Origin: Nannobrachium achirus
Lineage: Eukaryota > Chordata > Actinopteri > Myctophiformes > Myctophidae
DNA length: 64,000 nt
NCBI GenBank assembly: GCA_963921795.1
Contig: OY997644.1
Coordinates: 4,543,022-4,607,021 of the forward strand
Reading direction: 5' to 3'
The notes under the pieces were generated by a model that did no database searches, was not told the DNA's origin, and saw nothing but the letters and a program-made list of their open reading frames with translations. Within the stretch, counting starts at the first letter, position 1; every line of letters starts with the position of its first letter. Of this stretch, positions 1-64,000 are shown piece after piece. A program made the translations under genes and the position numbers.

Positions 1-151
1 TTACTATCACAATATAGAGCTATTTAACACTGTTACTGAACACTATGATTACTGTCACAATATAGAGATATTTAACACTGTTACTGAACAAACACTATAG
101 CAATGATTACTGTCACAATATAGAGATGTTTAACACTGTTACTGCACAAAC
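1..151. repeat. Minisatellite, ~48-58 bp unit, about three copies
   Basis: Three successive copies of a unit beginning TTACTRTCACAATATAGAG and ending in a CTGTTACTG(A/C)AC stretch. Unit length varies because of a short insertion in the second copy. The array runs off the left window edge and stops where a family A dispersed element begins at 152. No coding potential. Confidence 0.8.
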
Positions 152-505
152 ACCAGTAAGACTCCCTATTTGGGAGATAAGCGACCGCCAGGTCGCATAC
201 ACAAACTTTAGAAGGCAATGTTAGCCAATCAGGAGGGAATATGGGAAATGGGACAGATCCATGTTGATGACATGACTTTAGATATACTGTGTACCACTTT
301 GCGTGATTTTAGGGCAAACTCTGTAGGAGCAGTGTCCAAAAATGTGTTTTGCAGGAATCGGGCGGTGGAGGTTGTGGTTTGGCAGCCAAGGAGTGTGTCT
401 GCGAAGGTTGGCATGAATAAGGGCAACGGTGGCGGAGATATGAGTAGGGGAAAAGTGTGACGTGACGTGTGACGGACAGACAGCCGGTGGAGGTTTTAGA
501 TTCTA
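152..505 (-). mobile_element. Family A GCGACC-hairpin element, truncated copy
   Basis: Begins ACCAGTAAGACTCCC, followed by the hairpin CTCCCTATTTGGGAG and then GCGACCGCCAGGTCGC. The body matches the copies near 29.7, 54.2-54.9 and 60.1-60.8 kb, including the segment on GATCCATGTTGATGACATGA. It fades near GACAGCCGGTGGAGG and lacks the far terminal hairpin. Strand is given relative to the full copy at 41389-41918, whose last bases are ACTGGT. Short ORFs here are not genes. Confidence 0.75.
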
Positions 506-1590
506 CCTTTTCCTGTTGGCCCTTCTGACACCAGGGAACAGCAAACTGATCATCCATCCATTCGATTAATTAACCACTTATTAATTAAACTCATCTATTA
601 TTCATTGCATTCCTCATTTTATTCAGTTCATACTTTACTGCACTCAGAATATGGTGCGTCGCTTCAGTACTCTACTCCACCTGAGGACGATTCTACGAGT
701 GTCTTCTAAACCGGTTTTCTGAAAAATGTATGTTTCTAAGATGAGTGCTTCTCAAACCATTTCATGTCAAGGACCCCTAAAATTACATGTATTTGACCAC
801 AAACACCCATCTCTAAATATTTTGTTCCAGGGACCCCGAGATAGAAAGATTTGAGTTACAAATGTTAAATAAAGAAATGTATTTTCAAAGATTCGCACTC
901 CCTGCGCTCCCTTTTCCTGCGCTCCCTTTCCAATGCACAAGGCTGAAGTTTGTCCCTCGGTTGCACCAGTAGTAGAGCATAGAAATACAGAAACTAGATC
1001 CAGGCATAGAAAACGGCCCAAAAAGTGATCCCACCTCCATTATTGTTTATGTGTGCTCAAGATTTGAGACTAGCGTTACGGGAGCTTCTGCTACGGTACA
1101 CACCCGCGCCACCCCTCATCTGTCCAGACAGACTCTGCTGCAGAAAGAACAAACCGGCGGGAAAAGAGTTAAAATGTAAAGTGACACAGATGTTTTCCAG
1201 GTCTTAATTAACAACTTAATAATTAAACTCATCTCTTATTTTATTCAGTACATACTTTACTACACTATGGTACATCACTGTTGGGGCACTCTGAGGGAAC
1301 GCGGACATTATTTGTTGGCCGGCGGATCTCGCCGCGTCCTCCGACGTCTCAAAATGACGCAGAGGGGTACATGACTCCTGCTGCTGTCTGCTTTGAGTAA
1401 ATGAGGAGGGACATGACTCCCCCTGCTGTCTACTTTGAGTAAATGAGGAAGTGATCCGCAGTGGAAAACGACTGATAAATCACAGTGATTTTATCATTAT
1501 AATGGATAAGCCTAAACAAACCAGTTCACATGAACAATACTGATGTAAAATAAGATATCTGAACGGCTACATTTATTTATACAATTAAAA
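506..1590. other. Intergenic: degenerate repeats
   Basis: A ~70-bp A/T-rich direct repeat (TTAATTAA...CATACTTTACT) lies near 560-660 and again near 1203-1272. A hAT-like relic with CTCAAACCATTTCATGTCAA lies near 750-880. A ~42-bp tandem pair (ACATGACTCC..GAGTAAATGAGGA) lies at about 1368-1450. I see no gene. Confidence 0.55.
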
Positions 1591-1729
1591 TGTCATGAGC
1601 CAGCACAGTTATAGGGGGGTTTGCCCAGACTTCTTTTTCTTCCGATCACCAAAAGAAGTCTGGGTTTCCGAGGCTACTGTTGGGGTGAAACTGCATTGTA
1701 TTTCCATTCATGTTGGCGTTGTATCAATG

Positions 1730-1830
1730 CCCTCATTCAGTGGTGCTCAAACCTTTTCTATATCAAGGACCCCCAAATTGATATGTGGACCCCCCTCGGA
1801 GGATATTTCCTCCAACAACCAGCTAACTGT
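1730..1830 (+). mobile_element. hAT-like element relic (GTGGTGCTCAAACC end)
   Basis: CAGTGGTGCTCAAACCTTTTC followed by GGACCCCCAAATTGATATGTGG matches the ends seen near 9890 and 19970. The CAGTGGTTCTCAAAC-type terminus is typical of hAT (Charlie-like) non-autonomous elements. The other end is not recognisable. Confidence 0.5.
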
Positions 1831-1959
1831 GGATGGATGCCCACTTATAATCTCCACTCATGTGGTGCATTTATTTGATTTGTTCTGACAACTTTTAAAG
1901 ATGCATGGGTAGTGATGGGGCTCGAATCCCGAGCCATTACAAACTGGATAACACATTTG

Positions 1960-2262
1960 TTGCAACCTGGTATCAATAAGCATTTGGGCTTGTCGTCGAG
2001 CCTGTTATCGAGCATAGCAGCCCTTTATTTCATGTTTAAATCATCAAGACGAGGCGGTGAAGAACTAATCACCCACGCTGGCACGAACATGTCGGCCTAA
2101 AAGTGTATTGATACCTGCCAACAAGGTCTGTTAGAAAAGTACTGTATTTAGAAGGCCCTAAAATGTGATACAAGTGATACTATTTGGTTAAATAAAATAT
2201 GCATTTTCTATTTATAAAGAGCTTGGAGATTCTATAGTAATTATTACCGTTCACATGCGACC
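1960..2262 (+). repeat. Dispersed repeat shared with 57.66, 58.38 and 63.64 kb
   Basis: About 285 bp starting near AAGCATTTGGGCTTGTCG, through TTTCATGTTTAAATCATCA, to a TAGTAATTATTAC end. It is nearly identical to the copies at about 57660-57945, 58382-58668 and 63637-63922. Immediately after it, ACCGTTCACATGCGACCAAAA also occurs near 58900, so this part of the window is a fragment of the same duplicated material found at the right end. Confidence 0.7.
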
Positions 2263-2269
2263 AAAATAT

Positions 2270-2590
2270 ACCAGTAAGACTCCCTAATCGGGAGATAAGC
2301 GACCGTAGGTCACATGTATACACAAAGAGGGGTGGGGTGTCCGCGTTGCCTTGGCGGACAAATAGGTACCGGCCCCGGCTCTCCCGGACGCTCCTAGCCC
2401 GAGTTACGGCATTTTATGTGAGCTGCAGTGGAGGGGGTCCTCCACTGGGGGCGTCACCACTTTTGCATCCGTTCTGGAGCACCAGGAGTGGGTGGTCCCC
2501 GGGAATTCCCCGTGAGCAGCCCCGTTGGGGTGGTCATTTGGTCATTTTTGGCTTTTTTTTGGCTTTTGGCACAGCTGAAGTTGATTCCGC
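2270..2590 (-). mobile_element. Family A GCGACC-hairpin element, truncated
   Basis: ACCAGTAAGACTCCCTAAT, then the hairpin CTCCCTAATCGGGAG and a GCGACCGTAGGTCAC hairpin. The body is the reverse complement of the right-hand part of the full insertion at 41389-41918 (shared CTCCCGGACGCTCCTAG and GGGAATTCCCCGTGAGCAG stretches). The element sits in a sequence (ATGCGACCAAAA..ATA) that is uninterrupted near 58905. Confidence 0.75.
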
Positions 2591-2785
2591 TGATTAGCTC
2601 GAGACAGTGTAGTGGGGGATGGGCAGTAAGCAGCTGGGTGGCTTGTGTGGAGAAGATCACTCGCACTATAACTGGGGTGCGGTTTGTTTTGCCATGTCCA
2701 GCATGCTTTGTAATTAGCATGAATTTGGGGTTGAATAAATGGAGTCTGGAGTCAAGGATAGGATGATTGATGTTTGATAGTTAGG

Positions 2786-2910
2786 CCAGGGGTCTTCAAC
2801 AGGGGGTCCGCGACCCCTAGGGGGTCCGCGGAGGTACTGCAGGGGGTCCGTGAAATTATTGCTTAAAAAAAAAAAAAAAAATGTTTTTCTTTTTTTTTTT
2901 TACATTTATG
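2786..2910 (+). mobile_element. hAT MITE terminus, CAGGGGTCTTCAAC family, truncated
   Basis: CAGGGGTCTTCAACAGGGGG followed by GTCCGCGACCCCTAGGGGG is the left end of the element that is complete at 5826-6232 and 55416-55905. A poly(A)/poly(T) tract follows at about 2862-2900. No matching right terminus is visible. Confidence 0.6.
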
Positions 2911-3124
2911 TTAAAAAATAAATCATGATTCTATCCATTTTGAATAGCTTTGATACATGATTACTATGCAATTGACATATTGCTGATATTATTGGTTCTC
3001 AGTTAATAAGTAGTATGACAATACTACTTATTAGTACAACAATTAAATTACATTCTAGTGGAATTAAGGAGATTGACTCCATTGTTGCCTCCACTTATCA
3101 TCTGCAGGTAGAGTTGACTAGACT

Positions 3125-3362
3125 AGCTCACAGCGCGGCACCGAGTGCCGCGCTGCAAGCTTGTAGATCTGCTATTTTTGGAAAAGTCGTGAAAATGTGT
3201 GCAAATCTTTGAATATATGTGTTTTCAAAGCAAACGTTTGTAACTGAAAATTTGCTTCTGGGTGGTCCCTGGAACTACATATTTTGAGATGGGGGTCCGT
3301 GGCCAAATAAATATCAGTTTGGGGGTCCTTGACATGAAAAGGTTAGAGAACCACTGACATGG
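3125..3362 (-). mobile_element. hAT-like element fragment ending AGAACCACTG, with GC-rich hairpin
   Basis: Perfect hairpin CAGCGCGGCA/TGCCGCGCTG (3131-3140 and 3146-3155) joined to AAGCTTGTAGATCTGCTATT, then a body matching 3556-3725 and (reversed) 9890-10060. The end GGTTAGAGAACCACTG is the reverse of the CAGTGGTTCTC terminus seen at 9890. Confidence 0.6.
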
Positions 3363-3990
3363 TAGTCTCTCAAGAACCGACTAACTGAGCTCCAGTTGAA
3401 GTGAAAAGGACCTTTTCTTTGACGATGGCTGGCCAGTTTGCTGACATTTTTTTTCAAAAAACCTTAGAAGGATTCAAAAGACACTTATAGAATCGGGTCA
3501 AAAATCAAATTTTCACGATTTTTTAAAAATGGCAGATCTACAAGCCAAGCTTGTAGATCTGCTATTTTTGACAAAGTCGTGAAAATATGTGCAAATCTTT
3601 GAATATATGTATTTTCAAAGCGAACGTTTGTAACTCAAATTTTGCTTCTGGGTGGTCCCTGGAACTACATATTTTGAGATGGGGGTCCGTGGCCAAATGA
3701 ATATCAGTTTGGGGGTCCTTGACATTTAACCCATTTAGACCTGAACACAATCAATATGACTCAATATTTTATGCTTTAAATATAATAAAAATAGCAGGTC
3801 TACAAGCTCACAGCTGAAAAATCTTGACATTTTTAATTTTAATTCTATAAGTGTCTTTTGAATCCTTCTAAGTTTAAAAAAATCTATGTCAGCAATCTGG
3901 CCAGCCATCATCAAAGAAAAGGTCCACTTCAACTGGAGCTCAGTTAGTCGGTTCTTGAGAGACTACTATGTCAGTGGTTGTCTAACCTTT
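3363..3990. repeat. Composite repeat with two opposed arms and the AGATCTACAAG hairpin
   Basis: The segment from GTCTCTCAAGAACCGACTAA (3365) to about 3530 recurs inverted at about 3815-3970 and again at about 9715-9880. It brackets a hairpin at 3531-3569 (GGCAGATCTACAAG facing CTTGTAGATCTGC) and a hAT-like body. It reads as nested insertion of one repeat into another. Confidence 0.55.
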
Positions 3991-4200
3991 AAAGGAGTAG
4001 TTCACCCCAAAAATGACTTATGTTCTATCAATTGCACATCCGGCGAAGCCTTAAATTCATGGAGATTTAATTTTTTATAGCATTCCTAAGCCAGAAGTGT
4101 TTCCTAGAGGAGTCATCAAATTATTGGCATAGGAATGTGAGAAAAGAAAAATAAATCTCCATGAATTCAGAGCTTCATTGGGTGTGTAATGATATGTTTT
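3988..4200. mobile_element. MITE-like repeat, TTTAAAGGAGTAGTTCACCCC type
   Basis: Begins CTTTAAAGGAGTAGTTCACC. The same leader occurs at 36211 (ATTAAAGGAGTAGTTCACCC). A TTAAAGG-RTAGTTCACCC start is typical of a very common teleost non-autonomous DNA repeat. The interior has an inverted pair (AAATTCATGGAGATTTA against TAAATCTCCATGAATTC) and a GCATTCCTAA/ATAGGAATGTGA pair, so the body folds back. Confidence 0.55.
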
Positions 4201-4299
4201 TAACTAAATAAGCATAGGACCAGGGTAGCCTGATTTCAGACTCAGCTCACGCTTTAGTCTGAAACTGTGCTCTATTCTAAGCGATTTACAGGGAGGGAC

Positions 4300-4440
4300 T
4301 TTTTTGCGAGCGTGCGCGCGAGTGATCGCGATGCACGGTGATCGAGACGCACGGTGGACGCGACGCACGGTCGCGTCCACCGTGCGTCGCGTCCGAGTGC
4401 CGCGCTGCGAGCTTGTAGATCTGCTATTTTTGAAAAAGTC
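4300..4440. repeat. CpG-rich palindrome cluster
   Basis: CACGGTGGACGCGAC (4350-4364) is followed after 5 nt by its exact reverse complement (4370-4384). An overlapping alternative hairpin pairs GGACGCGACGCACGGT with ACCGTGCGTCGCGTCC. GCACGGT recurs four times within 80 bp. The block joins a half-copy of the AGCTTGTAGATCTGCTATTT module at about 4409-4430. Confidence 0.75.
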
Positions 4441-5270
4441 TTGAAAATGTGTGCAAATCTTTCACTGTGCCAGTGACAGAACTGCAACCATAAACATGTA
4501 ATAAACATAAACAGCTTGGTGAACTCAGCGTGTGTGTGCGTGTGCCTTCCTCAGCCTGCCTGTGTGTGAACTTCGTTTGAATCGTTTCAACTGCTGCGCG
4601 GATTGGATATTCGTTAGACCCACCCCCACCCCCCGCGCTCATTGGAGCAGCCGAAAATAAAAAGTGATTCCTGTACTCAGCTCCAGACCAGAGAAAGAGT
4701 CTCTGGTCTCTGAGCGTGGGGCGGGGTCTATGGTCTGGAAGCAGGCTAGGACCAGGGCAGGAATTTCAAAGGAGTCCATGAAGGCCATGGCCGTCGTTCA
4801 GTGGCCCTTCAGTTTGGCCATCTGCCCCTCCAAAAAATGACATGACCTGAGGCCACAGTGGCCTCAATGCCCCCAGCAGCTGACTGTACGACTCCCCTCT
4901 GTCTCTGTCTTCTCATGTAGACGCCAGTGTCTCTTTCTTGTCATGCAGACACCAGTGTCTTTTGTTGAGTCGTCATTTTTAAACCAATCTAGTAACTTTG
5001 ATTTGTGCATGGATCAGATTGTAAATACCAATTTATTTATTTCACACCAGATAGATCCTTAACCCTTAAATTAAACGAATTGTTTTATTAATTATTCTAA
5101 AATCTTGTTTTATTCGATGGCCTTCCTGCCCTGGCATTTGGCCTTTGTGCCCTCAAAGTGGCCTTGCCCCTAAAATGACGAAATTCCAGGCCTGGTTGTT
5201 GATGATAACAATAATATATAAAATGTAATTTGGCAGGCCTTGATGCCGTCTTAATGAGTGATTTCACCCT
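4441..5270. other. Intergenic, no gene seen
   Basis: Mixed sequence with a short tandem of 'agacnccagtgtct' near 4918-4960 and no long ORF. The stretch 5040-5220 is A/T rich. No family was recognised. Confidence 0.4.
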
Positions 5271-5275
5271 TGCTG

Positions 5276-5332
5276 AAAATAGCAGATCTATACCGCATCA
5301 CAACATGTTGTGAGGTTGTAGATCGGCTATTT
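5276..5332. repeat. AGATCTACAAG hairpin module, free-standing
   Basis: GAAAATAGCAGATCTATACC facing GGTTGTAGATCGGCTATTT with an inner CACAACATGTTGTG palindrome. The outer stem shares the AATAGCAGATCTA core with the hairpins at 5971, 10058, 55569 and 56772, but the flanks are unrelated. Confidence 0.65.
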
Positions 5333-5693
5333 ACATCATGAAACCAAGTGTACAATGACTTATTTATAGTGGATATACTGGCCCACTAGTCCCTTCCAAT
5401 TATTTTAGTCTAGTTTGTATTCATCAGAGCTTGTTTTCATTCAATTTCAATTTAGTTTTTGTCAGTGTAAAAAGGTAGTCGCTGAACATGTTTCGTCTTG
5501 TCTTTGAAAACAACACTGGAGCATTTTGGTCCTTGACATGTGAGTTGGAGTAGGTGTACAGTATGTGCAGAGGAAGATTCAGCCTAGATGTATAAAATAC
5601 ATTCACACTTAGAGGGACCTGTTTTTTTGTTTGTTTGTTTTTTTCCCCCTTCTTTATGCCTCTTAACTCTGGTCTTACTCCTTTCCTCTGCAG

Positions 5694-5752
5694 CCTAATG
5701 GCTCTTCCGGCATTGATCTGCTGCAGCCACTCAGAGAAGCCAGAAACACAAG
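5694..5752 (+). CDS. Possible 5' coding exon, degenerate copy of the NET-repeat exon
   Basis: A strong polypyrimidine tract and CTCTGCAG end at 5693 and a GTAGGATT donor starts at 5753. Read with CCT as the first codon the exon is open and leaves two bases, matching the entry phase of the next exon at 6722. The peptide PNGSSGIDLLQPLREARNTR resembles the C-terminal half of the downstream repeat, and the following intron (AGCTTAATCTGATACATG) is homologous to the introns of the tandem units. An ATG at 5698 lies in another frame and would reach a stop in the next exon. It may be a non-functional leftover unit, and no upstream partner exon was found. Confidence 0.4.
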
Positions 5753-5825
5753 GTAGGATTAACACACTTAGCTTAATCTGATACATGACTAAATTATTAT
5801 TAGTTAGTGAATTCAGCCTGTAGAG

Positions 5826-6232
5826 CAAGGGTCTTCAACAGGGGGTCCGGGACCCCGAGGGGGTCCTCAGAGTTACTACAGGGGGTCCTCCAAATCTTTG
5901 TGTGATAGAAAGAAAAGAAAAAGAAAATCTCCTTTATAGACAGATTCTTAACCAGATTTGGAGAACTTTGGCCAAAAATAGCAGATCTACAAGCTCACAA
6001 TGCCTCGCGCTGCGAGGCGTTGTGAGCTTGTAGATCGGCTATTTTCGGCAAAGAGGTTTGGTGTAGAGGGGAGAAGTATTGACAGTTCAAGTGGTTAAAA
6101 AACACAAATTGACATGAATCCAAAATACCCTAATGTATTGTGCTGGCAAACAATATGGAATCTATGATAAGGTTGTGGGCTTCATCTCTCTCAACTAAGG
6201 GGTCCTTGCCCTGACAACTTTGAAGACCCCTG
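5826..6232 (+). mobile_element. Complete non-autonomous hAT element (407 bp) with 8-bp TSD
   Basis: Starts CAAGGGTCTTCAAC and ends TTGAAGACCCCTG, inverted repeats with one mismatch. It is flanked by perfect direct repeats CTGTAGAG at 5818-5825 and 6233-6240, the 8-bp duplication expected of hAT transposition. It has no transposase ORF. The middle is a near-perfect ~38-bp-arm hairpin (5971-6049) containing AATAGCAGATCTACAAGC. It sits in the intron after the possible exon at 5694. Confidence 0.9.
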
Positions 6233-6254
6233 CTGTAGAGGCTTTGCTGTTGTT

Positions 6255-6560
6255 TCTTTAGGTGAGACTATGTAATGAAACTCTTGTCACAGTGTTAGGG
6301 TACAGTTGAAAGGTTTATCTCCAGTATGGGTAAGCTGGTGTGTGTTCAGATTACTTAAATGACTGACTCTTGTCACAGTGTTTACAATGGAATGGTTTTG
6401 CTCCAGTGTGGACATGCTGGTGTCTCTTTAGATCAGATGACGTAGTGAAACTCTTGTCACAAAGTATACACTTGAAAGGTTTTTCTCCAGTGTGGAGATG
6501 CTGGTGTGCTTTCAGACTACTGGACGCATTGAAACACATCTGTTGGGCTTCACCAGCTCC
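6255..6560 (-). pseudogene. C2H2 zinc-finger gene fragment, frameshifted
   Basis: On the minus strand about three Krüppel-type fingers can be read. One is complete (C-x2-C-x12-H-x3-H, positions ~6410-6490) and joined by HTGEKPF/HTGAKPF linkers. The finger upstream has lost its cysteine pair. The one downstream shifts frame after CKHCDKS, and its remainder (NTHQLTHTGDKPF) continues in another frame before a stop. No start, KRAB or SCAN domain is visible. It lies antisense within the intron preceding the exon at 6722 and looks like a stray copy of a large fish ZNF family. Confidence 0.75.
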
Positions 6561-6721
6561 TCCAAAGTCTTGCTGCGTGTGAGATCATCTGCAGGGTTAC
6601 TTGCTGAATCCACATATTGCTGGTGTCTTCATTTTGTCTGCATTTCACTCATACAATCCAGAAGTGTTCTTTTGTATTGAGATTTCTGCCACCTGTTTTT
6701 TTGTGTCCTGCCTCCCTACAG

Positions 6722-6841
6722 CAACAAGGTGAAATTCAGATCTGAGGAGGAGTTGCGGCAGCTTGCAGAATACATTGCCGATGCCTCTGATGAGTCGCTT
6801 GGAAACACCAAATCTAGAACCGCCAAAAGCAGAAAGACCAA
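6722..6841 (+). CDS. Exon: divergent partial NET repeat (40 codons)
   Basis: Acceptor CTCCCTACAG, donor GTAGGATT. Entry and exit are both phase 2 and the length is 120 nt. The peptide contains EEELRQLAEYIADASDESLG and a basic SRTAKSRKT tail. It aligns to the downstream 138-nt repeats but lacks six codons in the middle. It resembles the full NET exon more than the repeats do (LRQLA rather than LQQLA), so it may be the older unit. Confidence 0.7.
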
Positions 6842-9800
6842 GTAGGATTTGCACACTTACAGTAGCTTAATCTGATACATGTCATTATTATGTTCTTTTG
6901 TAATGACTTTTCTGCCACCTGTGTGTCTTGCCTCTATCTACAGAGACGGGGTTAAATCCATGCCTGTGAAGGAGTTGCAGCAGCTTGCAAAAGACATTCC
7001 CCAGGTCTCTTTGCAGCCTAATGCCTCGGATCAGTCGCTCGGAGAGTCCAAATCTAGGAACACCAAAAGCAGAAAGACCAAGTAGGATTTTCACACTTAC
7101 AGTAGCTTAATCTGATACATGTCATTATTATAAACCGGACACCTCACTCAAGCACTACAGAAGTGTTCTTTTGTAATGAGTTCTCTGCCACCTGTGTGTC
7201 TTGCCTCTATCTACAGAGATGGGGTTACATCCATGCCTGTGAAGGAGTTGCAGCAGCTTGCAAAAGACATTCCCCGGGTCTCTTTGCAGCCTAATGCCTC
7301 GGATCAGTCGCTCGGAGAGTCCAAATCTAGGAACACCAAAAGCAGAAAGACCAAGTAGGATTTTCACACTTACAGTAGCTTAATCTGATACATGTCATTA
7401 TTATAAACCGGACACCTCACTCAAGCACTACAGAAGTGTTCTTTTGTAATGAGTTCTCTGCCACCTGTGTGTCTTGCCTCTATCTACAGAGATGGGGTTA
7501 CATCCATGCCTGTGAAGGAGTTGCAGCAGCTTGCAAAAGACATTCCCCGGGTCTCTTTGCAGCCTAATGCCTCGGATCAGTCGCTCGGAGAGTCCAAATC
7601 TAGGAACACCAAAAGCAGAAAGACCAAGTAGGATTTTCACACTTACAGTAGCTTAATCTGATACATGTCATTATTATAAACCGGACACCTCACTCAAGCA
7701 CTACAGAAGTGTTCTTTTGTAATGAGTTATCTGCCACCTGTGTGTCTTGCCTCTATCTACAGAGATGGGGTTACATCCATGCCTGTGAAGGAGTTGCAGC
7801 AGCTTGCAAAAGACATTCCCCGGGTCTCTTTGCAGCCTAATGCCTCGGATCAGTCGCTCGGAGAGTCCAAATCTAGGAACACCAAAAGCAGAAAGACCAA
7901 GTAGGATTTTCACACTTACAGTAGCTTAATCTGATACATGTCATTATTATAAACCGGACACCTCACTCAAGCACTACAGAAGTGTTCTTTTGTAATGAGT
8001 TATCTGCCACCTGTGTGTCTTGCCTCTATCTACAGAGATGGGGTTACATCCATGCCTGTGAAGGAGTTGCAGCAGCTTGCAAAAGACATTCCCCGGGTCT
8101 CTTTGCAGCCTAATGCCTCGGATCAGTCGCTCGGAGAGTCCAAATCTAGGAACACCAAAAGCAGAAAGACCAAGTAGGATTTTCACACTTACAGTAGCTT
8201 AATCTGATACATGTCATTATTATAAACCGGACACCTCACTCAAGCACTACAGAAGTGTTCTTTTGTAATGAGTTATCTGCCACCTGTGTGTCCTGCCTAC
8301 AGCAACAAGGAGAATTCCATGCCTGTGGACGAGTTGCGGCAGCTTGCACAAGACATTGGCCAGGTCCCTGGAGAACAACTCTTTCAAGTGGTAGCACTTA
8401 TCCAGTCTGACCCATCCCGTGGCTCCGCACACGAAGAGGATGAGGTTGATCTCCTTACACTCCAGCCCTTCACACTGCAGATGTTGAAGAACAAATGTAT
8501 CTCCATCCTCCACAAAAAAGGTACTGTGTGTCCTGTTTGTGTTGTGTTGAGAGTAGGTCTAGCCTCAGTGAGTGACCTATGAAGGAAATGTGAGCTGTGT
8601 GCAACAGTGCATGGCGCGCTCTGCTGGACAAAGTATTTCATTGCACTTCCAAATGCAGTCCACAGACTCCACACAGCTCTAAGGCACTGCAGCCAGTTTT
8701 ATTAATTTATTTTTATATCGGCGGGAAATTTCACCGATACCGATATGCCCAAATAAGGTCATATCGGCGGCCGATAATCGGTTCCCGATATATTGGTCTC
8801 TCGCTACTGGTGGTGAGTTTCCTGTCAGCATGAGTACTGGCTTTTTCAGGCAAAAATATTTATTCTTTACCTTTACCACCAGTCTCTGCACCACACTCAT
8901 GTTATCTAATACCAGTAACATTGGGCATTTGTGAGATTTACCATTAGATATCTACCATTCCGCCTCTAGTGTCTACAACTGGGATGGTGTATATCCCTAT
9001 GGGGCTTTTAAGCCGTGACATAATTTTGTAGGCAGAGGAGAATCTGCCCAAAGAGCATTTTCTGTCCCTCGCTATTTCAAAAAACAACGACTAAAGAATA
9101 ACGACTAAAGTATAATTCTAACACTTTCCTTTCAACAACAAAGAGAAGAAAAATGTGTAAATAGTAAAAATAGTAAAAAGATTCACGGAAACTGGGGGCA
9201 GAAATTCTCCTCTGCCTACAAAATGATGTCATACTTAACAGCCCCATACTAATCTTTGCTCTCGTCCTCGTTTCCCCTCTAGAGCATTCGAACAGCAAGT
9301 CGTCCCTCAACGTCCTGGATGCTGCTGCTGACAGACTCCGACACCTCCACTTGCCCGCCTACAATAGTCTCTTCACCCTGCCCTCCACCTCTTCGGCCCC
9401 CAGGCCTGTGCCCTTCTCCCGTGACAACCTGTCACGGCGCAATAGACCTCCTCCTGACCTCTACAACTGTGGCAACTCCTGTACTCCCGACGAAGGTAAC
9501 AGGGATTGTGTGTGGCGACAAATGTTGATACTGTTCAAAATTGAAGCAGATCTGCAAGCTCAAAACCTGTTTGATCTGCTGTTTTAGGTACTTTATGTAA
9601 CAGTAGTAATTGTGACTGAGCCCAAGTCATTGGGGCAAAACTAACTGTTTAGGAGAAGAGAAAACAAGCTCGCCGCGCTGCGAGCTTGTAGATCTGCTAT
9701 TTTAGAAAAATCGTGAAAATTAGAATTTTGACCCGATTCTATAAGTGTCTTTTGAATCCTTCTAAGATTTTCTGAAAAAACCTATGTTTCTATGTCAGCA

Positions 9801-12800
9801 ATCTGACCAGCCATCGTCAAAGAAAAGGTCCTTTTCACTTGAATGGAGCTCAGTTAGTCTGTTCTTGAGAGACTACTATGTCAGTGGTTCTCAAACCTTT
9901 TCATGTGAAGGACCCCCAAAATGATATGTATTTGGCCACGGACCCCCATTTCAAAATATTTAGTTCCAGGGACCACCCAGAAGCAAAATTTGAGTTACAA
10001 ACGTTCGCTTTGAAAATACATATATTCAAAGATTTGAACACATTTTCACAACTTTTTCAAAAATAGCAGATCTACAAGCTCGCAGCTGCTGTGAGCTTGT
10101 ATATCTGCTATTTTTCACTGGTTAAAGCATTCTAGAATTATTGATTCAATAATTCTAGGCCTAAATGGGTTAAAGAGAAATACTATGTAAAAGATCGTAT
10201 TGCCACAATGAACCAATATATCCATGCATCGTTGAGTCAACCATGTATCGTTGTACGTATCATATCGCTGTTAAAATGTATTGTTACACCTCTATTATTA
10301 GTAGTAGCCTTATGTAAGTTGGTGAATCCTCTTTAGTTTGCAAGGTTTTATATACTTGGCAACTAAAATAACCGAGATTGTCTTGTTTGTCCTGTACAGG
10401 TCCCGGCTTCAACTCACTGCCCCAAGATTTATCTGATGACGACAGCGATCAGTCTTCCTTTTCAGACTTAGACGACAAAACATACTCCCCCTCTGCCGAT
10501 AAGAATGCATATTGCAGTGATTCGTCTGAGGAAGTGAAAGCAGGGAGTGAATTTGAGGACACCAGCGAGGGACAAGTGGAACTTTGTGATGATGTGGCAG
10601 CAGAGAGAGATGTCCAACTAAGGAGAAACAGACAAGACTCAGAAGACATCACATACTCCCCCTCTGCCGATAAGAATGCATATTGCAGTGATTCGTCTGA
10701 GGAAGTGAAAGCAGGGAGTGAATTTGAGGAGACCAGCGGGGGACGGGTGGAACTTCGTGATGATGTGGCAGCAGAGATAGATGTCCAACTAAGGAGAGAC
10801 AAACAGGATGTGACAGACACACACACACTCTCTAAGACCACACACACTAAGACCCAAAATGTCTTGAGAACCTCTGTGATAATTCCTGCCGTCACAAGAA
10901 AAGCAGACGGATCTCGTAAATACAGTAAACAACAGTTCTGTTTGTATTGTGAGTTGCCATTCTTAAAGATGGCAAGGCATTTGGAGAACGTTCATCCCAA
11001 GGAGATCGAGGTTGCAAAAGCATTCAGTTTCCCAAAGAATTCTAAAGAAAGGCGAATGCATTTAGATCAGCTCCGCAACAGAGGCAACTATGCCCACAAT
11101 GTTGAAGTTTTAGAAACAGGCTCTGGGACACTGGTACCAAGGAAGCAGCCAAAAAAAGATATGTCAGGGCAAGATGTCCTGCATTGCGTCCACTGCCAAG
11201 GTTGCTTCACAAAATGGTCACTGTGGAGACACATGAAGAAGTGCAAATTCAACCCAGTCGTTAATCCAAAACCTGGAAAAACAAGAGTCCAGGCCTTGTG
11301 TGCATTAGCCGAACCCATCCCCCATGGAGTGTCCAAAGGTGTTTGGAATGTCTTGAGTAAATTGAAAAGGGATCGCATCGCAGATGCAGTCGAAAAAGAC
11401 TGGTGCATTATGGAGTTAGCAAAGTCCCTCTACAAGAGGCACGGATCCAACGCTGCGAAACATGACTACATCCGGAGTAAGTTAAGAGAGCTGGGGCGAC
11501 TTGTCCTTTATGGAAGTGAGATCACGCCACTGAAGAGTATCAGAGATTACATCCAGCCAAAGAACTATGAGCTTACAGTGGAGGCAGTGAAATATGTCGG
11601 ACGAACACATACAAGAAAAGAGAGAGCTGACAGTCTTCCAATGAAACTTGGATACAGCCTCAAGAAACTTGCGATTCTTCTGGAGGGTCGTGCTCTCATC
11701 AGCGGAGACAAACAGTTGGCTGAAGAAGCACTTAACTTCCAAAGGATCTACGACGCAAGATGGGCTGAGGATGTAACAAATGACTGTCGGAAGACCCTGT
11801 CTCAAGCCAAGTGGAATGCCCCACTGCTTCTTCCTCTGACTGAAGACGTCGCAAAATTGCACAAGTACCTGCAGAAAGAGCAGCAGCAATACCTTGAGGA
11901 TCTCAAGTCTACAGTGTCTATGGAGAACTGGAGGAAACTGTCCAGGGTCACTCAAGTTCAGGTTATGCTTTTCAACCGTCGCAGACAAGGCGAGATGAAC
12001 CAGATTAAGCTACAAGACTTCTTGTCGAGAGACAAATCGTCCAACCACGAAGACATCAACTATGCTCTCTCTGACCTCGAGAAAAGGCTGTGCACACACT
12101 TTGCGAGAATCGAAATTGAGGGAAAGTGTGAAAACAAGGTACCCGTTCTATTAACTCCGCTAATGCTGGAATCAGTGGTCTGTCTCTGTGAATACAGAAA
12201 TGAATGTGGTGTCCTTGAGGACAACCCCTATCTATTCGCCATACCCACCAGTATGTCATTCTTTCGCACCAGTGATATTCTCAGAGAGTACACCAAACTG
12301 TGTGACCTCAAGAATCCCCTAGCAATTACAGGAACCAAACTGAGGAAACAACTAGCAACCCTTTCAACGGTTCTGAATCTAAGAGATACGGAGCGGGGGC
12401 AGCTAGCAGATTTTATGGGACATAGCATCCGAGTTCACGACAAGTTTTATAGGCTTCCGGAGAGCACCCTGCAGCTCGCCAGGGTGAGCAAAGTGCTCCT
12501 GGCCATGGAGAAGGGACGAATGGGAGAATTCCAAGGCAAGAACCTGGATGAAATTCACATCGATCCAGATGGTGGGTGTTTCATGCATTGTTATACTTTA
12601 GCTATTGAAATTTAACAGATGCGCAAGCTCGTAGTGCAGCACCGAGTGCCATTGTGCCATGCTACAAGCTTATATATATATATATGCATTTTTTAGAAAA
12701 ATCTTGAAAATGTGGCTTTAATCCTTAGAAGTGTGTGAGGACGACGCGTTTGAGGACGGGTGTGGGGACGGCACGTGTGATGACAACAACATGTGTGAGG

Positions 12801-14947
12801 GGCCTGAGGTCATGGAAGGTATATACTTTGATCATTACAGCAGCACATATTCTGTTACATCTTTATAGCACCCCTCGACTGTTGAGATACATAACACATT
12901 TTAGCATAATGTTGTTTTTCACTGTCACATGCAAAACGGAACAGTTGATGTTCCAATGTTCTTGCCAGTTGTTTGCTTCTCACAGTTATCAGCTTGGAGA
13001 CGGCCACCCTTTTACAGCTCTCGCCATTTGTAATTGACACAAAGACATTACAGGGAGAGATGGCAGACACAATTATCTCCTGCACATTTACTTAAATAAT
13101 ATTTGACTTGTCATTATATAGTTGATGGCCTGAGCGGATCGCTGCAAGATGGGGAGGCGGTGCCAACTGTTGATGGCCTGAGCGGATCGCTGCAAGATGG
13201 GGAGGCGGTGCCAACCGGAGGTAAGGATATTGGACAGGGTTTTCCTTTTTATCTGACCCAGGTCAGCTGGGTGGTCTAAGTGGCTTTGTCAAATTCAGAT
13301 TCAGATTTCTTTATTAACCATTGTGTAATACACATAGGAATTTGCTTTGGCATACTACATTTTTGCATTCAAATCAATTTTTTCACATATAACATACAAA
13401 AACAAAAAAACAGACAAACACAAAAAACACTAACAGAACACAACACGTAGTCACCACAGCAGCCATGGGCGGCGCTATCTTGGAGAACCTGCGCAACAAT
13501 TCAGGGCGATCGGCCAGTCTGTTGCATGTGTCGATTCTCACCAAGTTTGGAGATGTGTAGCAATCAATGCCCGTAGCTTTACTTGGCCTATCTGTGGCAC
13601 TAACAGAATAATGTTGTTCTTGTCATTCAACAGTTGCTAAACAGAGTGGGTCAGCAGGAGTCGGACAGACGGAGCCAAAAACAGGTAAGGATATTGGACA
13701 CTTGCTGTACTATTTCCTTATGACCCCTTAGAAAAAGTAATACATTACTAATACATTACTTATTACTTGAATCAAAGAGTAATATGTTACATTACTTTAT
13801 TACTTTCCCCAGTTCCCCCCTGCCACCCGCAAAATTATAGAGATGTACAACACAATCTGTTTAGAGACAACTTGTAGTGTATGTCGTGTGCAGAATGCTG
13901 CGGTGGATTAGGATCTACAAACTCCTGCACATCTCTGTTGTTATCTGCTGATAGCTTGTAAATCTGTTCTATTTTCACATCATGCAACAACAAGCTTATT
14001 TGTAATGAGTAATGAGGTGTGTTTTGGCAGTAATATCGTTACACTACTTTTGCTGGAAAAGCTAATAATATTACAGTAATATGTAATTTGTTACTGACAA
14101 ACACTGGTAATTTCCCACCAGACTTAAGTTTGATCCAGACCAAGTTTGGAAATGTGTAGCATAGTAGGAGAATCTCCGCCTTACTTGACCTACGTGGCAA
14201 TTAACAATGATCTTGTTGTTCCAACAGTTGCTAAACGGAGTGGGTCAGCACCGACAGGAGCCAGACAGACGGAGCCAAAAAGAGGTAAGGATATTTTGAC
14301 AGCTCTGTGTGTTCCTGGCTGCGTCTGTCTCTGTCCGAGCACGAAATAGCGTTTGGTTAGTTTTTAGTTGTAGTAGTTTTTAGTGTTGGTCTTGCGCAGA
14401 CTAACACACACATTATGTGTATGTATGGTATGATAATTTGGAGTGTTACAGTATAAGCACAGTGAGATTTCCCTTGACTTCAAAGTTCAGCGTTACTTTG
14501 TTGCTGCATAAAGGCTAACATGTTTTTGTTTGTTTACCTTTATATACAAAATTAGTTGTTAAACAGAGTAACAAAGTGTGATGTGCAAAACATACAACAC
14601 ACTACAAAATGAAACTACACTGGCCAATCAAATGCTGAATCTGTGTAGAAATAGCCAGTGGTAGAAATAATTGTAGCTTTTAGGTTAAAAATAATACTAC
14701 ACAAATCGGTTATTCCTTTTTCGTTTTAGCTCGGCAAGAAAAGAGGAAGAATTGGGAACCAGAAGAGAGAGAGGCCGTGGAGAGGCACTTTAAGAGAGCT
14801 ATAAATACTTGTAAGGTCCCAGACAAAAGTGCATGTGACAAGTGTCTGAAAGCAGAGCCTGCACTTATAAAGAGAGATTGGAAATCTGTAAAATATTATG
14901 TCCATAACAAAATTGCCACCCTAAAGAGGAGGATGCAGAAGATGTAG
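6722..14947 (+). CDS. NET-domain / tyrosine-recombinase-like fusion gene (multi-exon, 5' end not found)
   Basis: Fourteen exons join with GT-AG borders: 6722-6841, 6944-7081, 7217-7354, 7490-7627, 7763-7900, 8036-8173, 8303-8520, 9283-9495, 10400-12571, 12729-12818, 13122-13220, 13634-13684, 14228-14284, 14730-14947. Every junction preserves phase, giving 1308 codons and a TAG at 14945-14947. Domains in order: six partial NET repeats, a full NET domain, a Pro/Ser-rich linker, an acidic repeated segment, two zinc-finger-like motifs, a phage-integrase-type tyrosine recombinase fold, acidic and linker exons, and a Trp-bearing SANT/Myb-like tail. NET domains of BET proteins recruit chromatin factors, and tyrosine recombinases cut and rejoin DNA. 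The natural inference is a nuclear protein derived from a recombinase, but its function is unknown. The first exon and promoter are not identified. A pseudogene is possible but unlikely given the unbroken frame. Confidence 0.8.
6850..8246 (+). repeat. Tandem array of exon plus intron units (273 bp) encoding 46-aa partial NET repeats
   Basis: Five 138-nt exons (6944-7081, 7217-7354, 7490-7627, 7763-7900, 8036-8173), spaced exactly 273 bp apart, with conserved acceptor CTATCTACAG and donor GTAGGATTTT. Each enters and leaves in phase 2, so any copy number keeps the frame. Each adds 46 residues: SMPVKELQQLAKDIP (first helix of a NET domain), a Ser/Asn linker, then the basic SRNTKSRKTK. Copies two to five have identical exons; only a C/A change in the intron before the acceptor (GAGTTCTC vs GAGTTATC) separates them. 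Copy one differs at a few codons and has a shorter upstream intron. Confidence 0.9.
8303..8520 (+). CDS. Exon: complete NET (BET extra-terminal) domain
   Basis: Acceptor TGCCTACAG, donor GTACTGTG; entry phase 2, exit phase 1. Of its 72 codons about 65 form a NET domain: helix 1 MPVDELRQLAQDIGQVPGE, helix 2 QLFQVVALIQS, an acidic loop EEDEVDL, and a final helix LQPFTLQMLKNKC. The PGE turn, the alternating acidic/hydrophobic loop strand and the 'LxPxTL' start of helix 3 are the conserved features of the BRD2/3/4 ET domain. In BET proteins this surface binds short basic peptides of chromatin proteins. No bromodomain is visible upstream in this window. Confidence 0.85.
8690..8815. mobile_element. 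Intronic teleost repeat rich in CCGATA/TATCGG
   Basis: TATCGGCGG, ACCGATACCGATATG, TATCGGCGGCCGATAATCGG and CGATATATTGG recur within 110 bp, forming overlapping palindromes. Sequences of this kind (ATCGGCCGATA...) are a common dispersed repeat in fish genomes. It lies in the intron between the NET exon and the exon at 9283. Confidence 0.5.
8998..9248. mobile_element. Intronic inverted-repeat element with ~52-bp arms
   Basis: The left arm (8998-9050) reads TATGGGGCTTTTAAG...TTTTGTAGGCAGAGGAGAAT. The right arm (9195-9248) is its imperfect reverse complement ending CTTAACAGCCCCATA. The interior is ~145 bp of A/T-rich DNA with no ORF. The right arm ends only ~34 nt before the acceptor of the exon at 9283, so the element may have supplied flanking splicing context. 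A target duplication could not be settled. Confidence 0.6.
9283..9495 (+). CDS. Exon: Ser/Pro-rich linker of the NET/recombinase protein
   Basis: Acceptor TTCCCCTCTAG, donor GTAACAGG; entry and exit phase 1, 213 nt (71 codons). The peptide has an amphipathic stretch (LNVLDAAADRLRHLHLP), then a low-complexity Ser/Pro region and an Arg-rich segment (RDNLSRRNRPPPDLYNCG). No known domain recognised. Confidence 0.7.
9545..10160. mobile_element. Intronic hAT-like repeat with AGATCTACAAG hairpins and a 13-bp palindrome
   Basis: The sequence contains CAGTGGTTCTCAAACC at about 9890, a body matching 3170-3350 and 3560-3720, and a hairpin at 10058-10116 (AAAATAGCAGATCTACAAGC facing GCTTGTATATCTGCTATTTT). 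An exact palindrome follows, CTAGAATTATTGA at 10132-10144 against 10146-10158. Half-copies of the hairpin occur near 9545 and 9670. The flank before the hAT terminus repeats the segment at 3815-3970. Confidence 0.6.
10400..12571 (+). CDS. Large exon: zinc fingers plus tyrosine-recombinase-like domain
   Basis: 724 codons, phase 1 in and out (acceptor CCTGTACAG; donor GGTGGGTG after 12571). Residues ~28-140 are acidic and hold a 57-aa tandem duplication. A C-x2-C-x9-H-x4-H motif starts at residue ~181 and a C-x2-C-x11-H-x3-C motif at ~263. The C-terminal half fits a phage-integrase fold. Box I is LFNRRRQGEMNQIKL (Arg ~527). The second box is GTKLRKQLATL (Arg ~649, with Thr where the usual His sits three residues earlier). 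The last is GHSIRVHDKFYRLPE (His ~675, candidate nucleophile Tyr ~684). R, R, H and Y are present, so activity cannot be excluded. Crypton-like ancestry is an inference. Reading past the donor gives a stop at 12613-12615, a possible retained-intron isoform. Confidence 0.8.
10480..10806 (+). repeat. 171-bp in-frame tandem duplication within the large exon
   Basis: ACATACTCCCCCTCTGCCGA begins at 10480 and again at 10651, exactly 171 bp (57 codons) apart. Both copies encode TYSPSADKNAYCSDSSEEVK, then an acidic stretch and a basic end (DVQLRR). The copies differ at a handful of codons, so the duplication is recent and keeps the frame. Confidence 0.9.
12618..12690. repeat. Intronic degenerate AGCTTGTAG/CTACAAGC hairpin and (TA)n
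   Basis: GCGCAAGCTCGTAGTGCAGC and GTGCCATGCTACAAGCTTATA are a degenerate version of the dispersed hairpin module, followed by a short TATATATATA run. It lies between the donor at 12572 and the exon at 12729. Confidence 0.4.
12729..12818 (+). CDS. Exon: acidic Cys/Asp-rich segment (30 codons)
   Basis: Acceptor AATCCTTAG, donor GTATATAC; phase 1 in and out, 90 nt. The peptide (EVCEDDAFEDGCGDGTCDDN...) has four cysteines and many acidic residues. It could be a small metal-binding or purely acidic linker; no family recognised. The preceding intron is short (157 bp). Confidence 0.65.
13122..13220 (+). CDS. Exon: duplicated 16-aa repeat (33 codons)
   Basis: Phase 1 in and out; acceptor TATATAG, donor GTAAGGAT. 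The exon is two copies of a 48-bp unit encoding VDGLSGSLQDGEAVPT plus a final codon. The copies are identical at nucleotide level apart from the last bases, so this is a very recent in-frame duplication. Confidence 0.7.
13280..13400 (-). mobile_element. Intronic LINE 3'-end fragment (probable L2-type)
   Basis: TTCAGATTCAGATTTCTTTA followed by TTGTGTAATACACATAGGAA resembles the reversed 3' end of fish L2/CR1-type LINEs; compare AGGTTCAGGTTCGGTTTATT at the LINE end at 25721. Short and degenerate. Confidence 0.4.
13634..13684 (+). CDS. Exon: 17-codon linker, first of a duplicated pair
   Basis: Acceptor CATTCAACAG, donor GTAAGGAT; phase 1 in and out. Encodes VAKQSGSAGVGQTEPKT. It is paralogous to the exon at 14228, and the flanking intron ends (ACCAAGTTTGGAGATGTGTAG upstream, GTAAGGATATT downstream) are shared too. 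The unit duplicated was therefore exon plus intron. Confidence 0.65.
13725..14120. mobile_element. Intronic repeat of TAATACATTACT type
   Basis: The left part has AAAGTAATACATTACTAATA and related GTTACATTACTTTATTAC stretches. The right part has CAGTAATATGTAATTTGTTAC, an inverted version. This matches a widespread fish dispersed repeat built on (A)GTAATNNATTAC. It separates the duplicated exons 13634 and 14228 and probably inserted after their duplication. Confidence 0.45.
14228..14284 (+). CDS. Exon: 19-codon linker, second of a duplicated pair
   Basis: Acceptor GTTCCAACAG, donor GTAAGGAT; phase 1 in and out. Encodes VAKRSGSAPTGARQTEPKR, paralogous to the exon at 13634 with two extra codons. 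Basic and Ser/Thr-rich, a plausible nuclear localisation linker but not a recognised domain. Confidence 0.65.
14730..14947 (+). CDS. Last exon: SANT/Myb-like C-terminal domain and stop
   Basis: Acceptor TTCGTTTTAG; entered in phase 1; 71 residues then TAG. The peptide starts basic (ARQEKRKNWEPEEREAVERH) and contains KVPDKSACDKCLKAEPAL, then RDWKSVKYYVHNKI and a basic tail. The spaced Trp/Tyr residues, acidic first helix and 'WKSVKYYVHN' third helix resemble a SANT/Myb-like fold, and a Cys-x2-Cys pair sits in the middle. The pattern WxPEE...LKAEP...VKYYV is, from memory, common in predicted fish proteins with a recombinase-like domain. A DNA- or histone-binding role is inferred. Confidence 0.75.
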
Positions 14948-14984
14948 AAAACTACTTCTGCACTCTTAAAACATGATCCTGTAC

Positions 14985-16960
14985 CTGAGTGTTATTATGT
15001 TATTGTGTTCCTGTTAAAACATGATCCTGTATTTCACTGTAGGGAGGAGAGGGGAGACCAGTGTCTGTTCATTCCCTATGCAAGTCACTGTCCTTAAGCC
15101 ACAAGGCAAGCTTCATTCAAACCGTGACTTCATTAGGGGACAATAGACACTGCTTTCCTCCACGCAGGGCAAGCGGGACAAATGCTTTAACAGTGAGTGC
15201 AGTCTATGGCAGTTCTATGCCTAAGGCAGTTCTATTCTAAGTTACTGGCGTAACAGTCTTTTGTTTTTGACTGCTTTTGTTGTAATCTCTGAGCTGTCAG
15301 ATTTTATAGTTCTATTGATGCATAATGACTAATTTGAACTACTGTATTTGCACTGCCAGATGTACTGCCTTAGACAGTACCTCGAGTATTTGTCCAGGCA
15401 GCACTACATTTCATTAATACAGTACCTGGGTGTTATTCTGTTATAGTGTTCCTGTTAAAACATGATCCTGTATTTCACTGTAGGGAGGAGAGGGGAGACC
15501 AGTGTCTGTTCATTCCTTATGCAAGTCACTGTCCTTAAGCCACGAGGCAAGCTTCATTCAAACCGTGACTTCATTAGGGGACAATAGACACTGCTTTCCT
15601 CCACGCAGGGCAAGCGGGACAAATGCTTTAACAGTGAGTGCAGTCTATGGCAGTTCTATTCTAAGTTACTGGCGTAACAGTCTTTTGTTTTTGACTGCTT
15701 TTGTTGTAATCTCTGAGCTGTCAGATTTTATAGTTCTATTGATGCATAATGACTAATTTGAACTACTGTATTTGCACTGCCAGATGTACTGCCTTAGACA
15801 GTACCTCGAGTATTTGTCCAGGCAGCACTACATTTCATTAATACAGTACCTGGGTGTTATTCTGTTTTACTGTTCCTGTTAAAACATGATCCTGTATTTC
15901 ACTGTAGGGAGGAGAGGGGAGACCAGTGTCTGTTCATTCCTTATGCAAGTCACTGTCCTTAAGCCACAAGGCAAGCTTCATTCAAACCGTGACTTCATTA
16001 GGGGACAATAGACACTGCTTTCCTCCACGCAGGGCAAGCGGGACAAATGCTTTAACAGTGAGTGCAGTCTATGGCAGTTCTATGCCTAAGGCAGTTCTAT
16101 TCTAAGTTACTGGCGTAACAGTCTTTTGTTTTTGACTGCTTTTGTTGTAATCTCTGAGCTGTCAGATTTTATAGTTCTATTGATGCATAATGACTAATTT
16201 GAACTACTGTATTTGCACTGCCAGATGTACTGCCTTAGACAGTACCTCGAGTATTTGTCCAGGCAGCACTACATTTCATTAATACAGTACCTGGGTGTTA
16301 TTCTGTTTTACTGTTCCTGTTAAAACATGATCCTGTATTTCACTGTAGGGAGGAGAGGGGAGACCAGTGTCTGTTCATTCCCTATGCAAGTCACTGTCCT
16401 TAAGCCACAAGGCAAGCTTCATTCAAACCGTGACTTCATTAGGGGACAATAGACACTGCTTTCCTCCACGCAGGGCAAGCGGGACAAATGCTTTAACAGT
16501 GAGTGCAGTCTATGGCAGTTCTATGCCTAAGGCAGTTCTATTCTAAGTTACTGGCGTAACAGTCTTTTGTTTTTGACTGCTTTTGTTGTAATCTCTGAGC
16601 TGTCAGATTTTATAGTTCTATTGATGCATAATGACTAATTTGAACTACTGTATTTGCACTGCCAGATGTACTGCCTTAGACAGTACCTCGAGTATTTGTC
16701 CAGGCAGCACTACATTTCATTAATACAGTACCTGGGTGTTATTCTGTTTTACTGTTCCTGTTAAAACATGATCCTGTATTTCACTGTAGGGAGGAGAGGG
16801 GAGACCAGTGTCTGTTCATTCCCTATGCAAGTCACTGGCCTTAAGCCACGAGGCAAGCTTCATTCAAACCGTGACTTCATTAGGGGACAATAGACACTGC
16901 TTTCCTCCACGCAGGGGAAGCACAGGACGCATGCTTTAACTTAACAGTGAGTGCAGCATA
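14985..16960 (+). repeat. 3'-UTR tandem repeat, ~441-bp unit, five copies
   Basis: CTGTTAAAACATGATCCTGT starts at about 15011, 15452, 15876, 16317 and 16758 (spacing 441, 424, 441, 441). The 424-bp unit lacks a 17-bp CCTAAGGCAGTTCTATG stretch. Each unit has a splice-acceptor-like CACTGTAG before GGGAGGAGAGG and a donor-like AACAGTGAGTGCAG ~150 bp later, so a unit looks like an exon with its intron. The last copy diverges after CACGCAGGG. The array follows the gene's stop codon by ~40-60 bp. Confidence 0.85.
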
Positions 16961-17131
16961 AATCACTTTTGTGATGGACTTTTGTTTTGGAGTGCCCTTA
17001 TTGCAATGTTTGAAATGTGAGATTTCAATTCAATTGTTACAGTTCAATTGTTACATAACTGTATTTGCAGTACTGTATGCACCGTTACATTTAGGCTACT
17101 GTCTTAGACAGTACCTTCTGTTCAGACTGGA

Positions 17132-17137
17132 AATAAA
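17132..17137 (+). terminator. Candidate polyadenylation signal AATAAA
   Basis: AATAAA lies in GGAAATAAAGTTAAG, about 170 bp past the last 3'-UTR repeat and 2.19 kb past the stop codon. It is the first canonical signal I noticed downstream of the repeat array. No transcript evidence is available. Confidence 0.4.
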
Positions 17138-17159
17138 GTTAAGTAATACCTGAAGAGTG

Positions 17160-18185
17160 TGTGAAGTAGTATATCTGTGCTATGGTGAACCCAGAAAAAT
17201 GTGGAGAGTTATAAGAATTCATTTTCAAATCAAAGGGGTTTTATTGGCAGGAGAAAATGTACATTTGAATTGCCAAAGCAAGTGTCTAACTATAAATACA
17301 GTTGAAAGAGGGGAACATAAAAGAGTTGTAGGGGCACAGCACAGTGTAAACAGCTGTCACATTTTGTTATTATATATACGTATATATACATTCAGGGTAT
17401 AACAAATGGCAGACATCTTTTGCAGTTGCTTTAGGACAAAAAGCTGCTTTTTTTCTGCAGTGATTTTAAAGTATTTGATGTAAAATGCATTTAAAGGTAG
17501 CAGAACTGTTTATATATACAATGCTAGCAGTCCATAGGGTGGTTGTAATCCATTCTCTAGCCTTCTATCGCAACAGTACACAAGTCTTTTGTGCTGTCTT
17601 CCCACATTTTTTGTATTTCTTCCTGTAGGCATGTTCCTAGTGTAGCTGAGTGTCTCAACCTCAACCTGATGGCAGAAATATCTACCTTGAATCATTACTA
17701 AGTATAACTCATTAACTTGTCTGTGGGTACTGTACCATAATGAATCATGAATGAATGATTGTTTGATACAAGCAAACTGACAACTTCACTCTCTGTCTGG
17801 TCTGTGCTTTACTGAGCAAGTTTTCTACAGGTAGTTCATTCTGAAATGGACAAACCTTTTTGTCCAGTCCAGTGTTGCTCGACGAGTCAGTAAGTTGCCA
17901 TTTTAATACAGCGGCACATGACTAAGTTAGTGATTTGATCTGACCTCCATCATGCTTTGTGGCGGTCCCAAGACCAACACAGTCTATCTCTGCAGTCTGT
18001 CAGGGTGAATAACTGATCTGGATACTCTGGTACTTGTTTATGGGGGTTGAACCAATAGTGACCATGATCAATTATTAGACTCAAGCTTCCTCATACTCAG
18101 ACAGAGCTGGGCAAGACAGCTTTCTCTGTCAGTGGCCCAACTTCGTGATATGATCTCCAAACTCTAAAACGCAGCTCCCTGACCT
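17160..18185. other. Intergenic, no gene seen
   Basis: A/T-rich unique-looking sequence with a short TATATATACGTATATATA palindromic run near 17370-17390. No long ORF, no recognised repeat. Confidence 0.4.
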
Positions 18186-18440
18186 CCCTGGTGTCCTCAG
18201 GAAGACATTAATCTGAAAGTGTGTTATGGTGTCCCCAGGAAGACATATCTGAAAGTGTGTTAAGGTGTCCCCAGGAAGACATATCTGAAAGTGTGTTATG
18301 GTGTCCCCAGGAAGACATATCTGAAAGTGTGTTATGGTGTCCCCAGGAAGACATATCTGAAAGTGTGTTATGGTGTCCCCAGGAAGACATATCTGAAAGT
18401 GTGTTATGGTGTCCCCACGAAGATGGTTGTATCTGACGTC
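18186..18440 (+). repeat. 36-bp minisatellite, about 6-7 copies
   Basis: The unit is GTGTGTTATGGTGTCCCCAG followed by GAAGACATATCTGAAA. The first copy is longer and slightly divergent and one copy has TTAAGG for TTATGG. Because 36 is a multiple of three, several frames stay open across it; those ORFs are artefacts. Confidence 0.9.
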
Positions 18441-18627
18441 CCCACGTGGGACGACCCAGTCAGATCTGGGAGAAAAAGTATTGAATTTTGATAATTTAAA
18501 GTCAGAATCTTGTTCCTGATTTTTTTCTGGTCATGCCTGATTTTTTTCAGAGCTGTAGCATGTCTAGAAAGGGGGGTCCCCAGGAGGGACGCCGTTGTCT
18601 GATTGTCCCACGATGTAGCAAAAACAA

Positions 18628-18727
<100 letters not shown>

Positions 18728-18989
18728 CGTCATAACTAGAACTGCACTGAGTGAGCAGCAGCTGGCTTCGCAACGCTGAGCCACTAGCCTACTGGGAGGC
18801 CAGTGTGCCTCGCTAGTGCACGCAGCATGTCCCCTCAGGGCTATCAAAGTTGATGGTGCGCCTGCCTTGAAACTTTGAGATACAGAAACATATAGGCCTA
18901 ACTGTAATGTTATAACGTCATTCGAATAAATCAATGCATATGGAGCCAGAGTGTGTGACTTCTTTCCATTAGACTCAAGTGTGTCTGTC

Positions 18990-19640
18990 ATAATAGGCCC
19001 TCTCCTACACCACTACAATGTATGCTATGTTAAATAAACATTGTAAGCTCAGAACATCAACATCATTATCCATTTGTGCCTCCACTGGAGTGTCTGAGTG
19101 TGCGCCGCTTTTATAGCTTTTAAGAACAGGTCATCCTTGTTTATGTGTTTATGTACATTATTATTTTTTATATTGTATATTTCATATTGTGATTTCAATT
19201 ACCACAAGGCATTTGTGTGGGTTAGATGTAGTACCTTCTGAATCCAGGATTGTCATTAGGAGAAACGTGTTACCTAATAGCTCAGAGGATCAGCTACCCA
19301 TTTATATTAAGGCTTCCCTGGCTGTCTGTATGGATTAGGTACCATGGATTTAGCTATAGCCAGTGGCAATGTGGCACAATGAAATGAGAGATTATCAATA
19401 CAGCAAACGCCATGCTGTCAGAGGGAACTGTGTTCAACGGCAGGATTAAAACTTAGTAAAAATGTAAGTATTCAAAATATATATTTTAAATTACCTTTTG
19501 TCTAAGGGAAGATGTAGCCACAGTGTACATAGCCCATAATCATGTACAGTACCACTACAAAATAGCATACCATCTCTTTACGACATTAGAATCAATAGAA
19601 CACCAGTCCTAATGATTTTAACCATATTTGCCCTAGAAAA
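18990..19640. other. Intergenic, no gene seen
   Basis: A/T-rich sequence with no ORF over 60 codons and no recognised repeat. Confidence 0.35.
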
Positions 19641-19650
19641 GAAAAAAAAA

Positions 19651-19699
19651 TGATCTACAAGATCACAATGCATCATGACAAGTTGTGAGCTTGTAGATA
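19651..19699. repeat. AGATCTACAAG-type hairpin module
   Basis: TGATCTACAAGATCACAATG faces TTGTGAGCTTGTAGATAC with a short loop. The same stem core as elsewhere in the window, but shorter and in an otherwise unrelated stretch. Confidence 0.55.
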
Positions 19700-19967
19700 C
19701 TCAGTGAATTGAAGGGGTGTGGCCCTCTGTTCACCAAATAATTTTCACATATTTCATAGTAATAATAATAATAATAAACGTATCCATAGACTTATGATAT
19801 CATAAAGATATACAACAAAACTAAGCGAATGATCTTTGCCGAAATAACAGGTCATTGATTGCTTCGTCTTTAGAGAATCAATAGACTCTACAACAAGCAA
19901 ATGGACAATGTGTCCCACACGAGTGATGAGCAGCACTAGCCTGGAAACCAGACCAATCTGCCTGTGC

Positions 19968-20315
19968 AGTGGTTCTCAAACTTTTTCATGTCGAGGACCC
20001 CCAAATTGACACTAATTAGTTTGAAAAGATATAAGGAGTGAGCAAGCCGCTTCTTATCACTGGACAGGGGGAGCTTCCCCGGTTAGACATAGCGAGTGAG
20101 GAACACGTTATTACAAACAGTTCCTTTCCCCTCCATCAGGTGCGCCGGGTGGAGGGGATTACCAGGATTACTGCATGTTTTTGTGAGGTTATCTACCCTA
20201 GGAGACACGGGGAGAACATGCAAACTCCACACAGGAAGGCCCTTTCACCAACCCCACCTAGGGTGTGGGCACTGATGATGCAGATGAGGGCACACCCCCT
20301 GGGAACCACTGGTTT
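19968..20315 (+). mobile_element. hAT-like non-autonomous element with CAGTGGTTCTC ends
   Basis: Left end CAGTGGTTCTCAAACTTTTT, right end CTGGGAACCACTG near 20303. The interior carries GGAGAACATGCAAACTCCAC and CCTAGGGTGTGGGC, a block also found near 29035-29110 and 34840-34960. No transposase. The target duplication was not clear. Confidence 0.6.
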
Positions 20316-20354
20316 AGAGGATTGCACAAGTTTTATGTCTTCATCTGAGATAGA

Positions 20355-20995
20355 GATAGTCAATGGCCGTGTTTCCCAAAGCGATTTTAGCCCTTTGTGG
20401 CTCACGCATGGTCGTAGAGACCTACCTGAAACATGGCACTCACTACATGGGTTCGGGCAGAGTGATGTATTTAGCCCCCTACAACTATACCAACATTCAG
20501 ATTTCAAAACAAAGTGCTAAATAAAGTCTCACACCTGACTAAATACGGTACGGCATTCTATAATTATCCGTATCCTCCGTGTTCTTTAATAAGACGCCTT
20601 TTTATCCAATCGTTTTCTGTTTTCCCATGTATTCCCTGGCGTTCCGCATGCACACCAGCATCTATGGACACTGAGATGTGGGCCTGGCCTTGCAAAAATG
20701 GGTCCGGAAATACATGGGAAAACAGAAGATGATCAGATAAAAAGGCTTCTTATTAAAGAACACGGAGGATACGGGTAATTATAGAATGCCGTACCGTATT
20801 TAGACATGTGTGAGACTTTATTAAGCACTTTGTTTGTGAAATCTGAATGTCGTTGTACTTGTAGGGGGGTAAATAAGTCGCTCTGCCCGAACACATATAA
20901 ACCTGGGAACATGGCGGTCAAGCGTCATGTTTCAGATCTACGGTAGGTCTCTACGACCATGCGTGAGCTACGAAGGGCTAAAACCCGGCCATTGT
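20355..20995. mobile_element. ~640-bp imperfect palindrome (fold-back element)
   Basis: The left arm runs from TCAATGGCC through TTTTAGCCCTTTGTGGCTC, GCATGGTCGTAGAGACCTAC and TCTCACACCTGACTAAATAC to CCCATGTATT. The right arm is the reverse complement, from TACATGGGAAAACAGA to GGCCATTGTCATTGA. The arms are ~280 bp each around a ~50-bp centre near 20670. Small ORFs on both strands come from the arms. Confidence 0.85.
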
Positions 20996-21185
20996 CATTG
21001 ATTATGAACAGGGCCTTTGACATTTTTATTTGGCCGATGCTACATACTGGATTAAAGCATTCCATTTTCACCTGATTCCATTCCCAGAACTCATAGCATT
21101 GATTACTGAAGTACATTGCAGAACACAGTGATTAGTGTGTTCATTTTAAATAGGGACCAGGCTGTCGGTTTGAATTATTTTAATT

Positions 21186-21480
21186 GGGGCGGCATAGCTC
21201 AGGGCATATGGGGTAGAGAAACTGGTATTAGAGCACGAAGGGTATAAATCCCGAAGGGTTCCCAGTTCGAATCCGGGCTCCCCCTGAGTTAATGTCGAAG
21301 GGTCCTTGGGCAAGACTCTGAACCCCTAATTGCTCCTGGTGAGTAGGTTGGTGCCTTGCATGGCTTCCTCCACCACCGGTGTATGAATGTGTGTGTGAAT
21401 GGGTGAATGTAATGCACAATCTATGTAAAGCGCTTTGGATTAAAAGCGCTATATAAATGCACCATTTACCATTTTACCAT
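21186..21480 (+). mobile_element. tRNA-derived SINE
   Basis: Starts GGGGCGGCATAGCTCAGGG (A-box-like) with a B box GTTCGAATCC at 21265-21274, then the common fish SINE body (CCTTGGGCAAGACTCTGAAC) and tail (TAAAGCGCTTTGGATTAAAA, GCGCTATATAAATG). It ends in an ACCATTT short tandem repeat. It is an internal-promoter pol III retroposon copy, not a functional tRNA gene: the anticodon region is disrupted. Confidence 0.85.
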
Positions 21481-21879
21481 TTAATTGTGGATTAATAGTG
21501 AGCTAGTGCTGGTCTGTCAAAAAAGCGGATTACTGTTCTCGTCATAAAGTGTGAATTATTTACACGAAAAGTAATTGTTCTGAGGGTATGGGATTTTATA
21601 GTGTAACACACTAACACATACCTACAATAACTACACTTTTATTACAAACTACAAAACACCATTAGACTAGACTGCACATTAAATATTTCTAATAAAGAAA
21701 ATACAACCAAGTTTAATTTCAAACACACTTAACAATGCAATGAAGAGAATGGAAATCATCCAAGATAACGGTAAGTGTACTTTTGCTTAAAACATTTTTA
21801 AAATAGGGATGCCAGGTTGAAAGTGGTTAAGATGTGTTCACAGTCAACCTGTAAATGAGCCCCTGCACTCACGCACAAA

Positions 21880-21882
21880 CAT

Positions 21883-21959
<77 letters not shown>

Positions 21960-21962
21960 GAC
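21880..21962. repeat. (CA)n microsatellite
   Basis: Long CA run after AACATG, ending CAGACAGACAGG. A second short CA run follows at about 22017-22041. Confidence 0.95.
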
Positions 21963-22429
21963 AGGAGTTTTTTTTTAATCATTGGTCATGATGTTTTCAA
22001 ACTCTCCTCCATACACGCACGCACACACACACACACACACATTGAACTATGTTATGTGTTTAATTCTGATTATAGTGATTCAAATCTGTGTATTCTCATT
22101 TGTTTATAGATTACAGTATAACCTTTTTATTTTGTATATAAAAGCCTGAAGTTCACAGCATCCGGTCTGTCCAATGTGATTGTGTCCATGTCAAAAAAAT
22201 AAAGATTCCTTCATAATAAGGACTATCTCTCACTGACTGAACTCACTCACCCCACAACAAGCAGTGCTTTGATAATGAGCTTTTATCATAACAGGCCACA
22301 AGGGGGCACTCTTTAACAGCATTAGACACACGCAATAGCTTCTTGTCTATGACAGCAGACTTTCTCCAGATACTCTGGAGCTTTCTTTGACTCGGTGCCA
22401 CTGTCCATCACTGAATGATCAATGAGAAT

Positions 22430-22700
22430 CATAATACACTATGATCCTGGCATAAAGAATACATATGAGGCATTATAAATCTTGACCTTATAAAAGGCTT
22501 TATATCATGTGTTAACAATTGCATTATGATCATGAGTGCTTATAACAGTAATTGTACAGCGTTATAGTAATTATGAAAAGGCTTTATACTGTGTTATGAT
22601 TAATGTTCTTATACAGTAACTATTATACAGTGTTATAAGCACATTTTAAAGAATTATAAGTATGTTTATAACAGATTATAAATATAGGATTCATGGAAGT
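22430..22700. repeat. A/T-rich TTATAA/GTTATAAG repeat
   Basis: Recurrent TTATAACAGTAATTGTA, GGCTTTATACTGTGTTATGA and TGTTATAAGCACA motifs at ~50-bp intervals, with local palindromes. No ORF. Likely an A/T-rich dispersed repeat of the 'ttataatgcattataa' kind. Confidence 0.4.
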
Positions 22701-22738
22701 TTTACCGGTGATTTACAACTTTTTTTTGCCAATAATAA

Positions 22739-22900
22739 TTCAATAAAGAAGAGTATCACGTTGATGAAGAATGATTTATTACAGATTGAATAGAATAATG
22801 AAATACATTTTGGCGATTAGACTCCATTAACATAAAACATATTATTAGCTTTTAATTAACATTATGCACATAGGATTAGAATTAATAGGGAGAGCCCCCA
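22739..22900. repeat. 162-bp direct repeat, copy 1 (pairs with 23171-23332)
   Basis: Begins TTCAATAAAGAAGAGTATCA and ends TAGGGAGAGCCCCC. It is virtually identical to 23171-23332, 432 bp downstream. The left flanks of the two copies differ (CCAATAATAA versus AGCTACAT). Confidence 0.9.
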
Positions 22901-22990
22901 ATGGAGTCTAGATGCTGGTGGTGGCAGTACAGGTGAACCTCCGCCTTAACTCTTGATGGAGACAAGGAGGAGTTGGGGATGGAGGTGGGT

Positions 22991-23170
22991 TGCTTGTTGC
23001 ATGCTGAAAAGAGAATGACATGGTTCAGAGGCAGTGGAGATATTTAAAGGCGGAGTCCAATCGCCTGATAGGCCGACTGCAGTTGACTGCAGATTGGCTA
23101 GAGGTGCACACCATTTGAGCTGAGAGTGTCAACTTAGATCTTTTTTATTGAATTTACGCCAAAGCTACAT
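22991..23170. repeat. ~180-bp direct repeat, copy 1 (pairs with 28496-28659)
   Basis: TGCTTGTTGCATGCTGAAAA through GGAGATATTTAAAGGCGGAG and ACTGCAGATTGGCTAGAGGT to TTTACGCC-AAGCTACAT. The partner at 28496-28659 lacks a 14-bp CGCCTGATAGGCCG-type stretch. It abuts the second copy of the 162-bp repeat. Confidence 0.85.
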
Positions 23171-23332
23171 TTCAATAAAGAAGAGTATCACGTTGATGAA
23201 GAATGATTTATTACAGATTGAATAGAATAATGAAATACATTTTGGCGATTAGACTCCATTAACATAAAACATATTATTAGCTTTTAATTAACATTATGCA
23301 CATAGGATTAGAATTAATAGGGAGAGCCCCCC
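23171..23332. repeat. 162-bp direct repeat, copy 2
   Basis: Near-identical to 22739-22900, ending GGGAGAGCCCCCC. The stretch after it (23333-24600) is unannotated sequence with scattered similarity to the following minisatellites. Confidence 0.9.
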
Positions 23333-24600
23333 AAAACTAAGTCTTGCCAATGCAGGCAAGACATGAAAATAAAGAAAATGCTAATTATGCTTCGATTTAG
23401 CAAGCATGAAATGCCATACTGCTGACGAAGCTGATGCTTTAATTTAGTTAGGATGAGCTGCATTAACCAACATATTGTTGAATGTTTCACACAGATAAAT
23501 AAACGTCTTATCTTGAATGGCTGACACGGGCTGATGCGTTAGAATAGAGGTCATCGTCTGAGGCCAGAAGAGAGCCGTAGAAGACCTGTAGTGGGTTAGA
23601 AATAGAATAAGGGCCTTTGAGGCCTTCAATTACTTTGAGTTCTCAAGCCATGATAAAAGCAGAACAGGATTGACAAGTAATGAGTTAGAAATATAGCAAG
23701 TTAGAATTAAGCTGGCATTGGAAGGTAATAAGAGGCATTCAAGCCGACAGTTTGAAATTAAGGTACGAACCACCACCAGCTATATGTAGGTGTATGAGTA
23801 ACGGTTTTTAAGACATGAGATTGATTAAGCAGGATATATCGGAATAAGGGTAAGTAAACAAGAATGGGCACCACAAGGAAGACCATCAATCCATGAAGGA
23901 GAGGTATGATCATGATCAATATGAAAACGCTGGATGACGAATGTAATTAGCCAGGGATGAAAATGGAGAAATGCAACCTGTAGAGGAAGCTGCATATCAG
24001 CTGAGGTCTGTTGACTAAAACAAAGTATAATAACATTACTTCCCTACGCCATCGGCCACTAGAAAGCAAATGAGCCCACGCGAGCTTCAAAGCATGATGT
24101 GAGCATGTAGCATAATAGCGACAATGGTGAAGCCGAAGACAATCGCTGCGATTGGGCCTTTTTCTGAGGCAAAGTTGAGCAAGAACATGCAAAGCTTTTT
24201 GCTGGAACACCATAACCGACAGCCCACAACATGTCTTAACAAAGTATAGCAGCAGGTTGAAGAATTTGATTGGTTAGTAGATTTCCCGAATACAGTAATT
24301 AGTGAACGAGGGGATTCTGACAGCGAGGGACAATGGAAGTGATGTGGGCTATAGCAAAATGTGATTTAGAACCTCTCATTGAACTTATGCTTAAACTACA
24401 TGACAATAGAGAGATCACACCAATTAGAACAAGCAAACATTGAATTAGAACAAACAAAATATAAATTAGACAATACTGAATGCGATTAACTCCATTAGCA
24501 AATATAATAGGAATAGGAGAGACCCCCAAAAGAAAGTGATTTAGCCATATGGTGATGACTAGCATTTAATTACCATTCAGCAAAGGATAGAGAATGACCA
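23333..24600. other. Unassigned sequence between duplicated blocks
   Basis: No gene and no long ORF. GACCCCCAAAAGAAAGTGATT near 24520 echoes the GAGAGCCCCC end of the 162-bp repeat, and ATTAGAACAA repeats occur near 24420-24470. The whole looks like degenerate tandem-repeat DNA. Confidence 0.35.
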
Positions 24601-24609
24601 TGCTAGGCC

Positions 24610-25210
24610 AGAGCAGAAATTAATTAATATGCAATGCAGAAATATAGAAAAAGCCACGATAGACCAGAGCAGAATACAATGCAGAAATGAAGGGAACGGC
24701 CAGGGCAGAATTAATTCGTTTGCAATGCAGACATATAGGGAAAGGCATGCTAGACCAGAGAAAAAAATAATTTGCCATGCTAGGTAAAAGCAGAAATGTA
24801 TAGGAAAGGGCCATGATAGGCCAGCTCAGAATTGAATAGGTTTGAAATACCGAAAATGAGAAAGGCCATGCTAGGCCGGCACGGAATTGAATAGGTTTGC
24901 AATGCTGAAAAATGAAAAAGGCCATGCTAGGCCGGCACGGAATTGAATAGGTTTGCAATGCCGAAAAATGAGAAAGGCCATGCTAGGCCGGCACGGAATT
25001 GAATAGGTTTGCAATGCCGAAAATGAGAAAGGCAATGCTAGGCCGGCACGGAATTGAATAATTGAATAGGTTTGCAATGCCAAAAATGACAAAGGCTGTG
25101 TTAGGCCGGCGCAGAATTTAATGCAGAAATATAGAGAAGGCCATGATAGGCCAGCACAGAAAATAACTATTTGCCATGCTAGGCACAAGCAGAATGTAGC
25201 GAACAGCAAT
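24610..25210. repeat. Minisatellite, ~56-bp unit (GGCCATGCTAGGCCGGCACG)
   Basis: AAAGGCCATG recurs at 24861, 24917, 24973 and, as AAAGGCAATG, at 25028 (spacing 55-56). More divergent units (GGCCATGATAGGCCAG) lie on both sides and again near 25415-25500. Minus-strand ORFs through it are repeat translations, not proteins. Confidence 0.85.
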
Positions 25211-25640
25211 GCTCAAAATAGGAAAAATGCTCAAAATAGCAAAAATGCTCAAAATAGCATAAATGCTCAAAATAGCATAAATGCTCAATAGCGAAAATAC
25301 TCAAAGCGAAAGAACTCAATACTCACCTCAAAAATACTAAAGAGAGAAAAAAAATCAGGCAAAAATGGCAAAATACTCAATGGACAAGGCTCATGACTGA
25401 CCTTGTGGTAAGCATGAGAAAGGCCATGATAGGCCAGCGCAGAAATTAGATATGCAATGCAGAAATATAGAGAAAGGCCATGATAGGCCAGCACAGAATA
25501 AATATTTGCCATGCAGGGCATACCTAAAGATGTAGCAAACTGCATTGCTCAAAATGGCAAAAATGCTCAATAGCGAAAACACTCAATACACAGGCAAAGG
25601 CAAAATACTCAATGGACAAGGCTCATGACTGACCTCATGG
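25211..25640. repeat. Short tandem repeats of ATGCTCAAAATAGC(A)AAA
   Basis: GCTCAAAATAGCAAAAAT units of 16-18 bp at 25213-25300 and again near 25548-25600, interspersed with units of the preceding GGCCATGATAGGCC minisatellite. A repeated GACAAGGCTCATGACTGACC occurs at 25381 and 25614. Confidence 0.7.
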
Positions 25641-25720
25641 TATCACCAGTGGCAGCTGAAGCTGTAGTATCAATGCAATCTGCTGTGCTAGCAGTGTGCA
25701 ATTCAACTGGCTGAAGTATT

Positions 25721-27099
25721 AGGTTCAGGTTCGGTTTATTAGTCAAATGCGTATCCATACAAGTACAGACAAACAATGAAATGCTTGTGCCAAGAGCACT
25801 CTCAGCCTTATTGCACACAAAACAATACGACAACAACAGGTCACCCAGGACAACCCAAAAAACAACAAAACAACCATACAGTGTGACAGTGTACAGTTTA
25901 AAAACTGCGTATATTGTACATGACTACCTACGTCTCGCTTCCATCTCTTCGTTAAGCAGCCTGATTGCTTGAGCATAAAAACTATTACTGAAACGGGTGG
26001 TGTGAGATTTGATGCTCTGGTAACGTTTTTTTGAGGGGAGGAGATAGAACAGGGAATGGGCGGGATGACAGCTGTCCTTTAAGATGTTCTCTGTCTTTTT
26101 CTTACAGCGTGTGTTATAGATTGTGTGTAGCTGTGGTAATTCTGTGCCAATGATTTTGGCAGCTCTCTTCACAATTCTCTGTAACTGTTTACTGTCTTGA
26201 GCAGTCACGTTACCAAACCACACTGTTATGCATCCTGTCAATACACTTTCTATGGTACAGCGATAGAAATTAACAAGAGCCTTGGTGCTTAGGCCAAATC
26301 TCCTGAGGCGCCGCAGAAAGTACAATCGCTGCTGCGCTTTCTTAAGGATACCTTCGCTGTTTTGAGACCATGTGAGTGAGTTTGTTATGTGAACACCCAG
26401 GAATTTGAAACTGTCCACTATGTCTACAGGTGAACCATTTATGGTTACGGGACTGTGATTGACTTCAGATTTCCTAAAGTCAACGATGATCTCTTTTGTT
26501 TTACTAACATTTAGAGAGAGATTGTTATTCTGGCACCATAGGGTTAGCTCTTCAATTTCCCTCCTATAGGCCCTCTCATCATCGTTGGATATTAGTCCTA
26601 TAACCGTGGTGTCATCTGCAAATTTGAGAATAGAATTATTTCCACACCTGGCAACACAGTCATAGGTGAACAGACTATACAACAAGGGACTGAGGCAACA
26701 GCCCTGGGGCGCTCCAGTCCTGGTCAATATCTTAGATGAATGCTTGTTCCCTATTCGTACAGATTGTGGCCTGCCTGTCAAAAAGTCAAACAGCCAGTTG
26801 CAGATACTACTGCCCAGACCAAGACCCCTGAGTTTCAACACAAGCTTAGATGGTACAATCGTGTTAAAGGCAGAGCTATAATCTATGAAGAGTAGTCTGA
26901 CATAAGAGTTCTTATTCTCCAGATGTTTCAAGGCAATGTGTAGTGCGAGAGAAATAGCATCATCGACTGATCTATTAGCACAGTATGCAAACTGTAATGG
27001 ATCAGTATTGGCAGGGATAATGTGCGTTATATGTGATATAACCATTTTTTCCAGACACTTCATAAGAACAGAGGTCAAAGCCACAGGGCGATAATTAAG
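25721..27099 (-). mobile_element. 5'-truncated LINE (L2/CR1-type)
   Basis: Minus-strand element with a 3' end of CTAATAAACCGAACCTGAAC (tail GAACCTGAACCT at 25721-25732) and a 3' UTR of ~200 bp. The other end stops abruptly inside the reverse transcriptase at about 27099, where AGCAGCTGAAGCATGA minisatellite sequence begins. 5' truncation is normal for LINE insertions. A target duplication was not identified. Confidence 0.8.
25924..27099 (-). pseudogene. LINE reverse transcriptase, C-terminal ~390 residues
   Basis: Open from the truncation point to a stop at 25924-25926. Visible motifs are [17 protein letters not shown] at the start, [18 protein letters not shown] (catalytic Asp region), [27 protein letters not shown] (the FADD box, ~26611-26622) and SFKFLGVHI. 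The terminal [20 protein letters not shown] and [13 protein letters not shown] segment is typical of fish L2/CR1-clade ORF2. The endonuclease and first RT residues are missing. The frame is intact, so the copy is fairly young. The ATG upstream at 27142-27144 lies in minisatellite DNA and is not the true start. Confidence 0.85.
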
Positions 27100-28070
27100 C
27101 AGCTGAAGCATGAGCTGGGGAAAAAAAATGTTAGCAGCAAACATGTAGCAGCCAAAGCATAAAGCCGTAATGATAAAAGATGATAGCAGCAGCCATGAAG
27201 CAGCTTTAATAGGAAGCTGAAATGATAAAACATGTTAGCAGCAGCCATGAAGCAGCTTTAGCATGATGCTGTAATGATACACATCATGTTAGCAGCAGCC
27301 ATGAAGCAGCTTTAGCATGATGCTGTAATGATATACATCATGTTAGCAGCAGCCATGAAGCAGCTTTAGCATGGAACTGAAATGATAAGCATGATGTTAG
27401 AAGCAGGCATGTAGCTAATTTAGCATGGAGCCGTAATGATAAACAGGTTAGCAGCAGGCATGTAGCAGCTTTAGCATGGAGCTGTAATGATAAACATGTT
27501 AGCAGCAGGCATGTAGCAGCTTTAGCAAGGAGCTGAAATGATAAACACGAAGTTAGCAGCAGGCATGTAGCAGCTTTAGCAGGACACTGAAATGATAATT
27601 ATGTTAGCAGCAGCCACAAAGCAGCTTATAGCATGAAACTGAAATGATAAGCATGTTAGCAGCAGACATAGCAGCTTTAGCATGATTAACATGCTAGCAG
27701 CAGACATAGCAGCTGAAGCATGATGGTGAACATATTAGCAGCAGTACACAAAGGGGTGAAGTAAAAACAAAACCTCTGGCAAAACCAAACCCATAGGTAC
27801 CTTTGAGGACAAAGCCAACAGAAAACCACTGTAGCAGCTGTAGCATGATGCTGCACTGATAACAAGATGTTAGCAGCAGGCATGAGCAGCTTCAGCATGA
27901 AGCTGTAATGAAAAACATGATTTTAGCAGCAGGCATGAAGCAGCTTTAGCATGGAGCTATAATGGTAAACATGTTAGCAGCAGCAGCATAAACATGTTAG
28001 CAGCAGGCATTTAGCATGAGCTGTAAAGATAAACATGATCTCAGCATTTTTACTAACAGTAGCATTAGCT
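27100..28070. repeat. Minisatellite, ~45-55-bp unit (ATGTTAGCAGCAGGCATGTA)
   Basis: About 18 units of ATGTTAGCAGCAG(C/G)CATG followed by AAGCAGCTTTAGCATG and a TGAAATGATAAACA-type spacer. The unit varies in length and sequence, so this is an old array. It borders the truncated LINE on its left. Confidence 0.85.
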
Positions 28071-28495
28071 GTAATTATTAGCAGTTATGATAGCAGGCAG
28101 CAGTAGTTTGAGTAGATCTAGCATTAGCTGAAATTATTGGAGAAATGAAACTGTAGCAGCAGCAACAAGAGCCACTATTATTATTAGATGAATCATTATA
28201 GCATTCAAGATGGCAGCACAAACTGATGAAAGTGGGTTAGACTGGAAGCCTGGAAATGAAGTCAGCCATTGCAACTGGAGCTTGATCCTGGGTGCTGAAC
28301 CAGCTGCATGGTGTTTTGATGAGAGCAGGCCTAACCATGAAGAGTGAGGTAAAAGTCTTCATAGACAAAACATCAGTTTGGAACGTATCAAGCCCTAACT
28401 AAAATGATTAAGAAGAAAGGGCTGATGAGCTGCCTGCAGCTTGCAGACTGAGTGTGAAAGCTAGAGAGCACAGAGAGGGCACACCTTGCTTGTTG

Positions 28496-28659
28496 CATGC
28501 TGAAAAGAGAATGACATGGTTCAGAGGCAGTGGAGATATTTAAAGGCGGAGTCCAACGGCCGACTGCAGTTGACTGCAGATTGGCTAGAGGTAAACACCC
28601 TTTGAGCTGAGAATGTCAACTTAGATCTTTTTTTATTGAATTTACGCCGAAGCTACATT
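28496..28659. repeat. ~165-bp direct repeat, copy 2 (pairs with 22991-23170)
   Basis: Same start TTGCTTGTTGCATGCTGAAA and same end GAATTTACGCCGAAGCTACA as 22991-23170, 5.5 kb away. After it the sequence is unique rather than the 162-bp repeat. Confidence 0.85.
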
Positions 28660-28849
28660 GATGTTACATTGAATGGGATGTCTTTCTTTCTATCATGCTG
28701 CATCTACTATCTACAGTATTTTGGCCTTGCCCACTGCCCAGTAAGACGCATCTATCTAAAATATCAAATGGGAAGAACAAAGGTCGTATGTTATCTTACC
28801 ATTCTGACTGCAACAGATTCTGGGGCCCAACACTAATGTCCAGATGGAC

Positions 28850-29200
28850 ATCAACTTTCTTTTTTTTTTATCCCACGATTTTGCAACCCATTTTCTCACC
28901 CAGTGCCAATTACCTAACCTGTAGTCCTAGTTTCTGCTCCACTCTCCCACACCAGGGGACTTGGGGAGCACCTGGCTGGCCAGGGGGAGGTAGTATAGAA
29001 ACCAGGACTACTGCATGTTGTTGTGAGGGCATCTACCCTAGGAGACACGGGGAGAACATGCAAACTCCACACAGAAAGACCCCTCCGCCAACCCCACCTA
29101 GGGTGTGGGCGCCGATGACGCGGAGGAGGGAACACACCCCCAGCACCCACAGCGTCCCCCGGCGGGAATTGATTCCTACCCACACACATTAAGGAAGCGT
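28850..29200. mobile_element. Dispersed repeat with GGAGAACATGCAAACTCCAC block
   Basis: ACCAGGACTACTGCATGTTG, GAGACACGGGGAGAACATGC and CACCTAGGGTGTGGGCG are shared with 20160-20300 and, inverted, with 34840-34960. GTGGAGTTTGCATGTTCTCC is a widespread vertebrate/fish interspersed-repeat motif. No ORF of interest. Confidence 0.55.
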
Positions 29201-29439
29201 TATCATCAGCTTTAGAGGAGGGGAAAATACAAATACAAATATCAGAGCACAACTTCCTCATGAACTTTTAATTAAGAAATATAATGCCCTTGTGAACCTT
29301 TCAAAGTAGCTTATCTCATAGGCATTATGCACTGGCTTATGCCCTGGCCACAGGAATGGACGCGGATCGTAGATTATAGTATGCCCTAAAAAAAATTCTA
29401 GAACACACCACTGATAATATTACACGAGAGGGTGTGTTA

Positions 29440-29530
29440 TCGTCAATATCATCGTGCCTGCGTTGCCTCAGGGACGACGCGTTGCCTCAGGCACAAGCCC
29501 GAGGCGTTGGCAGCGCAGGCACGATGATGT
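29440..29530. repeat. Inverted repeat around a CpG-rich core
   Basis: CATCGTGCCTGCGTTGCCTC (from ~29450) faces GAGGCGTTGGCAGCGCAGGC and ACGATG (to ~29527), with a second GTTGCCTCAGG copy inside. Probably the end of a degraded dispersed repeat. Confidence 0.6.
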
Positions 29531-29719
29531 CTCCAATTATGTTGGTATTTCCATTCTCTGAAATTCTACTCCATTCTGCTTCAGTGCCATTATAGACACA
29601 AGGGCCAGTACACTCTCAAAACAAACATTCTTGCAACACCACCATACAGCAACTGTTTATTAAGGAAATAATTTGATAAAGAATGTTTGCATTTCTCATG
29701 ATTTGATATAATATAAGCA

Positions 29720-29931
29720 TATGTCACCATCAGGCCGATTTTTGCAGACACATTTTTGGACATTGCTCCTACAGATTTTGCCCTAAAATCACGCAAAGCG
29801 GTACACAGTATTTCTAAAGTCATGTCATCAACATGGATCTGTCCCATTTCACATATTCCCTCCTCATTGCCTATCATTGCCTTCTAAAGTTTGTGTATGT
29901 GACCTGACGGTCGCTAGGGAGTCTTACTGGT
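29720..29931 (+). mobile_element. Family A GCGACC-hairpin element, 3' fragment
   Basis: From TCACCATCAGGCCGATTTTT through CATCAACATGGATCTGTCCC to GTGACCTGACGGTCGC, then AGGGAGTCTTACTGGT. The usual CTCCC..GGGAG hairpin has lost one arm (TATCTCCC..ATT). The left end is truncated in A/T-rich DNA. Confidence 0.75.
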
Positions 29932-30019
29932 GTTGTGGTCTTGAACTACTGTGTTTGTTCCAATTCCGGCACAGCATTGCACACCAACTCCAGTGCGTTT
30001 TAATCATGCAGCAAACGGG

Positions 30020-30225
30020 CAAAGCCCTTCTCAACCTTTTCAGGCCATGACGCCCAAAATAATCATATTTGAACTGGGGACCCCCCCACTGATGAGCACT
30101 TGGAGTTGTAAGACTTGAGGCATTACATTTTCTTTAAATCGGTTCTATTGTGAAAACAGCAGATTTACATGCTCACAACGCCTCACGTTGTGGGGCGTTG
30201 TGAGCATGATTGTCTATTTTCAAAA
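30020..30225. mobile_element. hAT-like relic with AGATTTACATG hairpin
   Basis: TTCTCAACCTTTTCAGGCCA and GGGGACCCCCCCACTG are degenerate hAT-type end sequence. The hairpin at 30152-30220 (AAAACAGCAGATTTACATGC facing GCATGATTGTCTATTTTC) with inner CACAACGCCTCACG/TGGGGCGTTGTG is a variant of the dispersed hairpin module. Confidence 0.55.
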
Positions 30226-30289
30226 TTTCTGCCTGTATCCAAGATTCAAGAAACAGAGCGCTTATTTCAACACCTTCTTAAACTAAATA

Positions 30290-30720
30290 AGGGCCTGTAC
30301 TAATTAATCAAGAGAGAGGAGTGAAAGAAAAAATAATAATAAGAAAAAAGGGCGCTTATTTCGAGACCTTTAACTGAATAACAGCCAATGCTAGGTAGCC
30401 TAATAAGAAAGGGGAGAGTGAAAAAATATTTAAAAAAAAAATATATATATATAAAGGGAGGAGAGAAAAAAAAAAAGAAAAACACTGTTTTCAAGCTAAA
30501 GCTATCCTAATCATTCAGTTTCATAGCTGTTAGATGCAATCTTGTAGGGAGGGAAGGAAGGGGGGAAATACATGGAGAAAGAGAAAAGAAAAGAAAAAAA
30601 ATAAGAAGATAGGGACAAAGAATGCGTCCCCTAGTTAACAGTTCGTTTGAAAGTAAATGGTAGTAATAGTAATACGATACAAACGAACGGAGGGGAGGGA
30701 GGAGAGAAAAAAAAATAAAC
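30290..30720. repeat. Purine-rich low-complexity tract
   Basis: Runs of GAGAGAAAAAAAA, GGAGAGAAAAAAAAAAAG, AAAGAAAAGAAAAAAAATA and GGGGAGGGAGGAGAG. On the minus strand it gives Phe/Tyr-rich ORFs without meaning. It lies just past the 3' side of the L1-type ORF1 and may be a degraded inter-ORF or UTR segment of that element. Confidence 0.55.
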
Positions 30721-30789
30721 TGTCGGCACCTGCTATAATATGTCCTCTTAATCTCCTCCCTCCAAGGGAACAAAGTCAAATGAACCTAT

Positions 30790-30955
30790 AATTCCGCCTG
30801 ATATTCTTCTGTAACGTACATATCAGGGTCTCAGTATCCTATAGTTCATCCTGACATTCTTCTGTAACGTGCATATCAGGGTCTCGATATCCTATAGTTC
30901 AGCCTGATATTCTTCTGTAACGTGTATATCAGGGTCTCAGTCTCCATATATTAGA
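30790..30955. repeat. ~53-bp tandem repeat, three copies
   Basis: GATATTCTTCTGTAACGT..ATATCAGGGTCTC, then a TATCCTATAGTTCA linker, three times. It sits directly downstream (minus strand) of the ORF1 stop codon, so it belongs to that element's region. Confidence 0.85.
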
Positions 30956-30990
30956 AAGTTTATCCTCTTTCAAGAAGCGACATGGTAGAC

Positions 30991-31845
30991 TCACTGTTCG
31001 TTGATAAAGTCCAGGGCCTGTTTCGGGTCACTAAAGCGTCGTTCCACGCCGTCTGCCAGGGACATTTTAAGGATCCCGGGGTGTACAATGGCGAAAGATA
31101 ATCCTTTGCTGTGGAGGGCCACCTTGCAATCTTTAAACTTTTGACGCTTCATCTCCATCGCCTTGGTGCGGTCAGGGAATATTTCGATTTTATGGCCCTC
31201 CCAGGTAAGCTCCTTGTCTCTTGCTGTGCGTTTGATCAGAGCCACATCTTGAAGAGACATGAATTTTGCGATGATGATTCTCGCCTGCATGCCCTCTCGC
31301 TGCACTGCTGGAACCCGGTGTGCATTGTCCACTAGGCCTACTAGGCCTCTTGGAAAATTAATTTCCAGGAGTGTGGGCAATATTTTCTCCAGAAATTCCA
31401 CAGCATTTGGCATGTCGCATTTTTCTGGGAACCCCCGGAAGCGCAGGTTATAATTTCTACTCCTTTGTTCAAAGAATTCAAGCTTTGATTGTAATTGTTC
31501 CATTTTTTGATCCATCTGAGACGCAGTCACTGGGGGGTCGGCTTTAGCGGCCTCCGCGGCGTCTTCAAGGGAGGAGATCCGTGCTTCCGCGTCGTCTAGG
31601 CGTTTTGAGATAATGGACAGTTTTGAATCGATGGCTGAAACAGACTTTTTAATTTCTCTTGTTTCTGTTAGGTTTTTCTTCTGGTCTGCTTCCATCCGTT
31701 TCAGTAGCAGGTGCATACTTGTGATTTCTTCAGCCATTTCTTTGTCCTCAAGGACGCCAGGGCCATGCGGGCCTGGATCTCTCTGGCTAGATTGTTCAGC
31801 GATTTGATTCTTCTTCTGAAGGCGTGTAGTTGACGGTGTGGCCAT
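30991..31845 (-). CDS. L1-type LINE ORF1 protein (RNA-binding chaperone), intact 284 aa
   Basis: Complete ORF from ATG at 31845 to stop. The N-terminal ~60 residues are polar. Residues ~60-135 are a heptad-rich coiled coil (SKLSIISKRLDDAEARISSL and MEQLQSKLEFFEQRSRN). Next is an RRM-like part (YNLRFRGFPE, AVEFLEKILPTLLEI) and a C-terminal domain with AHRVPAVQREGMQARIII, FPDRTKAMEMKRQKFKDC and a final DPKQALDFINEQ. This order is that of Transposase_22/L1 ORF1p, which trimerises and binds the element's RNA. No endonuclease or reverse transcriptase ORF follows on the minus strand, so the element is incomplete. The ATGGCCACACCG start is preceded by a short 5' region. Confidence 0.85.
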   Translation of the reverse strand: MATPSTTRLQKKNQIAEQSSQRDPGPHGPGVLEDKEMAEEITSMHLLLKRMEADQKKNLTETREIKKSVSAIDSKLSIISKRLDDAEARISSLEDAAEAAKADPPVTASQMDQKMEQLQSKLEFFEQRSRNYNLRFRGFPEKCDMPNAVEFLEKILPTLLEINFPRGLVGLVDNAHRVPAVQREGMQARIIIAKFMSLQDVALIKRTARDKELTWEGHKIEIFPDRTKAMEMKRQKFKDCKVALHSKGLSFAIVHPGILKMSLADGVERRFSDPKQALDFINEQ

Positions 31846-31956
31846 ATAGATGTTTATTTCAGCAATCTTTCGCTGGCTTTAGGTGACCCGTGGGCTAACA
31901 GGAGCTTTTAAAATCGTATAATTCGCATGGTGGTGCCAGGAGCTCTCAGTCTAAGC

Positions 31957-31990
31957 AGCCATCTACCAGGAAGCGTCCTGGTAGATGGCT
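31957..31990. repeat. Perfect 15-bp-arm hairpin with 4-nt loop
   Basis: AGCCATCTACCAGGA, loop AGCG, TCCTGGTAGATGGCT. It lies ~110 bp upstream of the ORF1 start on the minus strand and may mark the 5' end of that element or a junction. No terminator-like T run. Confidence 0.9.
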
Positions 31991-32129
31991 AAGATGTTTA
32001 ATTATCATCTTAGAGGTATTAAAAAGTCCTTAAATTGACAATTTAGAAATGTTCAGATACCCTTTATACACTTAAACTTTATGTTGGTTTGTTTACTGTT
32101 GAGTAGGAAAACAATGTTGCACATTAAGT

Positions 32130-32190
32130 TAATCATCTGAGGACCCCCCTGGGGGTCCGACCCACAGGTTGAGAACCACTGATCTAGAGC
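32130..32190 (-). mobile_element. hAT-like terminus fragment
   Basis: GGGGGTCCGACCCACAGGTT then GAGAACCACTGATC matches the reversed CAGTGGTTCTC end used by other copies in the window. Its partner end is not visible. Confidence 0.45.
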
Positions 32191-32199
32191 TATACTTAC

Positions 32200-33540
32200 A
32201 GAGTTCAAGATCAGAGTAGCTGGCATGAACCCTAGTCAACACTTGACGGTAAATGGTCAAGTGAAGAGTGTGACATCGCTGTATCAACAGGCCTTTAGTG
32301 AGTCCTGTTCCTGGAAGACGGATGAAGATCCATCCTTAAAGGAGAATCTTGGCCCAGAAGGCAATCTTACCCTCTAAAAGTACTTATTTGGTCCCCCAAA
32401 AGATGGTCCAGGTTTTCTGTTTTCAAAAGATGCAATATATTCCATTTTGCGTCCATCTGTCCTACCCGACCAGGGCTTCAGACAGGAGTGAGTGGATAAA
32501 TTGTTAATCTGCGTATTTATCTCGCTAGAAAGTCGCTACATGCCTGCGGCAGATAATGCCTCGAGTCAGTATGCATTGTTTATTTGCAACCAGCTCCGCC
32601 ATTATTGTCGTAAACCTGTGATCTTTGAACTCCTGTTGAAATCTTGTGTCTTGCGCTACTTCCAGGAGCCTGTTCACTTGCATTGCAACGGAAGTATAGC
32701 GCGAGACACGAGATTTCAACTATGAACCATGCACTGTCTCTCCTTTCCTTTCTTTCCAAAACTCTCGAATGAGTTGTTTCTAACCAGCTCTCCCTCCATG
32801 TCTCACAGGAAACCCTTTTGGATCCAAACCAGTTCAATTCAATTCAAAGCTGCCCATTCCGCACAATTTGTATGTTGTTTTCTTGCACTCTCGTATCCTT
32901 TCATACTCTTTTATTGTTTCTCCCACAATTTTTATGTTGTTTTTATAGTTAATGCTGTGTGAAGTGCTTCAGAGAGGTCAAGGGTGGATGACACAAGTAC
33001 AGATGTGCCTTTTCAACTCTTCATATTTTGTATCTCCTCTCTTTTCCAGAGGAGAATGGAAGGATTTTTTTTTTGCAAATGGTAAGAAACCACTCCATTC
33101 CAATTGAAAAGCAGAATCCACCTTCAGAAGTAGATTTAAACTTTGAGGTCAGATAAGGTCATAAATCTACTGTCTTGCCAATCTTGCAGGATGTGTGACG
33201 TTTTGAAATGGCACATCTGTATCAGTACCTCATCTGGAGATAGAACAGTGAAGGAAGACAACAAGCATGATATAATTGCCTCGTATCTCCACTTCATTTG
33301 AGCTACTCTTCTCACAGCTCTGAGGGTTTAGATAAGCAAGGAGGAGAAGTGGAGACCGGCGTACCGGCTTGGAAGAGAGAGAGAGCAGTGACACACAAAG
33401 ACAGATGAAAACGTATGATGAGATGCAGTGAGGAAAGGAACCACCAGCTGGAAACCTGCAAGTCAAACTGAGTATAATAGAGAGAGGGTTGATGGAGGGA
33501 GTACACATATACAGTACCTTTTGCCAGTCGATCGATGTCT
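32200..33540. other. Intergenic, inverted repeat but no gene seen
   Basis: GTTGAAATCTTGTGTCTTGC (32635-32663) faces GCGAGACACGAGATTTCAAC (32690-32720) as ~30-bp imperfect arms. Otherwise unique-looking sequence with short ORFs only. Confidence 0.45.
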
Positions 33541-33567
33541 GTCTGTTTAGCTATATCTCTCTCTCTC

Positions 33568-33568
33568 T

Positions 33569-33622
<54 letters not shown>
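33568..33622. repeat. (CTGT)n microsatellite
   Basis: About 13 CTGT units following CTCTCTCTCTTT. Confidence 0.95.
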
Positions 33623-33887
33623 CATATATATAAGGTGTCACTCAATCTTCTGGCACATCGGGCAGAGACATAGGTGACCAAATATACAGATGGCAAAGCA
33701 TGTCTATCCAGGACTGTTTGTGCAGATGAATAAAATAAAAATAATTCAAATACACAAAGAATACATTGCTAACTTGTATTTCTTTCTTACTACTACTGTA
33801 CAGAAGGCAGTGTAAAATACTTCTGGAAGCATGAAAAGGAGGGAAAACCTGATGAAATGACGTTGAGAGGATACAAGAAAGTTAATT

Positions 33888-34800
33888 TAATTGCGACCGA
33901 AGGTCGCATATACTCTGAAGAACCATGTCGCTTGAGTGACCTTCCGTATCCTCGTGACCGTCCTTCCGTATCCTCTGTGATGTCAGGGTGATGTCAGCAA
34001 GTTGTGACATCACTTCCTGTACAGGGCGGCTACACGAAATGTGGATAACACTATATATGGAGATAGTCCAGTCCATCATGTCATATGGGACTACCGTTAT
34101 AGAAAGTAGCCATTGTTAGGCCGGAGTCAATGGCTTTCTGTCTGACTGTCTGTACAGGAAGTGATGTCACATGACATACTTTTTATATATATATGTAAAT
34201 ATGGGGGCGTCTGTGTTAAAAACGTTTAGTTGTCAAGCTCAACGTTGGGCATTTGGACCTATACATGGAGAAATGGAGCGAATCTGTTTGGTCTAAACAT
34301 GGAGATGTGGAGAACACTATATATGGAGAAAGTCCATTCCATCATGTCATATGGGACTACTGTCATAGACAGTAGCCATTGTTAGGCCAACTCAATGGAC
34401 TGAGTCAAGCTCAACGTTGGGCATTTGGACCTATACATGGAGAAATGGAGCGAATCTGTTTGGCCTAAACATGGAGATGTGGAGAACACTATATATGGAG
34501 AAAGTCCATTCCATCATGTCATATGGGACTACCGTCATAGACAGTAGCCATTGTTAGGCCAACTCAATGGACTGAGTCACAGTGATGTAACTCAGGTGGA
34601 CCTATACATGGAGAAATGGAGCGAATCTGTTTGGCCTAAACATGGAGATGTGGATAACACTATGGTATATGGAGATAGTCTAGTACATCATGTCATATGG
34701 GACTACCGTCATAGACAGTAGCCATTGTTAGGTCGGAGTCAATGGCTGTCTGTCTGACTGTCTGTACAGGAAGTGATGTCACATGACATACTTTTTATGC
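33888..34800. repeat. ~172-bp tandem repeat, 3-4 copies, beside a GCGACC hairpin
   Basis: (G)CCTAAACATGGAGATGTGGA starts at about 34291, 34463 and 34634 (spacing 172 and 171). A divergent first copy lies near 34030-34140. The unit includes ATCATGTCATATGGGACTAC and GTAGCCATTGTTAGGC. The hairpin GCGACCGAAGGTCGC at 33894-33908 resembles the tip of family A elements. Confidence 0.8.
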
Positions 34801-34840
34801 CCATATATGAGTCCTTCTGTACCACATCTCCATGTTTAGG

Positions 34841-34916
34841 CAAACTCCACACAGAAAGGCCCTATCGCCAACCCAACCTAGGGTGTGAGCGATAGGGCCT
34901 TTCTGTGTGGAGTTTG
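34841..34916. repeat. Perfect 28-bp inverted repeat with 20-nt spacer
   Basis: CAAACTCCACACAGAAAGGC plus CCTATCGC (34841-34868) is exactly complementary to 34889-34916. The sequence is the common GTGGAGTTTGC(A/G)TG repeat block present here head-to-head. Confidence 0.95.
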
Positions 34917-35036
34917 CGTGTTCTCCCCGTGTCTCCTAGGGTTGATACCCTCACAAAAACATGAACAAACTCCCCCCAGAATGACAACAACTAGAATCGT
35001 CAGAGAAACGCTGTGGTTGGCCAGATTGTCAAGAAT

Positions 35037-35100
35037 TGGCGCGACCTCGCCCTTTAGGGCGAGGTTGCATGTCACCCTGAGGTCGCATTCCACCCTCGGG
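35037..35100. repeat. GCGACC-associated hairpin cluster
   Basis: GCGCGACCTCGCCCTTTAGG GCGAGGT folds as a perfect 10-bp stem (ACCTCGCCCT/AGGGCGAGGT). It is followed by GAGGTCGC and an ACCCT..AGGGT-like pair. Reminiscent of family A and B tips, but no complete element is visible. Confidence 0.5.
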
Positions 35101-35119
35101 TGTCTTACTAGTTTAATCT

Positions 35120-36200
35120 AATCTAGTCTGACAACAATGCATCTCTAGCATTAATCAAAGTTTACAGACTTCTATGCTGACTTCCAGAGGATTTACCCTC
35201 ATTTCACTAATTCCCCATGTCTCTGGCAATATAGTGAGGCCAACTCTTGCAGTCTACTGTATAACAAACAGATCAGACATTCAAGGACTCATGTCAATCA
35301 GTTCATTATTGATCTTGAGCTTTTCCACACACCCCCAAAATGCTCAATTAGTCTCTGAAGTCCTGGCCAGCCAACAGGCATTAAAGAGAGGCATGCATGC
35401 GAAATGTGATCTTTGTCTAGTCCCCCTGTGAAAGTTAGGAAAGGACGAGAGAGGAAAAAAAGAAAGCAATAAATCATTCTTCATATAGTCCTATAGAATT
35501 ACAGTTTCAACCGTGCAGTCTGCAGGTGGTCTTTTGTAATGTCTTCAAATGGCTTGAATTGTTGCCCAGCTGTGAGTGTCGCCTGATGGGCACATCCTTA
35601 TCCAGCCTCATCCATCCTTTAACACTATCTCTATTAATGTTCCCATCATGCCAATGTCCCAATACCACTCGACTGCCACTCACTATCTAGGAACGAATGG
35701 TGGCATACTTAATCATCAGGTATTATGATTATACTTAGAGGAAGATTTTTTCCAAAAAGTGTACAGAAAGTGTTAAAATTATATTTTTATATTACACCCA
35801 CACAGGCACACACAAAGAGTATAATCTACCTGTATGTCTTTAAGTGATATTCTGTTGAACATTGGATGACTACTAGGCCGGGTTCAACTCCTTTACCTTA
35901 ACTCGAGGATGATTGAGCATGATAAAAAAATCGTTTTCAATTGAAGTGGATGGCAGCACCATGACGATAAAGCCATCATAATTGATGTGAACGCCGACAT
36001 ATCGTTATCGTTATCTTTATCGCGCCCAGTGGGAAAGAACCTTTAGCCTTTAGCCTCATGACACTGATGAAGATGCACTAGCATCGAAACGTTAGTCACT
36101 CCTGTATACTGGCACCTGAATAAAAGGTTAAAACCGTCTGAGCTGCTCCAGTGTCTCTCTCTTCTGCAACCTTTAGCCTGGCTCAGAGCTGTGCAGCCAT
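35120..36200. other. Intergenic, degraded repeats
   Basis: No gene. GTTATCGTTATCTTTATCGC near 36004 and GATGCACTAGCATCGAAACG near 36075 look like ends of common fish dispersed repeats. The rest is unique. Confidence 0.4.
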
Positions 36201-36209
36201 AACTGCAGA

Positions 36210-36430
36210 TTAAAGGAGTAGTTCACCCCCAAAATGACTTTTTTTCTATTGATTAGTCACGCCATGGAGACTAGAGTTCAATAATATTTTTAGTTATTTG
36301 TCGCATTCCTAAGATAAAAATGTGATAACAATAAATTTACCCCCATTTGTTCCGGATGGGGACCCGTTTAGAAACGGGTCCCAATCCGGAATTAATGGGG
36401 GTAAATTTAGGAATGTGACAAAAACCAAAA
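36210..36430. mobile_element. MITE-like repeat TTAAAGGAGTAGTTCACCCC with central palindrome
   Basis: Starts TTAAAGGAGTAGTTCACCCC as at 3990. The centre is a ~30-bp-arm imperfect palindrome (ACCCCCATT..TTCCGGAT..GGGACCCGTTT against AAACGGGTCCC..ATCCGGAA..AATGGGGGT, about 36338-36408). The end GGAATGTGACAAAAA mirrors GTCGCATTCCTAA. It directly abuts the first family B unit. Confidence 0.65.
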
Positions 36431-36431
36431 A

Positions 36432-39400
36432 ATACTAGAAAATATTGTTCCTTCGAAACAATTGTGGGCTCGCTTCAAGCCAGAAAACGATGGCTATAAA
36501 AGTACAAAATGTCAAGATCGCAGGCAGTGCTCTCTTTGACGTTACTGACGTCAAAGATTGGTCCATTTTGTTCCAAAAATGTGTTGTGCCAAAGTTGACC
36601 CGCTGGCCTGGTATAACAGGCCAATGTAAGAAGGGTGGTATCTGTTCCTTGACCTATTGGGAATGTGCTTGCAAGATTTCACGCACATTGCAGGCTGTGT
36701 TCATGATTTGAGGTGTTTTTGGCTTTGGCCACTTTATCGCTGCTTGCAGCTATATTTATTATTATTATTATTATTATTTTTGTGTGTGTGCACTTCATAG
36801 GCATATTAGATAAAGGTCCTTAGATTGTGTGTAGAATTTTTCATGCAAATTGCTAAAAAAAATCCTAACGGGTTTAAGCATTTCACAAACTGCTCAAAAT
36901 GATATAGCGCCCCCCTTTGGTCAATTGGAGTAAGATTGGTTTTAGTGATATTTGGACTAACACTCTACATCTTTGCCAAATGCCATGAACATGTTACTTT
37001 GCATGTATGATTTAGAGGCAGAAGAATAATTTGTATAAAACTGCAATATTCATTGAATTATTAAAAAAGCAAAAAAAAAAAAAAAAATCAGATCTGACAG
37101 ATCTTTAGATATTGGTCCAAAGTTCATGTAAAAAAAGTTTTGTGGACGTGACGCGAAAATTCCAGAATAAAAGCGGGTTTAAGTGTTTTACAAACTGCTC
37201 AAAATGGCGGAAAATCGAAGGGCGGAGCTTACAAAGCTTATAAAGACACAGATGTCTTCCGATTGAGTCAAAGCACGCGTGTAAGCAAGTTGCATGTCTT
37301 CAAACGAAACGAGGCATGACTTATGTTTAAAGTTTGAATTTTCAAACGCTTCGTATAGCGCCCCCCTTTGGCCGATTGGAATAAAATTGGTTTCAGTGAT
37401 ACTTTGACTAGCCCTCTACATCTTTGCCAAATGCCATGAACGTGTAACGTTGCATGTATGATTTAGAGGCCGAAGAATAATTTGCATAAAACCGCAATAT
37501 TGATTGAATTATTAAAAAAATATATTTCACTTTAAAAGAAATCCGACCAGACAGTTTGACCGTATTGGTCCAAAGTTCATGTGAAAAAGGTTTTGTGCGC
37601 GTAACGCAAAAATCCCAGGAGGAGATAGATTTTTACTGTTTTTCATATAATTCAAAATTCTGGGGGATCTAAAGGTCAAAAGTTAAAAGTCAGAGCGTAA
37701 AAGTTGTTCGGCATGAGGAGACGCATACGTGTATACAGGTTTCATGACTGTACGTATAACAGAGCATGAGCTCTATCTGTTCAAAGTTCGCACTTTCGAA
37801 GGCTTCCTACAGCGCCACCATTTGGCCGATTGCTGTAAAAAATAATAGCACACTTCGCCACTGTAAGCTGAACACATTGATGTTTTTATTTTCATTTTCT
37901 GTCTAAGTATGTAGGAGTAGAAAGGAACCGAAGTTCCCGTCTACTGACTGATAGATAACTAGAAAATATTGTTCCTTCGAAACAATTGTGGGCTCGCTTC
38001 AAGCCAGAAAACAATGGCTATAAAAGTACAAAATGTCAAGATCGCAGGCAGTGATCTCTTTGACGTTACTGACGCAATCGGACGCTGCATGCGTGATTTG
38101 AGGCATTTTGTTCCAAAAATGTGTTATGCAAAAGTTGACCCGCTGGTGGCGCTATAACAGGCCAATGTGAGAAGGGCGGCATCTGTTCCTTGACCTAGTG
38201 GGAATGTGCTTGCAAAATTTCACGCACATCGCAGGCTGTGTTCATGATTTGAGGTGTTTTTGGCCACTTTATCGCTGCTTGCAGCTATATTTATTATTAT
38301 TAATATTATTTAAAAAAAATTGTGCACTTCATAGGCATGTTAGATAAAGGTCCTTCGATTGTGTGTAGAATGTTTCATGCAAATTGCAAAAAAGAACCCT
38401 AGAATAAAAACAGGTTTAAGCGTTTCACAAACTGCTCAAAATGATATAGCGCCCCCCTTTGGCCAATTGGGGTAAGATTGGTTTTAGTGATATTTGGAAT
38501 AACACTCTACATCTTTGCCAAATGCCATGAATATGTTACTTTGCATGTATGATTTAGAGGCAGAAGAATAATTTGCATAAAACTGCAATATTCATTGAAT
38601 TTATTAAAAAAGCATGTTTAAATTTAAAAAGAAATCCGATCTGACAGATCTTTAGATATTGGTCCAAAGTTCACGTAAAAAAAGTTTTGTGCACGTGACG
38701 CGAACATTCCAGAATAAAAGTGGGTTTAAGTGTTTTACAAACTGCTCAAAATGGCAGAAAATCTAAGGGCAGAGCTTACTCAACAAAGACACAGATGTCT
38801 TCCGCTTGAGTCAAAGCACGCGTGTAAGCAAGTTGCATGTCTTCAAACGAAACGAGGCATGACTTATGCCCGTTTAAAGTTTGAATTTTCAAACGCTTCG
38901 TATAGCGCCCCCCTTTGGCCGATTGGAATAAAATTGGTTTCAGTGATACTTTGACTAACCCTCTACATCTTTGCCAAATGCCATGAACGTGTAACTTTGC
39001 ATGTATGATTTAGAGGCCAAAGAATAATTTGCACAAAACCGCAATATTGATTGAATTATTAAAAAATTATATTTCACTTTAAAAGAAATCCGACCAGACT
39101 AGTTTGACCGTATTGGTCCAAAGTTCATGTGAAAAAAGGTTTGTGCGCGTAACGCAAATATCCCAGGAGGAGATAGATTTTTACTGTTTTTTATATAATT
39201 CAAAATTCTGGGGGATCTAAAGGTCAGAGGTCAAAAGTCAGAGCGTAAAAGTTGTTCGGCATGAGGAGACGCATACGTGTATACAGGTTCCATGACTGTA
39301 CGTATAACAGAGCAGGAGCTCTATCTGTTCAAAGTTCGCACTTTCGAAGGCTTCCTACAGCGCCACCATTTGGCCGATTGCTGTAAAAAATAATAGCACA

Positions 39401-42400
39401 CTTCGCCACTGTAAGCTGAACACATTGATGTTTTTATTTTCATTTTCTGTCTAAGTATGTAGGAGTAGAAAGGAACCGAAGTTTTGAGGAGAACTTGATA
39501 TGACGGTTAGATATTGTCACTAGAAAAATATTGTTCCTTCGAAACAATTGTGGGCTCGCTTCAAGCCAGAAAACAATGGCTATAAAAGTACAAAATGTCA
39601 AGATCGCAGGCAGTGCTCTCTTTGACGTTACTGACGTCAAAGATTGGTCCATTTTGTTCCAAAAATGTGTTGTGCAAAAGTTGACCCGCTGGTGGCGCTA
39701 TAACAGGCCAATGTAAGAAGGGTGGTATCTGCTCCTTGACCTATTGGGAATGTGCTTGCAAGATTTCACGCACATTGCAGGCTGTGTTCATGATTTGAGG
39801 TGTTTTTGGCTTTGGCCACTTTATCGCTGCTTGCAGCTATATTCATTATTATTATTTTTTTTGTGTGTGTGCACTTCATAGGCATATTAGATAAAGGTCC
39901 TTAGATTGTGTGTAGAATGTTTCATGCAAATTGCAAAAATAAATCCTAACGGGTTTAAGCGTTTCACAAACTGCTCAAAATGATATAGCGCCCCCCTTTG
40001 GCCAATTGGGGTAAGATTGGTTTTAGTGATATTTGGACTAACACTCTACATCTTTGCCAAATGCCATGAACATGTTACTTTGCATGTATGATTTAGAGGC
40101 AGAAGAATAATTTGCATAAAACTGCAATATTCATTGAATTTATTTTAAAAAGCATGTTTCAATTTTAAAGAAATCCGATCTGACAGATCTTTAGATATCG
40201 GTCCAAAGTTCACGTAAAAAATGTTTTGTGCACGTGGAGTGAAAATTCCAGAATAAAAGCGGGTTTACGCGCTTTACAAACTGCTCAATATGGCGGAAAA
40301 TCGGGGGGTGGAGCTTACTTAACAACGACACAGATGTCTTCCGCTCGAGTCAAAGCACGCGTGTAACAAGTTGCATGTCTTCAAACGAAACGAGTCATGA
40401 CTTATGCCCGTTTGAAGTTTGAATTTTCAAACGCTTCGTATAGCGCCCCCCTTTGGCCGATTGGAATAAAATTGGTTTCAGTGATACTTTGACTAACCCT
40501 CCACATCTTTGCCAAATGCCATGAACGTGTAACTTTGCATGTATGATTTAGAGGCCGAAGAATAATTTGCATAAAACCGCAACATTGATTGAATTATTAA
40601 TAAAATATATTTCACTTTAAAAGAAATCCGCCGAGACTAGTTTGACCGTATTGGTCCAAAGTTCATGTGAAAAAAGTTTCATGCGCGTATCGCAAAGATC
40701 CCAGGAGGAGATAGATTTTTACTGTTTTTCATATAATTCCAAATTCTGAGGGATCTAAAGATCAGAGGTCAAAAGTCAGAGCGTAAAAATTGTTCGGCAT
40801 GAGGAGACGCATACGTGTATACAGGTTTCATGGCTGTACGTATAACAGAGCATGAGCTATACCTGTTCAAAGTTCGCACTTTCGAAGGCTTCCTACAGCG
40901 CCACCATTTGGCCGATTGCTGTAAAAAGTAATAGCACACGTCGCCACAGTAAGCTGAACACATTGATGTTTTTATTTTCATTTTCTCACTAAGTATGTAG
41001 GAGTAGAAAGGAACCGAAGTTTTGAGGAGAACTTGATATGACGGTTAGATATTGTCACTAGAAAAATATTGTTCCTTCGAAACAATTGTGGGCTCGCTTC
41101 AAGCCAGAAAACAATGGCTATTAAAGTACAAAATGTCAAGATCGCAGGCAGTGCTCTCTTTGACGTTACTGACGTCAAAGATTGGTCCATTTTGTTCCAA
41201 AAATGTGTTGTGCAAAAGTTGACCCGCTGGTGGCGCTATAACAGGCCAATGTAAGAAGGGTGGTATCTGTTCCTTGACCTATTGGGAATGTGCTTGCAAG
41301 ATTTCACGCACATTGCAGGCTGTGTTCATGATTTGAGGTGTTTTTGGCTTTGGCCACTTTATCGCTGCTTGCAGCTATATTCATTATTGCGACCGTAGGT
41401 CGCACTTACTACAGAAAGCTCCACCAGGTGTCCGTGCGTCAGTCCGTCACACGTCAGACGTCACACTTTTGCCCTGCTCATATCTCCGCAACCGTTGCCC
41501 CGATCCATGCCAGATTTTGCACACACACTCCTTACCTGCCAAACTACAACCTCCAAGGACCCCCGGAGTTCCAGGGACCCCCAGGTCCCTGGGGGACCCC
41601 CAGGTGTAAAAAAAATACCAAATGTGCAAAAATGACCAAATGACCACCCCCACGGGGCTACTCACGGGGAATTCCCGGGGACCACCCACTCCTGCTACTC
41701 CAGAACGGATGCAAAAGTGGTGGCGCCCCCAGTGGAGGACCCCCTCCACTGCAGCTCACATAAAATGCCCTAACTCGGCCTAGGAGCGTCCGGGAGAGCC
41801 GGGGCCGGTACCTATTCGTCCGCCAAGGCAACGCGGAGACCCCACCCCTCATTTCTCACATGGCCCTCTTCTAGCGAGACTTACGGTCGCTTATCTCCCG
41901 ATTAGGGAGTCTTACTGGTTATTATTTTTTTTGTGTGTGTGCACTTCATAGGCATATTAGATAAAGGTCCTTAGATTGTGTGTAGAATGTTTCATGCAAA
42001 TTGCAAAAAAAAAATCCAAACGGGTTTAAGCGTTTCACAAACTGCTCAAAATGATATAGCGCCCCCCTTTGGCCAATTGGGGTAAGATTGGTTTTAGTGA
42101 TATTTGGACTAACACTCTACATCTTTGCCAAATGCCATGAACATGTTACTTTGCATGTATGATTTAGAGGCAGAAGAATAATTTGCATAAAACTGCAATA
42201 TTCATGGAATTTATTTAAAAAAGCATGTTTCAATTTTAAAGAAATCCGATCTGACAGATCTTTAGATATCGGTCCAAAGTTCACGTAAAAAAAGTTTTGT
42301 GCACGTGGAGCGAAAATTCCAGAATAAAAGCGGGTTTACGCGTTTTACAAAGTGCTCAAAATGGTGGAAAATCGAAGGGCGGAGCTTACTTAACAACGAC

Positions 42401-45400
42401 ACAGATGTCTTCCGCTCGAGTCAAAGCACGCGTGTAACAAGTTGCATGTCTTCAAACGAAACGAGTCATGACTTATGCCCGTTTGAAGTTTGAATTTTCA
42501 AACGCTTCGTATAGCGCCACCCTTTGGCCAATTGGAATAAGATTGGTTTCAGTGATATTTTGACTAACCCTCTACATCTTTGCCAAATGCCATGAACGCG
42601 TAACTTTGCATATATGATTTAGAGGCAAAAGAATAATTTGCATAAAACCGCAATATTGATTGAATTATTAAAAAATTATATTTCACTTTAAAAGAAATCC
42701 GACCAGACAGTTTGACCGTATTGGTCCAAAGTTCATGTGAAAAAAGTTTTGTGCACTTGACGCGAAAATCCCAGGAGGAGATAGATTTTTACTGTTTTTC
42801 ATATAATTCCGAATTGTGGGAGACCTAAAGGTCAGAGGTCAAAAGTTAGAGGGTAAAAGTTGTTTGGCATGAGGAGACGCATAAGTGTATACAGGTTTCA
42901 TGGCTGTATTTATAACACAGCATGAGCTATACCTGTTCAAAGATCGCACTTTCGAAAGCTTCCTACAGCGCCACCATTTGGCCGATTGCTGTAAAAAGTA
43001 ATAGCATACTTCGCCACAGTAAGCTGAACACATTGATGTTTTTATTTTCATTTTCTCACTAAGTATGTAGGAGTAGAAAGGAACCGAAGTTTTTTGATAC
43101 TTGATATGCCTGCCTAGTATAGAAATAATGACAATATCTAAAGTGTGCTCGCCTTATAGGCGAGCCCACAACTAGAAAAATATTGTTCCTTCGAAACAAT
43201 TGTGGGCTCGCTTCAAGCCGGAAAACAATGGCTATAAAAGTACAAAATGTCAAGATTGCAGGCAGTGCTCTCTTTGACGTTACTGACGTCAAAGATTGGT
43301 CCATTTTGTTCCAAAAATGTGTTGTGCAAAAGTTGACCCGCTGGTGGCGCTATAACAGGCCAATGTAAGAAGGGTGGTATCTGTTCCTTGACCTATTGGG
43401 AATGTGCTTGCAAGATTTCATGCACATTGCAGGCTGTGTTCATGATTTGAAGTGTTTTTGGCTTTGGCCACTTTATCGCTGCTTGCAGCTATATTCATTA
43501 TTATTATTTTTTTGTGTGTGTGTGTGTGCACTTCATAGGCATATTAGATAAAGGTCCTTAGATTGTGTGTAGAATGTTTCATGCAAATTGCAAAAAAAAA
43601 ATCCTAGCGGGTTTAAGCGTTTCACAAACTGCTCAAAATGATATAGCGCCCCCCTTTGGCCAATTGGGGTAAGATTGGTTTTAGTGATATTTGGACTAAC
43701 ACTCTACATCTTTGCCAAATGCCATGAACATGTTACTTTGCATGTATGATTTAGAGGCAGAAGAATAATTTGCATAAAACTGCAATATTCATTGAATTTA
43801 TTTAAAAAAGCATGTTTCAATTTTAAAGAAATCCGATCTGACAGATCTTTAGATATCGGTCCAAAGTTCACGTAAAAAAAGTTTTGTGCACGTGGAGCGA
43901 AAATTCCAGAATAAAAGCGGGTTTACGCGTTTTACAAACTGCTCAAAGTGGCGGAAAATCGAAGGGCGGAGCTTACTTAACAACGACACAGATGTCTTCC
44001 GCTTGAGTCAAAGCACGCGTGTAACAAGTTGCATGTCTTCAAACGAAACGAGTCATGACTTATGCCCGTTTGAAGTTTGAATTTTCAGACGCTTCGTATA
44101 GCGCCCCCCTTTGGCCGATTGGAATAAAATTGGTTTCAGTGATACTTTGACTAACCCTCCACATCTTTGCCAAATGCCATGAACGTGTAACTTTGCATGT
44201 ATGATTTAGAGGCCGAAGAATAATTTGCATAAAACCGCAATATTGATTGAATTATTAAAAAATTATATTTCCCTTTAAAAGACATCCGCCGAGACTAGTT
44301 TGACCGTATTGGTCCAAAGTTCATGTGAAAAAAGTTTCGTGCGCGTAACAAAAAAAACCCAGGAGGAGATAGATTTTTACTGTTTTTCATATAATTCCGA
44401 ATTGTGGGAGACCTAAAGGTCAGAGGTCAAAAGTTAGAGGGTAAAAGTTGTTCGGCATGAGGAGACGCATACGTGTATACGGGTTTCATGGCTGTACCTC
44501 AAACACAGCATGAGCTCTACCTGTTCAAAGTTCGCACTTTCGAAGGCTTCCTACAGCGCCACCATTTGGCCGATTGCTATAGAAAATAATAGCACACTTC
44601 GCCACTGTAAACTGAACACATTGATGTTTTTATTTTCATTTTCTCACTAAGTATGTAGGAGTAGAAAGGAACCGAAGTTTTTTGATACTTGCACTGACTG
44701 CCTGCCTAGTATAGAAATAATGACAATATCTAAAGTGTGCTCGCCTTATAGGCGAGCCCACAACTAGAAAAATATTGTTCCTTCGAAACAATTGTGGGCT
44801 CGCTTCAAGCCAGAAAACAATGGCTATAAAAGCACAAAACGTCAAGATCGCAGGCAGTGCTCTCTTTGACGTTACTGACGTCAAGATTGGTCCATTTTGT
44901 TCCAAAAATGTGTTATGCAAAAGTTGACCCGCTGGTGGCGCTATAACAGGCCAATGTGAGAAGGTTGGTATCTGTTCCTTGACCTATTGGGAATGTGCTT
45001 GCAAGATTTCACGCACATCCCAGGCTGTGTTCATGATTTGAGGTGTTTTTGGCTTTGGACACTTTATCGCTGCTTGCAGCTATATTTATTATTATTATTT
45101 TATAATTTTTTTGTGTGCACTTCATAGGCATGTTAGATAAAGGTCCTTAGATTGCGTGTAGAATGTTTCATGCAAATTACAAAAAAAATCCTAGAATAAA
45201 AACGGGTTTAAGCGTTTTACAAACTGCTCAAAATTATATAGCGCCCCCCTTTGGCCATTTGGGGTAAGATTGGTTTCAGTGATATTTGAACTAACCCTCT
45301 ACACTATTTTGTCATGAAAATGTGACTTTGCATGTATGTTTTAGAGGCAGAAGAATAATTTGCATAAAAATGCAATATTGTTTGAATTATTTAAAAAAGC

Positions 45401-46310
45401 ATGTTTCAATGTTAAAGAAATCCGATCTGACAGATCTTTAGATATCGGTCCAAAGTTCATGTAAAAAAAGTTTTGTGCACGTGACGCGAAAGTTCCAGAA
45501 TAAAAGCGGGTTTACGCGTTTTACAAACTGCTCAAAATGGCGGAAAATTGAAGGGCGGAGCTTACTTAACAACGACACAGATGTCTTCCGCTTGAGTCAA
45601 AGCACGCGTGTAACAAGTTGCATGTCTTCAAACGAAACGAGTCATGACTTATGCCCGTTTGAAGTTTGAATTTTCAGACGCTTCGTATAGCGCCCCCCTT
45701 TGGCCGATTGGAATAAAATTGGTTTCAGTGATACTTTGACTAACCCTCCACATCTTTGCCAAATGCCATGAACGTGTAACTTTGCATGTATGATTTAGAG
45801 GCCGAAGAATAATTTGCATAAAACCGCAATATTGATTGAATTATTAAAAAATGATATTTCACTTTAAAAGAAATCCACCGAGATAAATCTGACCGTATTG
45901 GTCCAAAGTTCATGTGAAAAAAGTTTTGTGCGCGTAACAAAAAAAACCCAGGAGGAGATAGATTTTTACTGTTTTTCATATAATTCCGAATTGTGGGAGA
46001 CCTAAAGGTCAGAGGTCAAAAGTTAGAGGGTAAAAGTTGTTCGGCATGAGGAGACGCATAAGTGTATACAGGTTTCATGGCTGTATGTATAACACAGCAT
46101 GAGCTATACCTGTTCAAAGTTCGCACTTTCGAAGGCTTCCTACAGCGCCACCATTTGGCCGATTGCTGTAAAAAGTAATAGCACACTTCGCCACTGTAAA
46201 CTGAACACATTGATGTTTTTATTTTCATTTTCTCACTAAGTATGTAGGAGTAGAAAGGAACCGAAGTTTTTTGATACTTGATATGACTGCCTGCCTGATA
46301 GATAAATAAA
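36432..46310 (+). repeat. Family B array, left part: six ~1.52-1.6-kb head-to-tail units
   Basis: ATTGTTCCTTCGAAACAATT recurs at about 36444, 37968, 39530, 41068, 43182 and 44777 (units ~1524, 1562, 1538, 1584 after subtracting an insertion, 1595). Each unit starts ACTAGAAAA(A)TATTG and, in the later units, ends with the hairpin GCTCGCCTTATAGGCGAGC. Each unit also contains ~450-bp sub-repeats, each carrying TAGCGCCMCCNTTTGGCC followed ~200 bp on by GGTCCAAAGTTCAYGTRAAA. Every unit contains GCTGCTTGCAGCTATA then (TTA)n. Short ORFs recurring in each unit (starting MFLRNNCGLASS) overlap the hairpin and have no homology I recognise. Confidence 0.9.
41389..41918 (+). mobile_element. Family A element, full-length insertion (~530 bp) in a family B unit
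   Basis: The other units read TTCATTATTATTATTTTTTT at this spot. Here a 530-bp block interrupts it, beginning GCGACCGTAGGTCGC and ending with the CTCCCGATTAGGGAG hairpin and TCTTACTGG(T). ATTATT sequence lies on both sides, so a short A/T duplication such as TTATT is likely but cannot be separated from the (TTA)n microsatellite. There is one hairpin at the left tip and two at the right. No protein is encoded. The interior is G/C rich. Confidence 0.85.
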
Positions 46311-46690
46311 CTAGAAGAGAAAATTTCTAAGAAATTTTAAGTGTGCCTGCAGCTCGCTAAGTCTGTGCAACCTTGTGTAGCGGTTGGTGTTAGCATTAGC
46401 GTTATTTCATTTGACGCAACCCGCGTGTCTGTATGACAAACGGTTCACGAGATCAAGGGTCACTTCCTGTTTGGTGAGGGGCACTTCCTGTTTGGCGAAA
46501 TAGGCCCCAATTAAGGTCATGGACGATTAATGAATTAAAGCTGCAAGCAGCGATGACCGGGCCCTCGCAGCTCTACCCACGTCACAAGGCCAGCAGCCAA
46601 TCAGAAACCAAACAGGAAGTCAGCCATTTCGACTAATTAGTGGCGTTTTGGAGCATTTTTGGCCGTTATGACGGGTCGCACTTTAACGAC
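46311..46690. repeat. Third repeat family with AGCTGCAAGCAGCGATGA
   Basis: Sequence unlike family B apart from AGCTGCAAGCAGCGATGA near 46541, the reverse of the TCGCTGCTTGCAGCT block in every family B unit. CACTTCCTGTTTGGYGA is repeated at 46462, 46485 and later at 47129 and 47678. GACAAACGGTTCA(C/T)GAG is shared with the following block. Confidence 0.65.
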
Positions 46691-47075
46691 AGTTTTTTGA
46701 GAAAAAATTGTTTTGTGAGAAAAAAAAAATTTGAGAAAAAAACTTTTTTGAGAAAAAGAAATTTTGAAAAAAAAAATGTGAGAAAAAAAAATTTTGAGAA
46801 AAAAAAATGTGAGAAAAAAAAAATTTGAGAAAAAAAAATTTTGAGAAAAAAAATTTGAGAAAAAAAAAATGTTGAGAAAAAAAAATGTGAGGAAAAAATT
46901 TTTTTGAGAAAAAAAAATTTTGAGAAAAAAAAAATTTGTAGAAAAAAAAAATTGAGAAAAAAAAATTTGAGAAAAAAAAATTTTTGAGAAAAAAGAATTT
47001 GAGAAAAAAAATTTTGAGAAAAAAAAAATTTGAGAAAAAAAAAATTTGAGAAAAAAAAATTGAGAAAAAAAGAAA
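46688..47075. repeat. TTTTGAGAAAAAAAA minisatellite, array 1
   Basis: About 25 units of TTTGAGAAAAAAAA-type, 13-17 bp each, with variants GTGAG and TTGAAA. One strand is almost pure purine apart from T runs. Both strands give long Phe/Lys-rich ORFs that are repeat translations. Confidence 0.92.
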
Positions 47076-47850
47076 AGGTATGACACCAGCCGCGAGTCTG
47101 TACGACAAACGGTTCATGAGTTATAGAGGCACTTCCTGTTTGGTGAAGGGCACTTCCTGTTAAAGAGGGGGCGGGGCTTAATCAATTACAGCTTATCCCT
47201 ATTGGTCGGAAAAAGACCAAAGTTGTGTGAGCATTTTACATTTTAAATGACGTTGCTAGGCAAAAGTATGGCAGAGTTATGTGGCGCCAAAGTTTCTGGG
47301 AAAAAAAAATTTGAGAAAAAAAAAATTGAGAAAAAAAAAATTTGAGAAAAAAAAAATTTGAGAAAAAAAATGTTGAGAAAAAAAAAAATTTGAGAAAAAA
47401 AATGTTTTGAGAAAAAAAATGTTTTGAGAAAAAAAATTTGAGAAAAAATTTTTTTTGAGAAAAAAATTTTTTGAGAAAAAAAAATTTGGGGAAAAAAAAA
47501 TTGAGAAAAAAAAAATTGAGAAAAAAAAATTTTTGAGAAAAAAAATTTTGAGAAAAAAAATTTTGAGAAAAAAAAATTTGAGAAAAAAAAAATTTGAGAA
47601 AAAAAAATTGAGAAAAAAAGAAAAGGTATGACACCAGCCGCGAGTCTGTACGACAAACGGTTCATGAGTTATAGAGGCACTTCCTGTTTGGTGAAGGGCA
47701 CTTCCTGTTAAAGAGGGGGCGGGGCTTAATCAATTACAGCTCATCCCTATTGGTCGGAAAAAGACCAAAGTTGTGTGAGCATTTTACATTTTAAATGACG
47801 TTGCTAGGCAAAAGTATGGCAGAGTTATGTGGCGCCAAAGTTTCTGGGTT
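47076..47850. repeat. ~549-bp tandem duplication including a second TTTGAGAAAAAAA array
   Basis: AAAGGTATGACACCAGCCGC begins at about 47074 and again at about 47623. The intervening segment (GACAAACGGTTCATGAG, GAGGGGGCGGGGCTTAATCA, to CGCCAAAGTTTCTGGG) is nearly identical in both. A second minisatellite (about 47299-47620) fills the first copy; in the second copy GTTTCTGGG continues into different sequence. Confidence 0.88.
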
Positions 47851-48215
47851 TTTTTCGGAGTCCCCCATTCAAAGTCAATGGAGTTTTTGGGCGTTGTTTT
47901 TTGCGGATTACATCGCAATCGTAAAGCGGATCGGAAAGAAAAGTAATAGCACACCATTCCCGGCCGAGCCGCACATTTTGATGTATATATTGCGGGGGTG
48001 GCGTAAATCGTGCGGCAGTTATTACGTGCCGAAGTTTCCCCCATTCTAAGTCAATGGGGTTTTTTGGCGTCGTTTTTTGCGAATTACGTCGCAATGGTAA
48101 CGCGGATCGGAAAGAAAAGTAATAGCAACCTATTCCCGGCCGAGCCGCACGTTTTGATGTATATATTGCGGCGGTGGCGTAAATTGTGCGGCAGTTATTA
48201 CGTGCAGAAATTCGT
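47851..48215. repeat. ~178-bp tandem repeat, two copies
   Basis: AAGTCAATGG(A/G)GTTTTTNGGCG, CGGATCGGAAAGAAAAGTAA, CCCGGCCGAGCCGCAC and TTGATGTATATATTGCGG each occur twice about 178-180 bp apart. It is followed by TTAATTAATTAATTAATGA. Confidence 0.88.
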
Positions 48216-48682
48216 GGCGAAAGACTTAATTAATTAATTAATGACTTAAGTATGGCGGATTACAATAAGTGTTTTGCCATTGCGTTGCATGGCAGGCACA
48301 CTTAATAATGACAATATCTAAAGTGTGCTCGCCTTATAGGCGAGCCCACAACTAGAAAAATATTGTTCCTTCGAAACAATTGTGGGCTCGCTTCAAGCCA
48401 GAAAACAATGGCTATAAAAGTACAAAATGTCAAGATCGCAGGCAGTGCTCACTTTGACGTTACTGACGTCAAAGATTGGTCCATTTTGTTCCAAAAATGT
48501 GTTATGCAAAAGTTGACCCGCTGGTGGCGCTATAACAGGCCAATGTGAGAAGGGTGGTATCTGTTCCTTGACCTATTGGGAATGTGCTTGCAAGATTTCA
48601 CGCACATTGCAGGCTGTGTACATGATTTGAGGTGTTTTTGGCTTTGGCCACTTTATCGCTGCTTGCAGCTAGATTTATTATT

Positions 48683-50262
48683 ATTGTGGGCTCGCCTATA
48701 AAGGCGAGCACACTTTAGATGTTGTCATTATTTATCTATCAGTCATATCATGCATACTGTAGACGGGAACTTCGGTTCCTTTCTACTCCTACATACTTAG
48801 TGAGAAAATGAAAATAAAAACATCAATGTGTTCAGCTTACAGTGGCGAAGTGTGCTATTATTTTATACAGCAATCGGCCAAATGGTGGCGCTGTAGGAAG
48901 CCTTCGAAAGTGCGAACTTTGAACAGGGATAGCTCATGCTGTGTTTTAGGTACAGCCATGAAACCTGTATACATGTATGCGTCTCCTCATGCCGAACAAC
49001 TTTTACCCTCTAACTTTTGACCTCTGACCTTTAGGTCTCCCACAATTCGGAATAATATGAAAAACAGTAAAAATCTATCTCCTCCTGGGTTTTTTTCGTT
49101 ACGCGCACAAAACTTTTTTCACATGAACTTTGGACCAATACGGTCAGATTTATCTCGGCGGATTTCTTTTAAAGTGAAATATAATTTTTTAATAATTCAA
49201 TCAATATTGCGGTTTTATGGAAATTATTCTTCGGCCTCTAAATCATACATGCAAAGTTACACGTTCATGGCATTTGGCAAAGATGTGGAGGGTTAGTCAA
49301 AGTATCACCGAAACCAATTTTATTCCAATCGGCCAAAGGGGGGCGCTATACGAAGCGTTTGAAAATTCAAACTTCAAACGGGCATAAGTCATGACTCGTT
49401 TTGTTTGAAGACATGCAACTTGTTACACGCGTGCTTTGACTCAAGCGGAAGACATCTGTGTCGTTGTTAAGTAAGCTCCGCCCTTAAATTTTCCGCCATT
49501 TTGAGCAGTTTGTAAAACTGCTCAAAATGGAATTTTCGCTCCACGTGCACAAAACTTTTTTTACGTGAACTTTGGACCAATCTCTAAAGATCTGTCAGAT
49601 AGGATTTCTTTAAAATTTATTTTTTAATAAATTCAATGAATATTGCAGTTTTATGCAAATTATTCTTCTGCCTCTAAATCATACATGCAAAGTAACATGT
49701 TCATGGCATTTGGCAAAGATGTAGAGTGTTAGTCCAAATATCACTAAAACCAATCTTACCCCAATTGGCCAAACGGGGGCGCTATATCATTTTGAGCAGT
49801 TTGTGAAACGCTTAAACCTGTTAGGATTTCTTTAGCAATTTGCATGAAACATTCTACACACTATCTAAGGACCTTTATCTAATATGCCTATGAAGTGCAC
49901 ACACACACACACACACACAAAAATATTATAATAATAAATATAGCTGCAAGCAGCGATAAAGTGGCCAAAGCCAAAAACACCTCAAATCATGAACACAGCC
50001 TGCAATGTGCGTGAAATCTTGCAAGCACATTCCCAATAGGTCAAGGAACAGATACCACCCTTCTCACATTGGCCTGTTATAGCGCCACCAGCGGGTCAAC
50101 TTTTGCATAACAATTTTTTGGAACAAAATGGACCAATCTTTGACGTCAGTAACGTCAAAGTGAGCACTGCCTGCGATCTTGACATTTTGTGATTTTATAG
50201 CCATTGTTTTCTGGCTTGAAGCGAGCCCACAATTGTTTCGAAGGAACAATATTTGTCTAGTT
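48683..50262 (-). mobile_element. Inverted family B unit inserted in another family B unit
   Basis: About 1.58 kb in reverse orientation, from TGTGGGCTCGCCTATAAAGG (hairpin CTCGCCTATAAAGGCGAG) to GAAGGAACAATATTTGTCTAG. It interrupts GCTAGATTTATTATT^TTATTTTATATTTT, which is intact at about 51781-51808. This behaves like transposition of a unit into the (TTA)n of a sibling unit. Confidence 0.8.
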
Positions 50263-52997
50263 ATTTTATATTTTTTTTGTGTGCACTTCATAGGCATGTT
50301 AGATAAAGGTCCTTAGATTGCGTGTAGAATGTTTCATGCAAATTGCAAAAAAAATCCTAGAATAAAAATGGGTTTAAGCGTTTTACAAACTGCTCAAAAT
50401 TATATAGCGCCCCCCTTTGGCCATTTGGGGTAAGATTGGTTTCAGTGATATTTGAACTAACCCTCTACACTATTTTGTCATGAAAATGTGACTTTGTATG
50501 TATGTTTTAGAGGCAGAAGAATAATTTGCATAAAACTGCAATATTGTTTGAATTATTTAAAAAAGCATGTTTCAATGTTAAAGAAATCCGATCTGACAGA
50601 TCTTTAGATATCGGTCCAAAGTTCACGTAAAAAAAGTTTTGTGCACGTGACGCGAAAATTCCAGAATAAAAGCGGATTTACGCGTTTTACAAACTGCTCA
50701 AAATGGCGGAAAATCGAAGGGCGGAGCTTACTTAACAACAACACAGATGTCTTCCGCTTGAGTCAAAGCACGCGTGTAACAAGTTGCATGTCTTCAAACG
50801 AAACGAGTCATGACTTATGCCTGTTTGAAGTTTGAATTTTCAGACGCTTCGTATAGCGCCCCCCTTTGGCCAATTGGAATAAAATTGGTTTCAGTGATAC
50901 TTTGACTAACCCTCCACATCTTTGCCAAATGCCATGAACGTGTAACTTTGCATGTATGATTTAGAGGCCGAAGAATAATTTGCATAAAACCGCAACATAT
51001 ATTGAATTATTAAAAAATCATTATTTAACGTACAAACTTCTCACCACATAGCCTGTGTAGATATAGGTTCAAAGTTCATGTGAAAAAAAGTTTCGTGCAC
51101 TTGACGCGAAAATCCCAGGAGGAGATAGATTTTTACTGTTTTTCATATAATTCCGAATTGTGGGAGACCTAAAGGTCAGAGGTCAAAAGTTAGAGGGTAA
51201 AAGTTGTTCGGCATGAGGAGACGCATACGTGTATACAGGTTTCATGGCTGTACCTAAAACACAGCATGAGCTATACCTGTTCAAAGATCGCACTTTCGAA
51301 GGCTTCCTACAGCGCCACCATTTGGCCGATTGCTATAGAAAATGATAGCACACTTCGCCACTGTAAACTGAACACATTGATGTTTTTATTTTCATTTTCT
51401 CACTAAGTATGTAGGAGTAGAAAGGAACCGAAAATCCCGTCTACTTACTAGATAAATAAATAACTAGAAAAATATTGTTCCTTCGAAACAATTGTGGGCT
51501 CGCTTCAAGCCAGAAAACAATGGCTATAAAAGTACAAAATGTCAAGATCGCAGGCAGTGCTCACTTTGACGTTACTGACGTCAAAGATTGGTCCATTTTG
51601 TTCCAAAAATGTGTTATGCAAAAGTTGACCCGCTGGTGGCGCTATAACAGGCCAATGTGAGAAGGGTGGTATCTGTTCCTTGACCTATTGGGAATGTGCT
51701 TGCAAGATTTCACGCACATTGCAGGCTGTGTTCATGATTTGAGGTGTTTTTGGCTTTGGCCACTTTATCGCTGCTTGCAGCTAGATTTATTATTATTATT
51801 TTATATTTTTTTGTGTGCACTTCATAGGCATGTTAGATAAAGGTCCTTAGATTGCGTGTAGAATGTTTCATGCAAATTGCAAAAAAAATCCTAGAATAAA
51901 AACGGGTTTAAGCGTTTTACAAACTGCTCAAAATTATATAGCGCCCCCCTTTGGCCATTTGGGGTAAGATTGGTTTCAGTGATATTTGAACTAACCCTCT
52001 ACACTATTTTGTCATGAAAATGTGACTTTGTATGTATGTTTTAGAGGCAGAAGAATAATTTGCATAAAACTGCAATATTGTTTGAATTATTTAAAAAAGC
52101 ATGTTTCAATGTTAAAGAAATCCGATCTGACAGATCTTTAGATATCGGTCCAAAGTTCACGTAAAAAAAGTTTTGTGCACGTGACGCGAAAATTCCAGAA
52201 TAAAAGCGGGTTTACGCGTTTTACAAACTGCTCAAAATGGCGGAAAATCGAAGGGCGGAGCTTACTTAACAACAACACAGATGTCTTCCGCTTGTGTCAA
52301 AGCACGCGTGTAACAAGTTGCATGTCTTCAAACGAAACGAGTCATGACTTATGCCTGTTTGAAGTTTGAATTTTCAGACGCTTCGTATAGCGCCCCCCTT
52401 TGGCCAATTGGAATAAAATTGGTTTCAGTGATACTTTGACTAACCCTCCACATCTTTGCCAAATGCCATGAACGTGTAACTTTGCATGTATGATTTAGAG
52501 GCCGAAGAATAATTTGCATAAAACCGCAACATATATTGAATTATTAAAAAATCATTATTTAACGTACAAACTTCTCACCACATAGCCTGTGTAGATATAG
52601 GTTCAAAGTTCATGTGAAAAAAAGTTTCGTGCACTTGACGCGAAAATCCCAGGAGGAGATAGATTTTTACTGTTTTTCATATAATTCCGAATTGTGGGAG
52701 ACCTAAAGGTCAGAGGTCAAAAGTTAGAGGGTAAAAGTTGTTCGGCATGAGGAGACGCATACGTGTATACAGGTTTCATGGCTGTACCTAAAACACAGCA
52801 TGAGCTATACCTGTTCAAAGATCGCACTTTCGAAGGCTTCCTACAGCGCCACCATTTGGCCGATTGCTATAGAAAATGATAGCACACTTCGCCACTGTAA
52901 ACTGAACACATTGATGTTTTTATTTTCATTTTCTCACTAAGTATGTAGGAGTAGAAAGGAACCGAAAATCCCGTCTACTTACTAGATAAATAAATAA

Positions 52998-53118
52998 TGA
53001 CAATATCTAAAGTGTGCTCGCCAGGTACTGGCGAGCCCACAATGACAATATCTAAAGTGTGCTCGCCAGGTACTGGCGAGCCCACAAATATTGACAATAT
53101 CTAAAGTGTGCTCGCCTG
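52998..53118 (+). repeat. Triplicated terminal hairpin module of family B
   Basis: TGACAATATCTAAAGTGTGC begins at 52998, 53043 and 53092. The first two continue with the perfect 8-bp hairpin CTCGCCAGGTACTGGCGAG and CCCACAA. The third breaks off in the first arm (CTCGCCTG), exactly where the segmental duplication begins. Confidence 0.92.
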
Positions 53119-53342
53119 TTTTCAAATTCACATGCCACCAAAGAACACATGGTGTGACTTATTTATCTCTGCCAGCTTCCTTCTATACTATCCCACCAAT
53201 TAACAGCATTTATAATCTATTATTTTAAACAGGTAAGAGTTCTAATGTATTATCTTTGTACAGTTAACCGTTATAATGTATTATTTTATACAGGTAAAGG
53301 ACAACAGCTAAGGCAAAACTGGTCTGTCATTGTTGATTCTTG

Positions 53343-53345
<3 letters not shown>

Positions 53346-53433
<88 letters not shown>

Positions 53434-53435
53434 AT

Positions 53436-53527
<92 letters not shown>
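53346..53527. repeat. (CT)n then (CA)n compound microsatellite
   Basis: About 45 CT units with two interruptions (TTTCTC, TATCTC), then about 45 CA units, ending AAACAAACACACACAG. The counterpart in copy 2 is 59337-59483. Confidence 0.97.
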
Positions 53528-53531
<4 letters not shown>

Positions 53532-53982
53532 AACACACACAGTGATTGCTATTGGTCAGTTGGTTTTGACCAGTGATCCTAACCCTAACCTCTATGGAAG
53601 TGTTGCCACTCAGACAATTAGAAGTAAATGTCTGAATGGCAGCATGTCTGAATGGAGAGCGGACCCCCGGCCATCCTACCTTGACCCAGAAAAAGCTTGT
53701 TGTTGTGTTTCTATTATCTGTGAAGCAAATTTTGGTTGTTGTTTGTGTTGTTATTACGTACTGTAATGGGCTGGGTATGTATGAAGGCGACTGGGTTTTT
53801 TGAAGACCATAGCCCTGAAACAGCTGGAATTCTGGGAATGTACAGTATGTATGTGGGTGACTTCATTAACGGGTGAAGACATTAGGGACATGAGGCCAGC
53901 AGCACACAGCACCTTGTGGCGTGCTCTGCTTGCCTGAGGCGTGAGGAGCTAGTTGGCACCTCGACAGAGTGCAGTTCTAGTT

Positions 53983-54600
53983 GCGACCGTCAGGTTGCAG
54001 TTACTATCAAAACCTCCACCGGCTGTCTGTCAGGCAGTCTGTCACGTCACACGTCACACTTTTGCCCTACTCATATCTCCACCACCGTTGCCCTGATCCA
54101 AGTCAAATTTTGCACACACACTCCTTGGCTGCCAAACCACAACCTCCGCCCACCTCATTTCTCATGTGCCCCCTTCTAGCGCCACAATGAGGCCGATTTT
54201 TGCTAAACACATTTTTGGACACTGCTCCCACAGATTGTGGCCTTTAGAAGGCAATCGTAGCCAGGAGGGAATATGGGAAATGGGACAAATCCATGTTGAT
54301 GATCTGACTGTAGCGATACCGTGTACCACTTTGTGAGATTTTGGGACAAAATCTGTAGGAGCAGTGTCCAAAAATGTGTTTTGCAAAGATCGGCCTCATG
54401 GTGGCGCTAAAAGAGGGCCATGTGAGAAGTGGAGGTTGTGATTTGCCATACAAGGAGTATGGGTTTAAAGTTTGGCATGGATAGGGCCAACAGTGGCAAA
54501 GATATGACTAGGGCAAAAGTGTGACGTGACGTGGCGTTACGTTATGTGACAGACTGACAGCCGGTGGAGCTTTTCATAGTAACTGCGACCTGACGGTCGC
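53983..54600. mobile_element. Family A fold-back dimer (~620 bp, ~300-bp arms)
   Basis: GCGACCGTCAGGTTGCAGTT opens the left arm and AACTGCGACCTGACGGTCGC closes the right arm. Between them TCCACCGGCTGTCTGTC, CACACTTTTGCCCTA, GCGCCAC(A/C)ATGAGGCC and CATTTTTGGACACTGCTCC appear in one sense on the left and reversed on the right. The centre lies near 54235-54260. Two copies are thus head-to-head. Confidence 0.82.
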
Positions 54601-54886
54601 AATCACGCAATGATTGGCAAATCACAACCTCTGCCCCTGATTTCTCACATGACCCTCTTCTAGCGCCACCATCAGGCAGATTTTTGCAAAAAACATTTTT
54701 GGACACTGCTCCTACAGATTTTGCCTTAACATCACACAAAGCGGTACACAGTATCTCTAAAGTCATGTCATCAACATGGATCTGTCCCATTTCCCATATT
54801 CCCTCCTGATTGGCTATGATTGCCTTCTAAAGTTTGTGTATGCGACCTGATGGTCGCTTATCTCCCAATTAGGGAGTCTTACTGGT
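54600..54886 (+). mobile_element. Family A element, third copy adjoining the dimer
   Basis: GGCAAATCACAACCTCTGCC through GCGCCACCATCAGGCAG and GTCATCAACATGGATCTGTC to GCGACCTGATGGTCGC, then the imperfect hairpin CTCCCAATTAGGGAG and TCTTACTGGT, followed by (TTA)n. Confidence 0.85.
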
Positions 54887-55415
54887 TATTATTATTACTA
54901 GAGGTTTGCGCCCGCTTCGCCCGTTTTATATCACAAGTGAAACCTGACCAATCAAGGAAATTGGCCCACTTATAGTCTGGTCAAAGTGTCATGTGAAGCT
55001 CATCAATCCACCAATCCTCAAGCTTATCGGACATGTGCCCGTTTATGCCCATCTATGCCCATCTGGCATATGCTCTGCCACGGGCATAGACGGCCCTCTC
55101 AATTCCACAAATTGTGTCAGTCTAACCAGGGTGGTTGCGCAACATGAGTCACACTTGCAAATGAATTCTGTCCTTGGAACCTTCCCCCCAGAATAGGGAG
55201 TTCAAGTGGTTAAATGTCAAATATTACGTTAATTTCAGTCCGTTCTGACGGAAAACCGGTATTTCTCTGTGACATTGCCTACTGTAAGATTCAAAAAATG
55301 AACAGTGTAATTCAGGGATGCCGTGGATGAAAACCTTTCTTTACAGCTGTGCACTGAGTCAAAATAACGTTTAGAAAGCCCTGGTGTAGACTTTGAGAAA
55401 TGTTAGAGCATATGC

Positions 55416-55905
55416 CAGGGGTCTTTAACAGGGGGTCCGGGACCCCTAGGGGGTCCTCAGAGTTACTACAGGGGGTCCTCCAAATCTTTGTGTGATTTGG
55501 ATGATCTTTTTTTCCTCCTTTTTAATATTAACCACTTGAACCCTAGTGTCCATATTGGGAGAACTTTAGCCAAAAATAGCAGATCTACAAGCTCACAACG
55601 CCTCGCGCTGCGAGGCGTTGTGAGCTTATAGATCGCCTATTTTCGGCTTTGAGCTTTGGTGTAGAGGGGGAAAAGATCAGACTAAGTACAGAGTGAAAGG
55701 TCAAGTTTTAGAAGTATTGACAGTGGTTAAATATCTGAAAACACAAATTGACATGAATCCAAAATACACTGATGATTGTGCTGTCAAACGATGAAACTAT
55801 GCCATATTATGGCATCTATTAACAGGTTGTGGGGGTTGTGGGGGTTCCTGCTTCATCTCTCTCTGAACTAAGGGGTCCTTGGCATGAAAACGTTGAAGAC
55901 CCCTG
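55416..55905 (+). mobile_element. Complete non-autonomous hAT element (490 bp) with 8-bp TSD
   Basis: CAGGGGTCTTTAACAGGGGG at the left and CGTTGAAGACCCCTG at the right, flanked by perfect GCATATGC duplications at 55408-55415 and 55906-55913. Same family as 5826-6232, with the same central hairpin (55569-55647). It encodes no transposase. Confidence 0.92.
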
Positions 55906-56445
55906 GCATATGCCATTCATGCAGAAGGTTGGGGTCGCGGTCAGCAAGGGCTTGCGGTCGCAGCGGGTTCCTAACGCCAAATCAAATGGCTTCAGATCTC
56001 TGAGCCAAGTCTCCTGAGGAGGCGTGTCCCAGACCTCTCCTGGACAGGTGTCACCGGACGTAAAAAACAACAACAGACAGAGCCATATGAATGTTTTTGG
56101 AGCATTAAAAATCAAGAAATCCGTTAAGACAAATACATATGACGGCAGACTGCTTATTTTAATTGACAACAATGCAGTGGAGATTGTGCATACTGTATTA
56201 CAGTTCTGTAGTCAGCATATAATTAACAACTCACCTACAGTGTCGAGGTCAAAAGAGAGCACACTTTCAAAGTGTGTATATTGTGTCGGTCACAAGAGCA
56301 TGGTTTTCATATTGTATATTACGTTTTGCCTAAATCTTGCGTTTAATCCTTGTCTGTTGTTTTGTTTACTTTCGACCAGTGTCAAGATGGCTTCAATAGA
56401 GATCGGATATCCTCTAAAAACTGGCCAGTTTTCAAAGTAAGAGAC

Positions 56446-56447
56446 AC

Positions 56448-56516
<69 letters not shown>
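56446..56516. repeat. (TG)n microsatellite
   Basis: Long TG run after GACACTTG, ending GTGCACGCACGCACG. In copy 2 the homologous run (62394-62493) is ~30 bp longer and has CG interruptions. Confidence 0.97.
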
Positions 56517-56517
<1 letters not shown>

Positions 56518-56771
56518 ACGCACGCACGTGCAGTGGTTTTCTGCATGGTGGAGTGAAGTCTTTCACACTGAGACGCACTTTTTTTTTTAAAGTTCAGTCA
56601 AAGTTGTGTGTTCAGTCAAAGTCTGTTCCAAAAAAGAATACATTTCCCACAATGCTTTGCGGAAGTGGGCGGTTCTGCTTGAGGAGGAAGCAGATATGGT
56701 ATTTGGCCATGTAGTTCTTTTGGAGGTGTCATCGGGTGAAGGCAGAGTACCTGCTGCTTTTTGGTGACAGG

Positions 56772-56839
56772 TAAAATGGATTTACAAGCTCACAGTGTGC
56801 CACCATGCGACACGTTGTGAGCTTGTAGATCTGCTATTT
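56772..56839. repeat. AGATCTACAAG-type hairpin module outside any hAT element
   Basis: AAAATGGATTTACAAGCTCA faces TGAGCTTGTAGATCTGCTAT with an inner GTGTGCCACCATGCGACAC loop region. The flanks are unrelated to the other copies of the module. Duplicated at 62749-62816. Confidence 0.75.
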
Positions 56840-57539
56840 AAAAAAGTTTCTTTTAACAAAATATTTGTATGTTTCAGTATTGATACTTTTATTTAAGCAA
56901 TAATTTTGAGTATTTTTTTCACCACTATATAAAGCTTTCATTTTATTATGAATAGCACATTCAATCAATTGCATCTGTGTAGGCATCACTGTCACCATGT
57001 ATGACATGTAAAGAAATATTTGTAATATTCATTGTTATTGTCGAATGTTTACTGTTACACACACTTAACTTTAATTTATTTATAATATTTTTCGTTCTGA
57101 AATGGAGGTTTCATGTCACTGCAGTGCAGACAGGCTCTGCTACTGTGGAGTGGAGTACTAAACTACAAGTGAACACACCTGTGTGGGATTGCATCATGGC
57201 CTCTCTGTCCTATTGGTTGGCAGTTGAACCCTGCCCTTCTGTCTCATCAAGTGCAGCTGGTCTGCCCTCTAATGCTTGCCTACAACAGTCCCTGTGCTTG
57301 TGTGCTTGTGTGCTTGTGCTTAAGCAACACCACAGGACTCTCACAAGCACTAAAACCATGTGACTTCCATCCGGAATGCATTGTGCTGTCTCTGCCCCCC
57401 GCTCCCCCCACACAACTCTCACTAGACTTTGTGCCTTTAGGTCTGTAGCCGGCCTTAAGGTGCACGCACATGCACATGCGTATACCCGCGTGCATCAAAC
57501 TCACAGTCAATCAATAACAACCCATTCACAATTCTGGTA

Positions 57540-57970
57540 AGCGGTTGGCGCCAAGCGTCAGAATGAACAGGAATGAGCGACCTGGCTGGATGGGGGACTG
57601 CCCCATGGTTCCAACTCCCGTTGGTCCCAACTTTGGTCCAAACAAAATTCACCAAGCCCAAGCATTTGGGCTTGTCGTTGAGCCTGTCATCGAGCATAGC
57701 AGCCCTTTATTTCATGTTTAAATCATCAGGACGAGGCGGTGAAGAACTAATCACCCACGCTGGCACAAACATGTCGGCCTAAAAGTGTATTGATACCTGC
57801 CAACAAGGTCTGTTAGAAAAGTACTGTATTTAGAAGGCCCTAAAATGTGATGCAAGTGATATTATTTGGTTAAATAAAATATGCATTTTCTATTTATAAA
57901 GAGGTAAAAATACATGGAGATTCTCTAGTAATTATTACAGTACTATTCATCACTGCCTTAGGGGACCTCG
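57540..57970 (+). repeat. ~430-bp direct repeat, copy 1 (pairs with 58275-58690)
   Basis: GCGCCAAGCGTCAGAATGAA, GGGGGACTGCCCCATGGTTC and the 285-bp repeat from 57660 recur 730 bp downstream with a few percent divergence. The unit includes the dispersed repeat also found at 1960-2262. Confidence 0.88.
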
Positions 57971-58103
57971 GTCAATGAAGTCAAAACTGTAAGTGACATT
58001 CCTCATTTGGCTGTGCATCAATCAGATTAGTTCTTTAATTTAAAAGAACCCCAGCTGTCATGGTAGATTTATGACAACTAGAGACAGACTTCCTGAATGT
58101 AAG

Positions 58104-58106
<3 letters not shown>

Positions 58107-58169
<63 letters not shown>

Positions 58170-58170
58170 G
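58107..58170. repeat. (TG)n microsatellite
   Basis: TG run after GTAAGAAG. The same flank, AGAGACAGACTTCCTGAATG, precedes another TG run at 58974-59036. Confidence 0.96.
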
Positions 58171-58274
58171 CGTGTGCGTGCAGTGGTTTACTGCATGGTG
58201 GAGTCTTAAGGTGCACACATATGCACATGCGTACCTGCGTGCATCAAACTCACATCAATCAATAACAACCCATT

Positions 58275-58690
58275 CTGGCGCCAAGCGTCAGAATGAACAG
58301 GAATGAGCGACCTGGCAGGATGGGGGACTGCCCCATGGTTCCAACTCCCGTTGGTCCCAACAGCTTAAAATTACCAAGCCTAAGCATTTGGGCTTGTCAT
58401 TGAGCCTGTTATCGAGCATAGCCGCCCTTTATTTCATGTTTAAATCATCAAGACGAGGCGGTGAAGAACTAATCACCCACGCTGGCACAAACATGTCGGC
58501 CTAAAATACCTGCCAACCAGGTCTGTTAGAAAAGTATTGTATTTAGAAGGCCCTAAAATGTGATACAATTGATATTATTTGGTTAAATAAATATGCATTT
58601 TCTATTTATAAAGAGCTGAAAATACATGGAGATTCTCTAGTAATTATTACAGTACTATTCATCACTGCCATAGGGTACCTTGGTCAATGA
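58275..58690 (+). repeat. ~430-bp direct repeat, copy 2
   Basis: Second copy of the 57540-57970 unit, more diverged (for example a missing GTGTATTGA after CGGCCTAAA). It leads into a (CT)n(CA)n microsatellite at 58693-58809. Confidence 0.85.
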
Positions 58691-58692
58691 AG

Positions 58693-59037
<345 letters not shown>

Positions 59038-59134
59038 AAGACAACAGGGTTAGCAGGGAATGGATACAACAAAAACATTAATTCATCAACCCACGATGAC
59101 AGCTTGACGTCATAAGTATCTCTGGTTTCTTCCT

Positions 59135-64000
<4,866 letters not shown>

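Follow-up and report, generated by a model that had tools for sequence, protein, structure and literature searches.

A BET-type extraterminal domain joined to a tyrosine recombinase in Nannobrachium achirus: a probable young DNA element of TG microsatellites

Introduction

Some retroviral and retrotransposon integrases find chromatin through host readers. In the case of murine leukaemia virus, the integrase docks on the extraterminal (ET, or NET) domain of BRD4 (passages of PMC5701133), such that an integrating enzyme and an ET domain take part in one targeting route: the enzyme holds the peptide and the host supplies the ET domain. Among mobile DNA, passages of PMC3212892 describe Cryptons as having a tyrosine recombinase (YR) for their only apparent mobilising enzyme and as having short non-autonomous derivatives; a circle model is reported there, the enzyme has an R-H-R-Y tetrad with short terminal direct repeats as its recombination substrate, and animal Cryptons are presented as having neither a C-terminal domain nor terminal repeats. 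DIRS and Ngaro elements are YR retrotransposons with a reverse transcriptase in the element, and DUF3504 host genes retain a YR remnant without the catalytic Tyr and Arg II.

Here we describe a locus within a window of 64,000 nucleotides of Nannobrachium achirus (assembly GCA_963921795.1, contig OY997644.1, positions 4,543,022 to 4,607,021, forward strand), where a sequence-only reading had noticed a gene fusing NET sequences to a YR-like domain. That reading knew of no described protein with this domain order, and the statement held in the open-access literature: titles, abstract starts and some passages yielded no description of a NET or SET domain joined to a tyrosine recombinase.

The gene probably belongs to a mobile element, which resembles Cryptons in its YR as the only apparent mobilising enzyme, in its short derivatives and in the circular intermediate proposed for both. 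It is unlike them in its inverted terminal repeats, (TG)n target, introns and length of ~17 kb, as well as in its C-terminal helix-turn-helix, N-terminal NET domain and Thr in place of the tetrad His. It is filed as a YR element rather than a Crypton because of that Thr and its inverted ends; the Repbase CryptonV group, known to us by name only, may include this YR family. In contrast to the DUF3504 genes it has both Tyr and Arg II, and no single frame besides the YR exon is long enough for a reverse transcriptase of the DIRS/Ngaro kind. The ET/NET domain is common to the element and the BET proteins BRD2/3/4, whereas the tandem bromodomains of the latter were not found in the frames scanned; unlike murine leukaemia virus, the element carries the ET domain itself. 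Fish SET-YR-HTH proteins (e.g. Alosa sapidissima LOC121718805, Boleophthalmus LOC129412454) have the same zinc-finger, YR and tail regions, and share with it a host-derived N-terminal chromatin domain and repeated linkers, but have a KMT5A-like SET domain where the element has NET.

Results

The gene model

The sequence-only reading had proposed 14 GT-AG exons with a single open frame, and the splice borders and exon join confirm this: in the sequence of the window they give 1308 codons and one terminal stop, with AG before every exon and GT after all but the last. One further upstream exon, absent from that model, fits in frame. The exons are:

5694..5752, plus strand: extra upstream exon, in frame, identical in 9/9 copies
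6722..6841, plus strand: exon with a diverged NET helix-1 segment and basic tail
6944..8173, plus strand: tandem region of five 273-bp units, each with a 138-bp exon (6944-7081, 7217-7354, 7490-7627, 7763-7900, 8036-8173) encoding NET helix 1 and a basic tail
8303..8520, plus strand: exon with the complete NET (ET) domain, matching Pfam BET and BRD2/3/4
9283..9495, plus strand: linker exon
10400..12571, plus strand: large exon with an acidic linker, two zinc-finger motifs, and the core-binding and catalytic tyrosine-recombinase domains
12729..12818, plus strand: acidic linker exon
13122..13220, plus strand: linker exon of two 48-bp units
13634..13684, plus strand: short linker exon
14228..14284, plus strand: short linker exon
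14730..14947, plus strand: last exon, with a helix-turn-helix (homeodomain/Myb-like) tail and the stop

Splice sites were ranked by a general splice consensus against the 4155 AG and 3953 GT sites of the window. The acceptors of exons 1-9 and 14 fall in the top 1% of AG sites, with weaker ones at 12729 (24%), 13122 (12%), 14228 (4.8%) and 13634 (2.7%); the weaker donors are those of the NET exon (top 8.4% of GT sites), 12729-12818 (5.1%) and exons 1-6 (4.7%). Codon usage scored with 10843-12570 as the training sequence supports the modelled frame in 11 of the remaining 13 exons, the exceptions being the 51- and 57-bp exons, and comparison with 1000 stop-free stretches each gives exon fractions of 0.006-0.056 (NET exon 0.011, exon 8 0.039). 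Splice signals and codon score are more than chance would give.

The first in-frame ATG of the 14-exon model is codon 46. The exon at 5694-5752 (acceptor in the top 0.10%, donor in the top 0.71%) lengthens the frame, and a candidate start exon is present only in full-length copies elsewhere, not in the window copy. The phase of the NET donor matches that of the YR acceptor, whether or not exon 8 is included. The exon at 10400 has no in-frame ATG before codon 604, which lies within the first zinc finger, and the interval from 8521 to 10399 offers a single fitting alternative ATG exon with a fair donor. The linker exon at 9283..9495 has no relative among the homologues compared, and the counterpart of 13122..13220 has three units (147 nt) in 7/8 other copies and 149 nt in the copy C14b.

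The NET domain

Profile searches of the predicted protein, proposed in the sequence-only reading, recovered one of its two domains: NET was found, and the YR went unseen by sequence profiles. The exon at 8303-8520 alone matches Pfam BET at E 5e-9 and the human BRD2/3/4 ET chains at E 2e-10 to 5e-8. Several exons had been read as NET sequences; this exon does encode a whole NET domain, but the six exons upstream contain helix 1 only. Across nine copies the 273-bp helix-1 units number 2 to 5 per copy, and the DNA of the NET exon is identical in 9/9. The domain has 17 matches in the genome: ten at 100% protein identity, which are the element copies, and seven at 43-51%, which are putative host BET genes. 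Scans of the exons, of nine plus-strand window frames to the left of the gene and of two frames from a full copy's left part found no bromodomain.

The groove of the BRD4 ET domain is lined by I622, L630, V633, V634, I652, I654 and F656 together with D650, E651, E653, D655 and E657 (passages of PMC13021927). In alignment with BRD4, the element has I, L, V, V, D, V and L at the former positions and E, E, E, D and L at the latter. Thus I622, L630, V633, V634, E651, E653 and D655 are kept, including the charge pair E651/E653; the replacement of I652 by Asp, F656 by Leu and E657 by Leu means that peptide binding may differ. Since E651/E653 are retained but I652 is replaced, a role of NET in tethering the recombinase to chromatin can only be called probable. 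That most groove residues are kept at 43-51% identity to the seven other genome matches suggests long retention under constraint; the element copies themselves are too young for testing constraint on NET.

The recombinase core, zinc fingers and tail

The YR is unrecognised in sequence profiles, NCBIfam, PHROGs and PDB sequence searches. Its AlphaFold2 model matches XerH, XerD, Cre, lambda Int and topoisomerase IB, and the R, R, H and Y of the integrase-like domain noted from the sequence are present, so that this part of the earlier description stands. The catalytic R, K, R, H and Y are found in the window copy, with Thr for His II, and all five are kept in 75/88 sequences; Thr replaces the HxxR His of the R-H-R-Y tetrad in the window copy and in 79/88. 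By its modelled fold, Arg I, Lys, Arg II, His/Trp III and Tyr the gene product would be placed in the tyrosine recombinase superfamily, with pLDDT below 50 at 504-512 and 526-538, the stretches that adjoin Arg II and hold His III and Tyr. The tail, described earlier as SANT/Myb-like, has a confident helical model, but its matches to homeodomain and Myb folds are at E 1 or worse; among the 128 homologues extending 60 aa or more beyond the core, 109 have it. No relative was found in viral contigs, and Rfam gave no match in the window.

Copies and extent of the element

A genome search with the YR exon gave 62 scored matches of 211 candidates. Among the best matches listed, 14 rows at 97-100% protein identity represent ten elements and one fragment on eight contigs (C2, C7, C8 with two, C10, C13, C14 with two, C19 and C206), seven of which are 62-79 Mb each. 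A NET exon with identical protein occurs in 10/10 of these near-identical copies. Older YR relatives are numerous, and no NET was seen with them among the best-scoring candidates. Eight further copies were read alongside the window copy (n=9; the C206 copy was left out). The copies are ~99% identical, and the eight further ones comprise a full element of ~17 kb (17505 in C10). The features of the window copy are:

2561..18630, plus strand: window copy of the element, left-truncated; the other eight copies extend ~1.4 kb further left
14981..16921, plus strand: 441-bp tandem array inside the element, 3' of the stop
18603..18630, plus strand: right end, inverted-repeat arm TTGTCCCACGATGTAGCAAAAACAA plus GTA, the same in 9/9 copies
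18631..18726, plus strand: (TG)48 microsatellite at the insertion site

Alignments of the window with the other copies start at 2561 in 8/8 cases and end in or just past the TG run. To the left of this point the eight others share ~1.4 kb, including the candidate start exon, that the window copy lacks. The 16 outer flank pieces have no mutual similarity (20 matches, all self), and the NET, YR and helix-turn-helix exons all lie within the element. The earlier reading had left two possibilities, a mobile element that had taken up an ET domain and a host gene made from a recombinase; ten near-identical NET copies, shared ends in the nine compared and unrelated flanks favour the former.

Besides the YR exon, the longest stop-to-stop frame inside 2561-18630 is 180 aa; other long frames are one of 202 aa across the right end (TG repeat) and, on the left side of a full copy, one of 201 aa. 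A Pfam scan of six element frames, the 202-aa frame not among them, found no transposase, and no single frame besides the YR exon is long enough for a reverse transcriptase, though one split by introns would escape this count. An ECR1_N Pfam match in the repeat frame 18132-18530 (E 2.5e-6) looks like a repeat artefact, no stretch of it passing alone. A SET domain to the left of the window was rejected, as the element ends ~1.4 kb left of the 2561-equivalent without one; a tblastn of the family SET domain against the nine oriented copies had a best E of 0.85 among the matches seen, and NET was found in 9/9.

Some other sequences of the window may be recorded. A C2H2 zinc-finger fragment at 6354-6584 (minus strand), in the intron 5752/6722, matches Pfam zf-H2C2_2 at E 7.3e-15, and the same frame is found in a full copy. 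Units of ~1.5 kb are repeated in both orientations at 36420-53050 (88-99.7% identical), and two 4.9-kb stretches, 53116-58023 and 59135-64000, are 97% identical, a recent duplication. By eye, a 436-codon frame at 25927-27234 (minus strand) resembles a LINE reverse transcriptase and a 295-codon frame at 30994-31878 (minus strand) an L1 ORF1 protein.

Ends, target and derivatives

The right end reads TTGTCCCACGATGTAGCAAAAACAAGTA-(TG)n with TG in the same orientation at 9/9 copies, and the left end (TG)n-TTTGTTTTTGCTACTTCGTGGGGACAA in 8/8 full copies, with one T fewer in C10. The right end of the window copy aligns with the reverse complement of the full copies' left end, and the two ends form imperfect inverted repeats of ~26 bp. 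TG runs the same way at both ends in 8/8 full copies, with (TG)n of variable length; part of this (TG)n could be the element's own sequence.

The arm motif has 71 matches genome-wide and its reversed control none. The 71 arms were sorted into left-type and right-type by an internal base, because counting by the bases next to the microsatellite is partly circular (the reversed-pattern control of the latter count gave one match). Outward of the left-type arms there are 34 CA, 0 TG and 3 neither; outward of the right-type arms, 28 TG, 3 CA and 3 neither, the three with CA being left ends of 0.5-kb derivatives whose two ends both have the right-type base.

Derivatives with the same ends and target comprise four of 485-500 bp and one of 10.6 kb. 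The four small ones (L036, L037, L038 and L039) are MITE-like, lie in (TG)n and are 92-96% mutually identical; one of them sits in a compound repeat whose next part is (GA)n, suggesting that the microsatellite predates the insertion. A similar right end, GTAGCATACCCAAGTA-(TG)n, is found in a relative whose YR is 59% identical. A second size class of ~9-12 kb also shares the arms (C2:47.52 Mb, C4:29.58 Mb, C8:58.12 Mb, C16:43.28 Mb and others). In it the left arm is often doubled, ~0.93-0.97 kb apart; the class is absent from the YR matches listed, and its C16 member has no frame above 117 aa.

Intactness and selection

In 8/8 full copies the candidate start exon (MELEEGRRIMSTHE) is found ~0.4 kb in from the left end and fits the frame; the frame of C10 also accommodates a longer start with the same donor, as well as one other exon. 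From this exon to the end of the tail, stop included, an open frame of 1222-1360 codons runs through five of the eight (C8a, C10, C14a, C2 and C8b), and three are broken (C13, C14b and C19). The window copy, having lost the left end together with the candidate start exon, is probably a dead relic. A selection test on eight copies, the window copy included, found 24 ungapped variable sites in 6.7 kb and no signal: 12 of 3116 exon sites vary against 12 of 3563 intron sites (p 0.84), with 4 synonymous and 8 non-synonymous changes. The copies are very young, and this variation is compatible with selection or with none, neither showing nor excluding it.

A fish-wide family of YR proteins

Searches with the YR core gave 121 and 195 homologues at E 0.001, each from ~8000 scored candidates, and all those listed with an organism name are, as judged from the names, from ray-finned fish. 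A KMT5A-like SET domain occurs in 103 of the 148 homologues with at least 150 residues before the core, many of them isoforms, and in 31 of the 88 sequences selected for the tree; a homologue from Epinephelus coioides combines THAP and SET. Linker peptides are repeated in the N-termini of 110/148, isoforms included. NET was found in 0/196 homologues, and a search of the protein collection with NET plus linker, reaching proteins of ~720-2289 aa that share 5-residue words, gave 0 of 848 candidates at E 0.001.

In 97 of the 103 SET domains the three residues after GR(L/M)xN are DEN, DDH, DNH, DDN or similar, the pattern being unmatched in six. KMT5A has HS at these positions, and the methyltransferase activity of the SET domains is accordingly doubtful. 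Another protein containing the YR core, P0175 of Megalops cyprinoides, is ATF7IP-like; an ancient Crypton insertion in ATF7IP is published (passages of PMC3212892).

Six SET-YR genes of Alosa sapidissima (P0024, P0132, P0133, P0134, P0155 and P0083), on contigs differing in size, have cores 99.6-100% identical, with a seventh gene at 54-58%; from these identities they probably represent a recently mobile, SET-carrying relative. Near-identical cores in distant fish (Centropristis/Xyrichtys 96.8%; Carassius gibelio/Micropterus 98.0%, the Micropterus record being a 20-kb scaffold for which contamination is possible) suggest horizontal transfer.

Discussion

Proposed mechanism

With a probability of roughly 0.72 for the explanation as a whole, we propose that the gene is the recombinase gene of a young ~17-kb YR DNA element that is targeted to microsatellites and has an ET domain built in. 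Its protein would bind the terminal arms via the YR core, and probably also via the zinc fingers and tail. The element would exit in circular form, with its two arms on either side of a TG core. A usual YR site has two inverted repeats of 11-13 bp around a segment of 6-8 bp (passages of PMC3212892), and the arms here are longer than such repeats. Strand exchange between the TG core of the circle and genomic (TG)n, via the conserved tyrosine, would then reinsert the element, and the direct TG at both ends with its fixed orientation would be a consequence of this exchange. The built-in NET domain may bind ET-ligand peptides on chromatin proteins, bringing the recombinase to open chromatin, a mirror image of the docking of murine leukaemia virus integrase on the ET domain of its host.

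Alternative explanations

An explanation that accepts the mobility of the element but denies NET a targeting role, making it a passenger exon or one concerned with dimerisation, nuclear import or control of the element, is unlikely, though it has several observations behind it: NET helix-1 pieces are amplified as tandem linker exons (2-5 units) like the linker repeats of 110/148 homologues, I652 is replaced by Asp, and a selection signal is absent among the copies. It sits less well with a NET protein identical in 10/10 copies and with most groove residues kept despite the 43-51% identity to other genome matches. It is improbable that the ends are moved by some other enzyme, for instance a DDE transposase encoded elsewhere, with the NET-YR gene as cargo. 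In favour of this, DDE elements typically have terminal inverted repeats, animal Cryptons are reported to be without terminal repeats (passages of PMC3212892), and the 10.6-kb derivative shares the ends but has no frame above 117 aa, its size class being absent among the YR matches listed. However, the longest non-YR frames are 180, 202 and 201 aa, and no transposase was found in the Pfam scan of six frames (not including the 202-aa one); the fixed orientation in (TG)n suits exchange at an asymmetric core better than insertion of symmetric ends, and similar ends are found in the relative whose YR is 59% identical.

We give only a small chance to the reading that the NET exons are transcribed separately from the YR exon. 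The NET donor is indeed weak (top 8.4%), but its phase agrees with that of the YR acceptor, both exons accompany each other in 10/10 copies, and the exon at 10400 has no in-frame ATG before codon 604, with a single alternative ATG exon fitting between 8521 and 10399. That the gene, once mobile, is now a regulator serving the fish is highly improbable: host genes derived from Cryptons exist (passages of PMC3212892), and the genome has many older YR relatives (the 62 scored matches of 211 candidates), but ~99% identical copies with element ends, unrelated flanks and short derivatives mark recent mobility.

Implications

Beyond the young NET-YR element itself, a wider proposal, which we hold tentatively and at slightly less than even odds, is that intron-bearing YR transposons across fish swap N-terminal host chromatin domains (SET, THAP+SET, NET) as targeting modules and insert directionally in (TG)n, the NET branch being the first mobile recombinase to carry its own BET extraterminal domain. 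Insertions in (TG)n may be tolerated because such tracts are abundant. Genome engineers would have an interest in a vertebrate-genome recombinase able to join DNA to a simple repeat in one set orientation; the copies in TG-repeat DNA make targeted insertion in animals directly testable, and, being young and near-identical with defined ends, they open excision, the choice of target and the function of NET to tests in cells. In this fish, a DNA element seems to have a chromatin reader built into its own recombinase.
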